From Zygotorulaspora mrakii (lineage: Eukaryota > Ascomycota > Saccharomycetes > Saccharomycetales > Saccharomycetaceae), in contig NC_050721.1 of NCBI RefSeq assembly GCF_013402915.1, positions 992,001 through 1,056,000 of the forward strand: 64,000 nucleotides of DNA, read 5' to 3'. The notes below the pieces were generated by a model, which saw nothing but the letters and a program-made list of their open reading frames with translations, did not search any database and was not told the origin of the DNA. A program made the position numbers and the translations under genes. Below are positions 1-64,000 of this stretch, in pieces (the first letter of the stretch is position 1; each line of letters starts with the position of its first letter).

Positions 1-879
1 AGGGATGATCAACAGAGAATTTATTCTGGTGGTAGAAGACGTTATATGCACTCCTGGGACTTATCCAGCTCCGTCATAGAGTCCAGTTCAAAAAATGGGT
101 CAATTGCCAAAATTGATAAGCTATCAAGAATGTATGGCCACGAAGAAACTCAAAGATCATTCGAAAAGTTCAAATTAGCACACTATTACAATTTCAAAAC
201 AAACCAAATACATGGTTTAATCTTATTACAAGGTAACAACGGTTGGATAAATATTTTGAACGCAACAACGGGTATTTGGATGATGGGTTGTAAAATTAAT
301 GGAACGCTTGTTGATTTTTGCGTAGATTATAAACCTCTTTCTAAGAATAAATTCCAAACAATTTTGATTGTAGCAAATACATATTCAGAAATTTGGGAAT
401 TTGATTTAAATGATAACGCTAAGGTACTGCGTAAATGGAAAGATGATGGTGGCGTTGCAGTGACTACCATACAAGTCGGAGGTGGTACGAATTCGGAACA
501 GTTATTTCCAGGTTCAAAACACAGCGTTAGATCGAATAAATGGTTAGCCATTGGGAGCGAAAGTGGTTACGTAAATGTTTACGACAGGAATGCATCATCA
601 AACCCGCTTAAACCAATAGCATGCTTAGACCAATTAACAACGACAATCTCTACCCTACAGTTTTCACCAGATGGCCAAATTTTATGTATGGCATCTAGAG
701 CAATGAAGGATGCCCTCCGTTTAGTACATTTGCCAACGGTTAAGGTTTTCTCAAATTGGCCAACGAGTGGAACACCGTTGGGTAAAGTAACTTCTGCCAC
801 CTTTTCACCCCGTGGTGAACTGTTGGCTGTAGGTAATGAACAAGGAAAAGTTAGACTATGGAAACTCAACCATTACTGA
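1..879 (+). CDS. UTP18: UTP18, C-terminal part (5' end outside window)
   Basis: This is the last 292 codons of a WD40-repeat protein; the open frame runs in from base 1 with no start. The final blade, with a GNEQGKVRLWKLNHY ending, and the SRAMKDALRLVHLP and SNWPTSGTPLGKVTS segments match yeast Utp18 as I know it. Utp18 is a subunit of the UtpB module of the small-subunit processome. It acts in the nucleolus in 18S pre-rRNA maturation and its N-terminal part recruits the exosome helicase Mtr4. Only the beta-propeller is visible here. The gene is convergent with the next one (152 bp between stops). Its S. cerevisiae neighbours (YJL06x-07x) are not next to MCM7, so the synteny here is not the YJL one. 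Confidence 0.9.
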   Translation, partial: RDDQQRIYSGGRRRYMHSWDLSSSVIESSSKNGSIAKIDKLSRMYGHEETQRSFEKFKLAHYYNFKTNQIHGLILLQGNNGWINILNATTGIWMMGCKINGTLVDFCVDYKPLSKNKFQTILIVANTYSEIWEFDLNDNAKVLRKWKDDGGVAVTTIQVGGGTNSEQLFPGSKHSVRSNKWLAIGSESGYVNVYDRNASSNPLKPIACLDQLTTTISTLQFSPDGQILCMASRAMKDALRLVHLPTVKVFSNWPTSGTPLGKVTSATFSPRGELLAVGNEQGKVRLWKLNHY

Positions 880-1031
880 TTATTCTAAGAAACAAATATA
901 TAGTTTTAATGCACATCATAATGATTTCTTGTTAAATTGATGTCTATTATTAACACTACACAAGTTAAATAACGCAAGCTTAAAGACAAAAATAATGACA
1001 ATAATCAGTGCAGCATGGGAGTATTAAATAT

Positions 1032-2708
1032 TTAGCTGAGTTTTTTGAAAATAAAAAATTCAGCCTGCTTTATGAGAGCGTCCTTAGCATTATGTAATTC
1101 CATTAGAGCAACAGATACCTTGCTCTCAAAAGGTCTTTTAACGGAAGATTGCATTACAATATGATGTAGAGCAATACGATATTGAAATTCGTGTTGGTCA
1201 CGACGATCTTCTTCTGTGTATCTCCTTTTATCTTTAATAACATGTCTTTTCAAATATTTCTTCACATGAGATCTTACTCTTGATGCGTGGTGTTTTTGAG
1301 TTGGAATCATTTTTCCATCTGATCCAACTGTAGCTTCAGCTAAGTTGTCGTTGATGGCATGATTATAGTCCTTTCCTAGCATGAAGTTTACCATCTCCAA
1401 ATACTGGCTACTGGTGATCAAGTGTTTTGTAGCGTGACCTGGAACGATTAAGGTAAAGATACTGATTTCCATTTTGTCTTCAGGAACCACGCTGATTTCA
1501 TCCGATAAAAAAAACTCAAAATTTACGATTTGATCAAATTGGGATCTACTAACTCTCCAAATAGTTCTATAACTTTGCTTATAGCTTAAACTTTTCTGCT
1601 CTAAGAATTCTTGCACTGCTTCAAAATTTGAAAGAACTAAAGTCAGATAAGTGGGCGCCTTTCCAAAATCCTCGAGGCAAAATTCAGAGACGGCTTGCTC
1701 TCTTAAGAATATTCCAGGTAGGTTATTGAGTCTCGCATCCTCCAGGATGCTCTGATAATGGTTTAGTTTCTCCTCCAAGGTAACATTAGCATCTTTTTTT
1801 AATAATGTAGGCCTCCTCTCTTTACGGGGTCTTCCAGGCGAAGGTCGAGGTACCTCGTTTTGAGTCTCGAAAAAAGGATCGGCGCAAACTGCTGTTGCTT
1901 CTCTATCCTCTTGGCCTTGCCTTAAAAACAGGTGTCGTGAAACTGACTGACCAGCAGTTGAAGTATCACTTGACCCATCGGGCACAAGTATTTGGTTCAA
2001 TTCCATGTTATATTTCTGGATAATATTTTTGATATAATCAGGATTAATACCCTGTTTAGTTTTATGCACTTTATAAGGACTTTTGATTTGAGTAAATTTT
2101 ACGGATTTGTTCTTTTGTGGCATTACAAGTGAAATAAGGTCAGAATTAGTACCAGAGTTTTTTGCTTGTGCGCTTTTTTTCTGTGCGCCAGTGCCAGCTG
2201 AAAAGCTTCGGAACATGTCAGAGGAGTTTTCCAACGTGCTAAAATCATTGAAGACAAGGCTTGGAACACAAGTTCCAGCATTGCTTTCCAGTATATCCTC
2301 TAAGGTTATTGGAGTTTCAATTTTTGGTTTGTAGTTGCTATTTGATTTTGGTGAATAATCGTTGAGTGCCCCATCCAGAAATTGTTTCTGTGGTGAAGGG
2401 GATGTCTTTAAATCATAATCAGCAAAAAGTAATTCTCGGTTCTCGTTTGATTGGACTGTAGTAAAAGTGCAATGACTGTATTGGTCGTCGTTATTGGAAG
2501 CAAATCCGACGTTATCGGCTTCTTTAAAAAATGAAGGACAATCGCTTCCCTCAAGTAAGCTTGAAGGTTGTGGGAAGAATAATGAAGCTATGACAGGATC
2601 AGTATCATCCAAATTAAGAAATGAGTCCACTATATCGCCATCAGTTAGGGGTGGATCGTTTTTTTTCTCGAAGTACGGATGTTTTTTCTCATCAACGAAT
2701 GAATTCAT
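1032..2708 (-). CDS. unrecognised protein, basic AT-hook-like motif, probably nuclear
   Basis: A 558-codon frame starting at an ATG, with a low-complexity, acidic and Ser-rich N-terminal half (DDTDP, SSSDTSTAGQS) and a more ordered C-terminal half from about residue 290. The ordered part begins with a basic GRPRKERRP patch resembling an AT-hook. It continues with predicted helices and a strongly basic stretch (HHASRVRSHVKKYLKRHVIKDKRR). This layout is typical of a transcription or chromatin factor, but I do not recognise the family and assign no function. It lies between UTP18 and MCM7, which are not neighbours of each other in S. cerevisiae. The length and the absence of stops make it a real gene. 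A conserved domain limited to the C-terminal 270 residues would be my expectation. Confidence 0.75.
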   Translation of the reverse strand: MNSFVDEKKHPYFEKKNDPPLTDGDIVDSFLNLDDTDPVIASLFFPQPSSLLEGSDCPSFFKEADNVGFASNNDDQYSHCTFTTVQSNENRELLFADYDLKTSPSPQKQFLDGALNDYSPKSNSNYKPKIETPITLEDILESNAGTCVPSLVFNDFSTLENSSDMFRSFSAGTGAQKKSAQAKNSGTNSDLISLVMPQKNKSVKFTQIKSPYKVHKTKQGINPDYIKNIIQKYNMELNQILVPDGSSDTSTAGQSVSRHLFLRQGQEDREATAVCADPFFETQNEVPRPSPGRPRKERRPTLLKKDANVTLEEKLNHYQSILEDARLNNLPGIFLREQAVSEFCLEDFGKAPTYLTLVLSNFEAVQEFLEQKSLSYKQSYRTIWRVSRSQFDQIVNFEFFLSDEISVVPEDKMEISIFTLIVPGHATKHLITSSQYLEMVNFMLGKDYNHAINDNLAEATVGSDGKMIPTQKHHASRVRSHVKKYLKRHVIKDKRRYTEEDRRDQHEFQYRIALHHIVMQSSVKRPFESKVSVALMELHNAKDALIKQAEFFIFKKLS

Positions 2709-3300
2709 GGCTAAAGTGCACGAAAAACTAGATTTTTTTGTGGTTTTTTATATTTGATTTGAATAGCAATTATTATTTAAATGATGTTTTCTTTGTTAAG
2801 TTTGTGAATCTCTAGTTGTGTTGCGCCTTCTAGTGTCTTTCAACAATGTATAAGAAAAAACTATTAAATATATGAGGTCTGCTTCTCGTCATTTTATAGT
2901 GACATTTGTTCTGACGCCAAGTGACAGGAACAAAATGTTGTTATAAACTTTCTCTGATTCTATTCTTTATTTTAAGGAAAATCGAAGATTTTGCATAGAA
3001 TATTCCTTGCGTCGCATTCTTTTTAGGAAAAAAGGGCCTCGTAAGCCAAAACGACACTAAAACAGTGAAGATTTTAGCCGTAGATATCGAGAAACATACT
3101 TTTTATAGAACAAACTTGTCTTGACGTCTATGCATTATCATTATTATTATATTCGGTTTGCAGACAGAGAAGTTTAAAACGACACAAAATCGCGTAGCGA
3201 GTGGTGTTATAATTGTTCTAAAATTAGAGGTAAGAAATAGAGTTTTATAATATTACATTGTGCTACATAATTTATCTATTTTTTTATAATGTAAAACTGA
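2709..3300. other. intergenic, promoter of the unknown gene and 3' side of MCM7
   Basis: About 590 bp with no supported gene. It holds the promoter of the leftward gene at 1032-2708 and the terminator region of MCM7. AT-rich; I see no tRNA, snoRNA boxes or repeat worth naming. Confidence 0.6.
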
Positions 3301-5838
3301 TCAAGCACCTGTCATGTCAGTGTCAGAATCATAAGAGTTTGACTCTGCTCTATCTGCTGATATGGGCTCTTCCATTGACCCATCATCGACAAATTTCAAC
3401 GTGGTACCCTCATTTATTAAATGCCACACATTCAAATAACTGTATTCTTGAATACAATTACTAATCTGTAGCATTGTAAACCCTCTTGACCTTAAAACTT
3501 TCACAATATTCTCATATTGTAAACCTTTCTTGAACTGATCTCCAGTGTCCTGAGCCATCTTTTTCACGATTGTGAAAATTTTCGTAATTGGATTTTCGTC
3601 TTCATGACTTACGGCTTTTCTGTCCTGATATAACGATTCCTTAGAGACTTTGGTTAATCTTAAAGCCTCTTCGACGTCATCTCGTTCAACAGCGTCCGCT
3701 AATCTCAGTTTTGCCAATGCTTGTGATAATCTGATAATGCCAAGCAGTGTTCTTGGTGTTGCTTGTCCGAAAGAGAATTTTGAATCCATTTCCCTTTTTG
3801 AGTCCTGCCTTAACCTGACATAAGATTGAACAAGATACTCATTAACTTCTTTACCTATTACGGGTCTTTTCGATTTGGCAACCGCAATATATTCCCGCAT
3901 TCTAGATGGATCTATAGGAGTGAAATCTAAGTCCGGTTGCTTATTATACATGTGAACGAAAGCGACATGTTCTGCCAACTTTTCATCTTCTTCCTTGTTA
4001 GGCATATCCAGCAACAAGAATAGAATATCGAAACGTGATAGCAGAGCTGCTGGTAAATTTATATTTTCCAATGGAGATAGCCTTGGATTATAACGACCAT
4101 ATAGAGGATTTGCTGCTGCTAAAATTGAAGTTCTCGCATTCAATGTTGTATTAATACCTGCTTTAGAGATAGAAATAGTTTGCTGTTCCATGACTTCATG
4201 GATAACGGTTCTATCACTTTCGTCCATTTTATCAAATTCATCAATACAGCAAATACCGTTATCAGCTAAGACTAAAGCACCACCTTCCAATATCATTTCA
4301 TCTGTAACGGGGTCTTTCATAACAGCTGCAGTTAATCCGACACCAGAGGAACCTTTACCGGTAGTGTAAACACCTCTTGGAGAAATCTTAACAATAGATT
4401 TTAAAAGTTGTGATTTCGCAACACCGGGATCGCCCATTAAACAGACATTTATGTCACCTCTAATCTTCATACCGTCGCCAACTCTTTTATCAACACCACC
4501 AACCAATAATAACAATAAAGCCTTTTTGACATCTAAGTTTCCGTAAATTTCTGGAGCAATTGACTTTGCTAGTCTCTCGTAAATATTACCTTCTTCAATC
4601 ATTTCAGTGACACGATTATGAGCATCCTGTGAAAGCTCAAAAGTTGCAAATTTATTTTTATGTTGATAAATATATTGTGACTCCAAGTAGGTTTCAGTTA
4701 ATAAACCAGCTTTCAAAGCCTTAAAACCTGTATATGGAGATGGAAGAAATATACCTGTCACATCCACGATATCCCCAGGCGACAAAGATCTGACAAGTGA
4801 GCCGTTAACATGAATGGTTAATGATCTTGGAATATGTCCCACAGGAACCTGCTGTGATAATTCTTGTATTCTACATTCTTGAAATGCACTAAATTTGGAA
4901 GCTCTCGTACTCATGAATAATTGACCTCTTGTTTGATTCTGTAAACATTCCTTTGATGTGCATTCAACCAGTGGAGTGAATGTTTTTGAATGAACCTCTT
5001 GAAACACTTCGTAACCACATTGATCACAAGTGTAGGCCACAACCATGACGGCAGGTTTGACATCAGATACTCTGGTAACTATTCCCTTCACGGTAATCAA
5101 CCTACCTAAATGGTCGCCTTTTATCTGTCTTACGGAGAGCGGCGTTGAGCTAGGTATTCTCTCCTTTTTGGTATGAGCGTATTTTGAAGACAGTGGTTTG
5201 AAATACAGATCGTACCTTCTCGTTAAATTTGCCGGAAACAATTCCGATTCCTCCTCTGCTACTTCCCTAAGAGCATCCGACATTGATGATGGCTCTTGGC
5301 CAATATCAGTAAAAGTCTCATTTCTTATCTCATTGGCTCTTTCCGAGACTGTTCTCTCATTTCTTATCTCATTGGCTCTTTCCGAGACTGTTCTCTCATT
5401 TCTTAACCGTCTTTGATTTAAAATAACGTCTAAAACGTCATCCTTGTAATTTAGCTCCTTTGTGGGTAGCGGCATAATACTGTAGATCGAGCGGCAGAAA
5501 AGCTCTGTGAAATGATTGGCGTTTTCTTCAATTTTGCCGACTAGATCTGTTGAACCATTGTTCTCTATGAATTTCTGTCGCTGATATTGGAAGATATCAT
5601 CCAACTCAACAAAGACGGTATTGACTTCCCTATTAGCCACTTGTTGTAGAAATTTTAAGTATTTTGGACCATCTCCTATCTGCTCGAACTCTTGAGCAAC
5701 ATCTATGTCTATATCAACGTCATTTGAATTTTTAGTCTCTGCAAAATCTTGTTTGAAATGTAGTAAAAAATCATTGATTTCTGATAGTAACGTAGTGTAG
5801 TCAACAGAAAGTTGAATAGAGGGCAATGCAGCATTCAT
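3301..5838 (-). CDS. MCM7: MCM7 (Cdc47), subunit of the replicative MCM2-7 helicase
   Basis: 845 residues, the usual length for yeast Mcm7. The N-terminal domain has the zinc-binding pattern CDQCGYEVF...CTSKECLQ. The AAA+ core has Walker A (GDPGVAKSQLLK), Walker B (CCIDEFDKM), sensor 1 (ILAAANP) and the arginine finger SRFD. Mcm7 is part of the hexamer loaded on origins in G1 and activated as CMG helicase in S phase. Odd feature: the N-terminal domain holds a perfect 39-bp tandem duplication (5316-5393), giving the 13-residue unit NERTVSERANEIR twice, in a region that is single-copy in the S. cerevisiae protein. The ATG at 5838 begins MNAALPSIQL, matching the family start. YBR202W ortholog; its usual neighbours are not present here. 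Confidence 0.97.
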   Translation of the reverse strand: MNAALPSIQLSVDYTTLLSEINDFLLHFKQDFAETKNSNDVDIDIDVAQEFEQIGDGPKYLKFLQQVANREVNTVFVELDDIFQYQRQKFIENNGSTDLVGKIEENANHFTELFCRSIYSIMPLPTKELNYKDDVLDVILNQRRLRNERTVSERANEIRNERTVSERANEIRNETFTDIGQEPSSMSDALREVAEEESELFPANLTRRYDLYFKPLSSKYAHTKKERIPSSTPLSVRQIKGDHLGRLITVKGIVTRVSDVKPAVMVVAYTCDQCGYEVFQEVHSKTFTPLVECTSKECLQNQTRGQLFMSTRASKFSAFQECRIQELSQQVPVGHIPRSLTIHVNGSLVRSLSPGDIVDVTGIFLPSPYTGFKALKAGLLTETYLESQYIYQHKNKFATFELSQDAHNRVTEMIEEGNIYERLAKSIAPEIYGNLDVKKALLLLLVGGVDKRVGDGMKIRGDINVCLMGDPGVAKSQLLKSIVKISPRGVYTTGKGSSGVGLTAAVMKDPVTDEMILEGGALVLADNGICCIDEFDKMDESDRTVIHEVMEQQTISISKAGINTTLNARTSILAAANPLYGRYNPRLSPLENINLPAALLSRFDILFLLLDMPNKEEDEKLAEHVAFVHMYNKQPDLDFTPIDPSRMREYIAVAKSKRPVIGKEVNEYLVQSYVRLRQDSKREMDSKFSFGQATPRTLLGIIRLSQALAKLRLADAVERDDVEEALRLTKVSKESLYQDRKAVSHEDENPITKIFTIVKKMAQDTGDQFKKGLQYENIVKVLRSRGFTMLQISNCIQEYSYLNVWHLINEGTTLKFVDDGSMEEPISADRAESNSYDSDTDMTGA
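5316..5405. repeat. 39-bp in-frame tandem duplication inside MCM7
   Basis: Two perfect 39-bp copies (5316-5354 and 5355-5393) followed by the first ~12 bases of a third. The length is a multiple of three, so the frame stays open and 13 residues are duplicated. The perfect identity indicates a recent event. Confidence 0.95.
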
Positions 5839-6242
5839 GGCGCGCTGTTAGGTAGAATAGTCCCAAAGAACTGCCCAAAACTGGTGTTCTTTAAGTTATA
5901 CTGTATCTTGAAATCGTGTATCACATTTCCTCAACTTTTTTTTTTCCAGTTTTCAGAGGAACGAAAATGTGCAAGAACTATTTACATGTCCCAAAGTGGA
6001 ATTCAGATTGAAAAAGTGAATTGTCATTTTAGGAATGAGCTCCAGCAATAACGATAATTCAGCTCAGATGGCCCAATTAATAAAGAGTAATACTACTTTT
6101 AATTATCAGCGAGGATACGTAGTTATACAGAAGCATGCATGTGCATGAATATGAACTATAATAAATCAGATTTGTGAAAGTTAAAAAGACTCCAGCAAGG
6201 AATGGTATCTATAGGTTTTTTTATCTATCAGTGACAGTGCGT
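5839..6242. other. intergenic, MCM7 promoter
   Basis: About 400 bp between the MCM7 start and the stop of the permease-like gene. I looked for ACGCGT (MCB) sites, which many replication genes carry, and saw none here. No other feature is supported. Confidence 0.5.
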
Positions 6243-7493
6243 TTATTTTTTGAAGTTCTTGTCGCCTCCTAGAGTTTCAAAGTAGTCACCAATATAATTT
6301 CCAGGTTGGAAATGATTGACTTGGTATAGTGAATCCCAATTTTCAATGATATCGTTTACCAACACAGAACCAACGGTGTACAAGTTATTGACTGCTGCAC
6401 GGGACCCACCTTGGTTCGCATCGAAAAAGAACTCAGTGGCATTCAAACCTGGAGGAGCTCTATCGAAATCACTGATACCTCTCTGTATCACGACTCTATT
6501 ATAGTCAGCAATGCCGAACTGGGCAGCTCTCATAATTGCTTCTAGAGTCGCGTTGTCTTCCTGCTGAGTTGAACAGTAGGTCGCAGTGTTATTGGATATT
6601 ACGGCAAAAAAATCTTCAACTACTTTTGCAATATTGTTACCAGACCAGTATACGTCAGAAGTAGCAGTGTCACAGGCGACAATCTTTGGTGGTTGATATG
6701 CGGCTAAGGAACTATTGTATCTGTCTCTGAATGCAACGTTTCCAACAGTACCATTACTCAAAGAAACATTTGAAGCCAACCACATTGCTCTGTTTCTCAA
6801 GTTTTCGTTCAGTTCAAAAATTTCAGACCCGTAGATAGTACTTGGTGGCATATTTGTTCTGTTGGTACCGAAATTGACGTAGCCGTATGGCCAATCAGAA
6901 GGAATCTCCCTTGAGTCAATTTCATAAGCTAAACCAACTTGAACTGCATATTTAGGGAAAGTAACAGAGCCGATTGTCGTTAGATTTGGAGAACCGCCAG
7001 CAATACCGGAAACGATGAAATAAGTCTCTGAGAAGTCAAACAAAGGCGACATTAGTAGCGCAGTAATGGAAGAGGCAGCGTTGATTTCACCCTCACCAGT
7101 AGTGAATGACATGACGGTGAAGTTTTCGTTAGAATGAACATGTGGGTACAATGGCGAAAGCATTGGCACTGTGATGTTAACAGTCAGATTCTCGTTTGTG
7201 ATCCATGTTGTCTCCTCCCTCGTGAACATGTTGACAATGAAGACCTTTGGCTTGAAAATGGAGCCAAATTTCCCACCGCTTCCAACAGAAATATCCCCAG
7301 TAGAAGTGCTAGCTGGTTGAATCAAAGACACCGTCTGAGTTGCATTTGTACTAATAGTAAAGTTGTTGGCAATCTCTGATGAATTGACCTGTGGAGTATC
7401 AAGAAAATTGGAAGAATTGGCACTTCTCTTGAAAAGTGGAAAAGCGAGCGCTGCTGGAGCGAGTGCTAGAGTCAACAGATTGGCGGCAAGCAT
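6243..7493 (-). CDS. secreted purine nucleoside permease-like protein (NUP family)
   Basis: 416 residues from the ATG at 7493. I chose this start because it begins a clean signal peptide (MLAANLLTLALAPAALAFP) followed by a Kex2-like KR site; upstream ATGs only add unlikely sequence. The body matches the purine nucleoside permease family (Candida albicans NUP type): KPKVFIVNMFTREE, SPLYPHVH, GEGEINAASSITALLMSPLFDFSETYFIVSGIAGG. This fold is related to nucleoside phosphorylases. There are many N-glycosylation sequons (NSS, NFT, NAT, NLT, NRT), consistent with export. S. cerevisiae has no ortholog. The likely role is use of extracellular nucleosides, but the permease name comes from C. albicans work; the sequence shows a secreted soluble protein rather than a multi-span transporter. 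Confidence 0.88.
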   Translation of the reverse strand: MLAANLLTLALAPAALAFPLFKRSANSSNFLDTPQVNSSEIANNFTISTNATQTVSLIQPASTSTGDISVGSGGKFGSIFKPKVFIVNMFTREETTWITNENLTVNITVPMLSPLYPHVHSNENFTVMSFTTGEGEINAASSITALLMSPLFDFSETYFIVSGIAGGSPNLTTIGSVTFPKYAVQVGLAYEIDSREIPSDWPYGYVNFGTNRTNMPPSTIYGSEIFELNENLRNRAMWLASNVSLSNGTVGNVAFRDRYNSSLAAYQPPKIVACDTATSDVYWSGNNIAKVVEDFFAVISNNTATYCSTQQEDNATLEAIMRAAQFGIADYNRVVIQRGISDFDRAPPGLNATEFFFDANQGGSRAAVNNLYTVGSVLVNDIIENWDSLYQVNHFQPGNYIGDYFETLGGDKNFKK

Positions 7494-10223
7494 ATTGATC
7501 TTTATTGCAGAAATGCTGATGTCGAATATGACTAATATTAAGCAACCATCGAGGATATCTGAACTTGTAGAATTCTGTACGCATTTATATGAATTCAATA
7601 AGCTGCTAAAGGCTGCTATAGTGTGCAGCCAAGGTTTATCAATCTCATCGCCATCAGTGAAATTGAAGTTAAGGGCAATCTCGAGCAGTTTACTTACTAA
7701 TCGGGATATTTACAGTCTTCCAATTGCCGGATTTGAACTGAACGAAGGAACCATTAGCGGAATGGACGCTGGAAACTGTCCGCGTCACTCTCGCGGGCAC
7801 CGCAGAAACCCGTGAAGAGAGGCAAAGAAGATATGATCTTGGCCCTTTCGGGAAATCCGGTGGGCACAATAATAGAATAAAAATGCAATTTAAGCCTATT
7901 AGTGCTTATCTTGTCTGAGCCTTACATGTTTCAATCGTATTAAAAAAATTTTCACAATGCATTTGTCAAATGAGCGTTGAGCGTTGAACCATATACGCAA
8001 AAGCCGTCGGTATCCCAGTTGATAATTGTCCCGTGCGATTTATCTTAAAACGGTATGAATGGATTGCGATAGGCATGCTCCACCCACTTATGTCTACTGC
8101 ATGGAAGAGGTTGATGGCCAACTCCTTTTTTCTTAAAGGTTTCATAGTTTAATATGCCACTGAAACGCTAGCGTAGCTTGGTGTAGCTTCCTTTTCTCTC
8201 TACCAGTAAATTTTGAGTTGAAAGGGTTTCGGCATTCGCATTCATTGACGTTGTTGGATATACTGGCATGGGCGTTTCTAGATAGGGATCGTCATCGAGT
8301 TTAATCTTTTAAATGACAGACAACTCGTTCAATCAACACATTGCCCTCAAGCGCCACTTCTGTCCAGTTTCAATCACGCCTGCATGGGAAGACGTCATTG
8401 ACCAGTTACATTGAAGAGTGCTGTATTCCAGTGATCCGAGACACAATTCAGAGTCGTGAAAAATGGGCCACAAGTGCAATTATCGCGTATAGTTGATGCA
8501 AACTTCTGTGGTCGCAACTCGATCTCTTTGGACATGTTTCAGCTAATTTGAGCCGACGATGTAGTCCTATCTTCGAACACCCTCTGTGTAACCTGCTGTG
8601 TCTCGTGGAAGGCTGGAAAGTGCAACCCGACTGACTGTAGCAGAAAGACGTCCTGATGTCTATGTCCAATGGATATCACACTCTCGGTAGCGAAACAACA
8701 CAAGGTCAATGCTGAGTGGTGTAACTCGCTTTCCCTGCTTTTTATGGGTATAGGTTAACACCTGCCACTTGCATTCGAGTTAGAAGTAGTCTAGCCTTAG
8801 GTGGGCTTGTAGATTTACCTTAACTTTCAGATTATCTGAAATGTGTATGCTAAAATTATCATCAATGGCGGGAGAAATTCGAGTTTACCGTCCGCCCCTT
8901 CTTTCTTTTAGCCGCCGAGGTTGGTATTGCGTTTAGGATACCATTCAAGGCAGCAGTAAACTGTTGGTTTTCGACACACCAAAACGGTGGTAGAGGCTGC
9001 AAGTATAATAGGGCTTATCTATCCATATTGGTTGCATGCCGGGATGTGCTATTTGAATTTGCGTCAGACTGCGGGCTAGTTTTGTTGACTTGCGCCATAG
9101 TCATTCTTACTTTTCTTCGATCCCTCATCTACTCTATAAGATAACAAAATGTACTGTAATAAACCATTTATCGCTTTGTGATTTGAAGAGATGATGCCTG
9201 ATGTATCATTATTCCGATTTGAACCAGCATAAGTTTCTAAATAATCGGGAGGCTAGAGGGTCGAAAGAGAGAGGAAGAAAAGACCGTGGCATTAAGACCG
9301 CATCGTTGTGGGCAGCTGACGCAAACAAGGCCATTACGCTAATCTTTGTCTCCTGTTAACGAACTATTGCAGCGTTTAAAAGAGAAATAGTTCGATGACC
9401 GCACCCGATATAGAACCACTTCAAAATCAGCGAAACTACCTTCGAAATTCGATTACTTGAACGGCTCCGATAGCAAGTTTATGGCAAACGAGAATGTCTA
9501 TCAAAATATATCTACAAACACTGCTTCTTTTTCCCCACATGAGAGGGTGTGCTCTTGTGGAATGTACATTTTCACCTCTAAGCCACCAACTCATTATGGA
9601 GTAACCGATCACATTACGCACAGCAATGTTACGCATCCAAGAGCTGTCCAAGTACGTTTGCAAACAAAGCCAGTTTTGGCTGTGCGAAGATAGACGATGA
9701 CAGAATGCTACTAGCCACCGGCAGAAACTTCAACGGGTGTCAAAACAAGAGCCCACCACTATCCGGTCATTGAGTCCCATACAATCGGTACTACCTCATG
9801 GCATAGCACGCAAATTTCCCGCAAAAATGACCTCTGTTAGATGACATACTCTTGTATTCTGGACGAGTTGGCATTGCTGATGTTGGCTAAGTCCCGCGCG
9901 GTGAGGCTAGCTTGTCTTCATGTTGTCACGCATAACGAGTAGGGCGAAGAATACCCTTTAAGAGGAGGAAATTGTCTAACATTGGTTTTGCAGTAAAACT
10001 TGGATAATATGACATGAAGGCGCATCCTTTTTTGAGATAAACGTTTCTGGAAAGAATAGTTGTGCAAGAGAGGCTGCTCTTCTTCAAAAAAGACCTTGAT
10101 TTTCCGAAGAGAGGCCTTTTGAGTATATTGACTTCTCGGGACTATTGGTTGCTGCTCAAACTTGATAAAAGGTGAGTAAGCGAAAATTTTGAGAACTAGG
10201 AACTAATCACAACTACAGAAAAG
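7494..10223. other. 2.7-kb gene-free stretch between the permease-like gene and UBR1
   Basis: Divergent intergenic region of about 2.7 kb, very long for this genome. The only open frames are 60-80 codons, overlap on both strands and match nothing I know. I see no tRNA boxes, no recognisable snRNA, RNase P or SRP RNA start, and no centromere (no CDEI/AT-rich/CDEIII arrangement). GC content looks somewhat higher than in neighbouring spacers. It may be a decayed gene, a long regulatory region for the permease-like gene, or an unrecognised noncoding RNA. Confidence 0.5.
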
Positions 10224-13200
10224 ATGGATTCTGATTTAACGTTAAAGGAGTTACAGAGACATATAAGAAGCACACTACGATCCATTCATGATCTTGAATA
10301 TACAAGACATGTGAGAGGGCCAACTGAGCGGACGGAAATGGATAAAATGCTGCGAGAGGTAGTATTTACATATTTGTACTTTTCGATATCGAATGGGGGA
10401 CAAAGTTTACCTGTACTTTTTCCGCGGCCTAATCAGAAGATAAGCGAAGAAGGTAATGAAGGTGTGGATTTTTATCCACGATCTTACGAGGATGTTTTCA
10501 GCGCACATAAAGTAGCAGACTCCGTTCGTAAACCCTTTTATTCGGTGGATGAGTCGAGATCACACAAGAGTCATAAGCACACGGGTAGATCATGCGGTAG
10601 AAAATTTCTGGTTGGAGAACCAATCTATAGGTGTTTAGAATGTGGATATGATGACACATGCGTACTGTGCATTGATTGTTTTAATCCCATGGATCACAAG
10701 GGACATCATGTTTACACAGAAATTTGTGCCGATTTTAATACTGGGATATGTGACTGTGGTGATCCAGAGGCTTGGAATAACACTCTACACTGTAAAGCTG
10801 AAGAGGATGAAGTTGATGACGTTGATTCAGTGGATTTTTCGGATGAAAAGTATTCTGGTATTTTTGAGATAGTATTGAGCGAAGTATTTGATTACTTTAT
10901 TGATGTTTTCAATCAAAATATAGAACCACTGCCCACTTTGCAGAAGGATATCACCTTGAAGTTGAGGGAAATGATTCAGCAAGGAAAGTTAATGGAAAGA
11001 GCAGAATTTTTGAAGGCACTTGCTTATAAAAATGAATTTATCATGAGCGATTCGCGTAGTCCAGATAATATAGATGAGGTTGACGTTTTATTTAAAACCT
11101 CGATACCGTCAGGGCTAATGGATTTGAAAAATTATACTGTTATAATATACAATGATGAGTACCATAATTATTCACAGGCAACGACAGCTCTTAGACAAGG
11201 TGTTCCTGACAATAAACATACAGATCTTTTGGCTTCTAAAATCGATTCGGAGGGACGTGCAATGCTCAAATGCTCAACTAATCTATCAGACGTCATTGGA
11301 GGCTTTTTTGCAGTACAAACAAACGGTTTAAGTGCAACCTTGACGACTTGGTCTGAATATATCCATCAGGAAACATGTAAATATATCATTTCCTGGCTCT
11401 CTCATTGTTTGAATGTGCCTAATCCAAGTTTTCAGAACAGTTTTCGAAGCTCAATGGGCAAAGTTTTGTGTTCAGAATATACAGAAGCTTCTAACACAGT
11501 TGACGTGACAAGGATTATACAGAAATACTTTGGTAATAAATGTGACGAAACCAATCCGTGTAGATTCGCTGATTTATCTGTCCTCGATGAAGGTAATAAG
11601 ATACCTTTCGGCCACCATAAAATATTGGCTGAAACAAGTTTGGATTCGATATCCAACAATATCAATGAAGTGTACATGTCTAAGTCAAGAGCCTATACAA
11701 ATAGTAGGTTACAACATATATTCTATTTCGATAATAGGTATTGGAAGAAACTGAGAAAGAGTATACAAAATGTCATCATTCCAACTTTATCCTCATCTAA
11801 TATTTATAAACCTTTGTTTTGTGCGCAAGTGGTTGAGATATTCAATCATATTTCAAGATCAGTGGCATATATGGATAGAGAACCCCAATTGACAGCGCTT
11901 AGGGAATGTGTCGTTCAATTATTCACATGTCCCACGAACGCCATGATGATTTTCAACAGCGGAGCTTTTAAGGATGTCCTTTGGTCCGTAATAGATATTT
12001 TCAGGGAGTTTTCCAAGTTAGAGGGTGGCTTATTGGTATGGCAAAGAGTCCAAAAGAGTAATCCTACAAACAGCTATACCCTGTCATTTAGACAAGGCTT
12101 ATATGCCGTAGAAACATTGTTGAGTAAAGTAACTGATTGCAATATTTTGCTCAAGCCTGCGGAATTCATTTCCATTGTAACACTTTGCAAGCTTTTCAAT
12201 GGTGCTTGGAAAATCAAAAGAAAAGAAGGTGAACACGTTTTGCATGAAAATCAGCATTTTATTCCATATTCGGAATATACAACTTCCATTTATACCATCA
12301 TTGACACCATTGATAAAATACTCGACAATTCAAAGACCAATATCGATTTAAGCTTACTTTTGAATGCCATTAAACTTTTGACAACATTTTTAGGTCATAG
12401 GTCCCTTAGTTACGCAATTGTGGATGATTCTCAAGATATTATCAAATTTGAAGTACACAAGGACAGAGTTGCATTTATGAACCCTGTTCATACTCTTTTT
12501 TCCTTTTTGATCGAAAAAGCACCACTAAATTCTGCCTTAAAAGCTACCACCGGTTGCTCAGACTTCCTTATTATTTCCGATTTTGCATTAAGATCTGTAG
12601 TCTTGTGCGCTCAAATTGATGTTGGGTTCTGGGTACGGAATGGTATGTCCGTACTACACCAATCTTCTTATTACAAAAACAATCCGGAGTTAAGTTCCTA
12701 TACTAGGGATATTCATCTGAATCAATTGGCTTTTTTGCGTGAAAGTGATGATATACCACGGGTGATCTATAATACTCTCGATAGATGGGAACTTCTAAAG
12801 CGGTTCAAAGGTGATGTAGATTTTGATAAAACGATATATGAAGATAAAATCAACCCCATCATTCAACAATTTATCGCCTTCATTTACCAAGTTTTGACTG
12901 AAAGACAATTCTTCGTCAAGTTTCCCTCAGCAAAGGAAAAGAAAATATTTCACATTGAAAATGCTATAATGCACACTTTATGCAATGAGCCTGTATCGTA
13001 CTCAAAATTACTAAGATCGATTCCTGACTATCTGACGGAAGATGCAGCAGATCTAGAGTCAGCTTTGAAGAAAGTTTCTGTATTTGTGGAACCTACAGGC
13101 TTGGCCGACAGCGGCGTATTCAAATTGAAAAATGAGTATTACTCCAAAGTGGATCCTCTCAAACTTTTGAACATAGCTAATGAATTTGAAACAAGCGCTG

Positions 13201-16200
13201 CAATAATAAAAGGTCAACTGGCCAAGGGAAAGAAGGAAATCGCAAAAGTGGTGTTACAACCGCAAATTTTGCCGCCAGATATGTTAGATGGAAATGCCGG
13301 GAGATTAGGAGAGTTTACCAGAACAGACTTATTCGCTAAACTAATATATAAGCTTCTTCAAGTTTCAATTGAAAGATCGGACGGGGCATTTTTGTATGAA
13401 TTGCTCCATTTAATTCATGCCATATTCAAGGATGATGAGCTTGTCAATGGAAAAGACTCTGTTCCCAAAGCTTATTTATCAAAGTCAATCTGCAATCAGT
13501 TATTGCTAATATCAAATGCAAGTCAAGCAACTTTTTCCGATTTCATAAGGCGGAAAGCAGATTATTTATTGGAAAACATGATACTTAAGAGACCTGCTGA
13601 AATTTTTGACTCTTTAATAACTAGTTTTGGTCATCAATATGTCGAGGACTATAAAGCCAAGAGAGTCGACCAGGGTATCAAACTTGAAGAAGATGAGAAA
13701 GCTCGAAAGAAAAGGCTGGTTAAGAAACGTCAAGAAAAGCTGCTAGCTAAATTCAACAACCAGCAGAAGAAGTTCATGAAAGAAAACGAGTCAACATTCA
13801 CTCATAATGAGGGTTCTGGCAATGATTATGATGCTGACATGAAAGACGAGTCTTTGTATGAGTCAGAGGATTTTGCATGTTCTTTGTGCCAAGATGACAC
13901 TTCAACAGATCTCTTTGTTATGCCTGTGTACCATGATCATACACCCATCTTCCGTCCTGGTGACATTTTGAACCCTAAGGAGTTTGCAACTGAATGGACT
14001 GGATTTTTTCAAGACGACCAGAAACTTACCTACCATGACGATGAGACCTTAAAAGTTTTACAAAATAATGGTAGTTTGGGCTCGCGAAAAGTTGTTGTTT
14101 CTTGTAACCACAGCATTCACCATAGCTGTTTCAAACGATATGTTCAGAAGAAGCGGTTTTCCACTAATGCATTTATATGTCCGTTATGTCAGACCTATTC
14201 CAACTGTGTTTTACCTATTCGCCCAACTTCTAAAGTGAATACAGGATTAACACTGGACTCTCTAGTGAATGAAGAGATTTCTGTTGATATTCTGTCCAAA
14301 TTATTTGGAGCCATGAGTGCAGCAGAGTTTAAAAATGTATACTCAACTTTTAACCTAGTGAATCTACACTCTCATTCCTATGATAGGACAGCTCGAAATA
14401 CACCTGGTTTTGAAAATAAGGACACATCATTCATTTTATCTGTCCATTGGGCAAATACAGTTTCTATGCTAGAGATAGCTTCCAGGTTAGACTCTCCAAC
14501 CGATGCAAGCTTTTTACGGGGCAAAGAGCAGAAGTATAAGACTCTCAAATATACTTTAGTTTCAATTTTATTAATGTGCTATGGGATAGGAAAACCAAAC
14601 CCAAGCTTTGATCCATACGCGGACTTGGATGTAATTTGGCATGAAAATCAACTATTTCAATACATTGTTAAAAAGTGTTTGTATTCAAACGAGTCTTTAA
14701 AAGACACTGTATCGAGGGCCTTTGCTCACTACTCGAAGCAGCATCTCGATATGTTTATCAGTGGCCTTCAGTCGAAAGATACAGAGTTGTTGTATAACAA
14801 AGCGTTGAGCTGTGGAGGTCTAATAAATGCACGTGATGCTGGAGTATTGTCTGCTTTGAGAATGATAATCGCGCCGCAGGTAAACGATCCTAAACTTTTG
14901 AGTATAACTTATGATTTGGCTTACACCTCTTTGATCAAGAATATTTTGCCAACCATTAGACGCTGCTTAATTCTCTTAAAAGTATTTCATGATCTGTTGA
15001 AGGACAAAGATGACGATGAGTTTATAATCAATGACACTGTCGTGGAAGAGATAATCATACCCTCTGACCTCCCCAGATTTGTTGATGGCTTTTTGAAAGT
15101 CACTACTCATTATAATTCTTTGTCTCAATTATTGTGTGTTGGTTGTGCAAAATTGGAACCTAGTAATGAGCGATATTTACAGAACATTCCATTTGAGTAC
15201 TCTGGTGTTATAAAACTAATCAATTTGGCAAAGTATCTAAATACTTATGTGACGAACACCAAGAGAATAGGATTACGAGAAGAACATTCAGCTCATCTCC
15301 CAAATGCCAAAAATAGGTTAGATTTCAAAATATGTTTAACATGTGGGGTCAAAGTTCATCTGCGAATGGATCGTCAAGAAATGTCTAAACATTTGTGCAA
15401 CTATTGTTTTAAACCTTTTGGGGCTTTTCTGGTACCTAACACAAATGAGGTCTGTCTCTATCTCCTGCAGCCAGCATCAAAAATTTACGTCTCTGCACCT
15501 TATCTGAATTCACACGGTGAGGCTGGCAGAAACGCCATGAAAAGAGGGGACTTGACAACGTTAAATTTGAAGAGGTACGAATATCTAAATAAATTGTGGA
15601 TCAATAATGAAATTCCTGGTTATATAAGCAGAGTGATGGGTGATGAATTTAGAGTCAACATTTTATCCAATGGGTATATATTTACTTTCAACAGGAATTT
15701 TCGTCTTCGGAGAGCCCCAACCCGTGATGACGGCGAGGATGATGATTTTGATGATGATGCTGAACCTTTTGGTGGTCATTCTAGTGATGAAGATGAAAGA
15801 GATATAGAAATGGTGGATGATCGTATAGCTGATCTGGGTGACGGTGCATTTTTAACGAATATGGGCAATCCTGAAATAACTAATCAAGAAAATGGGACTA
15901 CAGCTTTGAACGCATTGGATAATATCAGAAATGCAATCGCAAATGGATTCAATGGCGGTGATGCTCCAGATCCTGCGAGACTATTGTACTTTTTCCCACC
16001 AGAAATGAGAGGGCTGAATGTGCTTGTAGACATGGAAGAAGATGACGAGATATTGGATAATGCAAACGACGCAGAAAGTGTCCAGGAAGTGGCAAACGAT
16101 CATGCGGAACATGGGCAAGAGGAGCAGGAAGCTGTTGAAGTGAACAATGAAGAACAAAATTTGGAACAGGAACGCGAGCATGAGCATGAGCATGAGCATC

Positions 16201-16250
16201 AACATGAACAAGGATTTTCAGAGAACACAAATTTAGATCCTACAGTTTGA
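10224..16250 (+). CDS. UBR1: UBR1, N-recognin E3 ubiquitin ligase
   Basis: 2008 residues (the S. cerevisiae protein is about 1950). The UBR box lies around residues 120-195, with a Cys/His series (CGRKF, CLECGYDDTCVLC, DHKGHH, CDCGDPEAW). This pocket recognises basic type 1 N-degrons. A ClpS-like type 2 region follows near 300. A RING-type domain is near 1215-1330 (CSLCQDD, CNHSIHHSCF, CPLCQ), and a C-terminal cap with CxxC pairs lies near 1715. The extreme C-terminus is acidic and ends in an EHEHEHEHQHEQ run not needed for the fold. With Rad6 it ubiquitinates N-end rule substrates and controls peptide import via Cup9. Same strand and order as YGR184C-YGR183C. Confidence 0.97.
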   Translation: MDSDLTLKELQRHIRSTLRSIHDLEYTRHVRGPTERTEMDKMLREVVFTYLYFSISNGGQSLPVLFPRPNQKISEEGNEGVDFYPRSYEDVFSAHKVADSVRKPFYSVDESRSHKSHKHTGRSCGRKFLVGEPIYRCLECGYDDTCVLCIDCFNPMDHKGHHVYTEICADFNTGICDCGDPEAWNNTLHCKAEEDEVDDVDSVDFSDEKYSGIFEIVLSEVFDYFIDVFNQNIEPLPTLQKDITLKLREMIQQGKLMERAEFLKALAYKNEFIMSDSRSPDNIDEVDVLFKTSIPSGLMDLKNYTVIIYNDEYHNYSQATTALRQGVPDNKHTDLLASKIDSEGRAMLKCSTNLSDVIGGFFAVQTNGLSATLTTWSEYIHQETCKYIISWLSHCLNVPNPSFQNSFRSSMGKVLCSEYTEASNTVDVTRIIQKYFGNKCDETNPCRFADLSVLDEGNKIPFGHHKILAETSLDSISNNINEVYMSKSRAYTNSRLQHIFYFDNRYWKKLRKSIQNVIIPTLSSSNIYKPLFCAQVVEIFNHISRSVAYMDREPQLTALRECVVQLFTCPTNAMMIFNSGAFKDVLWSVIDIFREFSKLEGGLLVWQRVQKSNPTNSYTLSFRQGLYAVETLLSKVTDCNILLKPAEFISIVTLCKLFNGAWKIKRKEGEHVLHENQHFIPYSEYTTSIYTIIDTIDKILDNSKTNIDLSLLLNAIKLLTTFLGHRSLSYAIVDDSQDIIKFEVHKDRVAFMNPVHTLFSFLIEKAPLNSALKATTGCSDFLIISDFALRSVVLCAQIDVGFWVRNGMSVLHQSSYYKNNPELSSYTRDIHLNQLAFLRESDDIPRVIYNTLDRWELLKRFKGDVDFDKTIYEDKINPIIQQFIAFIYQVLTERQFFVKFPSAKEKKIFHIENAIMHTLCNEPVSYSKLLRSIPDYLTEDAADLESALKKVSVFVEPTGLADSGVFKLKNEYYSKVDPLKLLNIANEFETSAAIIKGQLAKGKKEIAKVVLQPQILPPDMLDGNAGRLGEFTRTDLFAKLIYKLLQVSIERSDGAFLYELLHLIHAIFKDDELVNGKDSVPKAYLSKSICNQLLLISNASQATFSDFIRRKADYLLENMILKRPAEIFDSLITSFGHQYVEDYKAKRVDQGIKLEEDEKARKKRLVKKRQEKLLAKFNNQQKKFMKENESTFTHNEGSGNDYDADMKDESLYESEDFACSLCQDDTSTDLFVMPVYHDHTPIFRPGDILNPKEFATEWTGFFQDDQKLTYHDDETLKVLQNNGSLGSRKVVVSCNHSIHHSCFKRYVQKKRFSTNAFICPLCQTYSNCVLPIRPTSKVNTGLTLDSLVNEEISVDILSKLFGAMSAAEFKNVYSTFNLVNLHSHSYDRTARNTPGFENKDTSFILSVHWANTVSMLEIASRLDSPTDASFLRGKEQKYKTLKYTLVSILLMCYGIGKPNPSFDPYADLDVIWHENQLFQYIVKKCLYSNESLKDTVSRAFAHYSKQHLDMFISGLQSKDTELLYNKALSCGGLINARDAGVLSALRMIIAPQVNDPKLLSITYDLAYTSLIKNILPTIRRCLILLKVFHDLLKDKDDDEFIINDTVVEEIIIPSDLPRFVDGFLKVTTHYNSLSQLLCVGCAKLEPSNERYLQNIPFEYSGVIKLINLAKYLNTYVTNTKRIGLREEHSAHLPNAKNRLDFKICLTCGVKVHLRMDRQEMSKHLCNYCFKPFGAFLVPNTNEVCLYLLQPASKIYVSAPYLNSHGEAGRNAMKRGDLTTLNLKRYEYLNKLWINNEIPGYISRVMGDEFRVNILSNGYIFTFNRNFRLRRAPTRDDGEDDDFDDDAEPFGGHSSDEDERDIEMVDDRIADLGDGAFLTNMGNPEITNQENGTTALNALDNIRNAIANGFNGGDAPDPARLLYFFPPEMRGLNVLVDMEEDDEILDNANDAESVQEVANDHAEHGQEEQEAVEVNNEEQNLEQEREHEHEHEHQHEQGFSENTNLDPTV

Positions 16251-16611
16251 GGATAAAATCTACAACGCCATGCGCACCTCTGAAATCTGCCTCTGTAGTA
16301 GCTTGGAACTCATTATAGAATGATACTGCAGGACAGATACAGACCGAGCATCCTACGATTCCCTTATCTAAGCTGTAAAATGTCACTTATTTAACAACGT
16401 ATCACCTTAAATAGTATTATCATATCATTGTACGAACCAATAAGATCACTAAAAAAATCGGTCGCGCGGTAAGACCGACAAAAGTTCAAGAAGACATAGC
16501 TAACCAGTAATTGTTTTAAACGGAAGCTTAAACAATTTTATAATAGAAGCAGTAAGAAAAGATATCTGATTGTTTCGCAAGCACTCTTAAAGATCAATCG
16601 ATTAAATTCAA
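16251..16611 (+). promoter_or_regulatory. QCR9 promoter with CCAAT box
   Basis: About 360 bp between UBR1 and QCR9. CCAAT occurs at 16437-16441, about 170 bp before the QCR9 ATG. This is the Hap2/3/4/5 recognition core used by many respiratory genes. Assignment to Hap is inference from the motif and from QCR9 being a complex III gene. Confidence 0.45.
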
Positions 16612-16945
16612 ATGGTATGTTACCTTGTCACATGTTTAGATATCATGGGCGTTGAGCCAGCGATCATCGGGATGCATCCTTATCATAGTAGATATGGCAT
16701 ATTGACGAACCTTATTTACTAACTCGAGCTAGTCATACTATTCAACGATTTATAAAACGCTGTTCAAAAGAAACTCTGTGTTTGTGGGCACTGTGTTCTT
16801 CTCAGCTTTCGTTTTCCAAACTTCATTCGATTCTGCTGTAACTTCCTGGTATGAAAACCACAACAAGGGCAAATTATGGAAGGATGTCAAATTTAAACTT
16901 CAAAATGGTGGTGATGATGACGAGGACGAAGACGATGACGAATAG
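16612..16945 (+). CDS. QCR9: QCR9, ubiquinol-cytochrome c reductase subunit 9 (spliced)
   Basis: Two exons: 16612-16614 (only the ATG) and 16733-16945, joined across a 118-nt intron with a GTATGT donor at 16615, a TACTAAC branch site at 16717-16723 and an AG acceptor at 16731-16732. The spliced protein is 71 residues, including the segments YKTLFKRNSVFVGT and SWYENHNKGKLWKD, with an acidic tail. It has one membrane span (about 20-40). Qcr9 is a small subunit of mitochondrial complex III needed for Rieske protein assembly. The single-codon first exon is the same odd design as in S. cerevisiae YGR183C, which confirms the model; no ORF scan would find it. Confidence 0.95.
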
Positions 16946-17229
16946 ATCATCTGAAATGAAGAATAACGAGAGTATAAAATTTCTGGATTGCTAAGCCAGC
17001 AGCATTTTTGAAATCATATTTATTGCATGTGCACTTGTTAGAAGAAGAGCGACATGTTATCATTAAACAATCAATATTTTACATAATTTTTTATATTCAA
17101 CAAACATACATGCTCTTTCTTTAATGTCAACTGTACTACAACCTCAGAAAGGCAAACAATCAATGAATCGTTCAGATGTATATATGTATATGTACAGGTC
17201 CCACTAGTGTGATGCGGTGCGATGGCTCC

Positions 17230-17538
17230 TCAAATATCGCCAGATGTTGAAGCTTGCTGAATTCTAGCAATATAAGCTCTCGATACTACGTTCCAACTTC
17301 TCATGTATTTTGCCAGACATTGGTCAACGCAGTTTTCGTTACCATCGGCATAAGGGCTATTTAAGCATTTTTTGAAACAATTTTCAGTAACCTTATTCAC
17401 CAATTCTGTTGCATTGGCCACAGCCAATTCCTGCGTGATTTGATTCCTTAATTGATCGGTAATTCCATTGGAACTAGCACTGGAAACGGTTTTTTGCTGT
17501 GAAGGTGAGGCCCCACCGAAAATGGATGATAAAGCCAT
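17230..17538 (-). CDS. TIM13: TIM13, intermembrane-space small TIM chaperone
   Basis: 102 residues, normal for Tim13 (105 in S. cerevisiae). The twin CX3C motifs (CFKKC and CVDQC) are spaced as in the small TIM family and form two disulfides via Mia40. Tim13 pairs with Tim8 in a hexamer that escorts hydrophobic precursors such as Tim23 across the intermembrane space. YGR181W ortholog, convergent with QCR9 as in S. cerevisiae. Confidence 0.96.
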
Positions 17539-17732
17539 CTCTTGTTGCGCGAGATGTACGTTCTTAGACCAGTGTTTTAACTCTTCAGATCTCTGAATGC
17601 ATAATACCTATCGTTTTAATTGACTATTGTGAATATCTTAATGAAATTTTTGATAAAAGTCAAGAGATCCCATGACTTTTGCCATTGTCTATGAGATTGT
17701 ATTAATGTTTGATTAACAATTAAAATTTGTGA

Positions 17733-17803
17733 GCGCAAGTGGTTTAGTGGTAAAATCCAACGTTGCCATCGTTGGGCCCCCGGTTCGATTCCGGGCTTGC
17801 GCA
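17733..17803 (+). tRNA. tRNA-Gly(GCC)
   Basis: 71-nt cloverleaf without intron: acceptor GCGCAAG pairing with CTTGCGC, anticodon loop TTGCCAT (anticodon GCC), B box GGTTCGATTCC, then a T-run terminator. Lies between the divergent TIM13 and APS3 genes. Confidence 0.97.
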
Positions 17804-18052
17804 TTTTTTTTCTATTCTATTGTTCATTATCTATGAAAAATGCAAATAGAGCAATTACTGAAAAGGTATACTTCTCATCTGACAGCCATTGGATATAGTT
17901 ACGGTATCATTGCATCAGAGGCTAGTTTCCCATTTTTACGGAAGGAGGCGGTTATTTCTTTTGAAGTTCACCTGAGGCTGCAACTTAGATTTTACTCATC
18001 AACAACTAAAATTCGAGTTTACTGGATAGATTGAGAAAAGGTCATCTAAAAA

Positions 18053-18717
18053 ATGATTCATGCCGTATTGATATGTATGTTTTAAAAAAAGTATTAAGAA
18101 GCTTCTACGGCACATTTACTAACGTTGAACTCTATTTGGTGGCTTTTCCAGTCAACAAGAAGGGACAACCAAGACTTATAAAGTTTTACACGCCAGTTGA
18201 CTTGCCAAAGCAAAGGTTACTTCTAGAGCAAGTATATGAATTGGTATCGCAAAGGAATAATGATTTCCAAAGTTCGTTCTTAGTCACACCACCTTCGCTA
18301 CTGCTAAATGGTGATAACAGCTTGAACAATATCGACAATGATGAAGGTATTCAGATCATTTACAAAAACTATGCTACATTATTCTTTACATTTATAGTGG
18401 ATGAACAAGAAAGTGAACTAGCGATATTAGATCTCATCCAAACGTTTGTTGAGGCGCTTGACCGTTGCTTCGCAGAGGTTAGCGAATTAGACTTGATTTT
18501 CAATTGGCAGACTCTAGAAAGTGTACTTGAAGAGATCATACAAGGAGGTATGGTGATAGAAACAAATGTAGGAAATGTTGTTGCATCCGTTGATGAACTT
18601 AATAGGGCATCCCAAGGCACAGATGGTCCTGTGTCAAGATTAACGAGTACAAGTCTCGGCAATGCATGGCAAGCTTTTACAGCTAACGGATTCTCGCATT
18701 GGGCCGCTGGACAGTGA
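18053..18717 (+). CDS. APS3: APS3, sigma subunit of the AP-3 adaptor (spliced)
   Basis: Exons 18053-18074 and 18152-18717 around a 77-nt intron: donor GTATGT at 18075, branch TACTAAC at 18117-18123, acceptor CAG at 18149-18151. Splicing splits a Phe codon (T|TC) and restores the family start MIHAVLIFNKKGQPRL; the unspliced frame gives an unrelated N-terminus. The product is 195 residues with a sigma-adaptin (clathrin adaptor small chain) domain through about residue 160. AP-3 carries alkaline phosphatase and Vam3 from Golgi to vacuole. S. cerevisiae YJL024C also has an intron at this place. Its location between TIM13 and CBP4 shows the merged YGR/YJL ancestral order. Confidence 0.95.
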
Positions 18718-18815
18718 ATGTTTTTTAGACATCCTGTGCAAACGGTACTGTTTTCAGTTATAATAAATAGATTTAAGTAGTTATGAATATATTTACAGTA
18801 AGATCTGTCGGCTCA

Positions 18816-19253
18816 CTACCTCCACCAACTTTTCTTCTTCTCCTCTACAATTCTGTCTGTAGCTGTAGAAGTTTGCTGGCGGATTTGAGCCAGCTCCTCC
18901 CTTATTCTTTGAAGCTCTTCCTTTTGGACTTCCTTGGCCTTCAGCCTTTGGAATTGATCCCTATTCGCTACAGCACTTTTTTCTCCCTTTTCCCAAGGAG
19001 AATTGATCGGTCCCGTTTTCCAAATTGGTTTATCACTGAGTGAAGTTTCTTTGACGATGTTCATTAACTCTTGCTGTTCAGCCTGACGAAGGTTTCTTTC
19101 CTTTTCATACTGTAGCCTTAATTCTGGTGATAGCGAATTAATAATTTCCTCGTCAGTGGGAGTTGTATATTTGAAAAGCAGCACACCCCCACCAATTATA
19201 GCTCCACCAACAGCCCAAACCCTTAGCCAGCGTACCCAAAGCGGTCTCTCCAT
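18816..19253 (-). CDS. CBP4: CBP4, assembly factor of mitochondrial complex III
   Basis: 145 residues from the ATG at 19253 ([12 protein letters not shown]). The longer frame would start with TTG and is not used. A single membrane span is at about 9-28, followed by a charged coiled-coil-like region with [17 protein letters not shown], the conserved Cbp4 signature. Cbp4 binds cytochrome b with Cbp3-Cbp6 during bc1 assembly in the inner membrane. It is shorter than the S. cerevisiae protein (about 170) at the C-terminus and ends with KSWWR. YGR174C ortholog, convergent with APS3. Confidence 0.92.
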
Positions 19254-19555
19254 AGTCAAACTCTTGAATCTGGCCTCAGCGATCTTTATTTTGAGTCTGC
19301 TGTGATTTAACTAATGAGTTGGTTTACATGAATATAGACATGTATAGAGATCAATTCGAGTCTGGTCATTAAATACGATTTACCATATAAAAAGTGACAG
19401 TAATATAGTTTTACATAAATAGTTTTCGTCTAGGTCTTACGAACCATCCTCAGGCTATAGAAATAAGTACGTATCCATAAATATTTTATATCATCCTTAC
19501 AATTATAATATATATAATTTACCAATTTTAGATTTCCTCTAATTTCATCAATCGC
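19254..19555. other. intergenic, CBP4 promoter and ERG1 3' region
   Basis: 302 bp, strongly AT-rich, with TATA-like runs near 19500-19520. No gene or structured element is supported. Confidence 0.5.
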
Positions 19556-21034
19556 CTAAGAACATAATTCACGGTACAAAAATGGTGCGAAGACTTTTGT
19601 GGCTGTGATTAAGATCATGATACCTTCCAATAGAGCCATTGGCAATCCTAAGAAACCACGCTCCTCGATATTCAAGTAAACTGCGTACAATGCGGTAGCG
19701 AAAAATACACGAGTTAGTAAAAGTGGTTGTGGTAAAACACCAGACAAGAACTTGACTGGTACATCAACGCAATCACCACCCTTTTGGAAATATTTGAAAC
19801 AACCCTTTTGCAATGCTTTCAAATTCTTATTGTCTGCAGCAAACAGTGAGTACAAAGCAACAGATAGGACGTTGATAACAGAATCATAATTCTTCTTGTC
19901 GTAATGTAAGTCAAGCAATTCGTCAAGAACTGTGGCACGGTCACTGAAGTCTAAATCTCCAATCTTTTGCAATAAGACGACAACATCGTTCAAACCGACA
20001 GTCATACCACCACCAGTCAATGGATGTCTCATATTCAAAGCGTCACCAATGACGCATAATCCGATCACATCGTTCTGTCTTGAAGGTAAGTAAGAATTTG
20101 GCATGGATCTGAATTTACCTTCTGACAGAGCATTGTCGAAAGAAGGACGTAAGCTCTTTGGAATGAAAGGCTGGACATCTTTGATCATCCAAGATTTAAT
20201 ATCAGCTGGCAATTTTGGTGAGTTGTAAGCACACAGAATTCTTGTCTCTTCCGGGCTAATTTGATAAACTAAAATAGGCATATGATTTGGTCCAACAATG
20301 ACGTGACCGTGCATTGGTGCAGGATTCTTTGCATCCCATAGCGACATACCTACGAATGATGAGCCAACAGTTGGAACATGTTTTGGATTCAATTCTCTTC
20401 TGAAACGAGAAAAAATACCATCGCATACAAACGTCAAATGACCATGGAAGTCAACTTTACCATGACCATCAATATCAACTTTGGTACCGATAACCTCGTT
20501 GTTCTTTGACTTCAAAACTTCAACACAAGTACCTTGCACGCGAGTGACATTTGGCTCCTTGGCGCAAATATCTCTCAAATTGTTCAAGAACTTACCGTGA
20601 ACAAACGCTACACCCCTTTCTCTCTCGCTGTCTTCGAAATCCTTGATATGAATTGTGCTATCTTCCAACACTTTGTCATTACCTTCCTTGACAATATCCT
20701 TCAACTTCTCGACGGGTGCGAGGTCTGCCTTGTATGGATATGGAATGTCCACTTGTTCACCATCGTACATAACGGTGTAACCAGTGACAGGGTAAGCATC
20801 GATATTGTTGATTGACTGCACCATACCTAAACTTCTTAAGGCTCTAACACCACCTGGTTGCATCAGCTCACCGACAATTCTGTCCGGCGTAGCCCAATCC
20901 TTCTCAATGATCAACACATTCTTCCCCTTTCTTGCTAAACCAGTAGCAACTGCTGGGCCGATGACACCAGCACCGATGATAATAGCATCGTATGTAATGG
21001 AAGAATCCGCGTTAAGCAATTCTTGAGCAACCAT
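19556..21034 (-). CDS. ERG1: ERG1, squalene epoxidase
   Basis: 492 residues (496 in S. cerevisiae). FAD site GAGVIGPAVATGLARKG near residue 21, the conserved DGIFSRFRREL segment, and the second FAD motif GDALNMRHPLTGGGMTVGLND near 350. The C-terminal ~90 residues hold membrane-associating hydrophobic helices. Erg1 converts squalene to 2,3-oxidosqualene using FAD, O2 and NADPH in the ER and lipid droplets, the target of terbinafine. Codon choice is biased to preferred yeast codons, fitting high expression. YGR175C ortholog. A sterol-response-like site lies upstream (21206-21213). Confidence 0.98.
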   Translation of the reverse strand: MVAQELLNADSSITYDAIIIGAGVIGPAVATGLARKGKNVLIIEKDWATPDRIVGELMQPGGVRALRSLGMVQSINNIDAYPVTGYTVMYDGEQVDIPYPYKADLAPVEKLKDIVKEGNDKVLEDSTIHIKDFEDSERERGVAFVHGKFLNNLRDICAKEPNVTRVQGTCVEVLKSKNNEVIGTKVDIDGHGKVDFHGHLTFVCDGIFSRFRRELNPKHVPTVGSSFVGMSLWDAKNPAPMHGHVIVGPNHMPILVYQISPEETRILCAYNSPKLPADIKSWMIKDVQPFIPKSLRPSFDNALSEGKFRSMPNSYLPSRQNDVIGLCVIGDALNMRHPLTGGGMTVGLNDVVVLLQKIGDLDFSDRATVLDELLDLHYDKKNYDSVINVLSVALYSLFAADNKNLKALQKGCFKYFQKGGDCVDVPVKFLSGVLPQPLLLTRVFFATALYAVYLNIEERGFLGLPMALLEGIMILITATKVFAPFLYRELCS

Positions 21035-21616
21035 CCTTCAATTAAACTCCAACTTCTAAACTACCAACAATCAACAATTGTATTCTCAATTCAAAAACTC
21101 TGTGAATAGCAATTAACAATATAGCACGTTCTGCCTGATGTACTACTAATCCTACCTAAGCCTTTTTATATACTTTTCTTACGGAGAAATCTATCAAAAA
21201 TTTCACTGAACGAACCTTTTACCGATACAACTTCGAAGAAAACTATATTCCTACCGCTCGTATTGACCTGTATTGTCGTTTGAGAATAGAAAAGACCTAC
21301 TATCCTATTCAATGTTAGCCTTAACGTCCTGAGCAGCTAAGTCTCCAGCTAAATGGTTCCATTTTTTATCTTTTTGCACATTGAAAATCTGCAGCATAGT
21401 TTCTTTTTCCGCTGGCTGCGCTGTACGAGAAACAGTAAACGATAAGATTACGAAATAGCACGCAGCACAGCATGAGCGAGACGATCATCGAGGCAACAGG
21501 AACAGGGACAGCGAGAGCACGAGGTCAAGCATTTGTCACTGGAGTTTGTGATACGGCTGCCAACGGTAAAAGAGTGGGGGCCGTTGATCAAGTTCGAGGG
21601 TTACGACGCAGCAAAG
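21035..21616 (-). promoter_or_regulatory. ERG1 promoter, possible Upc2/AR1-type site
   Basis: The roughly 580-bp gap between ERG1 and the ATF2 stop contains TCGTTCAG on the minus strand at 21206-21213, about 170 bp upstream of the ERG1 start. This fits the TCGTTYAG element bound by Upc2-type regulators in S. cerevisiae hypoxic and sterol genes. A near match (TCGTTTAC) lies near 21435. A TATA-like ATATAAAAAGG is at about 21163-21173. Binding is inference. Confidence 0.4.
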
Positions 21617-23197
21617 CTATATACCGGTGAAATTTTGCACAGTCTTACGGAACTCATCGCAGAATGCGCCCCACTCTGTACGACTTGGAATAGCCGTTCT
21701 GACAATGCTGAGGTCGATATTCAATCCTTTGACGTTGGTGGTAACCGCATTCATACCAATGGCGAACCTCAGGGATCCGGGCGTTTGAGAGAAGACCATG
21801 TCTGTTACGTGGTATTGCTGCTCCAGCTTCTGCGGATGGTAGCCCAGGTTGCTGATCAAAGCGCCGCCGCGTTTCTTTTTCAGATAGTCTTTCAAGACCA
21901 CTTTGTCTATATTCATATACTCTCCAATGTTGTCAACCATGAGAAGTCCAATGGAGTGCAGAAATCCACGGGGATTGTTCTGAATGGTATCGTAATAATA
22001 TTTTACTAAAGACCAGAATTTTTTCTCGTCCTTGTAGTTTACCTTAAACGATGAAATTAAGTATGAATAGTGCTGTGCACCTATGCTGCAACTGTACCTC
22101 ATCTCATTTCTTATATCAGCATTATCGGGCAATAACGTCCTCAAATTTTTTATCAATGCAATGTCGAATCCAAATTCTCTGAATCTCTTCTTGAGAAAAG
22201 TTCCATGCTTTTGGAGTGCTACCACAAAGCATGTTTGCAGGAAAGGTGTCAAGGTACACTCAGGATGGACATTGGATTTAATACTATCTTTGATAGAACT
22301 GATTTGGTCCGGTGTAAAGTTTAGGATTTGATGGTAGGTTTGTACTCTCTCATGATCAATAATAGAAACAATTTCATTATCCCATGTATAGTTTAGATAT
22401 TTTTTTATTAGATCGGAGAGTATTATTCTGGGTAATTCGCTATTGTATGGCCTACAATCAATGTACGCAGTCATTGGATTAGCCAATTTCGATAGTTGAG
22501 CAAAATCTCGGGAATAGTCAAAAATTGTTTCATCAAATATCACATCGGCGGAATGGTCGTGACTCATGTTAGCTGCTAGATCCTGAAAAAAGTTGACACA
22601 ACTTATGCCATCCAAGGAGCAATGGTTACTTATCATGATCAATTTATTTGAAAGTAAACTGTCCTCCTTGCAGGGCAAACAGAGCAATCTCCAATTTGGT
22701 CTTTCCTTATGATGATATGGTATTTTTATTGATCCCACTAGCTCAATCACTTTGGCGGTGTATTCATACTCGTCTTCGATATATTGCTCAACTATTTTCT
22801 GAAAAAGTGGCCTATACTCAATTTGATCATTTATTAGTAAACCACTTAGTTCCAATCTATCGAGCACCTTGATGAAGTCTCGATCAGGATGTACGCCACC
22901 ATAATATTCTTCACTGCGATAAAACAAGTCGTGATTCGGTATGTCTTTTGGAATTATCGTATGTCCAAGGATGGGGTACTTCATGATAGTCAATCTAGTT
23001 GCCCAAATCAGTTGCTTTCTTTCCAGAGGTTTGTTGAATTCAGCATATAGATTGAAGTTCCTGTACATTTCTTGTCTTTGTAGAATAGCGAAGTAGTCTT
23101 CAATTTGATTCATACGTCTGGCGTGTGCCCTATCTATCAGCTCTTGAGTGACATGGGGCTCATAAGATTTTAATTCAGTTTCTACTCCAAGCGTCAT
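21617..23197 (-). CDS. ATF2: ATF2, alcohol O-acetyltransferase
   Basis: 526 residues from the ATG at 23197; a GTG one codon upstream is not a start. The acyltransferase HxxxD motif is present (SNHCSLDGIS, near residue 190). The late conserved strand (GGALISNLGY) and typical ATF blocks (WATRLTIMKYPILGHTI) are also there. ATF enzymes make acetate esters from acetyl-CoA and alcohols, and Atf2 acetylates and detoxifies steroids. The S. cerevisiae protein is 535 residues. Position between ERG1 and RRN7/PBP1 matches YGR177C; with a single copy here, the product is ancestral to both Atf1 and Atf2 or specifically Atf2. Confidence 0.92.
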   Translation of the reverse strand: MTLGVETELKSYEPHVTQELIDRAHARRMNQIEDYFAILQRQEMYRNFNLYAEFNKPLERKQLIWATRLTIMKYPILGHTIIPKDIPNHDLFYRSEEYYGGVHPDRDFIKVLDRLELSGLLINDQIEYRPLFQKIVEQYIEDEYEYTAKVIELVGSIKIPYHHKERPNWRLLCLPCKEDSLLSNKLIMISNHCSLDGISCVNFFQDLAANMSHDHSADVIFDETIFDYSRDFAQLSKLANPMTAYIDCRPYNSELPRIILSDLIKKYLNYTWDNEIVSIIDHERVQTYHQILNFTPDQISSIKDSIKSNVHPECTLTPFLQTCFVVALQKHGTFLKKRFREFGFDIALIKNLRTLLPDNADIRNEMRYSCSIGAQHYSYLISSFKVNYKDEKKFWSLVKYYYDTIQNNPRGFLHSIGLLMVDNIGEYMNIDKVVLKDYLKKKRGGALISNLGYHPQKLEQQYHVTDMVFSQTPGSLRFAIGMNAVTTNVKGLNIDLSIVRTAIPSRTEWGAFCDEFRKTVQNFTGI

Positions 23198-23357
23198 CAC
23201 TATTCACACTCTGCACTTTTGAAGAGCGTCCCCATCGCCTTATATCTTACCATGTAGCACATCTCAAGTTCTGATTTTACGTTTTTCGGAATACCCAACA
23301 GTTGAAAGCATCAGAGAAAAAAAAAAATAAGACGATTACAAAAACGACGACAGAAAG

Positions 23358-24869
23358 TTAATCGAACTCCTCACTTCTCATTCTGCAATTGTTTTCAACA
23401 TGATCAATTGTTACGCGTAACTGTTCAATTGAGCATCCGTATTCAAGTGACAATTGATGAATCAGTGTCTGTTCAAGTTTATGAATGCACAGAATCCTCT
23501 CATTCGGATCTTCTTGAAATGAGTTGGGATTGGCGCAGCTATTTTCCACCGAGGTGTGGAAATAATTATACTTTTCTTGGAGTTCCTCTATATAAGAAGG
23601 ACTTCTGTTACCGGGTTCGAGGCGATACGTCTCTGAATCCATGGGGAAAATCTTGTGCAGCTTCCTCATTGCGATCTTGTGATCGATCTTTGTATTCATT
23701 TCGTTCTTCTGCATGGGCAGCAGTCTTTTCTCAACCCATTCCAAGTATGCCGAGGTTCGAGTAGTATCCCATTCGGTAATATCCTTCGTATCAGCTTGGG
23801 CTGACAAGTATGCTGCATGTACATCTTTGGTCTCCTCACTGCTTTCTAATTCTCTGGGAAATTTCATAACAGCTTGAATCCAGGGCAATGGATAACTCTT
23901 TAAATCACATAATAATACCCATCTAACCGTTAAAACGAAATAGGCTACCACTCTGAGTTCTGCCCATAAATAATATTTTCTGAATTTTCTCTTGTAATTG
24001 CCAGACAGCCGGAAATTCTCATCTTCATCCATCGTTTGGATGAGCTCAAGTGTGAACATGTAAAACTCCGGTGGCAATACCATGTGGGTGACCAGCTTGA
24101 AGATAAGAGGCTCGTATGTCAGTTGGCAGTTGAGTCTCGCAGTGAAATCAGTCATCGAACATAACTGAGAGATTTTCTGGAAGAGCTGTCCATCGTGAGG
24201 AACTTTACCGCCTTCCAATAATGCTAAATAATAGTTTGGTAACTTTTCTCGCCATGTTTCTGGTAACAATTCGGTAGCATTGAAAAATGATACTTTTGCA
24301 GATGATAGCCACCTAATGAAATCTCTAATATATACAGGTAGCCCCATATGCACAGACGCCATGTACATCATGGCAAGAGATGCTAAACTGTTCAATTTAA
24401 AGTGACCTCGCACTGTCGACTCTAATTCATTACTGTTGCCGTCATCTTGCTCACTCAACAATTTTAGGTACATTCCCCAAATAATTTTGACGACATTCTC
24501 AAATTCATTCGGAAAATCAAGATGCTGGACCAGGAAGTCAACCTGCCTTTTGAGAATGTATTGAAATGCTTTAAGAAATAAAACATGTGCCTCATAACCA
24601 TAGACTTTTTTACTTCTGTCAGAGTTGTGTAAATGTTGAGACTGTGACAAATTGAAACTTGATTGAAAGCTGCCGGTAGCATTTGTCGTAAGGTTCAGTC
24701 TTCTTGTGATTACACCAGAGTTCGCAATATCGTCATCCTCATTATTAAATTCAACATCACCATCCATAACATGTCCATATTGACAGGTCCTTCTACCGTC
24801 GATAATTCTCCATAGGCGAGATGGACAATTTGCTACCCCACATATTGGACCTTTAATATATGTTGACAT
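23358..24869 (-). CDS. RRN7: RRN7, RNA polymerase I core factor subunit (TFIIB-like)
   Basis: 503 residues. The N-terminal zinc ribbon (CGVANCPSRLWRIIDGRRTCQYGH) is the RRN7-type finger, followed by the conserved NNEDDDIANSGVITRRLNLTTNATGSFQSS segment and two cyclin-like folds. Rrn7 acts with Rrn6 and Rrn11 in the core factor that recruits Pol I to the rDNA promoter; it is the yeast counterpart of TAF1B. YJL025W ortholog, placed between ATF2 (YGR177C) and PBP1 (YGR178C), a direct view of the pre-duplication order. Confidence 0.97.
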   Translation of the reverse strand: MSTYIKGPICGVANCPSRLWRIIDGRRTCQYGHVMDGDVEFNNEDDDIANSGVITRRLNLTTNATGSFQSSFNLSQSQHLHNSDRSKKVYGYEAHVLFLKAFQYILKRQVDFLVQHLDFPNEFENVVKIIWGMYLKLLSEQDDGNSNELESTVRGHFKLNSLASLAMMYMASVHMGLPVYIRDFIRWLSSAKVSFFNATELLPETWREKLPNYYLALLEGGKVPHDGQLFQKISQLCSMTDFTARLNCQLTYEPLIFKLVTHMVLPPEFYMFTLELIQTMDEDENFRLSGNYKRKFRKYYLWAELRVVAYFVLTVRWVLLCDLKSYPLPWIQAVMKFPRELESSEETKDVHAAYLSAQADTKDITEWDTTRTSAYLEWVEKRLLPMQKNEMNTKIDHKIAMRKLHKIFPMDSETYRLEPGNRSPSYIEELQEKYNYFHTSVENSCANPNSFQEDPNERILCIHKLEQTLIHQLSLEYGCSIEQLRVTIDHVENNCRMRSEEFD

Positions 24870-25103
24870 AAATGAAAGCCAATCCTCTCACAAAGCATTT
24901 CTCTTGAGTTGATATTTTTATTCTCAAGTTATGTGTAGGATGATATTAAAATCTTAGCCCGATGACTTCTGAACCCGTCGATTCGTAACGCACAAACGTT
25001 TCTTCAAAATGATGATAGGATCAAAAAAAATTCTTGCACATACAGTGCTGTGCTCTATACCTGTAAGACTACAAAGAGATCTAAAGTAACACATGTATAT
25101 AAT

Positions 25104-27374
25104 TCAATGATTCTCATGGTTGTTTCGATGGTGGTTATGATTATTATTGTGATTGTAGTGGTTGCCTTGATGGTAATTTTGCCTATAATTACCGTTACTA
25201 CCACTTATCATTGGTTGAAAAGGCATAGCGCCAGGGTAGCCAAAGGAAGAGGCAGTGGGGCCCTTATTCATATATGTTGGGGTGATATGGGGAGATACGG
25301 TTTGCGGAGAAGGGCTTCTTCCTCCATCTTCACCACCGCCCATCACTGACATCATGTGTGGCATTGACGGATAAAACATGGGTTGCGGTTGCATTGGCAT
25401 ATACATCCCCATATTTCCAGCAGCCATACCACTCATTATATTTGGCGATGCACCGGGACCCATGGGAAATCTCATCATATTACCCATCACAAGACCCATT
25501 TGTTGATTTGCAGCTGCTGCAGCAGCTGCTGCATTCATGTTAGTCATTTGACGCTTTTGCAAATTCATTTGAGCTTTCTGCAATGCTGTGACCTCATCAG
25601 GAAACAAAGTCTTGTACGATTGCTCACTGTTTCCCGCCCAGGTTGGTGCAGTGAAGTACGGTTTTTCGATAAAAAAAGGTTCCATACTTTTGGATTCACT
25701 GTCTTTATCTTTTAGTTTCTTCATGGAATTGTCATAACTTTCTCTGGATTGAATGAACATGTTAAACTTTGTATTGAATAAAGCTTTCTTTTTATTATCT
25801 GCAGAGGGTATTTTTGAGCCAAAAAAGGATCCTGCACCACGTCTCTTAGTTGAAATGCTAGCCCTGCCAACAGAAGGAGAGTTGATTGGTGTATTGGCTT
25901 GAGAGCTCATTTTACTCGTCCCAGGATTCTTTCTGATATCTACCCTAATATTGGAGGGAGTTGGTGGAAGAGATGATTTATTGCTACCATTTAATGGTTT
26001 TGGAGGCAAAGAAGGATCGCTTTTCAGGGTAGAGCTTTTCAAGATATCTTGCATATCTTCCGGTATATCATAGGGTACTTTAAACTTTTGAGCAAATTTT
26101 TTCAATTCCTCGATTTGGGCATCTTTACTGTTAGGATGTTTGTTTGGAGACTCTTCTTGAATAGATATTTGAGATTTTGGAGTCTCGTTTTCTTTATTCA
26201 TTCCCGTTTCATTTTTATCCAATGGTATAGTCATAAGAGAATCATCGGTACCACTAATTTTTGAGGTCGCCTTCGGAATTTTTTTCGTCACAGGAACCTG
26301 CTTATCAGTAGTTTTGTTGGACGATGTTGAAGAAATGATTGCTGGATCTGTATGATGTGGCTGATTCCTCAAACTTGGTGCAACGTAAACAGCTGCCTTG
26401 GAGGGGGAAGGCTTTGAATTCGATTTCAAAGATGCCAGCAAGTCATTGCCTCTCCTATCAACACCGGAGTATAAGTCTTCCTCATCCATTCCAGAGTCAT
26501 CAATGGTAAGCCCTCTTTCTTCAGCTAGATGGATGTTGCCGGAGGTTCCTTGCGACTCAATTTCTTTTGCAAGTCTCTCTGCTTCTTTCAATCTTTTTTC
26601 ATAGTGAGGATCGTCCTTATTGATCTTTGTTGTGTATAGATGTTCATCGTACGTTGACTTTACTCCAAATTTTTCTTCGTTGACCGTAAACTGATCCCAC
26701 GAAGTGGAAGATTCCTCAAGAGTCTGATGACTAATACCAGGAACCTCATCACCAGTATCTGGGGTCCATTTCTGGAGCTCACGTTCTTTAACATCACCTC
26801 TTCCCCGTGAGATGTCAGTGTCAGTTTTGAAGTTCTTTGAATTATTCCCGTAGCCCACACCATTAGCACTTTCACCCTGGTTTCTTTTGTCTCTTTTCTG
26901 CTTGTCTTCCAATTCCTGTTTCTTTAAGGTATCCCACTTTTCATCAAGAGCAAAATCAACACCTTTCATTTCCAGTTCAGCCACATCTGATCCGCTAATC
27001 AGCAAGGTTTCCCCTAATTGATCACTTAGTTCATCGATATTGTCACTAAACCCACTGTCAACTATTTTTGGATATTTGAGGATAATATCCACACCATTGG
27101 TTGAGTCCAAATTACATGCCACCAACAACCCTGAGTATTTAATTGCCGAACTGACGGTTGCAACCACCTCTGAGCCAATACTGTTTGTCAGTAAGTAGTC
27201 GAACCGATCACCAAACGCCTTTAACGTTTCAGCAGTTTCATAAAAACCCCCTGTGTTAACAGACATGTTACCTGAGCGATCAGATCCCATGGAAGATCCA
27301 TTCCCGGAAGCAAAGGAACCGTTACTGTTATTATTTCCACGATCTCTTCTTCTATTATTGAAGTTTCCCTTCAT
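25104..27374 (-). CDS. PBP1: PBP1, ataxin-2 homolog, Pab1-binding protein
   Basis: 756 residues (722 in S. cerevisiae). The Lsm-like domain is at about 45-140 (TAETLKAFGDRFDYLL, SGLLVACNL) and the LsmAD segment at about 240-290 (FGVKSTYDEHLYTT, HYEKRLKEAERLAKEI). The rest is disordered: Ser/Pro-rich, an Ala8 run near 615, then a Met/Pro/Gly-rich segment and a C-terminal His/Asn-rich tail (NHYNHNNNHNHHRNN). The Met-rich stretch corresponds to the redox-sensing condensate region in yeast. Pbp1 regulates poly(A) length, stress granules and TORC1. YGR178C ortholog. Confidence 0.96.
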   Translation of the reverse strand: MKGNFNNRRRDRGNNNSNGSFASGNGSSMGSDRSGNMSVNTGGFYETAETLKAFGDRFDYLLTNSIGSEVVATVSSAIKYSGLLVACNLDSTNGVDIILKYPKIVDSGFSDNIDELSDQLGETLLISGSDVAELEMKGVDFALDEKWDTLKKQELEDKQKRDKRNQGESANGVGYGNNSKNFKTDTDISRGRGDVKERELQKWTPDTGDEVPGISHQTLEESSTSWDQFTVNEEKFGVKSTYDEHLYTTKINKDDPHYEKRLKEAERLAKEIESQGTSGNIHLAEERGLTIDDSGMDEEDLYSGVDRRGNDLLASLKSNSKPSPSKAAVYVAPSLRNQPHHTDPAIISSTSSNKTTDKQVPVTKKIPKATSKISGTDDSLMTIPLDKNETGMNKENETPKSQISIQEESPNKHPNSKDAQIEELKKFAQKFKVPYDIPEDMQDILKSSTLKSDPSLPPKPLNGSNKSSLPPTPSNIRVDIRKNPGTSKMSSQANTPINSPSVGRASISTKRRGAGSFFGSKIPSADNKKKALFNTKFNMFIQSRESYDNSMKKLKDKDSESKSMEPFFIEKPYFTAPTWAGNSEQSYKTLFPDEVTALQKAQMNLQKRQMTNMNAAAAAAAANQQMGLVMGNMMRFPMGPGASPNIMSGMAAGNMGMYMPMQPQPMFYPSMPHMMSVMGGGEDGGRSPSPQTVSPHITPTYMNKGPTASSFGYPGAMPFQPMISGSNGNYRQNYHQGNHYNHNNNHNHHRNNHENH

Positions 27375-27717
27375 TTCAAAGGTTCACAATAAGGATAAGA
27401 CCAAACTTTGCAGTTGCTCAAAAGCGCACAATCAGTTAAGTTTATAAGAAAATCAATTGAAAAAGCAGGCGTAACCTACTTGATTGCTCTTGTAGGTTTA
27501 CGGTTGGAGTCAATTTCTCCCTTCTTCAATTAAGCCCATTGAAGGAAATAAACTTTAGGAAATCGATTTCCATTGTTTTCGTACAAAAATATACCAAAAC
27601 TCAAAATATATAATACTCCTGCGATTATCATGCGACATATACATCATACTATAAAGTTCTAGTCCTATGTAGATCTCTTAAATTTGCAGTCACATCCTAC
27701 AATTATGTACAGATTGC
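27375..27717. other. intergenic, PBP1 promoter and OKP1 3' region
   Basis: 343 bp. No gene or notable element is supported. Confidence 0.5.
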
Positions 27718-28857
27718 TCACTGTTCATCCAAAAAAGTATCCTGAAGCACTTCTTGTTCACCGCTAGTAAACACACTTATGCTATCTTCTAGTTTTTCAG
27801 TTACCTCATTCAACTGCTCCAATGCCGGCAGATAGCTCAGAATTTTGTCATGCAAATCATCTGAAGGTTGCTTAACCTGAGAAATTTTCAAGTTTAACTC
27901 TTTGGAATCCCTTTGGAAGCCGTCTCCTGGAGCTGTGCTGGTTTTTGAGGCTTTGATGAGACCGTAGGCATTATCTATAGCATCATTAAGGCTCGGATGC
28001 AGATTTTTTTTGATCAGCTCATTTGTGAGTTTTATTTTGTTGCTTTCCCTGGCTTGCCTGCACGAATTCTTTGCTTCTTCCAGCAGGGCTTGCTCCTTGA
28101 AAAGCTCGGTCTCAACTCTCTCGGCATTATCCAATTCTTCTGCGTAACGTTTTTGAATGAAGTTCCTTTTTGACACAATGTATTCGACATCTAAATCACG
28201 TTCGGATATTCTAGCTGGGAATCTTGATTTTTTTAATTGCACTTTTATCTTGGCTACAATGTCATTCATTATGCTCTGTTTCTGTCTGTAAATTTTATCG
28301 ACCTCCTGGCCATTTTGATGAGTTACATTCAATACTTCAGACCTATATCGTTCAAAAACTGTTTCTATCGAAGTTTGAACGTTTGCCTCGAGCAGGTGTA
28401 TAACTGAATTTACCATTATTCTGGAAGGTTTCTTCCATCGTTTGATCTCGTAATTGTTAGGCAGCTTCTCTCTGAATTCCTTTCGTATAACTTTCTTCAG
28501 TTCCCAAGGGTATAATGCAGTTTCTTTATCACTTGAAGGATCATTTCGCTTGATGCTATTAAATCGCACTTTCTTCTTAGGTCTTTGAGTTATGCCAATG
28601 TTCTTTTCTGGGTCCAGAGCGTCATCATCATCGTCCTCTGTATAGAACAATTTTTTAGGTTTCAAATTGGGCGCAGCGGAATTTGGTGTATCAAGTCTAA
28701 ATGCAGACGCATCCTCAAGATCCATTATGGATGCAGTACTGATACCATCATTGTCATCGCTCTGGCTGATACTACCGATTGAATCTCTTTTATTATTGCC
28801 AGAAATTGGATTGTCAACAGAGCTATTTACAATTTGATCTAGTATATTGTTATCCAT
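27718..28857 (-). CDS. OKP1: OKP1, COMA inner kinetochore subunit
   Basis: 379 residues (406 in S. cerevisiae). The N-terminal ~100 residues are disordered and acidic. The conserved core begins at PWELKKVIRKEFREKLPNNYE and includes ISERDLDVEYIVSKRNFIQKRY, followed by coiled-coil heptads (about 225-290). Okp1 pairs with Ame1 (CENP-Q/U) and bridges centromeric nucleosomes and the outer kinetochore. YGR179C ortholog in conserved order. Confidence 0.95.
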   Translation of the reverse strand: MDNNILDQIVNSSVDNPISGNNKRDSIGSISQSDDNDGISTASIMDLEDASAFRLDTPNSAAPNLKPKKLFYTEDDDDDALDPEKNIGITQRPKKKVRFNSIKRNDPSSDKETALYPWELKKVIRKEFREKLPNNYEIKRWKKPSRIMVNSVIHLLEANVQTSIETVFERYRSEVLNVTHQNGQEVDKIYRQKQSIMNDIVAKIKVQLKKSRFPARISERDLDVEYIVSKRNFIQKRYAEELDNAERVETELFKEQALLEEAKNSCRQARESNKIKLTNELIKKNLHPSLNDAIDNAYGLIKASKTSTAPGDGFQRDSKELNLKISQVKQPSDDLHDKILSYLPALEQLNEVTEKLEDSISVFTSGEQEVLQDTFLDEQ

Positions 28858-29105
28858 TACGTTTCAATCATGCAAATGGTCATATTACACATCTGCCTAT
28901 TCAGTGTTATCATGTGTGTTTACTTTTATTTTTCAGAAATGGTGAATTCAAGATATGCGATGCGCTAAAAAAAGACCCTCAAAAGTTTGTATCAGAAGAT
29001 CACTGTAAGCAAATGAGTATTAGAGAACGGCAAGCAAAAGGCGACCAAGTAGAGAAAGCTGTTTCTTCATTGAAATTGTTGCAGTTGTTTTAGGTAGACG
29101 CTGAT

Positions 29106-29677
29106 TGTTGAGAGAGTGGGTTAACTTCGGAGTTAGCGACATTAGCTAGCTCAGCCATGGGTCCTAGTATTGTGATTCCGACTTATAGAGATATATAAGA
29201 CCTTGATTTCCTATATTATGGAATGAGATCAAAACTGAATGAAATGAGATTGGATATCTGGAAAAGTCGTCAGTACCTATACCTGGGATTCTGCACCACT
29301 TAAACCATAACAAGGATAATGAATCAAGTATTTTCACCTATTGCTGTTCATAGTTCGTGTTGTGATTACGCAATCTTTCCAGTCTCCCAGAATCTATAGC
29401 ACAGGTCGTTATTTCTTATTCCTGGTCGTAGATTCCTAATTCCTGGTCGTAGGTTCCTCAGTAGTCAAATCACTGAACTGTTAGCGTCTCGCGACAAAAC
29501 ATGAGCCGACGACTCTCTAGAGACGATTGATATCCTGCTAGGACCTCATTGACTTCTTTTCTTTTGCAGTTCCACCGTGAAACTTTCATTTTTGATGCTC
29601 TCGGACTGGATATTTGATGTGGCTTGTTTTTATCATAATATCAATCAGTATTTCTATATTCAATTTATATTTCAACA
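29106..29677 (-). mobile_element. solo LTR of a Ty1/copia-like retrotransposon (LTR A)
   Basis: On the minus strand the unit opens with TGTTGAAATATAAATTG at 29677 and closes with CTCTCTCAACA at 29106, giving TGTTG/CAACA ends like yeast Ty LTRs. Two related copies lie at 32.6-33.2 and 35.7-36.2 kb, sharing the block around TATATATCTCTATAA and the TCTCGCGA block. Near its 3' end an ATG begins a short frame (MAELANVANSEVNPLSQQ) like the gag start that lies at the end of Ty LTRs. I see no matching 5-bp target duplication at the flanks, so the ends may be eroded. It sits 300 bp from tRNA-Pro, the usual Ty target zone. Confidence 0.6.
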
Positions 29678-29985
29678 AGAATCAGCCGATAACTCTGAAG
29701 GCTCGCTAGATTTTCTGGCTTAGTGGCATCTGATTTTATATATTTTATCGTATCATCGCTACACAGGTGATTTGAGACTTCTCCCGCTATACTAGGATAT
29801 CAATATATATAACATCTTTATCTATATCAACATGCACACTATCCCTTTAATGTTGCAAATTAGGAAAGGAAGCCCCGCCAAAACTTCTTCCTTGCGAATT
29901 AAGGTTTCACAAAAAAAGGACAGTCTCGTGCAGCTCTTCATATGACTTAGATTAATTATTATTTCTTATGTATAACAAATAATTA
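29678..29985. other. spacer between LTR A and tRNA-Pro
   Basis: 308 bp with LTR-like AT-rich sequence but no clear boundary. No gene. Confidence 0.4.
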
Positions 29986-30094
29986 GGGCGTGTGGTCTAG
30001 TGGTATGATTCTCGCTTTGGGCGAATTCTCAGTACACTGAGGATAATCAAATCAAGCATGCGAGAGGCCCTGGGTTCAATTCCCAGCTCGCCCC
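29986..30094 (+). tRNA. tRNA-Pro(TGG) with intron
   Basis: 109 nt including an intron of about 37 nt. The exon sequences are close to the S. cerevisiae gene: GGGCGTGTGGTCTAGTGG start, anticodon TGG, and TGGGTTCAATTCCCAGC T-arm. A T-run terminator follows. Confidence 0.96.
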
Positions 30095-30272
30095 GATTTA
30101 TTTTTTTTTTTCCTTCAAAAGGGATTAACCTCTGGGAAAGTTATATTATACTCATCTCATAGATTATTCATAGTCTGGAAAATAAGAACACCTGTTTATT
30201 TATATAGCTAGATATTGTCTCGATAAATAAAAAAAAATATAGTCAAAAATAATAGTCAAAATGAAAGTAAAA

Positions 30273-31499
30273 TTAAAAGTCTTCATCAAAAGTGAAGGCG
30301 CCACCTTCAGACTCTTGATTACTTGATTTTGCGATGACACCAGCTTTCTGGTAGTCTGATACTCTTTTCTCAAAGAAATTCGTCTTACCGGCAAGAGAAA
30401 TATTTTCCATAAAATCAAATGGATTTGTAACATTGAAATACTTTTCATTACCGAAAGCAACCAATAGTCTATCAGCAACAAACTCAACATATTGATTCAT
30501 TAAGTCAGCATTCATACCCAATAGTGATACAGGCAAAGCATCAATAAAATATCTCTTTTCAATTTCAACAGCTTCTGTGATAATCTTCTCAATAATTGAT
30601 GGCTCAGGTTGATTTTTCAAGTGAGCAAACAAGAGACAAGCAAAATCGGTATGAAGACCCTCATCTCTACATATCAACTCGTTTGAAAAAGTTAAACCTG
30701 GCATTAAACCTTTCTTTTTCAGCCAGAATATAGCTGCAAATGAACCTGAGAAGAAAATACCTTCAATTGCAGCAAATGCAACCAATCTTTCGGCAAAGAT
30801 GGCATCCTCATCTTTGATCCATCTGATTGCCCACTCGGCTTTTTCTTTTATCTGTGGTATATTTTCAATTGCATTGAAAAGGAAATCGCTCTCCTTTGGA
30901 TCCTTGATGTATGTATCAATCAACAAAGAATAAGTCTCTGAGTGGATGTTTTCCATCATAATTTGGAAACCGTAAAAGCATTTTGCCTCTGGTATTTGAA
31001 CCTCTGCGGAAAAGTTCTCGACTAAATTTTCGTTTACAATACCATCAGATGCAGCGAAGAATGCTAAAACTCTGGAAATGAAAAACCTTTCATTCTCATT
31101 CATTCTATTGTTCCAATCGTGGATATCTTTTGACAAATCGATCTCCTCAGCAGTCCAGAACGACGCCTCGGCTCTCTTGTAAGCTTGCCAAATTTCATGG
31201 TACTTGATTGGGAACAGAACAAATCTACGTTTGTTTTCCACCAAGATTGGTTCATCCTTTTCCATTTCCTTTAGCTTGTGGCGATGAACTTGATGAGATT
31301 TCAAGAATTGAGCGTGCTCCAAAGCTGCCTTTGACAATCTCAAATCTAAAGACTTTTGTTCTTCTTCGATACTCTTTGCCTCGTGTACTCTGCTACCTTC
31401 AGGCAAAGCTTCTAGAGAAGACTGTAAATTTTTTGCATCTTTCAGTTCCAAATCAGATAATGCACTAGCAGCGACCTTTGATGGAGTTTCCTTAACCAT
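30273..31499 (-). CDS. RNR2: RNR2, ribonucleotide reductase small subunit
   Basis: 408 residues. The iron-binding series is intact: the [11 protein letters not shown] acidic residue, the ENIHSETY ExxH with nearby radical Tyr, and [14 protein letters not shown]lu/His. The protein is therefore the catalytic Rnr2 type, not the Rnr4 type that lost ligands. The C-terminal tail [10 protein letters not shown] is the segment that docks on Rnr1. It makes the tyrosyl radical for dNTP synthesis. Location between OKP1 (YGR179C, next to RNR4) and RBG2 fits the single pre-duplication ancestor of RNR2 and RNR4. A dense MCB cluster lies about 760-830 bp upstream. Confidence 0.97.
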
Positions 31500-32261
31500 G
31501 GTATAGCAGTAGTAGTCTAAATTCTATATGTGCGTCTTCTGTATGTCTATAACCTGTGTGTCTAAGAGAACACCCCAAGAAAAGTAATGAATTCGAGTTT
31601 AAACACTTTATATCAAGCAACCGAGTGTAAGTAGGATACACTGATGCCCAGAATGATAATTCAAAACCCTTCCGACTTTATCTTGTTGCAGCACGAAAAG
31701 AAAAAAAGTGATTTGACAAAAAATCATGTTATAATCTGACGAGACAAAAAAAAGGGATTCAGCTATCTAATCAACCTTTTATACGCAAGATCAAGATGAA
31801 ATAAATCTACATTATGATACAATAATAGGCACGAAGCTTAAACTTACCATCGATTACATTGTCTTGTTGTTATTTACATGTTTACATGTTGACGTTTCTT
31901 ACCATCCACCTCTTGGCCATCTAGATGGTGTTTTCAGAGGCTTCGCAGGACACGACTACATCGCGGAACGCATTAAGTACTGTGAAACATCCCAAGATCA
32001 TTGCTCTGCGTATTGGGCAGCCACAAACATGCACATTCATGCTATCTTGACATAATGAACGCACTAATACTTTTTTCCGCCTGTAGCACTTATTCCTAGT
32101 AGGTAGCGTTGTTCTCGATTTACCCTGCTGCTCTAAATCATTAACGATTTGACAAAGCAGCTCGTCAGGTGAGAACTGAAAGTGATGAAACTTTGTGCTA
32201 CAGCGCGGTGCACGGAACTAAGGTTTACAGTGCTAGTCGTTTAGGTCGTAATTCGCAAAAA
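31500..32261. other. RNR2 upstream region
   Basis: About 760 bp without a supported gene. I looked for the Crt1/Rfx1 X-box (GTTGCCATGGCAAC type) that represses S. cerevisiae RNR2 and found no good match by eye. A GTAAACATGTAAAT-like forkhead-type stretch occurs near 31870-31887. Confidence 0.4.
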
Positions 32262-32332
32262 ACGCGTAAGCTGCTGACAACGCGTCAAGAGGCGCACGTC
32301 AACGCGTTACGCGACGCCACCCCTTGACGCGT
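32262..32332 (-). promoter_or_regulatory. cluster of four ACGCGT (MCB) sites upstream of RNR2
   Basis: Perfect ACGCGT palindromes at 32262-32267, 32280-32285, 32302-32307 and 32327-32332, followed by GTCGCGT near 32341. Four copies in 71 bp is far above chance in an AT-rich spacer. ACGCGT is the Mbp1/Swi6 (MBF) site that drives G1/S genes including RNR1. The only gene positioned to use it is RNR2, 760-830 bp away; tRNA-Leu lies 65 bp on the other side. Confidence 0.7.
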
Positions 32333-32397
32333 CTTTTCGCGTCGCGTTTGGATCTTAGACGCTGGCAAAGCTGCTCAGCATGAGATGGAAAAAATTG

Positions 32398-32537
32398 TGG
32401 TTGCTAAGAGATTCGAACTCTTGCATCTTACGATACCTGAGGATTCCTAAGTGTGACAGTTTGCTGCACACAAGATTCGAACCGAGGCTCTACATGAATC
32501 TTGAATCAGGCGCCTTAGACCGCTCGGCCAAACAACC
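32398..32537 (-). tRNA. tRNA-Leu(CAA) with long intron
   Basis: 140 nt. Exons match yeast tRNA-Leu(CAA): GGTTGTTTGGCCGAGCGG start, anticodon stem CCTGA/TCAGG, anticodon CAA, and T-arm GAGTTCGAATCTC, with discriminator A. The implied intron is about 58 nt, versus 32 in S. cerevisiae. It contains a second B-box-like GGTTCGAATC near 32471-32481. Confidence 0.94.
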
Positions 32538-32611
32538 ATTTTATTGCGATTGAGAATAAGGTGGGTTAGCATCTTATACTTTTGAGGCCGTGTCACACTT
32601 TATATTTCGGT

Positions 32612-33181
32612 TTTCTTATAACCTGACTATTTCTGTTACTATTGTCGTAGATAAGCTCTCGTGATGTACTTTTTGAGCAAGCGGGTTTCCCTCGTGCAGA
32701 GGGCTTAAGTGAACTTTGAAGTTGTTGGCACTAGCTTGTACCTGACCGTTCGCGCTTATTGAAGCATCAGGAGGATCACGAGGGGGAATTTTCACCGTAA
32801 TTACACTATTTCCAGTCCCATAGTACCTACGGAACAACTGTTATCTCTTATTCCACGCTGTGGATCCCTTCTTAGTCAGATTCCTGAATTGTAAACGTCT
32901 CGCGATAGACTATCATCCGATATCTTTCCATTATCGATTGATATTCTGTTAGGGCTTCATCTGGCTTCGTTTATTTTGTTTTACAGACAAATTGTCTTGT
33001 TTCTGATTCTTATAAGTCATCTCTTTCATATATCTTACAATATCGATTTATATTTCAACAGCTTCATCATAAAAAACCACTTCTTTTGTCGTATCATTAC
33101 CAATAGTCTTGTTTCTGGCTCTTCTAAGTTATCTCTTCAGTACATCTTATTTCTTGCACGATATCGATCTATATTTCAACA
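32612..33181 (-). mobile_element. compound Ty-like LTR fragment with gag-start remnant (LTR B)
   Basis: On the minus strand there are two successive LTR starts, TGTTGAAATATAGATCG ending at 33181 and TGTTGAAATATAAATCG ending at 33060, with the region after each start alignable. This is either a tandem duplication of the LTR start or one LTR inserted in another. The unit is about 80-85% alike by eye to LTR C through the TCTCGCGA block. Past 32840 an open frame of about 73 codons (PPRDPPDASISANGQ) could be a gag N-terminal remnant. Boundaries are approximate. Confidence 0.5.
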
Positions 33182-33535
33182 GTAAGTGATTTAAAAAATG
33201 TGGCACATAGATTTCTTCGAAGCGTTGAAAATGTGATAACACAACTCCGAAAATAATGAAGTCGCAGACTGCTAAGGAAAACTTGTGCGCCGGGAAAGGA
33301 GCTCCTGCATACTCCAGGCTTTACTGGGTACGCAAAAGAGCTTCACATTAGTCTTCGCTTTGCACAATAGGGAAAGATACCTTTTGCACCTTTAGTTTAG
33401 GCAATCTTTCCAAGTGTCTTTCAGTAAACAAGCTTACACAGCGCACGTATAAAGAAACTTCGAAATCTCTTCGGTTTTGTTCGTATAGTTCATTGTTTGT
33501 TATGCGGATCCTAAATATATTACACATTCTATACA
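33182..33535. other. spacer between LTR B and RBG2 3' end
   Basis: 354 bp. No gene supported; small frames here are shadows. Confidence 0.5.
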
Positions 33536-34642
33536 TTATTTGGTGAAAAGAGAAACAACATCTTCATCGTCAATTTTATGATTGAGTCCACATTTTTGCG
33601 GGGAGTGTTTCGCTGAGGATCCCCATACTAATGCATACTTAAATTGATCTTTGAATTCTCTATGGATGCTGTGACATAAATCACCAATTGTTGAATTGCT
33701 TCTCACGACTAACGGATCGCTAAAATCAGGTTTTATTCCTCGCTTCTTTGTAAAAACACGATTCAGATTCAGTTGGAACCATATTTCTTCTACGACGTCA
33801 TCCAAACCGAGGTCCATTTCACATGACATCACAACGGTATTTGGTTCTCTCGCCAACCTATCGACCTCTTCCAAAGATACTGCGTCGATTTTGTTATAAA
33901 CGTATAGGCATTTGGTATAAGTACAGTGTTTTTCGTTTAGAGCGTCAATAAAATCATCAATGGTGCATTTATCATCTCTCACAAGAACATCAGCATTATG
34001 AATCTTGTAATCCTTTAATAATAACTTGATTGCTTCCTCGGTTAAATTTGTCCTTGATGGAGATGTAAATGTAATCTTAATACCTCCAGTTTCCTTTTTT
34101 TTGAAGTAGATATTCGGCTTCTCCTTATTCAATCTTATCCCAACGGCTTCCAATTCTCGCTCTAATGACACTCTTTGATATTCGCTCTTTGTGGCATCAA
34201 GAATCATTATGATCAAATCAGCCGTTCTAGCTGTTGAAATAACCTGTCTACCACGACCTTTACCTTCAGATGCTCCGTAAATGATACCTGGCAAATCGAC
34301 AATTTGAATCTCTGCACCTTCATATTTCAGAACACCCGGTACTGACGTTAAAGTTGTGAAAGCATAATGTGCAATTTCCGCTTTTGTTGTAGTAATTTTA
34401 CCCAGCAACGATGATTTTCCCACAGATGGATATCCTATTAGTACAGCACGAGCGTCCCCTGATTTAGCAACTTCAAAGCCTGTTCCTCCTCCACCAGATG
34501 AGCCAGCTTCATCTGCTAGCAGTTGTTGTCTATATCTCGCCAGCTTACCTTTTAAAAGGCCGAGATGATGTTCCGTGGCTTTATTCTTTTGGGTACGGGC
34601 CATCTCCTCCTCGATAGCTTTGATCTTTTCGACAACACCCAT
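33536..34642 (-). CDS. RBG2: RBG2, DRG-family translational GTPase
   Basis: 368 residues from the ATG at 34642 ([28 protein letters not shown]); two codons upstream would begin with GTG. G1 is [12 protein letters not shown]3 DLPGI, G4 NKID, with the DRG-specific insert [12 protein letters not shown] and a C-terminal TGS domain (about 290-368). Rbg2 binds Gir2 and helps ribosomes through stalls. YGR173W ortholog, same length. It is flanked on both sides by LTR debris, yet the order RNR2-RBG2-YIP1 is kept. Confidence 0.97.
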
Positions 34643-34902
34643 GATCACTTATATATTTAGTAGTTCAATTGCCCTCTCACAGAACAGGTTACGTTATACC
34701 CACACTATGGAACTTGACCTGATAGCAAGGCATTCTATATATTATGCATTGCAGAACCGTGAAATGTGGTTCATAATCACTTTTTTCATAGCTTTAAAAG
34801 ATAATCCGTGTAGGATGATAGCGTAAAATCACTTTTTTCAGCGTTTTTTGCAATGTTGATCTACCTGAACTTACTCTGGTTACACATGTATGTTTTAAGA
34901 GT

Positions 34903-34945
34903 GTCACTTTGTTTGAGCAGGAAAGTCACTTTGTTTGAGCAGGAA
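34903..34945. repeat. 22-bp direct repeat in the RBG2 upstream region
   Basis: GTCACTTTGTTTGAGCAGGAA occurs twice with a 22-bp period (34903 and 34925), both copies perfect. It lies about 260 bp upstream of RBG2 at the edge of the LTR-rich block. Confidence 0.85.
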
Positions 34946-34949
34946 CATA

Positions 34950-35562
34950 GCAACAACATTATCAACTAGTAATCAGTAAGGCGGCCTCAGTCACATGCCA
35001 TATGTCTAGTATCTGAAGATGGTGCAATTTTTAATCGACGGATATGCTGCATGTACTTTGGTCTCTCGTTCAACGAAAGGTGAAATTGTTTACCCGCGAT
35101 AATACATGCCTTAATGATTCGACGTAGTGCATTTTTTGCGTATACAAAGAGGACTTTCTGTATCGCTCCCTTTTCGTGTTATGTTACATAGAAGAGGGAG
35201 AAAGCTCGTAGACATAGTTACTACATGAATTCAAAGTCACGACCTAGGCGTAAGAAATTATACACTACAATTCCAATGGTTTAATGCTTGTACCTGTCTC
35301 AATATATCAGTTTAACTCTCTGAATATTCTTGATCTCAGTTGGTCATTGGTATAACTCGGGGCAAGAAATTCTACACCACAGCCTAAACGTTTTAATGCT
35401 TTTATCAGTGTCAAAACACCCGTTAATCAACTCCCTGAATATTTGTTTCGCAGGATCACTCTGAGAGTTTCATCTTCGTTTCTCTCAGGCCGTCTATTTT
35501 TTATCTCTTGACTATATCGGAATATGAATCAGCACACTCTATCATCAATTTATATTTCAACA
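34950..35562 (-). mobile_element. degenerate Ty-like LTR with internal repeat (LTR D)
   Basis: The minus-strand start TGTTGAAATATAAATTG at 35562 is the same as in LTR A. Beyond the first ~20 bp it diverges and contains two degenerate ~112-bp copies (about 35252-35363 and 35364-35460; AAGAAATT, TTTAATGCTT and CTCTGAATATT-type blocks). The left boundary is unclear. Confidence 0.45.
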
Positions 35563-35699
35563 AAACTGAAGAGAGTTCATTGGGTAGAGCTGAAATTCGC
35601 AGCTAGAGCTCTTGCAACGGTGATCATGTATTCTTAAGTTGAGCTTTAATTCAAATAACTGAATAGTCTTTTAATAACTGATGGGAGTTATCCCACTGT

Positions 35700-36235
35700 T
35701 CGTTATTTGGAAGAAAGCTTTCTTCGGCGTTGTCGATAGTAACTCGGTTTGACATTGATGGTGATACTATGATATTCAATTATAGAGATATATAATTCCT
35801 TGGTTTTCTATATCATGAATTGAGATAAAACTAATTGAACTTGGATTAATATCTGGAAAATACGTCAGTATTTATACCTAGCATTTCGCACCTATTGAAC
35901 CATAAGAGAGGACGACGAGTGAAGAATTCTCATCGTCATCACACCATTTCTAGTCCCATAGAATCCACAGTACAACTGTTATTTCGTCTTCATTCCATAG
36001 ACTCCTTCGTAGTCAGACTCCTGAGTTGTAAACGTCTCGCGATAGACTGTCATCCGATATCTTTCCAGTATCGATTGACATTCTGTTAGGGTTTTATCTG
36101 ACTTCGTTTATTTTGTTTTACAGACCAATTGTCATATTTCTGATGCTTATAAGTCATCTCTTTAATATATCTTACAATCTCGATTTATATTTCAACACTT
36201 TCATATATCTTACAGTATCGGTCTATATTTCAACA
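35700..36235 (-). mobile_element. Ty-like solo LTR (LTR C) beside tRNA-Ser
   Basis: Two LTR starts 38 bp apart on the minus strand (TGTTGAAATATAGACCG at 36235 and TGTTGAAATATAAATCG at 36197). The body aligns to LTR A and B: TCTCGCGA block near 36035-36045, TATAAATACTGACG near 35863-35876, and ATATATCTCTATAA near 35780. Near the left end an ATG opens MSNRVTIDNAEESF at the same place as the short gag-like frame in LTR A. It lies 190 bp upstream of tRNA-Ser. Confidence 0.6.
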
Positions 36236-36424
36236 CCTTGTAGTTGTAAGTAATAGTATAGTAATAGCTAATGGCCGCTGATCTCTTTTATAGTTTTACC
36301 TTTACATTTATCATGCGCTACTATAACTACAATAATTACGATCAATACAATCAAACCTAGGCACACCACATTTCATAGACGGTATAGTCCTCAAACTCGC
36401 CTCTACTAACATCTAAATTTAAGA

Positions 36425-36506
36425 GGCAACTTGGCCGAGTGGTTAAGGCGAAAGATTAGAAATCTTTTGGGCTCTGCCCGCGCAGGTTCGAGTCCTGCAG
36501 TTGTCG
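36425..36506 (+). tRNA. tRNA-Ser(AGA)
   Basis: 82-nt type II tRNA without intron: GGCAACTTGGCCGAGTGG start, anticodon AGA in GATTAGAAATC, long variable arm, and T-arm AGGTTCGAGTCCT. It differs from the S. cerevisiae gene at about one base. A TTTTTTTT terminator follows. Confidence 0.97.
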
Positions 36507-37129
36507 TTTTTTTTCAATTCTCTCTTTTCAACTGAAGGAAGTAGCTCTATAGCTAAATAACAGCGTTATGAAAACACCTTTGGGTCCATCTTTTTTATTC
36601 AACTCTTGTTTTTCTGTTTGTTGTTTCATTGAGACGACAGAAATTTATGTTCTGAATAGCACATACCACATACAATACCTAAAAAAAAACGTAATCATGA
36701 AAAAACTAAAACTATCGAAACACCCCATTGATATATAGTCGCTATTATGGTTGATTCATAGAGGTCTTACTGAATTTTATGGAGGATGTTTTAGAGGTAT
36801 TAGAGAAGAAACTTCGTTCATCTTGTGAGTAGAAAATATGTTCAAGGCATGCGGCTCTAATATGCAGCACCTGGATTACATAAAATCTTATATAAGCTCC
36901 GAATAATTTACTATTGAACTCAAGATGAGTCTAGCATAACTATACTGCTTCTGTTCTTGTTCGTTTTATAAGAGACGTGGCTTAAGCATAAATATGTTCG
37001 CGAATTGACAACTGAAATTCGAAGATCGAAATATTTGAAAATCTAATATACGAAAAACCTTCAAACCTTGCAAGTAAAAAGTTCAAAGGACCGCCTATTA
37101 CGTTGTTCCAGCGACTTGTCTAATCGATA
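36507..37129. other. intergenic between tRNA-Ser and YIP1
   Basis: About 620 bp, AT-rich, holding the YIP1 promoter. No gene or LTR end is clear. Confidence 0.5.
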
Positions 37130-37876
37130 ATGTCGTTTTATAATAACTCTGCCAACACGCAAGGTGGACACTCAGGGTTCTTTCAACCATCGGGCCAGTT
37201 CGCTTTCCCACAGGGCTCGATGTCGTTCCAGAACAATGCTCCTCCAAATAATAATGGCCAGAATGGATTGGGCGTATCACCAGATCCTTTACCAACTGGC
37301 GTACTGAATGCACTTTCTACCAAGGGATACCCCCACGAGCCCCCATTACTGGAAGAGATTGGGATAAATTTTGATCATATAATAACTAAGACAAGGATTG
37401 TGTTCAATCCAGCAATCTTTAAGAAAGTACTATCGGATGAGATATTGAATGACGCTGATTTAGCAGGACCTTTGATTTTTTTCTTGTTATTTGGCCTATT
37501 TTTACTATTAGCTGGAAAAGTCCATTTTGGATACATATATGGTGTTGCACTTTTTGGAACAGTTTCTCTTCACAACCTCTCAAAGCTTATGGGTAACAAT
37601 GAGAGCTCAAGTCCTGTCAAATTGCAGTTCTTCAATACAGCTTCTGTTCTAGGTTACTGCTTTTTACCATTGTGCTTTTTATCATTAATTGGTGTCTTCC
37701 AATCTTTAAACAACAAGATGGGTTATTGTTTAGGGACCTTTTTCGTCTTCTGGAGCACTTGGTCATCATCTGCATTTTTAAACTCCTTACTCCAATTACA
37801 TGGTGCAAGAGCATTGATTGCCTACCCTTTGATGATCTATTATAGCGTTTTTGCTCTCATGGTCATCTTTGTATAG
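37130..37876 (+). CDS. YIP1: YIP1, Golgi Rab-interacting membrane protein
   Basis: 248 residues, identical in length to S. cerevisiae Yip1. The N-terminal ~80 residues are cytosolic and Asn/Gln-rich. They are followed by the family signature (LLEEIGINFDHIITKT, DADLAGPLIFFLLFGLFLLLAGKVHFGYIYG) and five hydrophobic spans to the C-terminus. Yip1 binds prenylated Ypt1/Ypt31 with Yif1 and Yos1 and is needed for COPII vesicle biogenesis. YGR172C ortholog. Confidence 0.98.
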   Translation: MSFYNNSANTQGGHSGFFQPSGQFAFPQGSMSFQNNAPPNNNGQNGLGVSPDPLPTGVLNALSTKGYPHEPPLLEEIGINFDHIITKTRIVFNPAIFKKVLSDEILNDADLAGPLIFFLLFGLFLLLAGKVHFGYIYGVALFGTVSLHNLSKLMGNNESSSPVKLQFFNTASVLGYCFLPLCFLSLIGVFQSLNNKMGYCLGTFFVFWSTWSSSAFLNSLLQLHGARALIAYPLMIYYSVFALMVIFV

Positions 37877-38204
37877 AAAACAATATCATATAAACAAAAT
37901 AAACGATTCTCGTAAGTTATTTAGGGAGCTCCTCCATGGCATAGAATTGCTTAAACCTACCCATTGGATTTCCGAAGCATGTGTCTTTCCCGACCTGTGT
38001 CTAAAAGAGTAGGCGCTTATACATTCTTTCTAATCAGTACTGCACCAAAGCAGAGCTATCTCGAAGTCGTCTAGTCCAATAGACCACTTTTTATTTATTA
38101 GTACTAGATGCTCTGAAAAATTCCCATTTTTTATATATATATCTGTCTTTATCCTCTTGCAAAAATTGTTAACAACTCAAATCCAGGAAAATTGCACCAA
38201 AAAA
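37877..38204 (+). promoter_or_regulatory. MSM1 promoter with TATA run
   Basis: 328 bp between YIP1 and MSM1. A TATATATATAT run at about 38131-38142 lies 60-75 bp before the chosen ATG, which argues against any start upstream of 38205. Nothing else is supported. Confidence 0.5.
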
Positions 38205-39911
38205 ATGACAAGGAGGCTTTTAAATTGCCGATTATATTCACACGCCTTTCATGTTACTACTCCGATATTCTACCCAAATGCAAAGCCCCATTTAGGTCAT
38301 CTATACTCAAGTCTTCTTTGTGATGTGTTCCATAGGTGGCAATTGTTCAAAGGTAACGGATCTTTATTTACCACAGGCACTGATGAGCATGGTCTCAAGA
38401 TTCAATTAGCAAGCATGAATATGCACTATGCGAATCCAAAAGAGTTCGTCGATGAACTCTACAAAGATTTTGTACGTTTAGATGAAAATGCCAATATTAA
38501 GTACACAAGGTTCATAAGAACTACGGATCCAGATCATGTCATCAATGTTAAAAAATTATGGAATTTATGCCTTAAAAATGGCTACATCTACAAGGGGCAA
38601 CATAGTGGTTGGTACTCAATATCTGACGAAACCTTCTATCCCGAATCTAGAGTGATTCCAGATCCAAAAGACTCACGCAAGTACATCAATACAGAATCCA
38701 ATAACGATGTTGTCTATCATTCTGAGACAAACTATTTTTTCAAACTATCAGCTTTCAAGGATAGGCTTGTGTCTCATATCTCAAATAATCCTAGCTTCAT
38801 AAGTCCGGAAGTGAAACGCCAGCAGATCCTAAAAGAATTGACTGGTGAAGGAGCTTTACAAGACCTTTCTGTATCTAGACCATCCTGCCGTTTGAAATGG
38901 GGCATTGATGTGCCCCAAGATCCTTCTCAAAAGATTTATGTGTGGTTTGATGCTCTTTGTAATTATATTTCATCAATTGGCGGAATTGATGCGATATCAA
39001 GGAATAACTTAGTACCGACTAACGCGATTTGCCATAATATGGAAGGAAATCCTTATCAAAACTCCAAATTGCATCCCCAGTTATGGTGGAAAAATACTAC
39101 TCATTTGATAGGCAAAGACATAATAAAATTTCATACGATATATTGGCCTAGTTTTTTGATGGCGGCGAGCCTACCATTACCTAAAAGAATTGTGGTTCAC
39201 AGTCACTGGCTCTGTGACGGATTTAAGATGTCAAAAAGCTTGGGAAATGTGGTCGACCCCATAGAAATGATTGAATACTACGGCGAAGATCCTTTGAGAT
39301 GGTTTTTGCTTGAAAACTCCCAGCTGGAGGAAGATGGAGATTTTCAAGAAAGTAAACTGTTTAAGGTAAAAGAAATGATGGCTATGAAGTGGGGAAATTT
39401 GATCAACAGATGCTGCGGTAATAAATTCAATCTTCAAAGGGCAGTTTCTACGTTCTCAAACGGAGAGACTCAGGAATCGGTGCAGAACGTTTTTGAAAGT
39501 GAGTCAATGATAAAGAAAAAGATTGAACAGATTTTTCTTAATCTTTCGGAGCTTTCGTTGTTGTTGGATCATTGTATAAACAGTTTTCAATTGAGAGCTG
39601 CATTAAGGACCGTCTGGTCACTCATTGACGAAGCTAACACTTTAATTCAGCTATCTGAGCCGTGGTCTAGAAACTCGAAGGAACAGGATGCGATCATATA
39701 TACGTGTATGGAAACATCTCGAATTATTTCTATTTTATGTCAGCCGATTATACCAAAGCTCTCATGTGAACTGTTAGATCGAATTGATGTCTCTGCAGCA
39801 AAGAGAACACTGAAATATGCAGAGGCCCACACAGACAACTCTTACGGGTCGAATGCTAATTCGAAGGGTCGAGGAGCGCCTATAAAGAGAATAAATAAAA
39901 GAGCTCATTAA
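38205..39911 (+). CDS. MSM1: MSM1, mitochondrial methionyl-tRNA synthetase
   Basis: 568 residues from the ATG at 38205 (MTRRLLNCRLYSHAFHVTTP), whose first ~15 residues form a basic mitochondrial presequence. A longer frame would need a TTG start. Class I motifs: HLGH in NAKPHLGHLYSS near residue 30, and KMSKS (FKMSKSLGNVVDP) near 345. It charges mitochondrial tRNA-Met. The C-terminal anticodon-binding helical domain is complete. YGR171C ortholog; convergent with POL31. Confidence 0.96.
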   Translation: MTRRLLNCRLYSHAFHVTTPIFYPNAKPHLGHLYSSLLCDVFHRWQLFKGNGSLFTTGTDEHGLKIQLASMNMHYANPKEFVDELYKDFVRLDENANIKYTRFIRTTDPDHVINVKKLWNLCLKNGYIYKGQHSGWYSISDETFYPESRVIPDPKDSRKYINTESNNDVVYHSETNYFFKLSAFKDRLVSHISNNPSFISPEVKRQQILKELTGEGALQDLSVSRPSCRLKWGIDVPQDPSQKIYVWFDALCNYISSIGGIDAISRNNLVPTNAICHNMEGNPYQNSKLHPQLWWKNTTHLIGKDIIKFHTIYWPSFLMAASLPLPKRIVVHSHWLCDGFKMSKSLGNVVDPIEMIEYYGEDPLRWFLLENSQLEEDGDFQESKLFKVKEMMAMKWGNLINRCCGNKFNLQRAVSTFSNGETQESVQNVFESESMIKKKIEQIFLNLSELSLLLDHCINSFQLRAALRTVWSLIDEANTLIQLSEPWSRNSKEQDAIIYTCMETSRIISILCQPIIPKLSCELLDRIDVSAAKRTLKYAEAHTDNSYGSNANSKGRGAPIKRINKRAH

Positions 39912-39985
39912 TCAGCACTCGGGCTTGCCTTTTGGAAATGCTACGTCGGAACTGCTTTTTCCTGGACATCATGTATATAAATCTG

Positions 39986-41485
39986 TTAAATCTCAAATTT
40001 AACTACTTCTGACTTCAGGGTAGCAAGGTCCAAGAGTACAACTTCACCACTTGAACTAAATTGCGGCAGGGAAATGATTTTCACTTTTGCTCCACCAATG
40101 CTCAAATCCCGGTATCCAAAAGTTGGTTGATTTCCAACTATATATACATGAGGTAACTCATCAAGAAGAAAAGGATCTTTCTCTTGATAAGGATAGGTCC
40201 ATAAAGTGTCAGGCGCAGTAGGAGCAATATTCTGCCACCTCATCGTACATTCCATCAAATCCATTCGATGCTCGGTTGTATCATGCTGTACTGAATTATT
40301 ACCATCACGTTGGTAGGGCATAATATATTTGCATATATCATTGATATTCTGGCCAGAAATTGCTAGTATGCTGACTCCTTCAACCTCAAATTTGTAGGGA
40401 TTTGTGATTAGATCAAAAATATCCTGATTTTCCTCAGTTAAATAACTTTCTAACGACTGTAAAAGGGCCTTATGCAAGGGTTGTTGTGGTAAAGTCTTAT
40501 CACTAGGATCATTTTCACCAGGCATCAACGCAACAGGAATGGTTTGCAGTATATTCCCAAGAAACTTCCCAAATTCTTCCAGGCAATTAATCATCTCCCC
40601 GCAGCTCCGATCTTTCGATTCAAATGACACGGAATTTCCGCATATTATCACCTTACCTATGTTCAATATTCTCTCTTTACTTGACACTCTACCCATTAAA
40701 AACTCTTGCAAAAGTTGCAGCTTCAATAAGCGATTAGGTGAAGTTGTATCAATATTCAGACCGGAAACCAATGCAATTTTTTTTGGTGATCCTGAAAACT
40801 CTGATCCAGTACTTGTTTCGAAAGTTAATGGCTTTTGCGGAAGTGGTCCTGGGTAGCATATATCCAAAACCTGAAATGTTCCCGCATCAGCTTCCATACC
40901 TAATAAACCTATCACAGTACCTGTAACAAAGGGAGTTGATCGGATGAACTCACCAACGAGCAGAACACGTCCGCTCTCATCCTCAAGCATAATTTCATCA
41001 CTGCCTTCAGGATCGGTGTAACTTTTTGTGAGATCAGGAGCACCATAAACATCATTGATTACTTCCTCCAAAATGTTCGGTTTATATTTCATTTCACAAT
41101 ATATACTTCCAATAACCCAACAAGGCTGATTTCCTTTAATATCAAGCACCTTTGACTTCATTACTACAGGCTTGCCATTCAATCTGAAGTCGTCATCCCA
41201 TTTCCTTTCGCATTCTTTCCTTGTACGCTTCTTTAAAGTAGTCAATCGATGTTGATACATTGGAAAGAATTGTTTGTCATAGTTTCTTTTACTTGAATCT
41301 AAACTGAAGGCATTGGGTTCACTAGCTCTTTCCTTGAGGAGTATTCTCTCTTCAATATCTGAATCATTTTTGCGAGAATCGCTGATATACCGCCGTAGGG
41401 GCACATAAATGTTAGTAAAAACCTAATTAAAGGGAGCGTTTAACTGTAATTGAACGTACTTGAATTTTTTCAAAAGAGTATCCAT
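39986..41485 (-). CDS. POL31: POL31, DNA polymerase delta subunit B (spliced here)
   Basis: Proposed exons on the minus strand: 41485-41460 and 41381-39986. The intron (41459-41382, 78 nt) has donor GTACGT, branch TACTAAC (41417-41411) and acceptor CAG. Splicing gives the start MDTLLKKFNDSRKNDSD, closely matching S. cerevisiae Pol31 (MDALLTKFNEDRS). The unspliced second exon alone would start at an internal ATG at 41404 with an unrelated N-terminus. The product is 473 residues (487 in yeast): OB fold, then an inactive calcineurin-like phosphatase domain (KIALVSGLNID, MPGENDPSD, LWTYPYQEKDPF). Pol31 links Pol3 and Pol32 and is also a subunit of Pol zeta. YJR006W ortholog. Its promoter must lie in the end of PSD2. 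Confidence 0.93.
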
Positions 41486-41716
41486 TCCCAACTCAAAGCT
41501 TTTCGAACCACTCTCGTTTATGCGTATTTGTTTACTCTCATAAAGTTTCCATCTTTCGTGCACTTTATTTTGTAGCTGGCTTCTCAATGCTAAGATGTGA
41601 GTGAGATGTGAGATGTGAGATATGAGAAAAATAAGAAAATATAAAAATATAGACATGATGATCAATAGATAAAATAAACCACAAATTAGATTAGATATGC
41701 TACGCAACATACTCCT

Positions 41717-44700
41717 TCAGTTAGGATGATCCCTTCCGTTGGAGGATAAGCTTGTTGCATGTGGTGAGGAGGATTTACTGGCATTATGATTCGATAAGTG
41801 ACCAACGGAGGAGGTTGGTTCTGAATACTCCGATGTAAGAAGCCTTTTCAAAGTGTGATATTCCCAATTGGCACTTCCCAACATCTCGACGTGTTCGTCA
41901 TTGACGCTTATAGCTCTTTTAATTCTTTCGATATGTTCCGGATTGGTGATCTTTTTTCTTTCTCTCACATGTTCAGCGACCTTAGGAGAGTGTCCAACAC
42001 TCATACCAACTTTGACCAAGGTTTCAATTCCATCAACAGAATTCTTGAGTAAATCCGCGTCAAAAGTAATGTTTCTAGATAATACCACAATCACAATAGT
42101 CGAACCTCCAAATTTGAAGTACCCAATCTCTTCACCACGCTTTACGAAGCCACCTTCTCTACATGTAAGTAAGATGGAACCCACCATCATTGCTCCAATT
42201 GCAATGCATAGGATACTACCAAATTCAGGTGATTCGAGGGGTATTATTACCCTAATATTTTCTCCAAAAACATCTAAAGAGCTGCGAATAGCCATTGGAT
42301 TCACTGTATAATACTCTCCATTGATATAAATTGGTTTACCTACAACAGCATTGCAAGGAGAATGAAACCTGTGATAATCTTGTGGAGCCAACCTAAATAT
42401 ACCAATGCTACAAGAACGATCATTGAACATCTCCGGCTTGTAGCCTTTTGTTAGTCTAGCCAATGTGAACTGACTGCCCTTAATCCAAATTTCTTTTGAT
42501 TGGTGGATACTTGAATATAAAGTACACCTTGAGTCTGCTGGTGAAAGAAATATATTATGATCACCTTCTGGAACTCGAGATCCTTTCTTCAACTTTCTGA
42601 AAAAAAACTCGTTAAAGGTTTTATAGGTAGTTTCTTCACATTGGCTCATATTCAAAGAGTGAAACTTGATGAATGGATCAATTTGTTTGATCGATAATGC
42701 ATCGTCAAACTTTTTACCTTGCCTTATAGATAGGGACTTCAACAAAGATCTGAATTTTTTCGACTCTATACCTTTTCCATTGTAAATGATCCTCATACCC
42801 AATTTAACATGTGCACTAATTTTTTCCTCAATAATTATTCCAGTTTCTCTATCTTGAACAAGGATATTTGCATTATTAGAACCTACTGCATACTTCCCAT
42901 AAGTAAGTTTGATCAATACCTTGGTGAACCATCTTTTGGAAGCAAAATCTGAAGAAACATACGATGGTTTCAGTAATTTACATTTGCCGCGGTACGAACA
43001 AATTGCGAAATGAGTGATAAGGTCATTTTCGAGCACCAACTTAGAATTCATGGCATTACGAGTTGGTTTGCATGACCTAAAGCATTTGGGGCATCTCCAT
43101 ACGTTCCAGAAGCCTGCTGATATTTTCAATATTTGCAGATATTTTATCAGTTCTTCTTTATTAATTGTTTTTCCGGCCCACGGCTGTCTATAAAAATATC
43201 TGAAAATTTCACAAATTTCATCAACCGGAAAGGATCCTAATTTATCCAAATATAATGTGAGATCAACAATGTTGAATGAATCACGATTGGTAGTCAAAGA
43301 TACAGCTTTTTGCCAGAAAAAACTTTTTAGCATGGAGTAACGCGCATATCTGATTCTCAAAGATAGGATGGGATTCTCAATTTTTCTAGTATTAATCGCC
43401 AATTTCAGTGGTAGTTCATACACACACCAGTCTTGACTGTCATTTTGTCTCGTTATTATTTCTGACCATGCTAATTCGCAATGAGCAACTTTGTCGTTGT
43501 AAGAAAATGAATCCTTGTCCATAACATTAAAATGGAAAGTGAAATGATATTCTTCGGGAAACACTTCAAAAGCTGCGCATTCATTGAAAACTGGATTAAG
43601 CGAGTGCTTTCTCCAAGAAGTTTTGAAAACTCTTCTTCCAAACGTAGCAACAACGAAAGGGTCCATGTCATAACTTTTTCGTGAGACTCTATTTCTTAAT
43701 GATGGCAAATGTTTGATTTCTTTGAATTCCACAAAAACAACCCCCGCTGCGTGAGATTTTTTAGAAAGTTTAAAGTTCGGCATGTGCCTAGCATAGTTCA
43801 ACGGCAGGTGTTTTTCCCTTTTTTTTCTTCGTAGACGTCTTAATCTACCGCCGACATTTTTCATCCTTACATTGTCAGTTCCTTCATCATAATAACTTTC
43901 TGCCTCATCTTCATCATCTTCTGAGTCATATAATACTTCCTCCTCTAGAATGTCCGCAGGATCTGAATCAGACTCACCTTCGTAATCATTATCTACCAAA
44001 GACACTTGTGAGAGAGTACCAACAACCTCTGGATCTATATCATCGTATTCAGAATCGAAATCTTCGTCATCTTCGTCATCTTCGTCATCCTCGTCATCTT
44101 CGTTATCATTATTATCATCATCGTCATCATCATCATTATCATTATCATCATCAACATCATCAATTTCACCGATGTTTTCATTTTCACCGTCGTCATCACC
44201 GTCGTCGTCGTCATAATATCCAGAAAATATTGGCAATGTAGAAGAAGTGTCTACGCCTTGTTCATAATCTTTTATTGCATCAGCATCATCAAAGTCAATA
44301 TCATCAACGTCTACAATTTCACTGTCAAGAGATCCAACTTCTGCAAAAAGCTCATATTCGGTATCCATATCTTCAACTTCGTCATTCTCTGATACTTCAT
44401 TTTCACTAGAGCACATGAAAGATTCCTTATAGTCAGCTGTATCATAATCACTTGAATCTCCAGCATTGCTTGCCTTTCTGAAGAGAGATTCTTGAGAATC
44501 GGAAGAGAATTGAGATTTCAGTACTAGTTTTGGAGGAGTTTTGCTCTTTTTCATATTTCTTTTGTATTCCAATACAGCAGTTAAACTATTTTTCCAATTA
44601 TTGTAGGCGTGAATTGTGCTTACCTTTCTTGAACTTGATGTTAGAACGAACCCTAATTGAATTTGTCCAATAGCATAAGTGGATTCAGTTTTATCCTTAT

Positions 44701-45313
44701 AAAATCTCTGGAGTCTTTTGTCGTACAATTTATACCATTTCGGTTCTACCAGAAACTTATAACTCGTGGCCGTATCATTTCGTTTGAATAATTCTAATAG
44801 CGAAATTTTTGCCTCACCAACATATAAGTACCTGCCAGTGGTTTGCGATATTTTGTTCCTTGCTGATGAGGACGGTATTGAGGAAGCAGATCTAGTATTG
44901 GAGTAACTGCTGACTGCCGAGCCTTCTGCTCTTTTAGCACCATTGCTCGCAAAAGATGATGACAATGATATACTGGATCGATCGGCATTAGCAACAGCAG
45001 AAGAGCTTCCCGAATCGTAGTCTGATTGTGTTACGGTTGGAGCTTGTGACAGTGAATCGTATACAATAAATCTTAACCACTCGCTTCTAGGATGTAAGGG
45101 CAGCTTCAATTTCACTCTTTCGTCCCATTTTAACCTTCCATTTCGCAGCGTACTAGTCTTATCCCCATATACAGCGTTCGTGACAACCAAACAAACAGGA
45201 TTGCACTTGAAGTCCTTGAATAATCTAATATTACGAACTTGTACCACATGAACTTTCAATAATAATCTTGGTTTCCTATTATTGCGTCTTCTGCCCTTTT
45301 TGATTAGTTTCAT
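41717..45313 (-). CDS. PSD2: PSD2, phosphatidylserine decarboxylase (Golgi/endosome)
   Basis: 1198 residues (1138 in S. cerevisiae). A first C2 domain is near 17-240, then a long acidic linker with an Asp-rich run encoded by ATC/ATCATC-type codon repeats (about 370-470). A second C2 lies at about 535-650 (GVVFVEFKEIKHLPSL, DPFVVATFGRRVFKTSW), then an EF-hand-like stretch and the decarboxylase from about 830. The autoprocessing site GGST is at about 1069-1072; cleavage turns the Ser into the pyruvoyl cofactor. RFHSPCNAVVG holds the conserved His. It makes PE from PS outside mitochondria. YGR170W ortholog, divergent from LSO2 as in S. cerevisiae. Confidence 0.97.
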   Translation of the reverse strand: MKLIKKGRRRNNRKPRLLLKVHVVQVRNIRLFKDFKCNPVCLVVTNAVYGDKTSTLRNGRLKWDERVKLKLPLHPRSEWLRFIVYDSLSQAPTVTQSDYDSGSSSAVANADRSSISLSSSFASNGAKRAEGSAVSSYSNTRSASSIPSSSARNKISQTTGRYLYVGEAKISLLELFKRNDTATSYKFLVEPKWYKLYDKRLQRFYKDKTESTYAIGQIQLGFVLTSSSRKVSTIHAYNNWKNSLTAVLEYKRNMKKSKTPPKLVLKSQFSSDSQESLFRKASNAGDSSDYDTADYKESFMCSSENEVSENDEVEDMDTEYELFAEVGSLDSEIVDVDDIDFDDADAIKDYEQGVDTSSTLPIFSGYYDDDDGDDDGENENIGEIDDVDDDNDNDDDDDDDNNDNEDDEDDEDDEDDEDFDSEYDDIDPEVVGTLSQVSLVDNDYEGESDSDPADILEEEVLYDSEDDEDEAESYYDEGTDNVRMKNVGGRLRRLRRKKREKHLPLNYARHMPNFKLSKKSHAAGVVFVEFKEIKHLPSLRNRVSRKSYDMDPFVVATFGRRVFKTSWRKHSLNPVFNECAAFEVFPEEYHFTFHFNVMDKDSFSYNDKVAHCELAWSEIITRQNDSQDWCVYELPLKLAINTRKIENPILSLRIRYARYSMLKSFFWQKAVSLTTNRDSFNIVDLTLYLDKLGSFPVDEICEIFRYFYRQPWAGKTINKEELIKYLQILKISAGFWNVWRCPKCFRSCKPTRNAMNSKLVLENDLITHFAICSYRGKCKLLKPSYVSSDFASKRWFTKVLIKLTYGKYAVGSNNANILVQDRETGIIIEEKISAHVKLGMRIIYNGKGIESKKFRSLLKSLSIRQGKKFDDALSIKQIDPFIKFHSLNMSQCEETTYKTFNEFFFRKLKKGSRVPEGDHNIFLSPADSRCTLYSSIHQSKEIWIKGSQFTLARLTKGYKPEMFNDRSCSIGIFRLAPQDYHRFHSPCNAVVGKPIYINGEYYTVNPMAIRSSLDVFGENIRVIIPLESPEFGSILCIAIGAMMVGSILLTCREGGFVKRGEEIGYFKFGGSTIVIVVLSRNITFDADLLKNSVDGIETLVKVGMSVGHSPKVAEHVRERKKITNPEHIERIKRAISVNDEHVEMLGSANWEYHTLKRLLTSEYSEPTSSVGHLSNHNASKSSSPHATSLSSNGRDHPN

Positions 45314-45701
45314 GATTTTATCCCTCTCGACATCTAGTTGACAGTTCTCAGGTGTCCCCTTTCACAGAAGCTCGAGCAAAAATACGAGGTGACCTCCAAA
45401 AAAACTAGCAACAATCTTTAAAGGTTCCTTGAAGAGTTGTGTGAGTTTCCAGCACATTCATAATAGACGAACAGGTATAAATTCTTTCAAAGAATATTTT
45501 GGCGCTTAGCCTTCCTATGCTATGATGTCTGATCATTAATAACGTTGAAGGAACTCCATGTAACAATTAAAGGTAAGGAAGTAATGGCTCGACAGCTAAT
45601 AAGGATAGAAGATCTATAAAAAGTGTCAACTTCTATACACGCCTGTGAGATCTTTGAATAGTTTGAAGACCTGATAAAAGCATAGAATAATCAAGCGAAA
45701 T
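45314..45701. promoter_or_regulatory. divergent promoter PSD2/LSO2
   Basis: 388 bp. CTATAAAAAG at 45613-45622 is a TATA candidate about 80 bp before LSO2. No other element is clear. Confidence 0.4.
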
Positions 45702-45974
45702 ATGGGTAAAAGATTTTCGGAATCGGCAGCTAAAAAGGCAGAAGGGCTAGCAAGGAAAAAACAACAGGCGAACGCAAAACAAAGAGCGGAACAGGAAAGA
45801 CTAGAAGCTGAAGAAGCATCAAAATGGGAGACGGGTTCTCGTCAACCTAACCAGAAAAAGATTTTAGAGGAGCAAAAGAAGCAAGAAAAGCTAAAAGCCA
45901 AGAAGGAGCGTGATGCTCTCCTGGCAGACGAACATGAAATTATTGCCAGTGAACGCAAATGTAAAAGAAGGTAG
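45702..45974 (+). CDS. LSO2: LSO2, ribosome-associated recovery factor (CCDC124 type)
   Basis: 90 residues, almost wholly helical and charged. The start MGKRFSESAAKKAEGLARKKQQANAKQRAEQERLEAEEASKWETGS is the CCDC124/Lso family signature. Lso2 occupies the mRNA channel of idle 80S ribosomes and aids translation restart after starvation. The last ~12 residues (ASERKCKRR) differ from the Gly/Lys-rich ending of the S. cerevisiae protein. YGR169C-A and YJR005C-A (LSO1) are the duplicated copies in S. cerevisiae; here there is one. It is the last gene of the YGR17x block before the WHO cluster. Confidence 0.93.
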   Translation: MGKRFSESAAKKAEGLARKKQQANAKQRAEQERLEAEEASKWETGSRQPNQKKILEEQKKQEKLKAKKERDALLADEHEIIASERKCKRR

Positions 45975-46146
45975 AGAAGACATGGAAAAATTAAAAAAAA
46001 ACAATAATAAACAAAAAGCACCACAAAATAGTATAAAAAACTGTAAAGTTTTCAATTTATGCATTTTTATTGTACTAATAATACCTATGTAATTTTGTAT
46101 CAGAAGTAAAATGAAAAATTGACATTACAGATGGAAAATATAAATT

Positions 46147-47163
46147 TCAATTCAATAAATAAGGTATTTCCGAACTTTTCAGAAACTTGTTTAGCGTATC
46201 AGTTTTAATTCGATCGTTAGCAATTTGGACCCAGGTTTTATTATAATTACCCTTGATGCATTTATGAGGTTTTAAAAATTTATCCCATTCTAGGTTTGCT
46301 ACTGCGGCAACACTTTCAATGACGTTAGCTTCAAATTCACGTATCGTATGTTTGTCTGGAAATATAAATACCTGATATGAATAATACCCGTCTTTTGCTA
46401 CTCCTGGCAGGGTGCGATTTTGTGTATCCAAATATTTCCAAGTGCTTTTGTCGCAAGAATTTAGTTTTTGAGATAAAATAGTTTCATCAACGCCTTTTGT
46501 ACCATTTTTCCTGCACCACTCACTGAAAAAACAATTTTTTAGCTTTATTTTAAGCTGTCTTCTTAGAAATGCGTAATTACTTGGTGTATTGCACGGGTTA
46601 TTTTGAAATAAACTATTCAACGTCTTTGGAAAACCATATTGTTTATCTTTAAATGATGATTGAACATTTTTAATGCTGTTTTTGCTGATATTACCATTCA
46701 AAAATATCTGTCCAACGGTCCTTATATTAATAGCTGGTTTGCTCTTTCTAAACATCGCTAGAAAATGTTCTGGTGGATAATACATCAGTTTGAAAAAATC
46801 ACATTGATATACATGAGATTCTTTTGAGTAAATACGGTATGCGCTTTGATATCGCTGTACTGCGCTGCTGATTCCCTTTACTCTTGCTGCTGTTTTACTT
46901 TCCAAAGATTTTGTGTCTTTTGACATTATGCCTCTCTTTACCGAAAAATTTGAGATAAAAGTATTGTGACAAGACCGCAATAAATTCAATTTTTTATTAG
47001 AGTCTTTCTGATATTCAGTAGAGTCTATGGAAATAGCTTTGGTTTCAGCCGTCACAGGTTTTCTGGTATCATCATAAGCTGTATGTCCTTTTAGCTTTGA
47101 CAAAACTAATTGCGAAGGCCTGAGATCTGAAACTTTTTTGATTGACGGCAAATAATTTCTCAT
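46147..47163 (-). CDS. orphan protein beside the WHO cluster
   Basis: 338 residues from the ATG at 47163 (MRNYLPSIKKVSDLRPSQL); the frame two codons longer begins with GTG. The protein is rich in Lys, Asn and Ser, with no membrane span and no CxxC pairs or LAGLIDADG motif. Its N-terminus could be a mitochondrial presequence. I do not recognise it. In S. cerevisiae the place next to LSO2 belongs to PUS6 and PEX35, and this is neither. AT content appears higher than in flanking genes. It could be a fast-evolving host gene or cargo of the homing locus. Confidence 0.6.
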   Translation of the reverse strand: MRNYLPSIKKVSDLRPSQLVLSKLKGHTAYDDTRKPVTAETKAISIDSTEYQKDSNKKLNLLRSCHNTFISNFSVKRGIMSKDTKSLESKTAARVKGISSAVQRYQSAYRIYSKESHVYQCDFFKLMYYPPEHFLAMFRKSKPAINIRTVGQIFLNGNISKNSIKNVQSSFKDKQYGFPKTLNSLFQNNPCNTPSNYAFLRRQLKIKLKNCFFSEWCRKNGTKGVDETILSQKLNSCDKSTWKYLDTQNRTLPGVAKDGYYSYQVFIFPDKHTIREFEANVIESVAAVANLEWDKFLKPHKCIKGNYNKTWVQIANDRIKTDTLNKFLKSSEIPYLLN

Positions 47164-47453
47164 CCACACTATAATAACATCATCTCTTGAATACTATGTA
47201 CTATTCAACCGGCTTTTAAAAGAATCTTTTCTTACAAAAATAACGTGAAATATCATTTTTTATGTTTAGATGTATCTGTTAATAAATTTACGTATTAAAT
47301 GTTTTCTTTTTTTCGCTAAAGTTCGCAACAGCTTATAGACCCAGAAAATGCTGCTACAAACAAGATGTACCAGGACCAAGATTACATTGAACTCACTCTT
47401 GCTTTATAAGTTTTCAACGCTCTGTAATTACTGTCTTAGGACCATATCGTTTG

Positions 47454-50039
47454 TTATATAATTGTTGTCATACCTTTGCATTTGATGCATGGCCGACATT
47501 GGGGACAACCAGGTGACGGTCCTGAAATTGATCTCAGCTTTCTTATTTTAATCATTTCTGCCTTACTGAAAATTTTGCGACACTCAGGATTTAGGCATCT
47601 TCCTTTATGCGTGCGCAATAGATGATAACAATGGCAACATATTTCACCCGCTGCATTCTTGTCCCAAGGTAACCTAGTCCATTTATTCGAATTAGTTTTA
47701 CCACAAGAATAACAATTACCTCGCCGTTTCACCAATTGTTTTAAAACCCTACATTGTTTTTCTAAATTTTTTTGTGCAATTGAACCACATTTTAAACATT
47801 TGTATCGACCCTCCTTTGCTTCAATTACTTCCATCCTGTCGAACTCAGCTTTGAACGGAATCTTCCGACATGCTTCGTTAGTACAAATTGTAGCTGTACT
47901 ATGATATCTACTTCGACAAACACTACACCATTCACTGCCATCTTCCCAAGGAACTTTTCTCCAACAGCCTGACTCTTTAGAAGAGCAAAAATGACACACA
48001 CCTTTTCTATGTTCATCGCGTTTATTCACCTTCTTATTAGGCTCTTCAAATTGTATTATTATACCATCACATTTGTCGCAACCGTATCCTTCCACACTTG
48101 TACCACCTGAAAGAGTATGCGATTTTTTATTCTCACTCCTGACCTTTTGCCGCATTGAAACTTTACCATATATTGTACTACAATCACTGCATCTCGTTTT
48201 ACTTTCGAAATAATTGCTGTAACACGTCGAGCATACTCTTTCAGGATTAGTGTTGTCCCACGGTATTCTGTACCACTGATCTTTGGTATCTTTATGGCAT
48301 GAAAAGCATAATCTTTCAAAGTTAGCATTAGGCATGTTGACATTTGTGGAAATTCCAGTATAAGAACAAATAACGTAATTGTCTGTAACGAGTGTTTGTC
48401 GCGAGTCAGCTGAGAGAACAAGTCCATAAATTTCTTCCCGGTCGGTAGAGGAGATACTGAAGCGAATCATAGCGGGATGAAGCACCTCAGCTCCTTTTTC
48501 TGCTTCTTCTTCTTCTTCTTCTCCTTCTTCTTCTTCTTCTTCTTCTTCTTCTTCGTCAATACCGACTTCTTCAACCTCTAACTCCTCAGTTTGAGCTTCT
48601 TCATCGCTTCCGTCAAGACACGAAATTGCTCCACTGCTAAAGATTGCTGCACTATGTTGAACATTAGAATTGTCCCTTTCTTCGTCTTTGCTTTCACTGA
48701 AATCATTGCTATCATTATCACTTAAACCAAAATGATCATCTCCATCAATCCGTCTGTGTTGAGCTGATATATACTCAATCAATGGGGTTTTGTTCTTTTC
48801 CGATGAGCACTTGCTTAAAATTGAGAATAATACTTCAAGATTTGTGCCGCCTAAGATATGGAAAATCCAACTATCATTTTTCCGATCTCCATTTGGGCTG
48901 TTTCTGGAGTGATGAAAATAAATACTGATATTCAAACCCAGTGATCGAGTGATCCAAAAAATTCCATTTCTAATTGATTCATGTACAGTGGGTAGTTTTA
49001 CTCGAATAGTATGATTTTTAACTATCACCGAAGCGTCTGCATCAATTAGCCCTGCCATAAATGTTTCACGAACAACCCTCTGTTCCAATCTCATAAATGT
49101 TGGGATTTTTTTTCTATTGTTTTTGTAACCGTTTTCATAAAATTCTAAACCTTCCAAAACTTCAGTCAAAGGATTGTGTGCATTCCAGTTTCTAACGGCG
49201 CCATCAAATGTATGAAGGTATCCATCGGCTTTGAATTTATTACCTGAACACCGAGGGGCGATCCTCAATTTCATACCCCACAGTTCAGCGTTTCTTTGCA
49301 AATTTCTATTAACATCACGATCAGCTAAATGCAGTGTAAACATCGCCCCACGCCTGTACCCATCGCCAATCCAAAATCCAAGAAGCCATGCCATAGCCTT
49401 CAGTTGTTTAAGGGAAACTTTCCGATTAAAGTGCGTTTCCAGCCACGGCTGCAGAACAGATTTCTCGAGTGGAAGTGGAGATAGCAGGACTCTTGTCGCG
49501 GTGCGACAGTCCTTGCTAAGAAACTTCAAGTTGTCTAGCTCACACTCCCAGTCAATAAAGCCGCATTCAACCTTAACACTGTCAATATAATTTTGAATAG
49601 TCGTAGGTTCATCGTCAACAGAAAATCGCTTTGATGTCATCTTTACCATTTTAACAACTTTGCCATTCTCTATGGTCTGGTCACATAATTGAAATGCTTC
49701 AACAATTATTTTTTTCAAAGAGTGTTTGGTATACTTTTTAATCTTTTGAAATGTTCTGAATTGTAATCGCTGAAGTTTACTACATTTCAACTGAACCAGC
49801 CCCCACGGCGGGTCTCTATCCTCATTGAGCAGGTGAGCATACTGAAAAGTATCCTGCGTGAGATTAACTACATCACCAGTACTTCTGTGAACAGCAATCA
49901 CTTTTGACAGCGATCCATCATCAGACATGACATGTGTACCAGCTTTCATCTCTTCTACTGGAACAAGGATCCCATCCGCATCAAATATTTTAGTTCCCTT
50001 GGTAAGACCACCCGTTAACGCAAGCTCTCTGGAGTTCAT
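47454..50039 (-). CDS. HO/WHO-family LAGLIDADG endonuclease, copy 1
   Basis: 861 residues, full length, no internal stop. The N-terminus is intein-like (GLTKGTKIFDADG, VMSDDGS), but the residue matching intein Cys1 is Gly11, so protein splicing is not expected. LAGLIDADG motif 1 is LLGFWIGDG (219-227) and motif 2 MAGLIDADA (328-336); both catalytic Asp residues (226, 335) are present. An intein block F-like segment (IYGLVLSADSRQTLVTDN) lies at 537-554. The C-terminal third has three repeats of a CxxC...W.xPWD...CxxC...C.xxxC module plus extra CxxC pairs, the zinc-finger type seen once in HO. An inserted Glu run (about 495-513) sits before block F. HO is 586 residues, so this is much larger. 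Same orientation as FBA1. Expected action: site-specific double-strand cut in FBA1. Confidence 0.9.
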   Translation of the reverse strand: MNSRELALTGGLTKGTKIFDADGILVPVEEMKAGTHVMSDDGSLSKVIAVHRSTGDVVNLTQDTFQYAHLLNEDRDPPWGLVQLKCSKLQRLQFRTFQKIKKYTKHSLKKIIVEAFQLCDQTIENGKVVKMVKMTSKRFSVDDEPTTIQNYIDSVKVECGFIDWECELDNLKFLSKDCRTATRVLLSPLPLEKSVLQPWLETHFNRKVSLKQLKAMAWLLGFWIGDGYRRGAMFTLHLADRDVNRNLQRNAELWGMKLRIAPRCSGNKFKADGYLHTFDGAVRNWNAHNPLTEVLEGLEFYENGYKNNRKKIPTFMRLEQRVVRETFMAGLIDADASVIVKNHTIRVKLPTVHESIRNGIFWITRSLGLNISIYFHHSRNSPNGDRKNDSWIFHILGGTNLEVLFSILSKCSSEKNKTPLIEYISAQHRRIDGDDHFGLSDNDSNDFSESKDEERDNSNVQHSAAIFSSGAISCLDGSDEEAQTEELEVEEVGIDEEEEEEEEEEGEEEEEEAEKGAEVLHPAMIRFSISSTDREEIYGLVLSADSRQTLVTDNYVICSYTGISTNVNMPNANFERLCFSCHKDTKDQWYRIPWDNTNPERVCSTCYSNYFESKTRCSDCSTIYGKVSMRQKVRSENKKSHTLSGGTSVEGYGCDKCDGIIIQFEEPNKKVNKRDEHRKGVCHFCSSKESGCWRKVPWEDGSEWCSVCRSRYHSTATICTNEACRKIPFKAEFDRMEVIEAKEGRYKCLKCGSIAQKNLEKQCRVLKQLVKRRGNCYSCGKTNSNKWTRLPWDKNAAGEICCHCYHLLRTHKGRCLNPECRKIFSKAEMIKIRKLRSISGPSPGCPQCRPCIKCKGMTTII
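48493..48556. repeat. CTT trinucleotide run encoding poly-Glu in WHO copy 1
   Basis: A nearly pure run of CTT triplets on the plus strand (GAA/GAG on the coding strand) encodes a Glu-rich stretch of about 20 residues. Trinucleotide slippage is the probable origin and its length probably varies between strains. Confidence 0.85.
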
Positions 50040-50993
50040 ATTCCTTGGTAGCTTATCGAAAGGTAAAAAAATAAGGATGAAGGATCAATAGACCAAATGC
50101 CTTTTTTATATCCATATTTTCCATAGCCGCTGAAGTGTTTGTTTCAGACTACGCGACAACGGAGTAGACCTTAAAAGGTTGAGAGGTTTCAATAGTAGTA
50201 TTTGAATCCGACAGAAAACGAATCAGTAACATGAAACAAGCTCAGAAAGCTACGCATCGCTGAAAGTAATACCTTCCATTATAGATCTTTTGCTGCAGCT
50301 GCCAAACTTGAAACGAACATTCAAACTCTGTATTTTCATATCTTGCTACGTTGTGACAAACTTCGTGAAACTTCAGTGAAACGTCAATCAATGCCTGCAA
50401 AGATCAACTGAAAAATCTCACGAGAAGCTGAATCGCAGTAAGATATTGTATTGTAATTCGTTGGCATAAACACTATCGAAAGATAAGAATTGGAGAAAAC
50501 TTGGTTCAAACATGAAGCAAGAAACAAAACAATTACACCTCAAAAATTATTTTTTCGAAAGTGCTAAGAGCTTTTTCGAGGTTCAATCAACTGTGTTGAT
50601 ATCGGCAAGTGATTTGGGGTCAGTTTCGCCACATAACATTATGCTACGGTTGTAATAAACTCGGGTGAGAATGACTTGATGGTGAAAGGGGTTAAATATA
50701 TCCTAAAAAAACTGGTTACTTGCGCCAGTGAATTTACATCTTAGAAACTAAAGACGCCAGCTTTTGATAGAGTATATGGAGAAATATTTTGTTGTTGAAG
50801 TTCAGATCTGCCTAAAATAGCATCAGGCAAGATTCAGTGTACATGTTTAGGACTTTTGAAACGTTCAATGAAGACCTAAATTATATAAAAGGGTAGCATT
50901 TGGCAGCCATGAACAAGGTGTTGCATATTCCCCGACAGGTATCACTGTCCATGGTCAGAAAGACTTACGCTGCAGTTCAGTGGGAAAGCTAAG
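50040..50993. promoter_or_regulatory. divergent promoter between the two WHO genes
   Basis: 954 bp, no supported gene. TATA candidates: ATATAAAAAAGG on the minus strand at about 50101-50112 (60-70 bp before copy 1) and TTATATAAAAGGG at 50881-50893 (about 100 bp before copy 2). An upstream ATG at 50909 opens a 27-codon frame that stops one base before the copy 2 ATG. I found no clear FBA1-derived sequence here and no perfect Swi4/Swi6 CACGAAA box. Confidence 0.55.
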
Positions 50994-53018
50994 ATGAAAT
51001 CCACTGAATTTTCTTCAAGTGGATTGAGTGAAGGATCCCGAGTGTTTTTAGCAGATTGTGCATTAATCGCTGTTGAAAACGTGAAGGTGGGAGATATATT
51101 ATTGTCTGCAGATGGTAATACTTCGGAAGTAGAGGGAATCAGAGAATGTATTGGGAAATCAGTCAATGTGACACAGCTGTCCAAGCATGATACAGAACGT
51201 GCGGAATCCATGCCTTTCGGATTGACGGAAATTTGCATCTCTGAGAATCAGTTGCTCATGTTCAGCACTAAGCAGCGGGTCAAAACGTTGAAAAAGAAGG
51301 AGAAAACAATTGTTGAAGTGACAGAAGTTTCGAAGAATGCCTTGAATGGTAAAGTATCAATGCCCAGAACTGGTTCAAAAGTCTTTAATAAGAATGCTAG
51401 TGTCACTGAAATCAAGGAACATATTAGAAGAAAGACTTCGGAATCTTCAGATGGCAAATTTAGACTACATTGTTCTGTCAAAGATTTGGAATCATTAAAT
51501 AAAGAGTTGAGAATTGCTTCTAGATTACTGTTATGTCCTATTTCGCTTGAAATACCGGTCTTGGAACCATGGTTGGAGATGTTCTTTTCAGAGAAAGTAA
51601 CGGCACAACAAATCGAGGCAATGGCTTGGCTGCTTGGATTCTGGATTGGTGATGGTCACAAGAGAGGCGCGACATTTTCACTCCATTCAGAGGATACTGA
51701 TGTGAATGAAATGTTACGAAACTCTGCAGCACTGTTGAACATGAAACTAACCATTAAGAGAAGGGGAGATGGAGGTTTTTTTGCCGTAGGGACCTTACAT
51801 ACACTCGACGGCTCATGGAACAAGAACAGCCCTTTAACCACTGCTCTGAAAGACTTGAGGTTTTACATGAATGGAAAAAGAGATGATAAGAAAAATGTCC
51901 CCGATTTTATGAGAACCGAAACCAGAACGGTCAGGGAATGTTTTATGGCAGGTCTAATTGATTCTGATGGCTGTTCACGCAATGATCATGGCACTGTCAA
52001 AGTAAAAATTCCTACAGCATTTCCACCTATCAGAGATGGAATTCTGTTTATTGGGCGCTCATTGGGGTTGAACATTACAGTGACATTTGAGCCTGAAAGA
52101 CAAAGAGAGAATTTTCACCAAAGTGACACTTGGATCTTTCATTTATTACTAGGTGCAAATAAAGAGATATTCTGGTCAATTTTGAACAGATGTTCCTGTG
52201 AAAGGAAAAGAAGTCCTCCAATTATTGGTCCTTCTAAAGCATTAGCAGACATGCCTGCTACGCATCACACGGAAAGTACAGAAAATGGTTTTAATATGAT
52301 GCCAATCACATTCAAATTTTCGGACTCTGGCACTAAAAGACTTTTTGACATTTTTCTAAAAGATGCATCTGCAAGTTACATTACTGAGCAGCAGCTGATT
52401 TGCTTCAGTGCTTCACATGGAGGAGGATTAGTGGAATCAAGTGACATTCCCAGTGAGTCGTTTATAGCTGAGGAGAAAAATTTCTGTTTCTCCTGCTCAA
52501 GAGCCAAAGACAGCTCTTTCGAAGATGTTCCTTGGGCGGTTGAGTACACCTGGTGCAGTCAATGCCGTAAAAGGTATCAAATAACTGGGGCCATTTGTTT
52601 AAATCCGAAGTGTAGGAAAATACCTTCAGAAAACGAAATTGAAAAAATGCGTAACAAAAATTTCAGTAGGTTGTGTTGTTTAGAGTGCAATCATGGTACC
52701 AAATTAGAGAAGCGAAAGGTGCAGGAACCTGTGGTCTCCAAATTTCCGGAAAGAAGGTGCCACAGCTGTAGTGCTTCGACCACCGTTAGGTGGTTGAAAT
52801 TGCCGTGGGACAAGAAGTCCACACTAAGAATCTGTCGGTCCTGCAGCCACAAGTTTAATATGACGAACCAAAGATGTCTCAATTCAGAATGTTGCAAACT
52901 TTTTGGTAAAAATGAATTAAAAGAACTTGTTGCGAACTCACTTTCTGAAATCGATGATCAGAATGAATGCTTACCTTGCCCGAGGTGTCAAATGCCGACA
53001 ACGATTAAGCGAGCATAA
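50994..53018 (+). CDS. HO/WHO-family LAGLIDADG endonuclease, copy 2
   Basis: 674 residues, intact. The intein-like N-terminus is GLSEGSRVFLADC with VGDILLSADG; the Cys1 position is Gly10, so splicing is not expected. LAGLIDADG motif 1 LLGFWIGDG (213-221) and motif 2 MAGLIDSDG (318-326), the latter spelled as in HO itself; catalytic Asp at 220 and 325. The endonuclease core aligns throughout with copy 1 (EPWLE, AWLLGFWIGDG.KRGA.F.LH, RETRTVRECFMAGLID, FIGRSLGLNI, DTWIFHLLLGAN), but identity is only moderate, so the copies are old paralogs rather than a recent duplication. The C-terminus has two CxxC/PWx finger modules (from about 498), against three in copy 1. Tail-to-tail with FBA1. Cleavage of FBA1 is inferred from the family. 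Confidence 0.9.
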   Translation: MKSTEFSSSGLSEGSRVFLADCALIAVENVKVGDILLSADGNTSEVEGIRECIGKSVNVTQLSKHDTERAESMPFGLTEICISENQLLMFSTKQRVKTLKKKEKTIVEVTEVSKNALNGKVSMPRTGSKVFNKNASVTEIKEHIRRKTSESSDGKFRLHCSVKDLESLNKELRIASRLLLCPISLEIPVLEPWLEMFFSEKVTAQQIEAMAWLLGFWIGDGHKRGATFSLHSEDTDVNEMLRNSAALLNMKLTIKRRGDGGFFAVGTLHTLDGSWNKNSPLTTALKDLRFYMNGKRDDKKNVPDFMRTETRTVRECFMAGLIDSDGCSRNDHGTVKVKIPTAFPPIRDGILFIGRSLGLNITVTFEPERQRENFHQSDTWIFHLLLGANKEIFWSILNRCSCERKRSPPIIGPSKALADMPATHHTESTENGFNMMPITFKFSDSGTKRLFDIFLKDASASYITEQQLICFSASHGGGLVESSDIPSESFIAEEKNFCFSCSRAKDSSFEDVPWAVEYTWCSQCRKRYQITGAICLNPKCRKIPSENEIEKMRNKNFSRLCCLECNHGTKLEKRKVQEPVVSKFPERRCHSCSASTTVRWLKLPWDKKSTLRICRSCSHKFNMTNQRCLNSECCKLFGKNELKELVANSLSEIDDQNECLPCPRCQMPTTIKRA

Positions 53019-53366
53019 CCAACTATAGCATCGACACATGTCGCTACAACTCTGAAACTTGCAGGCTTCGAAGGTCCCTACTATCTTAACTTATAAAAGA
53101 CGAACTGAACATATACGTCAAAAACTCATCCAAAAACCATACGGTTGGACGCTGGTGAGAAAGGAGCCCGCACTCATTTTCACATGTGTGCGAAATAAGA
53201 GAAAGGGCATTTAACTCGGATATGGCTATGCCAGCATTATCAATATTTAATTTAATTGGCTTAAAAGGTCTAATATTCAATAAATCACGTACTTTTTTAA
53301 ATTGTACTAATCTTTTACCGCACGTAACCGACTGGACTCAGTATAATTATAAAACCAACACAAACC
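53019..53366. other. spacer between WHO copy 2 and the FBA1 relic
   Basis: 348 bp, AT-rich, no supported gene. Short frames of about 63 codons on either strand match nothing I know. Confidence 0.5.
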
Positions 53367-53555
53367 TTACAAATTAGCCAAACCTTGTAAAATAGTCAAA
53401 GCTTCAGCGACTAGTTCAATTAAAACTTCTTGGTCAAACTGCTTATTTTTTTTGAAGCACACACCTCCTACTGTTGGATTATCCATTCTCCTTCTCCATG
53501 ACCTACTTCTACGCCGCCTGAGCAGAGCGTTTATGCAAAACTCTCCTCGCAAGTA
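53367..53555 (-). pseudogene. decayed duplicate of the FBA1 3' end (homing footprint)
   Basis: A 62-codon frame plus TAA on the same strand as FBA1 is collinear with the last 64 codons of the intact FBA1 (53933-54127). Shared anchors in order: YLxG at the start, NPT, KK, FD, V, then VAxAL nine residues before the final Leu and the stop. The anchors never shift by more than about four residues over the whole length. At the DNA level the last 15 codons still share GTxGCTxxxGCTTTG and the stop, and similarity continues upstream to about 53578 (CTGGA...TACTTG). The frame has no stops within this part, but one appears just upstream. The functional FBA1 lies only 378 bp away, so this is a displaced old 3' end. 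Confidence 0.72.
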
Positions 53556-53578
53556 ACCATTTCAGATCCAGCTCTGGC

Positions 53579-53932
53579 CACAAAAAACATGATATAAAAA
53601 TAACTCGCCCTGTCTTATACCTACTTTATAAAGGGTTTGACACTTGCTTAGCAGCCTCTTCGAATATGTCAGTGTCTCAGCACCCCAATGATTGGCAGCT
53701 AATGAATCATCCAGGTTGGCATGTGACTCATTGCCTGATTACATTATTTTGTGATAGGTGTTACCCTGTCTTATAGGTAATGTCAGATCACATGTAATTA
53801 AGCGCTGATAATACATCAACTACAACCAAAGCAGTGCTAACATTTCTGCAATCCGACTCCAGCCACAAGTTATCATTCAGAGAAATAATTTAAATATAAA
53901 CATATTTAGTCATTAAAAAAGCTACTAATTGC
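53579..53932. other. FBA1 3' flank
   Basis: 354 bp between the FBA1 stop and the relic, holding the FBA1 3' UTR and terminator. CCCTGTCTTATA occurs twice (about 53610 and 53763). No endonuclease remnant is recognisable, although the homing model would place one here. Confidence 0.5.
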
Positions 53933-55015
53933 TTATAAAGTACCAGCAGTTCTGAAAACATCCAAAGCGTGAGCAACTCTCTTGGACATGGTCTTTTCAC
54001 CTTCTCTAACCCAGACTCTTGGGTCAAAGTATTTCTTGTTTGGAGCGTCTTCACCAGTTGGGTTACCGACTGGGGTCATTAGGTAATCCTTCTTAGCCAA
54101 GACATAGTCTCTGATACCTTCCAAGTAGGCGAATTGACAGTCAGTGTCCAGGTTGACCTTGACAACACCATTGTCGATACCGGTGTGGAAATCAGCATCA
54201 GAAGAACCGGAACCACCGTGGAAGACCAAGTACAATGGCTTAGCTTCCTTAACACCAGTCTTTGAAACAGTGTATTTTTGGTGTTCACCCAAGATTTCTG
54301 GTCTTAATTTCACATTACCAACCTTATAGACACCGTGACAGTTTCCGAAGGCGGCGGCGATCGAGAAGTTTGGAGAGATTGGGTGTAGGGCCTTGTAGAC
54401 ATTGTAGACTTGTTCTGGCTTGGTGTATAGGGCATCTTCAGAAGCACCTTCGTTGTTGACACCATCTTCTTCACCACCGGTAATACCGATTTCCATTTCT
54501 AACCATTGGTTCATGGCGGCCATTCTCTTGAAGTATTTGGCACAGGTACCAATGTTTTCCTCATCGACTTCTTCGGAAAGATCAAGCATATGGGAGGAGA
54601 ATAGAGGTTCACCGTGTTCCTTGAAGTAAGCTTCATCGGCTTCTAGCATACCGTCGTACCAAGGTAGAAGTTTCTTAGCACAGTGGTCAGAGTGAAGAAC
54701 AACTGGGATACCGTAAGCTGGGGCAATTGATCTGATGTAGTGGGCAGCGGCAACAGCACCCTTGATGGAGGCATTTTGACCTTCGTTAGAGACACCCTTA
54801 CCGGCGAAGTAAGCAGCACCACCGTTGGAGGTTTGCAAGATGATTGGGGACTTGTTGTCACGTGCGGCTTCCAAAGCAGAGACGACAACAGAAGAGGAGG
54901 TGACGTTGATGGCTGGGATAGCGAACTTGTGAGCCTTTGCGTAGTCGAACAAGGCACGGACGTCGTCACCGACGATGACACCGCTCTTTCTCTTTAGGAC
55001 TTCAGTAACACCCAT
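53933..55015 (-). CDS. FBA1: FBA1, class II fructose-1,6-bisphosphate aldolase
   Basis: 360 residues from the ATG at 55015 (MGVTEVLKRKSGVIVGDDVR); upstream ATGs lie in the promoter. Zinc ligands: His in HSDHCAKK, His in CHGVYK and His in FHGGSGSS. The phosphate and substrate loop FHGGSGS and the IDNGVVKVNLDTDCQ block are intact. It cleaves fructose-1,6-bisphosphate to DHAP and glyceraldehyde-3-phosphate in glycolysis. Very strong preferred-codon bias, as expected. The C-terminal part carries several differences from S. cerevisiae (SKTGVKEAKPLYL, SKRVAHALDVFRTAGTL), which could reflect a 3' end brought in by a homing event. YKL060C ortholog. Confidence 0.98.
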   Translation of the reverse strand: MGVTEVLKRKSGVIVGDDVRALFDYAKAHKFAIPAINVTSSSVVVSALEAARDNKSPIILQTSNGGAAYFAGKGVSNEGQNASIKGAVAAAHYIRSIAPAYGIPVVLHSDHCAKKLLPWYDGMLEADEAYFKEHGEPLFSSHMLDLSEEVDEENIGTCAKYFKRMAAMNQWLEMEIGITGGEEDGVNNEGASEDALYTKPEQVYNVYKALHPISPNFSIAAAFGNCHGVYKVGNVKLRPEILGEHQKYTVSKTGVKEAKPLYLVFHGGSGSSDADFHTGIDNGVVKVNLDTDCQFAYLEGIRDYVLAKKDYLMTPVGNPTGEDAPNKKYFDPRVWVREGEKTMSKRVAHALDVFRTAGTL

Positions 55016-55814
55016 TTTGAATATTTGATGGTTTGTGGAAATTAGTTGTATTGGAAAAGATGAACTTTTTTCTACGGTTATATAGGCAAGAGATAACAGC
55101 AACAGAGATAGGGTAGCGAGTTGGGGTGGACCTTTTATATACAACAGTTTTTTCTAAATGAAAAAAATCTGACCACGATAGCGCCAATACAAGCAAAGTT
55201 ACCCAATGGTGCGAGGGAAAAGGAAAGCATAATGTGATGGATGGTGATACGCTGAATGGAAAATACTGCAAAGCAGTGTTCGTCATGTTAGAAGAATAAT
55301 ATGGGCAGGGGCAATGATCTGGATCTGGTGCATACGACGAGCAGTTGATAATTGGGACTAACGTTTGGGTCTTGTCGGTTGTGACGTTAAAATGGTTCGT
55401 TTTTTTTTTATAGAAGAAGCCTGGGTTCTGGAAATAGTGGATGCCGAGCGATGGTGGTAAACGGTGGGAAAAAGAAGCGAGAAGGAAAACAGAAAAGAGG
55501 AGTCTCAGAAAACGAAAAAAAAGAGGATGCGCGGATGTATGGGTTCTATGGTGCTATTGGAGGTCGATTTTCGGGAAAGTGGTTACCCGAACTCGTGTAT
55601 AGTGAGCAGGATATAAGGCGGCTGGGACGCGGCGTTTAGCGACAAAGAAGGTGGAATAGCGTGTAAGTGGGATGGGGTAACAGGAAAGGACAAAAACCAA
55701 AAGTTTATAAAAGGGAGTAGGAAATAAGCTTCATGAGATGGAAGATGGGACTAACCGCTGAGGTTAATTGAGTCAGCAAGAAGTTGGGAATTGGCGGATA
55801 AATTTGTGGAAAAG
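55016..55814. promoter_or_regulatory. divergent promoter FBA1/HRT2 with Rap1, Reb1 and TATA sites
   Basis: 799 bp. TATATAAAAG (minus strand, 55132-55141) is the FBA1 TATA box about 120 bp before its ATG. A Rap1-type site AACCCATACATCC (minus strand) is at 55533-55545 and a Reb1 site TTACCCG at 55583-55589. This combination is usual for yeast glycolytic promoters. The Reb1 site lies about 230 bp upstream of HRT2 and may serve both genes. Sites are read by eye; occupancy is inferred. Confidence 0.6.
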
Positions 55815-57197
55815 ATGACTATTCCCGGTAGGTTTATGACTGATGATAAAGGTACATTTGGTGAACATACGGCGCATGTTCGCTGGCCGGTGATTGTGCA
55901 GAATGCGATCGATGATATGAAAACAGCCATCAAGGAGGTCGAAACGCAAGATGGCAAAACGCAGGGTGAGAGTATCAAGAAGGGATTAGTTTCGTTGCGC
56001 CAGGAGATTCTTGACGACGCGGTTTTGAGGCCCTTTAGCGAGCAAGAGGTTTTGGTAGGGCGGGTTCCATTGTCGTTCAATGAATATCTGTCGCAGAGAA
56101 AAGATGCGCATTGGTTTAACAGCGAGTGGTTGTTTAGTGAGGTGTATCTGTATCGCAGGATAAATGTTTTGTTTCGCTTTCAGAGATTGTGGGCGGACTT
56201 TGATATTTTTGACAGGTTGAAGCAATCGACTTTCGAAAGTTCGTTGTACGGTGTGACGGAATTGGCACTCAGGTACAGGAGTTTGAAGAGTCAGTTGGAA
56301 AAAAGAAGTGCGGATGACGACGAAACGTTGAAACTTTTGTTTAAAGAGTTTGTTGATATATCCTTGTGGGGGAATGCTACGGATCTTTCTTTGTTGACGG
56401 ATGCGACTATCGAGGATATCAAATCGATTCAGGGAGCCAAGGTTAGGCAGGAGTCTGAGTCAAAGATTTTGGTAAATGATACCTTAAAGGCATGGGAGCA
56501 TTTAAAGGCAGAAACAACCACCACAGCTGGTGGAGAAGTTCGCGTTGACTTTATTCTTGATAATTCAGGGTTTGAACTGTATGCGGATTTGATGCTTGCA
56601 GCATTTTTGTTGCAAAGTAAAATGGTAACAAAATGTATATTCCATGCAAAGGATATCCCATATATGGTCAGTGATGTCATGTTGAAAGATTTCGATATTT
56701 TGTTGAAGGATCTAAAGGATAGACAATTTTTTCCAGTCAAAGATGAGTTGTCGCAAGGGGCGTTGGATTTATTTGCGGATGATATAAGTGACCACGTCAA
56801 GAATGGTAGGATTGAATTTCGTGAAAACTCATTTTGGACTACCGAACTAGATTATTGGAACTTGGACAAGACTGAAACGAAATATAATGGATGCGAGATC
56901 TTTCAAGATCTTTTGAATTCAAATCTGGTTATATTTAAAGGTGATCTAAACTATAGAAAACTGACAGGAGACCGAAAATGGCCAAGGACGACCAAATTTT
57001 GCGAGGCAATCGGTCCATTAGCAACCAACGGTATCAGTTTGTTGAGTTTGAGAACGTGTAAAGCAGACGTTCAGGTTGATTTACCTCACGGAGTTGACGA
57101 AGAGTTGACAAAACTGTGGGAAAAGGATCATCCAGGTCAAGGATCTTGGTGGTGCAGCAGTGGTAAATGGGCAGTTATCTGCTTTTCCGCTAAATAA
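55815..57197 (+). CDS. HRT2: HRT2 (YMR027W), DUF89 metal-dependent phosphatase
   Basis: 460 residues from the ATG at 55815 ([25 protein letters not shown]); the longer frame begins with TTG. This is the DUF89/ARMT1 family: [18 protein letters not shown] near residue 245 holds the metal-binding Asp-Asn, with a second conserved Asp and the C-terminal [11 protein letters not shown]. Family members act as damage-control phosphatases on sugar phosphates such as fructose-1-phosphate. The neighbour FBA1 works on related substrates, which is suggestive but not proof of a link. Its position shows YKL060C and YMR027W merged in one ancestral order. Confidence 0.94.
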
Positions 57198-57232
57198 TAG
57201 AAAGTTGTACATATAGATAGACTTTTTTTCTC

Positions 57233-58552
57233 TCACTTTTTCTCTATATGATGCGATGTTGACGATTGCTGTGGCGGTGGTTGACTTAAAAACGGGAGTG
57301 GCCCTGGGAACATTGGAAAGGGGGGCATTCCAAACGGTACAGGCGGTAGTGGTAAATTTGGTGCCTTAATTGGCGGGTCAATTTTTGGTTTCTTGACATT
57401 CTTGTCACTCCCAATCTCTTGCTGTTCATTTTCTCTTTTGGAAGCGTTCTCCGTTGACTCCTTTTCTGATTCTTTTTTCTGTAGAAAACTCTCTACTTCC
57501 TTTTGTACTTGTTCATCTTCTACCAGTGAATCCAAAAGAATACCAGGTGTATTACAACTAGGGCAAACAAAATCACTTTCTAGTAAGGCATCTTCAATTG
57601 CCATCTTTGAAAAGAGCTTGTTACAGCATTTACTTGTCCTTACTGGATCTCTCAATAATCCACCTGTAATAGAGCACTTTAGATTATCTGGTAAATCTGC
57701 AAAGTACCCCTTACGCCATTTCGCATCAGCTCCATTCATGTATCTGTTTTGTTGCTTTCTTTGGTAATCCTCCCAACTCTGCTGATCGGCGACCTGAACG
57801 ACAAATTTACCATCATCGGTAACCATGATTTTCCTTTGAGCCATCTCTTCAGCTGTTATATTATTTGGGTCGATCTCAACACTTTTCAAAAATTTCTTGG
57901 GAATACCTGTAGTCCGTCTTATCCTTTTGCCTTCAAAATTTGGGTCACTATTAGTTGGACAATTTTTGATCCAGTGGTCTCTTGCACCACATCTGTAGCA
58001 CATATAACCTGGTGGTGGTAACCCTTCATTTTCACCAGAATTTGGCCCATTATTTTGTGACTTATAAAAAACCGGTGTCGCTGACGACATTTCCTGTTGT
58101 GTTTGTTCCCATTGATTTTCTTGATCTGCAAACATATTTGCAATACGTTCCTCTTCGGTAACACCATTTACTTTGCCCGAACCATTGCTTGTTATACCGC
58201 TTGATTGCTTTTTCTGAAGTACTCTAGGTTTACCTGTCACGTAACGTGCAGCATTCCCTAATGATGCACTACTGCCTTTACTCATGCCGCCGCCATTTGC
58301 TGAGAAAGCTCTTACTGCTGGTGATCGCCTTGCTACGACGCTTGAAGACCTCGGTATTACCTGGGAGTCGTCATCATATTCATCATTGGTATCTGGGTTG
58401 TATAATCGCAGTTGAAAATGTGTTCCATCACCTAGCTTGTTTTCATGTATAATTTCTCTCTTAAGATCAAAAACTGTAAGGCCTGTACCATCAAACAAGA
58501 TTCTATTTGTATCCCTTTGTGACCGAAATCTATAAAATATTGTACTACTCAT
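57233..58552 (-). CDS. MPE1: MPE1, subunit of cleavage and polyadenylation factor
   Basis: 439 residues. N-terminal DWNN ubiquitin-like domain (1-75, MSSTIFYRFRSQRDTNRILFDGTGLTVFDLKREI), CCHC zinc knuckle CYRCGARDHWIKNC near 185, then a RING/U-box-like domain CSITGGLLRDPVRTSKCC...CPSC near 290-340. The C-terminal tail is Pro/Met-rich. It senses polyadenylation signal RNA in CPF; the human counterpart is RBBP6. YKL059C ortholog, almost the same length. Confidence 0.97.
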   Translation of the reverse strand: MSSTIFYRFRSQRDTNRILFDGTGLTVFDLKREIIHENKLGDGTHFQLRLYNPDTNDEYDDDSQVIPRSSSVVARRSPAVRAFSANGGGMSKGSSASLGNAARYVTGKPRVLQKKQSSGITSNGSGKVNGVTEEERIANMFADQENQWEQTQQEMSSATPVFYKSQNNGPNSGENEGLPPPGYMCYRCGARDHWIKNCPTNSDPNFEGKRIRRTTGIPKKFLKSVEIDPNNITAEEMAQRKIMVTDDGKFVVQVADQQSWEDYQRKQQNRYMNGADAKWRKGYFADLPDNLKCSITGGLLRDPVRTSKCCNKLFSKMAIEDALLESDFVCPSCNTPGILLDSLVEDEQVQKEVESFLQKKESEKESTENASKRENEQQEIGSDKNVKKPKIDPPIKAPNLPLPPVPFGMPPFPMFPGPLPFLSQPPPQQSSTSHHIEKK

Positions 58553-58775
58553 CCTCAGTTCATCAAACTCTTGATTCTTCTCTCATTTCTTATCTGTAGT
58601 GCAGAGTTGATGAAACTTTCAACTTTTCTTAGTTTTTGCCTTTTACTGCGGGATATCGAGAAAATACAAATAATCGACAACAAACAAGGATAGGAAGGAG
58701 AATAACAAGAATATCTAATAGCGGAGCAGCAATCGTATTTCCACAGGGTTTAAATTTTTGTGCGAGGTTCGAAAT

Positions 58776-59135
58776 ATGGCCATTCCCGGGTATTATGAGT
58801 TGTATCGTAGAAGTACTGTAGGAAATAGTCTGGTGGACGCTTTAGATACGTTAATCAGCGATGGGAGAATCGAGGCTTCTTTAGCAATGAGAGTGTTGGA
58901 AACCTTTGATAAAGTTGTTGCAGAAACTCTGAAAGATAATACACAATCAAAGCTGACTGTAAAGGGTAATTTGGATACTTACGGATTTTGTGACGATGTT
59001 TGGACTTTTATTGTCAAAAACTGTCAAGTAACAGTTGAAGGAAACCTTGATGGTGTTAGTGGCGGTGATAATCATACAACGGTATCTGTTGATAAGCTAA
59101 GAATAGTTGCATGCAACTCAAAGAAAAGCGAATAG
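58776..59135 (+). CDS. TOA2: TOA2, TFIIA small subunit
   Basis: 119 residues from the ATG at 58776 (MAIPGYYELYRRSTVGNSLVDALDTLI); the upstream in-frame codon would be TTG. Four-helix N-terminal half and beta-barrel C-terminal half (KLTVKGNLDTYGFCDDVWTFIVKNCQV), nearly identical to S. cerevisiae except for an eroded loop (EGNLDGVSGGDNHTT). It binds Toa1 and stabilises TBP on TATA DNA. YKL058W ortholog; divergent from MPE1 across 223 bp. Confidence 0.97.
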   Translation: MAIPGYYELYRRSTVGNSLVDALDTLISDGRIEASLAMRVLETFDKVVAETLKDNTQSKLTVKGNLDTYGFCDDVWTFIVKNCQVTVEGNLDGVSGGDNHTTVSVDKLRIVACNSKKSE

Positions 59136-59406
59136 TGTGATGAGGGGGCGGTAGGTGTAACCTTGCATTTTCTCCTTTTTACTTACGGCCACTTTAGGGA
59201 GAAACTCATTACTAGTTATTTTATTAAATTTTGTAATACTGGGTAGAATTATAATAAGGTACTTCATAATTTCTAAGTGAGTTCTTGTTTTCTCACCTTA
59301 ATTTCTCAGGCATAATTAAAAAATGTCCTCTTTAACAATCCTAGAAAAATTCATCATACTCTTTTAAGATTACAAGCCACTATTCTAAAAAAATACACTG
59401 ATATAA

Positions 59407-60525
59407 ATGTCCATTGCCCAAGAGTTTGACTTGATCATCAAAACATATAATGACAAGATTGTTCATCCTGCATCAAGACAAGATTCGCCAGAATTTCAAA
59501 ATTTAATTTCATCGACTATTGAAAAATTACTGACTTTGAAAAATACAGTGTATACAAAGCTATCCTTGTTTAGTACGAATGAAACCGTTGAAGATATGAC
59601 TACAAGCTCCTTAAAGTTTTTATCAATAGATTACTATTTGGCAATGCTTTTCTCCAGAAAACAAGTAACCGCTAATCAGGTTGAGAATAGCGAGAACAGA
59701 AATAAGCTAAAATTGAAGTTCTTGGAAAAGTCCCTGCAACTCTTCATGCAGTTTATCGTTAGTCTGGATCAAAGCGAAATTCTAGATTCTTATTTATCCA
59801 AAAAGATTAATTCTTTTGAGCATACATACGAACCAACACTGAAGGAAATGTACTCTCAACCGTCAAACAAGGATGATCTCTCGGGTGCTCAATTGAAAAG
59901 ACAGCAAAAAATTGAGGTATATCGTACTACAAAAGCTATAAATGAGAAATTGGCTTTTATTGAATCAAAATATAAAAACATAGATGATAATGATGATATC
60001 GATGATTTTCAAGATGGTGAAGAACTTTTACGAGAATTGTATCTTCAAAAATTGAAAAGTTTGGCTTATGATACCTTTGACAACGTTGAAAAGATTCTTT
60101 ATGAGGGTGAATTATTGAAGAACTTTACACGGAACCCAGAACACCAACGAAGACAGCCGGAAATGGTCGATTCAAGCAGTAGCAGTGGCTATACAGAGAA
60201 GCTAGAGTCATTGAATAAACCACTAATCTCAAAGGAGGGTAAAGTCCTCAGAAATTTCACACTATTGGACAAGAAGAGTGAGCTCCAGAGAAAGGTGCGT
60301 GGTTATGGCCAATATGGACCTACAATGTCCGTAGAGGAATTCTTGGAAAAAGAGTGGGAGTCTGGTAGAGTTCTTCAGGGTGGTGAGGTTACTCAAGAGC
60401 AAAGTAAGGAAGATGCCGAGGATAATGAGACATTACAGGATATAGAAACATACAAAGCCCGTGAATGGGATGAGTTCAAAGAAGCAAATCCAAGAGGTAG
60501 CGGGAATACCACCAATAGAGGTTGA
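59407..60525 (+). CDS. TAP42: TAP42, PP2A-associated TOR effector
   Basis: 372 residues (366 in S. cerevisiae). Helical N-terminal repeat domain with SSLKFLSIDYYLAMLFSRK and DDLSGAQLKRQQKIE, and the C-terminal KVRGYGQYGPTMSVEEFLEKEWESGRVLQGG and DIETYKAREWDEFKEANPRGSGNTTNRG signature shared with human alpha4/IGBP1. It binds PP2A-type phosphatases downstream of TORC1. YMR028W ortholog; convergent with NUP120. Confidence 0.96.
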   Translation: MSIAQEFDLIIKTYNDKIVHPASRQDSPEFQNLISSTIEKLLTLKNTVYTKLSLFSTNETVEDMTTSSLKFLSIDYYLAMLFSRKQVTANQVENSENRNKLKLKFLEKSLQLFMQFIVSLDQSEILDSYLSKKINSFEHTYEPTLKEMYSQPSNKDDLSGAQLKRQQKIEVYRTTKAINEKLAFIESKYKNIDDNDDIDDFQDGEELLRELYLQKLKSLAYDTFDNVEKILYEGELLKNFTRNPEHQRRQPEMVDSSSSSGYTEKLESLNKPLISKEGKVLRNFTLLDKKSELQRKVRGYGQYGPTMSVEEFLEKEWESGRVLQGGEVTQEQSKEDAEDNETLQDIETYKAREWDEFKEANPRGSGNTTNRG

Positions 60526-60581
60526 TTGAGGTTTTTATACATGGATTAAATAGAGCAAAAATATGTCATTTTTAACTTGTA

Positions 60582-63500
60582 CTAAATGTTCTCCAATTCC
60601 TTTTTCAGGTCAGAAATTTTCAAAATCTCACTTCCATTCAAAATCCATCGATCTCTCTCATCATCAAATGTACAGAGGACGTTAATAACTATCAGAAAGC
60701 ACCTTCTTTTCAGTTCAGAATCTTTAGGATTCAGTCTCGAATAGTGGTACATCAACTCTGCAGCGGCCCTTTCATGGTTGTTTACAACATGAAAACAATA
60801 AAGTTTCTTCAAATTTGTCCAGTTATTATCCTGCAGCTGGGACGCGAGAATGCTCTTGATAATTTTGTAGTCTGAAATCGAGAGATATAGGCTATTATTA
60901 TGTGAATGGCAGAGTTTTAAAAGGGTTGCGAAAAATGTGTCAGATTGTCCTGTACTCTGCAATACCTTTTCAAAATAATTCTTCCTGATGTCATCTGAAA
61001 GGGTGTCGTGATTGAACCGCAAAACGTCCAATCCTTCAGCAAACAGACTGAAATGGAAAAGAAGATCTAAATACAGCTTCAATTGGTATTGTCTAAATTC
61101 CACAGGCTCAATTATATCAACATTTTTCATTGAGTACTCAATGGATTTCTTGATGCACTTGAAAGCATAATCGACACTATTTCCTCTGAAAAAAAGAACT
61201 GATAGTTCATAGTAGTATGAGGAATGTCTATAAGGAACTTTAAATGATGAAACTAGTGGTTTCCATATGTTATTTGCGGGACGATTTGCTAAATCACTAA
61301 TGCACAAAGGTAATGACTCAGCAATTGACACGGCGTAATCGTGCAATTGAAAGAATTCATAAGCCCGTTCATACTGATCACAAACAAAAAACATCATTGC
61401 CAGCATTAACTCTTCAACTTGGTCATCGCGGATATAAAATGACCACCCGATGTCCATTAAAAGTTTGCTTTTGAATCGTCTTTGATCATCTATTGTTTGA
61501 TAACGACAAACATGCGTGTCGAAAAATCTCATGAAGTAGAAATTCATCGCCAAAGAGCTGTCATAAATGTTAGACAGACAACATGCGAGAAAATTCCTCC
61601 ACTGAGAATATGATCCTAGTTGAATTCCCAACTTTGGCCTTGTAGTCTTGGCAAAAACGTCTTCAATCAATAGACATTTATCGATTCGATAAAGTGATAA
61701 AATTAGGGACTGCTTAAAATGTAAGTCAAGCAAAATATTCAATTGATTTGAAAACGATGTAGAGTCAAAATCCAAAAATGCAAAAGTCAACAAAACCTGG
61801 AATACGAAATGACGTTGAATGAAAATAACCTGATAAAAACTCTCCATTATAACAACTGATGAAAAACCATCTCTAATTATCGACACAATAAAATCATTGG
61901 CGTGCGCTGTAAGATCGTTGATGTGATTGTATATGAGATCATTAAGAAGTGCTATAATATCAAGCGAACTGAGAGCTCCAAATAGTAGCTTCAAATTTGA
62001 AACCTCAAAATTTGACTCTAAATCACTCTTGAAAATGCTAGTAAATTTTTCATTTAATGTCTGACTCTTTGAAATTTCACCACTGACGATCGCGATGAAT
62101 TTTTCAGCAACGTTTGATAATACTTGTCTTGACAAAGTGGTTGAGAACCCATGCAATGACTTCAAGTATCGTGTCAGGTCATCTTCATTATACTCATTAT
62201 GAATATTGTAGTAAACATTTTCTAGCGTTGAATTTATGGCGAACACAGAATAATTGTATCTTCGTAAACAATTTGTGACAATAATCTCATTTCGGTATAT
62301 AGTCAAAGAGGAGACTTCGTCACTTTTGTTTTTCAAATCTCGCAAAACTGTTTCTAAGTTAGCCAAATAATCCATAGTGCATGGCTCGCCAGCCAAAATA
62401 ATAATATTATTTTCACTTAATACTTTGTGTGCTTGTTTAAAGGCTTCTTCCGAGTAGCGCGTTTTCAAATTAAGGTAACCTTTTTCAGTATCGCCATTCA
62501 CCTTTAAATCTTGTTCCGCTTCCATATCGCTTAATGACCTGTTGGTAGATTCTATCCACTCGTGTGCCTGCATATCTTCATCTGAAAGATTTAGAACTTG
62601 CAGTTTGCTAATGCAACCACTTTTCCATAAGACCGCAATGTTTAGATACGATGAACTCAAGTTGAAATCCAATGGTTTTAACATTGCCAAATCGACTAAT
62701 GACCAGATTGATGATGATGAAAGATTTGTTGGAATTACACTTTTCCGATTGAAAATAATTTTTCCTTTGCCATCGACGCTAAGCTCGGCAATTTGGAAAA
62801 TGCCATTTCCAAATGGTAGATAAATGGTTAAAAAGTTACTGAACATTGTCATATATTCTCCTGGTGCTTCATAGGTCCTATTAACTGCATTTTCAAAGTA
62901 ATTGCTTTCGGCCAAATTCACCTCAAGAACCAAAGAGAAATCCTGCAGGTTCCAAAATTTTAAATGACAATGCTGGGTTAAAACAATTAAAAATTTCTGC
63001 AAATATACAACGCAGGAAATAGCTCTTTCACATTTAGTTGATTGTTTTCTTGTAAATATTTGTGTTATACTCTGCAAATATGAGTTATCGTTGAATAATA
63101 TTGGCTCCAAATAAGAATTCTCACATTTTCTTAGCCCCAGTAATCCGCCATCCTCGAGAAACACGATAAAAAATTCTGCAGAAACAGCACAAAGAAGATG
63201 AGGAACTCGCACTGTGAAATCATATGGGTTAAGGATATTGAACCAATTTTCACCAAGTGACTCGTTGTCAGAGTGTAGAAAATCAATGGGTAGGGCAATG
63301 GACAGGACTACGCCATCCCGTAATATCATATTGATTGCCAGTTTTGTGTCGATCTCCTGAATGGTGAAAGTGTAATTTTTGTTCAATGTTGGATTTGGCA
63401 AAAATAAATTTACAGTTTTTCCATTTGTGATACTGCCGATAGTGTAGAGAGTCAAAACACTGAAATCCATGGAAAAGTGGTACGACAAATACTCATTGTT

Positions 63501-63662
63501 TGACAGTTCGAACGTGTTGGAGTAATCGCTGTCTCCCCTTTGATAGTCAATTGATGTTTCTGATAAAGTCTCATCATTGAAATATAAATTGACGATATTC
63601 TTAGACAAAGTGCGTTTATCAAATTCCAGTAAATTTACGTCCACCTTGGACAAAAGCAACAT
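60582..63662 (-). CDS. NUP120: NUP120, nuclear pore Y-complex nucleoporin
   Basis: 1026 residues from the ATG at 63662 (MLLLSKVDVNLLEF); the longer frame begins with TTG. The S. cerevisiae protein is 1037 residues. The N-terminal half is predicted beta-propeller and the C-terminal half alpha-helical, with no FG repeats. Conserved segments include SYYYELSVLFFRGNSVDYAFKCIKKSIEYS. Nup120 is a vertex of the Nup84 complex that coats the pore. Identified from position (YKL057C beside TOA2/MPE1), length and C-terminal sequence. Confidence 0.88.
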   Translation of the reverse strand: MLLLSKVDVNLLEFDKRTLSKNIVNLYFNDETLSETSIDYQRGDSDYSNTFELSNNEYLSYHFSMDFSVLTLYTIGSITNGKTVNLFLPNPTLNKNYTFTIQEIDTKLAINMILRDGVVLSIALPIDFLHSDNESLGENWFNILNPYDFTVRVPHLLCAVSAEFFIVFLEDGGLLGLRKCENSYLEPILFNDNSYLQSITQIFTRKQSTKCERAISCVVYLQKFLIVLTQHCHLKFWNLQDFSLVLEVNLAESNYFENAVNRTYEAPGEYMTMFSNFLTIYLPFGNGIFQIAELSVDGKGKIIFNRKSVIPTNLSSSSIWSLVDLAMLKPLDFNLSSSYLNIAVLWKSGCISKLQVLNLSDEDMQAHEWIESTNRSLSDMEAEQDLKVNGDTEKGYLNLKTRYSEEAFKQAHKVLSENNIIILAGEPCTMDYLANLETVLRDLKNKSDEVSSLTIYRNEIIVTNCLRRYNYSVFAINSTLENVYYNIHNEYNEDDLTRYLKSLHGFSTTLSRQVLSNVAEKFIAIVSGEISKSQTLNEKFTSIFKSDLESNFEVSNLKLLFGALSSLDIIALLNDLIYNHINDLTAHANDFIVSIIRDGFSSVVIMESFYQVIFIQRHFVFQVLLTFAFLDFDSTSFSNQLNILLDLHFKQSLILSLYRIDKCLLIEDVFAKTTRPKLGIQLGSYSQWRNFLACCLSNIYDSSLAMNFYFMRFFDTHVCRYQTIDDQRRFKSKLLMDIGWSFYIRDDQVEELMLAMMFFVCDQYERAYEFFQLHDYAVSIAESLPLCISDLANRPANNIWKPLVSSFKVPYRHSSYYYELSVLFFRGNSVDYAFKCIKKSIEYSMKNVDIIEPVEFRQYQLKLYLDLLFHFSLFAEGLDVLRFNHDTLSDDIRKNYFEKVLQSTGQSDTFFATLLKLCHSHNNSLYLSISDYKIIKSILASQLQDNNWTNLKKLYCFHVVNNHERAAAELMYHYSRLNPKDSELKRRCFLIVINVLCTFDDERDRWILNGSEILKISDLKKELENI

Positions 63663-64000
63663 TGCGTCAGCCAAACAATTAAAGGGTTTACGTCTTGTCT
63701 TGGGTTACCCAAGACTAGTTTAACTTAGCATGTTTACTGATGATCTCGCATTTAATTTATTTTTGGGATTTTTCCAATACTAACCTAGTTAGTACTTCGA
63801 AGAAGCAAGATGATGCTTCGTCCTAGATGACATTGAAACAGCTATTAGATTATGGGACGTACAAATGTGTAGATATATGTACAGTTAGGATATTGGATGC
63901 TATTAGCTATTAGGATCTGTTAATGCTATCGTCCTAATACCGCCACTGGTACCATTTATGACGATAACAGTGGTCGAATTAACAGTGGTGCTATCGATAG
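63663..64000. other. NUP120 promoter to end of window
   Basis: 338 bp. No gene is supported. Short near-repeats occur (GCTATCG and AACAGTGGT, each twice in the last 100 bp). Confidence 0.4.

What the first reader, a model, noticed from the sequence alone, without database searches (positions are those of the whole stretch)
47454..54127. FBA1-linked pair of HO-related (WHO) homing endonuclease genes
Two intact genes with HO-type architecture (dead intein fold, two LAGLIDADG motifs, CxxC fingers) lie directly downstream of FBA1. HO itself is thought to be a domesticated member of the WHO family, whose members home into FBA1 in Torulaspora and Lachancea. This window therefore holds the mobile relatives of the mating-type switching enzyme at their expected target. 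Seen: domains and adjacency. Known: WHO biology. Inferred: that these two copies act on FBA1.
Basis: partly seen in the sequence, partly recalled or inferred. Interest (0 to 1): 0.95.

Follow-up and report, generated by a model that had tools for sequence, protein, structure and literature searches.

The report
Two WHO homing-endonuclease genes beside FBA1
This yeast DNA carries two intact genes of the published WHO family, selfish DNA-cutting relatives of the mating-type switching enzyme HO, sitting next to the aldolase gene FBA1; the pair is very probably already reported, and a few details are added here.

Summary
Downstream of FBA1 (53933-55015, -) lie two intact, divergently transcribed genes: WHO-A (47454-50039, -, 861 aa) and WHO-B (50994-53018, +, 674 aa). 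Both have a splicing-dead Hint domain, intact LAGLIDADG catalytic residues and C-terminal Ash1-like zinc fingers. They group with named Torulaspora and Lachancea WHO proteins, apart from this genome's own HO and VMA1 intein, and fall in different WHO clades, so they are not a local duplication. Coughlan et al. 2020 (PMC7282813) report such a pair downstream of FBA1 in Zygotorulaspora mrakii, which this genome most likely is; hence already known. Cutting of FBA1 by these two proteins is untested, and the duplicated FBA1 3' fragment of the published homing model was not found. Additions: (1) an 86-bp nuclear copy of mitochondrial DNA lies between WHO-B and FBA1, one of 10 such loci found, a mark of end-joining repair nearby; (2) WHO-A has finger types 1-2-3 and WHO-B 2-3, and a T. 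globosa protein joins a WHO-B-type enzyme with fingers 2-3 to a WHO-A-type 1-2-3 array, which suggests that finger arrays move between families; (3) a truncated WHO relic lies on another chromosome; (4) the VMA1 intein has lost a catalytic aspartate.

The parts
53933..55015 (-). FBA1, class II fructose-bisphosphate aldolase, 360 aa; host gene of WHO elements. Bases 663-669 of the gene, the mapped Who6 cut region, read CGCCTTC here
   Evidence: Pfam F_bP_aldolase E 1.4e-81; best aldolase chain in PDB E 5.4e-186; site read; position of the site from PMC7282813
50994..53018 (+). WHO-B: intein-like LAGLIDADG endonuclease with two zinc-finger units (residues 498-570 and 589-665; types 2-3)
   Evidence: AlphaFold model mean pLDDT 84.2 matches PI-SceI, Foldseek E 7.7e-35
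47454..50039 (-). WHO-A: intein-like LAGLIDADG endonuclease with a Glu-rich insert and three zinc-finger units (residues 578-657, 682-752, 776-854; types 1-2-3)
50040..50993 (.). 954-bp divergent upstream region of WHO-A and WHO-B; TATA-like boxes near both ends (50103 -, 50882 and 50884 +, the last two overlapping); no Ndt80 (CRCAAA) or Ume6 (GGCGGC) core
   Evidence: no second copy found in the genome; the motifs are recalled
53233..53318 (-). NUMT: 86-bp nuclear copy of a mitochondrial intron LAGLIDADG frame, about 82% identical to today's mtDNA
   Evidence: 10 nuclear mtDNA loci in the genome
46147..47163 (-). PET130-like gene, left border of the cluster; an ordinary gene
   Evidence: 40% identity to a Lachancea protein named Pet130p; one match in this genome

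Best explanation
WHO-A and WHO-B are two intact members of the published WHO family of homing endonucleases, which arrived separately beside FBA1. SHOWN here by sequence: intein-like fold with splicing residues lost, nuclease residues kept, Ash1-like finger arrays, position beside FBA1, membership of two separate WHO clades. KNOWN for another member: Who6 of T. delbrueckii cuts sensitive FBA1 alleles near base 668; the published model is that repair from a WHO-bearing chromosome copies in the WHO gene plus a resistant FBA1 3' end. INFERRED: each of the two did this on arrival and FBA1 here now resists both. No FBA1 fragment was found, so they look like resident copies kept by a resistant host; further spread would need allelic flanks such as the PET130 side as the second homology arm. 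The confidence is for family, place and separate arrival; it overlaps with the first two rivals, which share these and differ on present activity.
For: Domains; PI-SceI as closest solved relative, E 1.5e-36 and 1.2e-47, and by fold for WHO-B. D218- and D326-equivalents Asp and K301-equivalent Lys in both proteins; splicing His and terminal His-Asn lost. WHO-B with T. globosa HG537_0D01700 in an 11-row clade (100/100) and WHO-A with L. fermentati LAFE_0F07382 (100/98) in a 35-row tree, repeated without fingers on 34 rows. WHO-A plus WHO-B as one clade rejected, p-AU 3e-60. Published Z. mrakii pair.
Against: No FBA1 fragment: one FBA1 match genome-wide at E<=10, nothing credible in 45301-53925. 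No meiotic promoter core in the shared upstream region, though the paper infers meiosis-specific expression. FBA1 5' and 3' parts do not differ in preferred-codon share. No test of cutting. The species name is inferred, not read from a record.
Confidence: 0.85

Rival explanations
1. The two genes are immobile leftovers: intact by chance or by youth, but with no working target, because FBA1 is resistant and the fragment arm has been lost.
For: No FBA1 fragment; no meiotic promoter core; a third WHO copy in this genome is already a truncated relic and the VMA1 intein has lost a catalytic Asp.
Against: 861 and 674 intact codons with the catalytic residues kept; another intact WHO-B with one changed residue (L386P) exists in read-assembly data.
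Confidence: 0.3
2. One or both now cut another target, as published for WHO10 of T. globosa, and stay beside FBA1 only by descent.
For: WHO targets are known to shift (PMC7282813); finger arrays, a possible part of recognition, differ between the two (2-3 against 1-2-3); a WHO relic lies away from FBA1 on C1.
Against: Both sit beside FBA1, whereas the off-target genes of the paper are found mostly away from it.
Confidence: 0.12
3. Domesticated HO-like cellular genes rather than selfish elements.
For: Same architecture as HO.
Against: The genome has its own 591-aa HO frame elsewhere, on C7; the two genes lie in other clades than HO, and the nearest WHO relatives found are only 52% and 48% identical.
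Confidence: 0.03

Closest known systems
WHO genes downstream of FBA1 in Zygotorulaspora mrakii, Torulaspora and Lachancea (Coughlan et al. 2020, PMC7282813)
   Same: Domains, lost motif G, Ash1-like fingers, FBA1 linkage, diverse members in one cluster, some genes opposite to FBA1; very likely this very locus
   Different: No FBA1 fragment found here. NUMT and finger shuffling: terms absent from the main text. The C1 relic is not named in the four main-text mentions of Z. mrakii. Figures and supplements were not seen and may show more
T. delbrueckii Who6
   Same: Family and place
   Different: Who6 cutting was shown by experiment; these two were not tested. FBA1 bases 663-669 are CGCCTTC here, CGCATTT in the Who6-sensitive and CAGCTTT in the resistant allele
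HO endonuclease
   Same: Intein-like nuclease plus Ash1-like finger, no exteins
   Different: HO is a separate gene in this genome, with one finger unit
VDE / PI-SceI, the VMA1 intein
   Same: Hint plus LAGLIDADG fold
   Different: VDE splices and has no fingers; WHO-A and WHO-B lack the splicing residues

Membership tests
WHO family | Intein-like Hint region with LAGLIDADG endonuclease | tested here: met
   model of WHO-B only
WHO family | C-terminal Ash1-like zinc-finger domain | tested here: met
   3 units in WHO-A and 2 in WHO-B; the fingers match a finger protein on C2 at E 1.9e-5 and 2.7e-5, called ASH1 here by eye from its neighbour, a recalled link
WHO family | No exteins; splicing motif G lost | tested here: met
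   His-Asn replaced in both; free-standing frames
WHO family | Falls with named WHO-type proteins, apart from HO and VDE | tested here: met
   WHO set split from HO and VDE at 100/99. The rows come from searches with the two proteins themselves, so other families may be missing; HO and VDE are long branches; the records carry locus tags, not WHO names
WHO family | Downstream of FBA1 | tested here: met
WHO homing element as modelled | FBA1 3' fragment behind the WHO gene | tested here: not met
   the paper finds fragments in only some clusters, so this does not exclude WHO gene membership
WHO homing element as modelled | Cuts sensitive FBA1 alleles near base 668; own FBA1 resistant | not testable with these tools
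   needs an experiment
WHO homing element as modelled | Meiosis-specific promoter (inferred in the paper) | tested here: inconclusive
   0 CRCAAA and 0 GGCGGC in 954 bp (expected 1.68 and 0.08); motifs recalled from S. cerevisiae
HO | Orthologue of HO | tested here: not met
   separate HO frame on C7; different clade

The most novel reading that the evidence does not exclude
WHO nucleases change or widen their target by gaining, losing and exchanging whole finger arrays between WHO genes of one cluster: a WHO-B-type and a WHO-A-type gene, neighbours here, are the two parental types of a T. globosa fusion protein (WHO-B-type enzyme with fingers 2-3, then a WHO-A-type 1-2-3 array). The same modular route could have let one WHO enzyme reach MAT and become HO. 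Against it: here the two genes are divergent, so a simple deletion would not fuse them, and no link between fingers and target was tested.
Probability: 0.25. Interest if true: 0.6.

Novelty: already known. Interest (0 to 1): 0.3.

Why it matters
WHO elements are the best candidate ancestors of HO. A cluster with intact members of two clades is a compact test bed, and the finger types give a handle on the open question of what the finger contributes to target choice, raised in the eLife commentary (PMC7282806, passages).

Tried and rejected
FBA1 3' fragments: searched by protein over the genome and by relaxed blastn/tblastn over 45301-53925; best blastn E 0.22 and tblastn E 1.4, taken as chance.

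A short open stretch at about 47320-47410 that looked, by eye, like the 3' end of a lost gene: its DNA (within 47164-47453) has no second place in the genome; dropped.

HO core CGCAACA near 47324: 8 occurrences in 64 kb, against 7.8 expected for equal base use; dropped.

Meiotic or HO-like promoter sites in 50040-50993: none above expectation apart from TATA-like boxes (3, two of them overlapping, against 0.49 expected, P 0.033).

FBA1 5' against 3' composition: preferred-codon share 0.855 and 0.859, GC3 0.52 and 0.45; no clear sign of a foreign 3' end, but a weak test.

WHO-A presence or absence in other strains: WHO-A has one member sequence in the protein database, WHO-B three. A 30-bp CTT run in WHO-A could break short-read assemblies, so not decided.

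Further WHO copies: apart from these two, HO, the intein, the C1 relic and the finger protein on C2, no other place at E<=1 among the candidates scored.

Full report
What is there. The window lies on contig C3 of a 10.45-Mb, 9-contig yeast genome. FBA1 is at 53933-55015 on the minus strand. Downstream of it come WHO-B (50994-53018, +, 674 aa), WHO-A (47454-50039, -, 861 aa) and a PET130-like gene (46147-47163, -). WHO-A and WHO-B are divergent and share 954 bp of upstream DNA. WHO-B is convergent with FBA1, with 914 bp between them.

The proteins. Both match the Hint and homing-endonuclease families and align with PI-SceI over most of the intein. The equivalents of PI-SceI D218, D326 and K301 (numbers recalled) are Asp, Asp and Lys in both. 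Among the 32 WHO rows compared, D218 is kept in 26 of 32 and D326 and K301 in 32 of 32. The splicing His and the terminal His-Asn are gone, and pairwise alignment puts Gly at Cys1 in WHO-A; in WHO-B that alignment starts one residue later, so Gly there is by extension. The AlphaFold model of WHO-B (mean pLDDT 84.2) matches PI-SceI best. This is a dead intein with an apparently live nuclease.

Family. In a 35-row tree WHO-B joins an 11-row clade (100/100) with T. globosa HG537_0D01700, and WHO-A joins L. fermentati LAFE_0F07382 and an unnamed protein (100/98). The WHO rows are split from this genome's HO and VMA1 intein at 100/99. A 34-row tree of the parts before the fingers agrees, and a WHO-A plus WHO-B clade is rejected (p-AU 3e-60). 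HO and VDE are long branches that meet, so their own order is unsure.

Known or not. Coughlan et al. 2020 (parts 1-6 of 9 of the text, and passages; no figures or supplements) describe WHO genes, the Who6 cut near FBA1 base 668, the homing model, genes opposite to FBA1, and 'a pair of WHO genes' downstream of FBA1 in Z. mrakii, sequenced there. This genome has HO and such a pair, so I take it to be Z. mrakii (about 85%); no tool named it. Beside that paper and its eLife commentary, two further searches brought no other study of WHO elements; one paper found names Z. mrakii but not WHO.

Against the simple homing picture. The model calls an FBA1 fragment behind the WHO gene essential. None was found: FBA1 protein has one match in the genome at E<=10, and relaxed searches of the cluster gave only hits that I take for chance. 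Fragments may have decayed, and the paper finds them in only some clusters. The shared upstream region has no Ndt80 or Ume6 core. FBA1 reads CGCCTTC at 663-669, which differs from both the Who6-sensitive and the resistant allele; since WHO-A and WHO-B are not shown to share Who6's site, this predicts nothing for them.

NUMT. 53233-53318 matches mitochondrial intron LAGLIDADG frames on C9 at 82% and 79% over 86 bp. C9 is the mitochondrial genome (18-20% GC in the 20 kb looked at, large rRNA and tRNAs; cytochrome b and COX1 frames recognised by eye). The stretch 53225-53325 scores above 60 of 60 shuffles; in each of five other intergenic stretches 8 to 50 of 60 shuffles reach the observed score. 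Three searches that together cover the mitochondrial map found 10 nuclear loci, hits within about 1 kb taken as one (lower bounds). If loci fell at random, the expected number in the 6.77 kb between PET130 and FBA1 would be 0.0065, a figure made after the fact. In S. cerevisiae, mtDNA pieces of about 45-200 bp are captured at HO-induced breaks by end joining (PMC10802722, a preprint, passages). The NUMT lies 614 bp past the FBA1 stop, not at base 668, so it marks a repaired break in the locus, not a WHO cut.

Fingers. A profile built here finds 67 finger units in 34 proteins (32 WHO, HO, the ASH1-like protein). The unit tree rests on 77 columns, and only 9 of 64 inner branches are starred. 55 of 67 units fall in four groups that I read as three types by their order: type 1 (16 units), type 2 (21), and type 3, which is two groups (7 and 11) that the tree does not join; HO's finger and 11 others are not typed. 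WHO-A has 1-2-3 and WHO-B 2-3. T. globosa HG537_0D01700 has five: two in the WHO-B groups (99 and 98), then three in the WHO-A groups (87, 87 and 93). BLAST agrees: its last 287 residues are 46-47% identical to WHO-A and its two nearest relatives and 34% to WHO-B, while residues 1-480 are 55% identical to WHO-B and 57% to P0006. The five other T. globosa proteins, which I take to be the published WHO10 set from their number per strain, have one type-1 finger each. The words for shuffling, domain swap, NUMT and mitochondria do not occur in the main text of the WHO paper; 'chimer' occurs 4 times, in the passages seen about FBA1. Whether finger changes follow target changes could not be tested, since the places of the other genes are unknown here.

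Other relatives in the genome. HO on C7 is an open frame of 591 aa. The VMA1 intein on C7 has His at the D326 place, with splicing residues kept, so it probably splices but does not cut. On C1, between genes I read as GRS1 and DUR3 (by eye), lies a 298-codon WHO piece without N-terminus or fingers.

Noticed in passing
53233-53318: 86-bp nuclear copy of mitochondrial intron DNA between WHO-B and FBA1, one of 10 such loci found in the genome
   Followed up: yes
L036:1178-4369 (C7): The VMA1 intein of this genome has His for the second LAGLIDADG Asp while splicing residues are kept: probably a splicing-only intein
   Followed up: partly
L034:4911-5615 and the open stretch before it (C1): Truncated WHO relic away from FBA1, no N-terminus and no fingers
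   Followed up: partly
P0002 (T. globosa HG537_0D01700): WHO protein with five fingers that look like a WHO-B-type pair followed by a WHO-A-type triple
   Followed up: yes
39986-58552: By recalled S. cerevisiae order, the left flank (POL31, PSD2, LSO, PET130) and the right flank (FBA1, HRT2-like, MPE1, TOA2) come from different places; the WHO cluster may sit at a rearrangement breakpoint
   Followed up: no
C2:678106-678373 and C6:600738-600977: Mosaic NUMTs made of several mitochondrial pieces
   Followed up: no
C9: The mitochondrial contig of 37.6 kb repeats its own start from about 27139 on, so the circle is about 27.1 kb
   Followed up: partly
46147-47163 and 50994-53018: Read-assembly data hold copies of PET130 and WHO-B that differ from the window by one residue each (M80V, L386P), so a second strain has probably been sequenced
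   Followed up: partly
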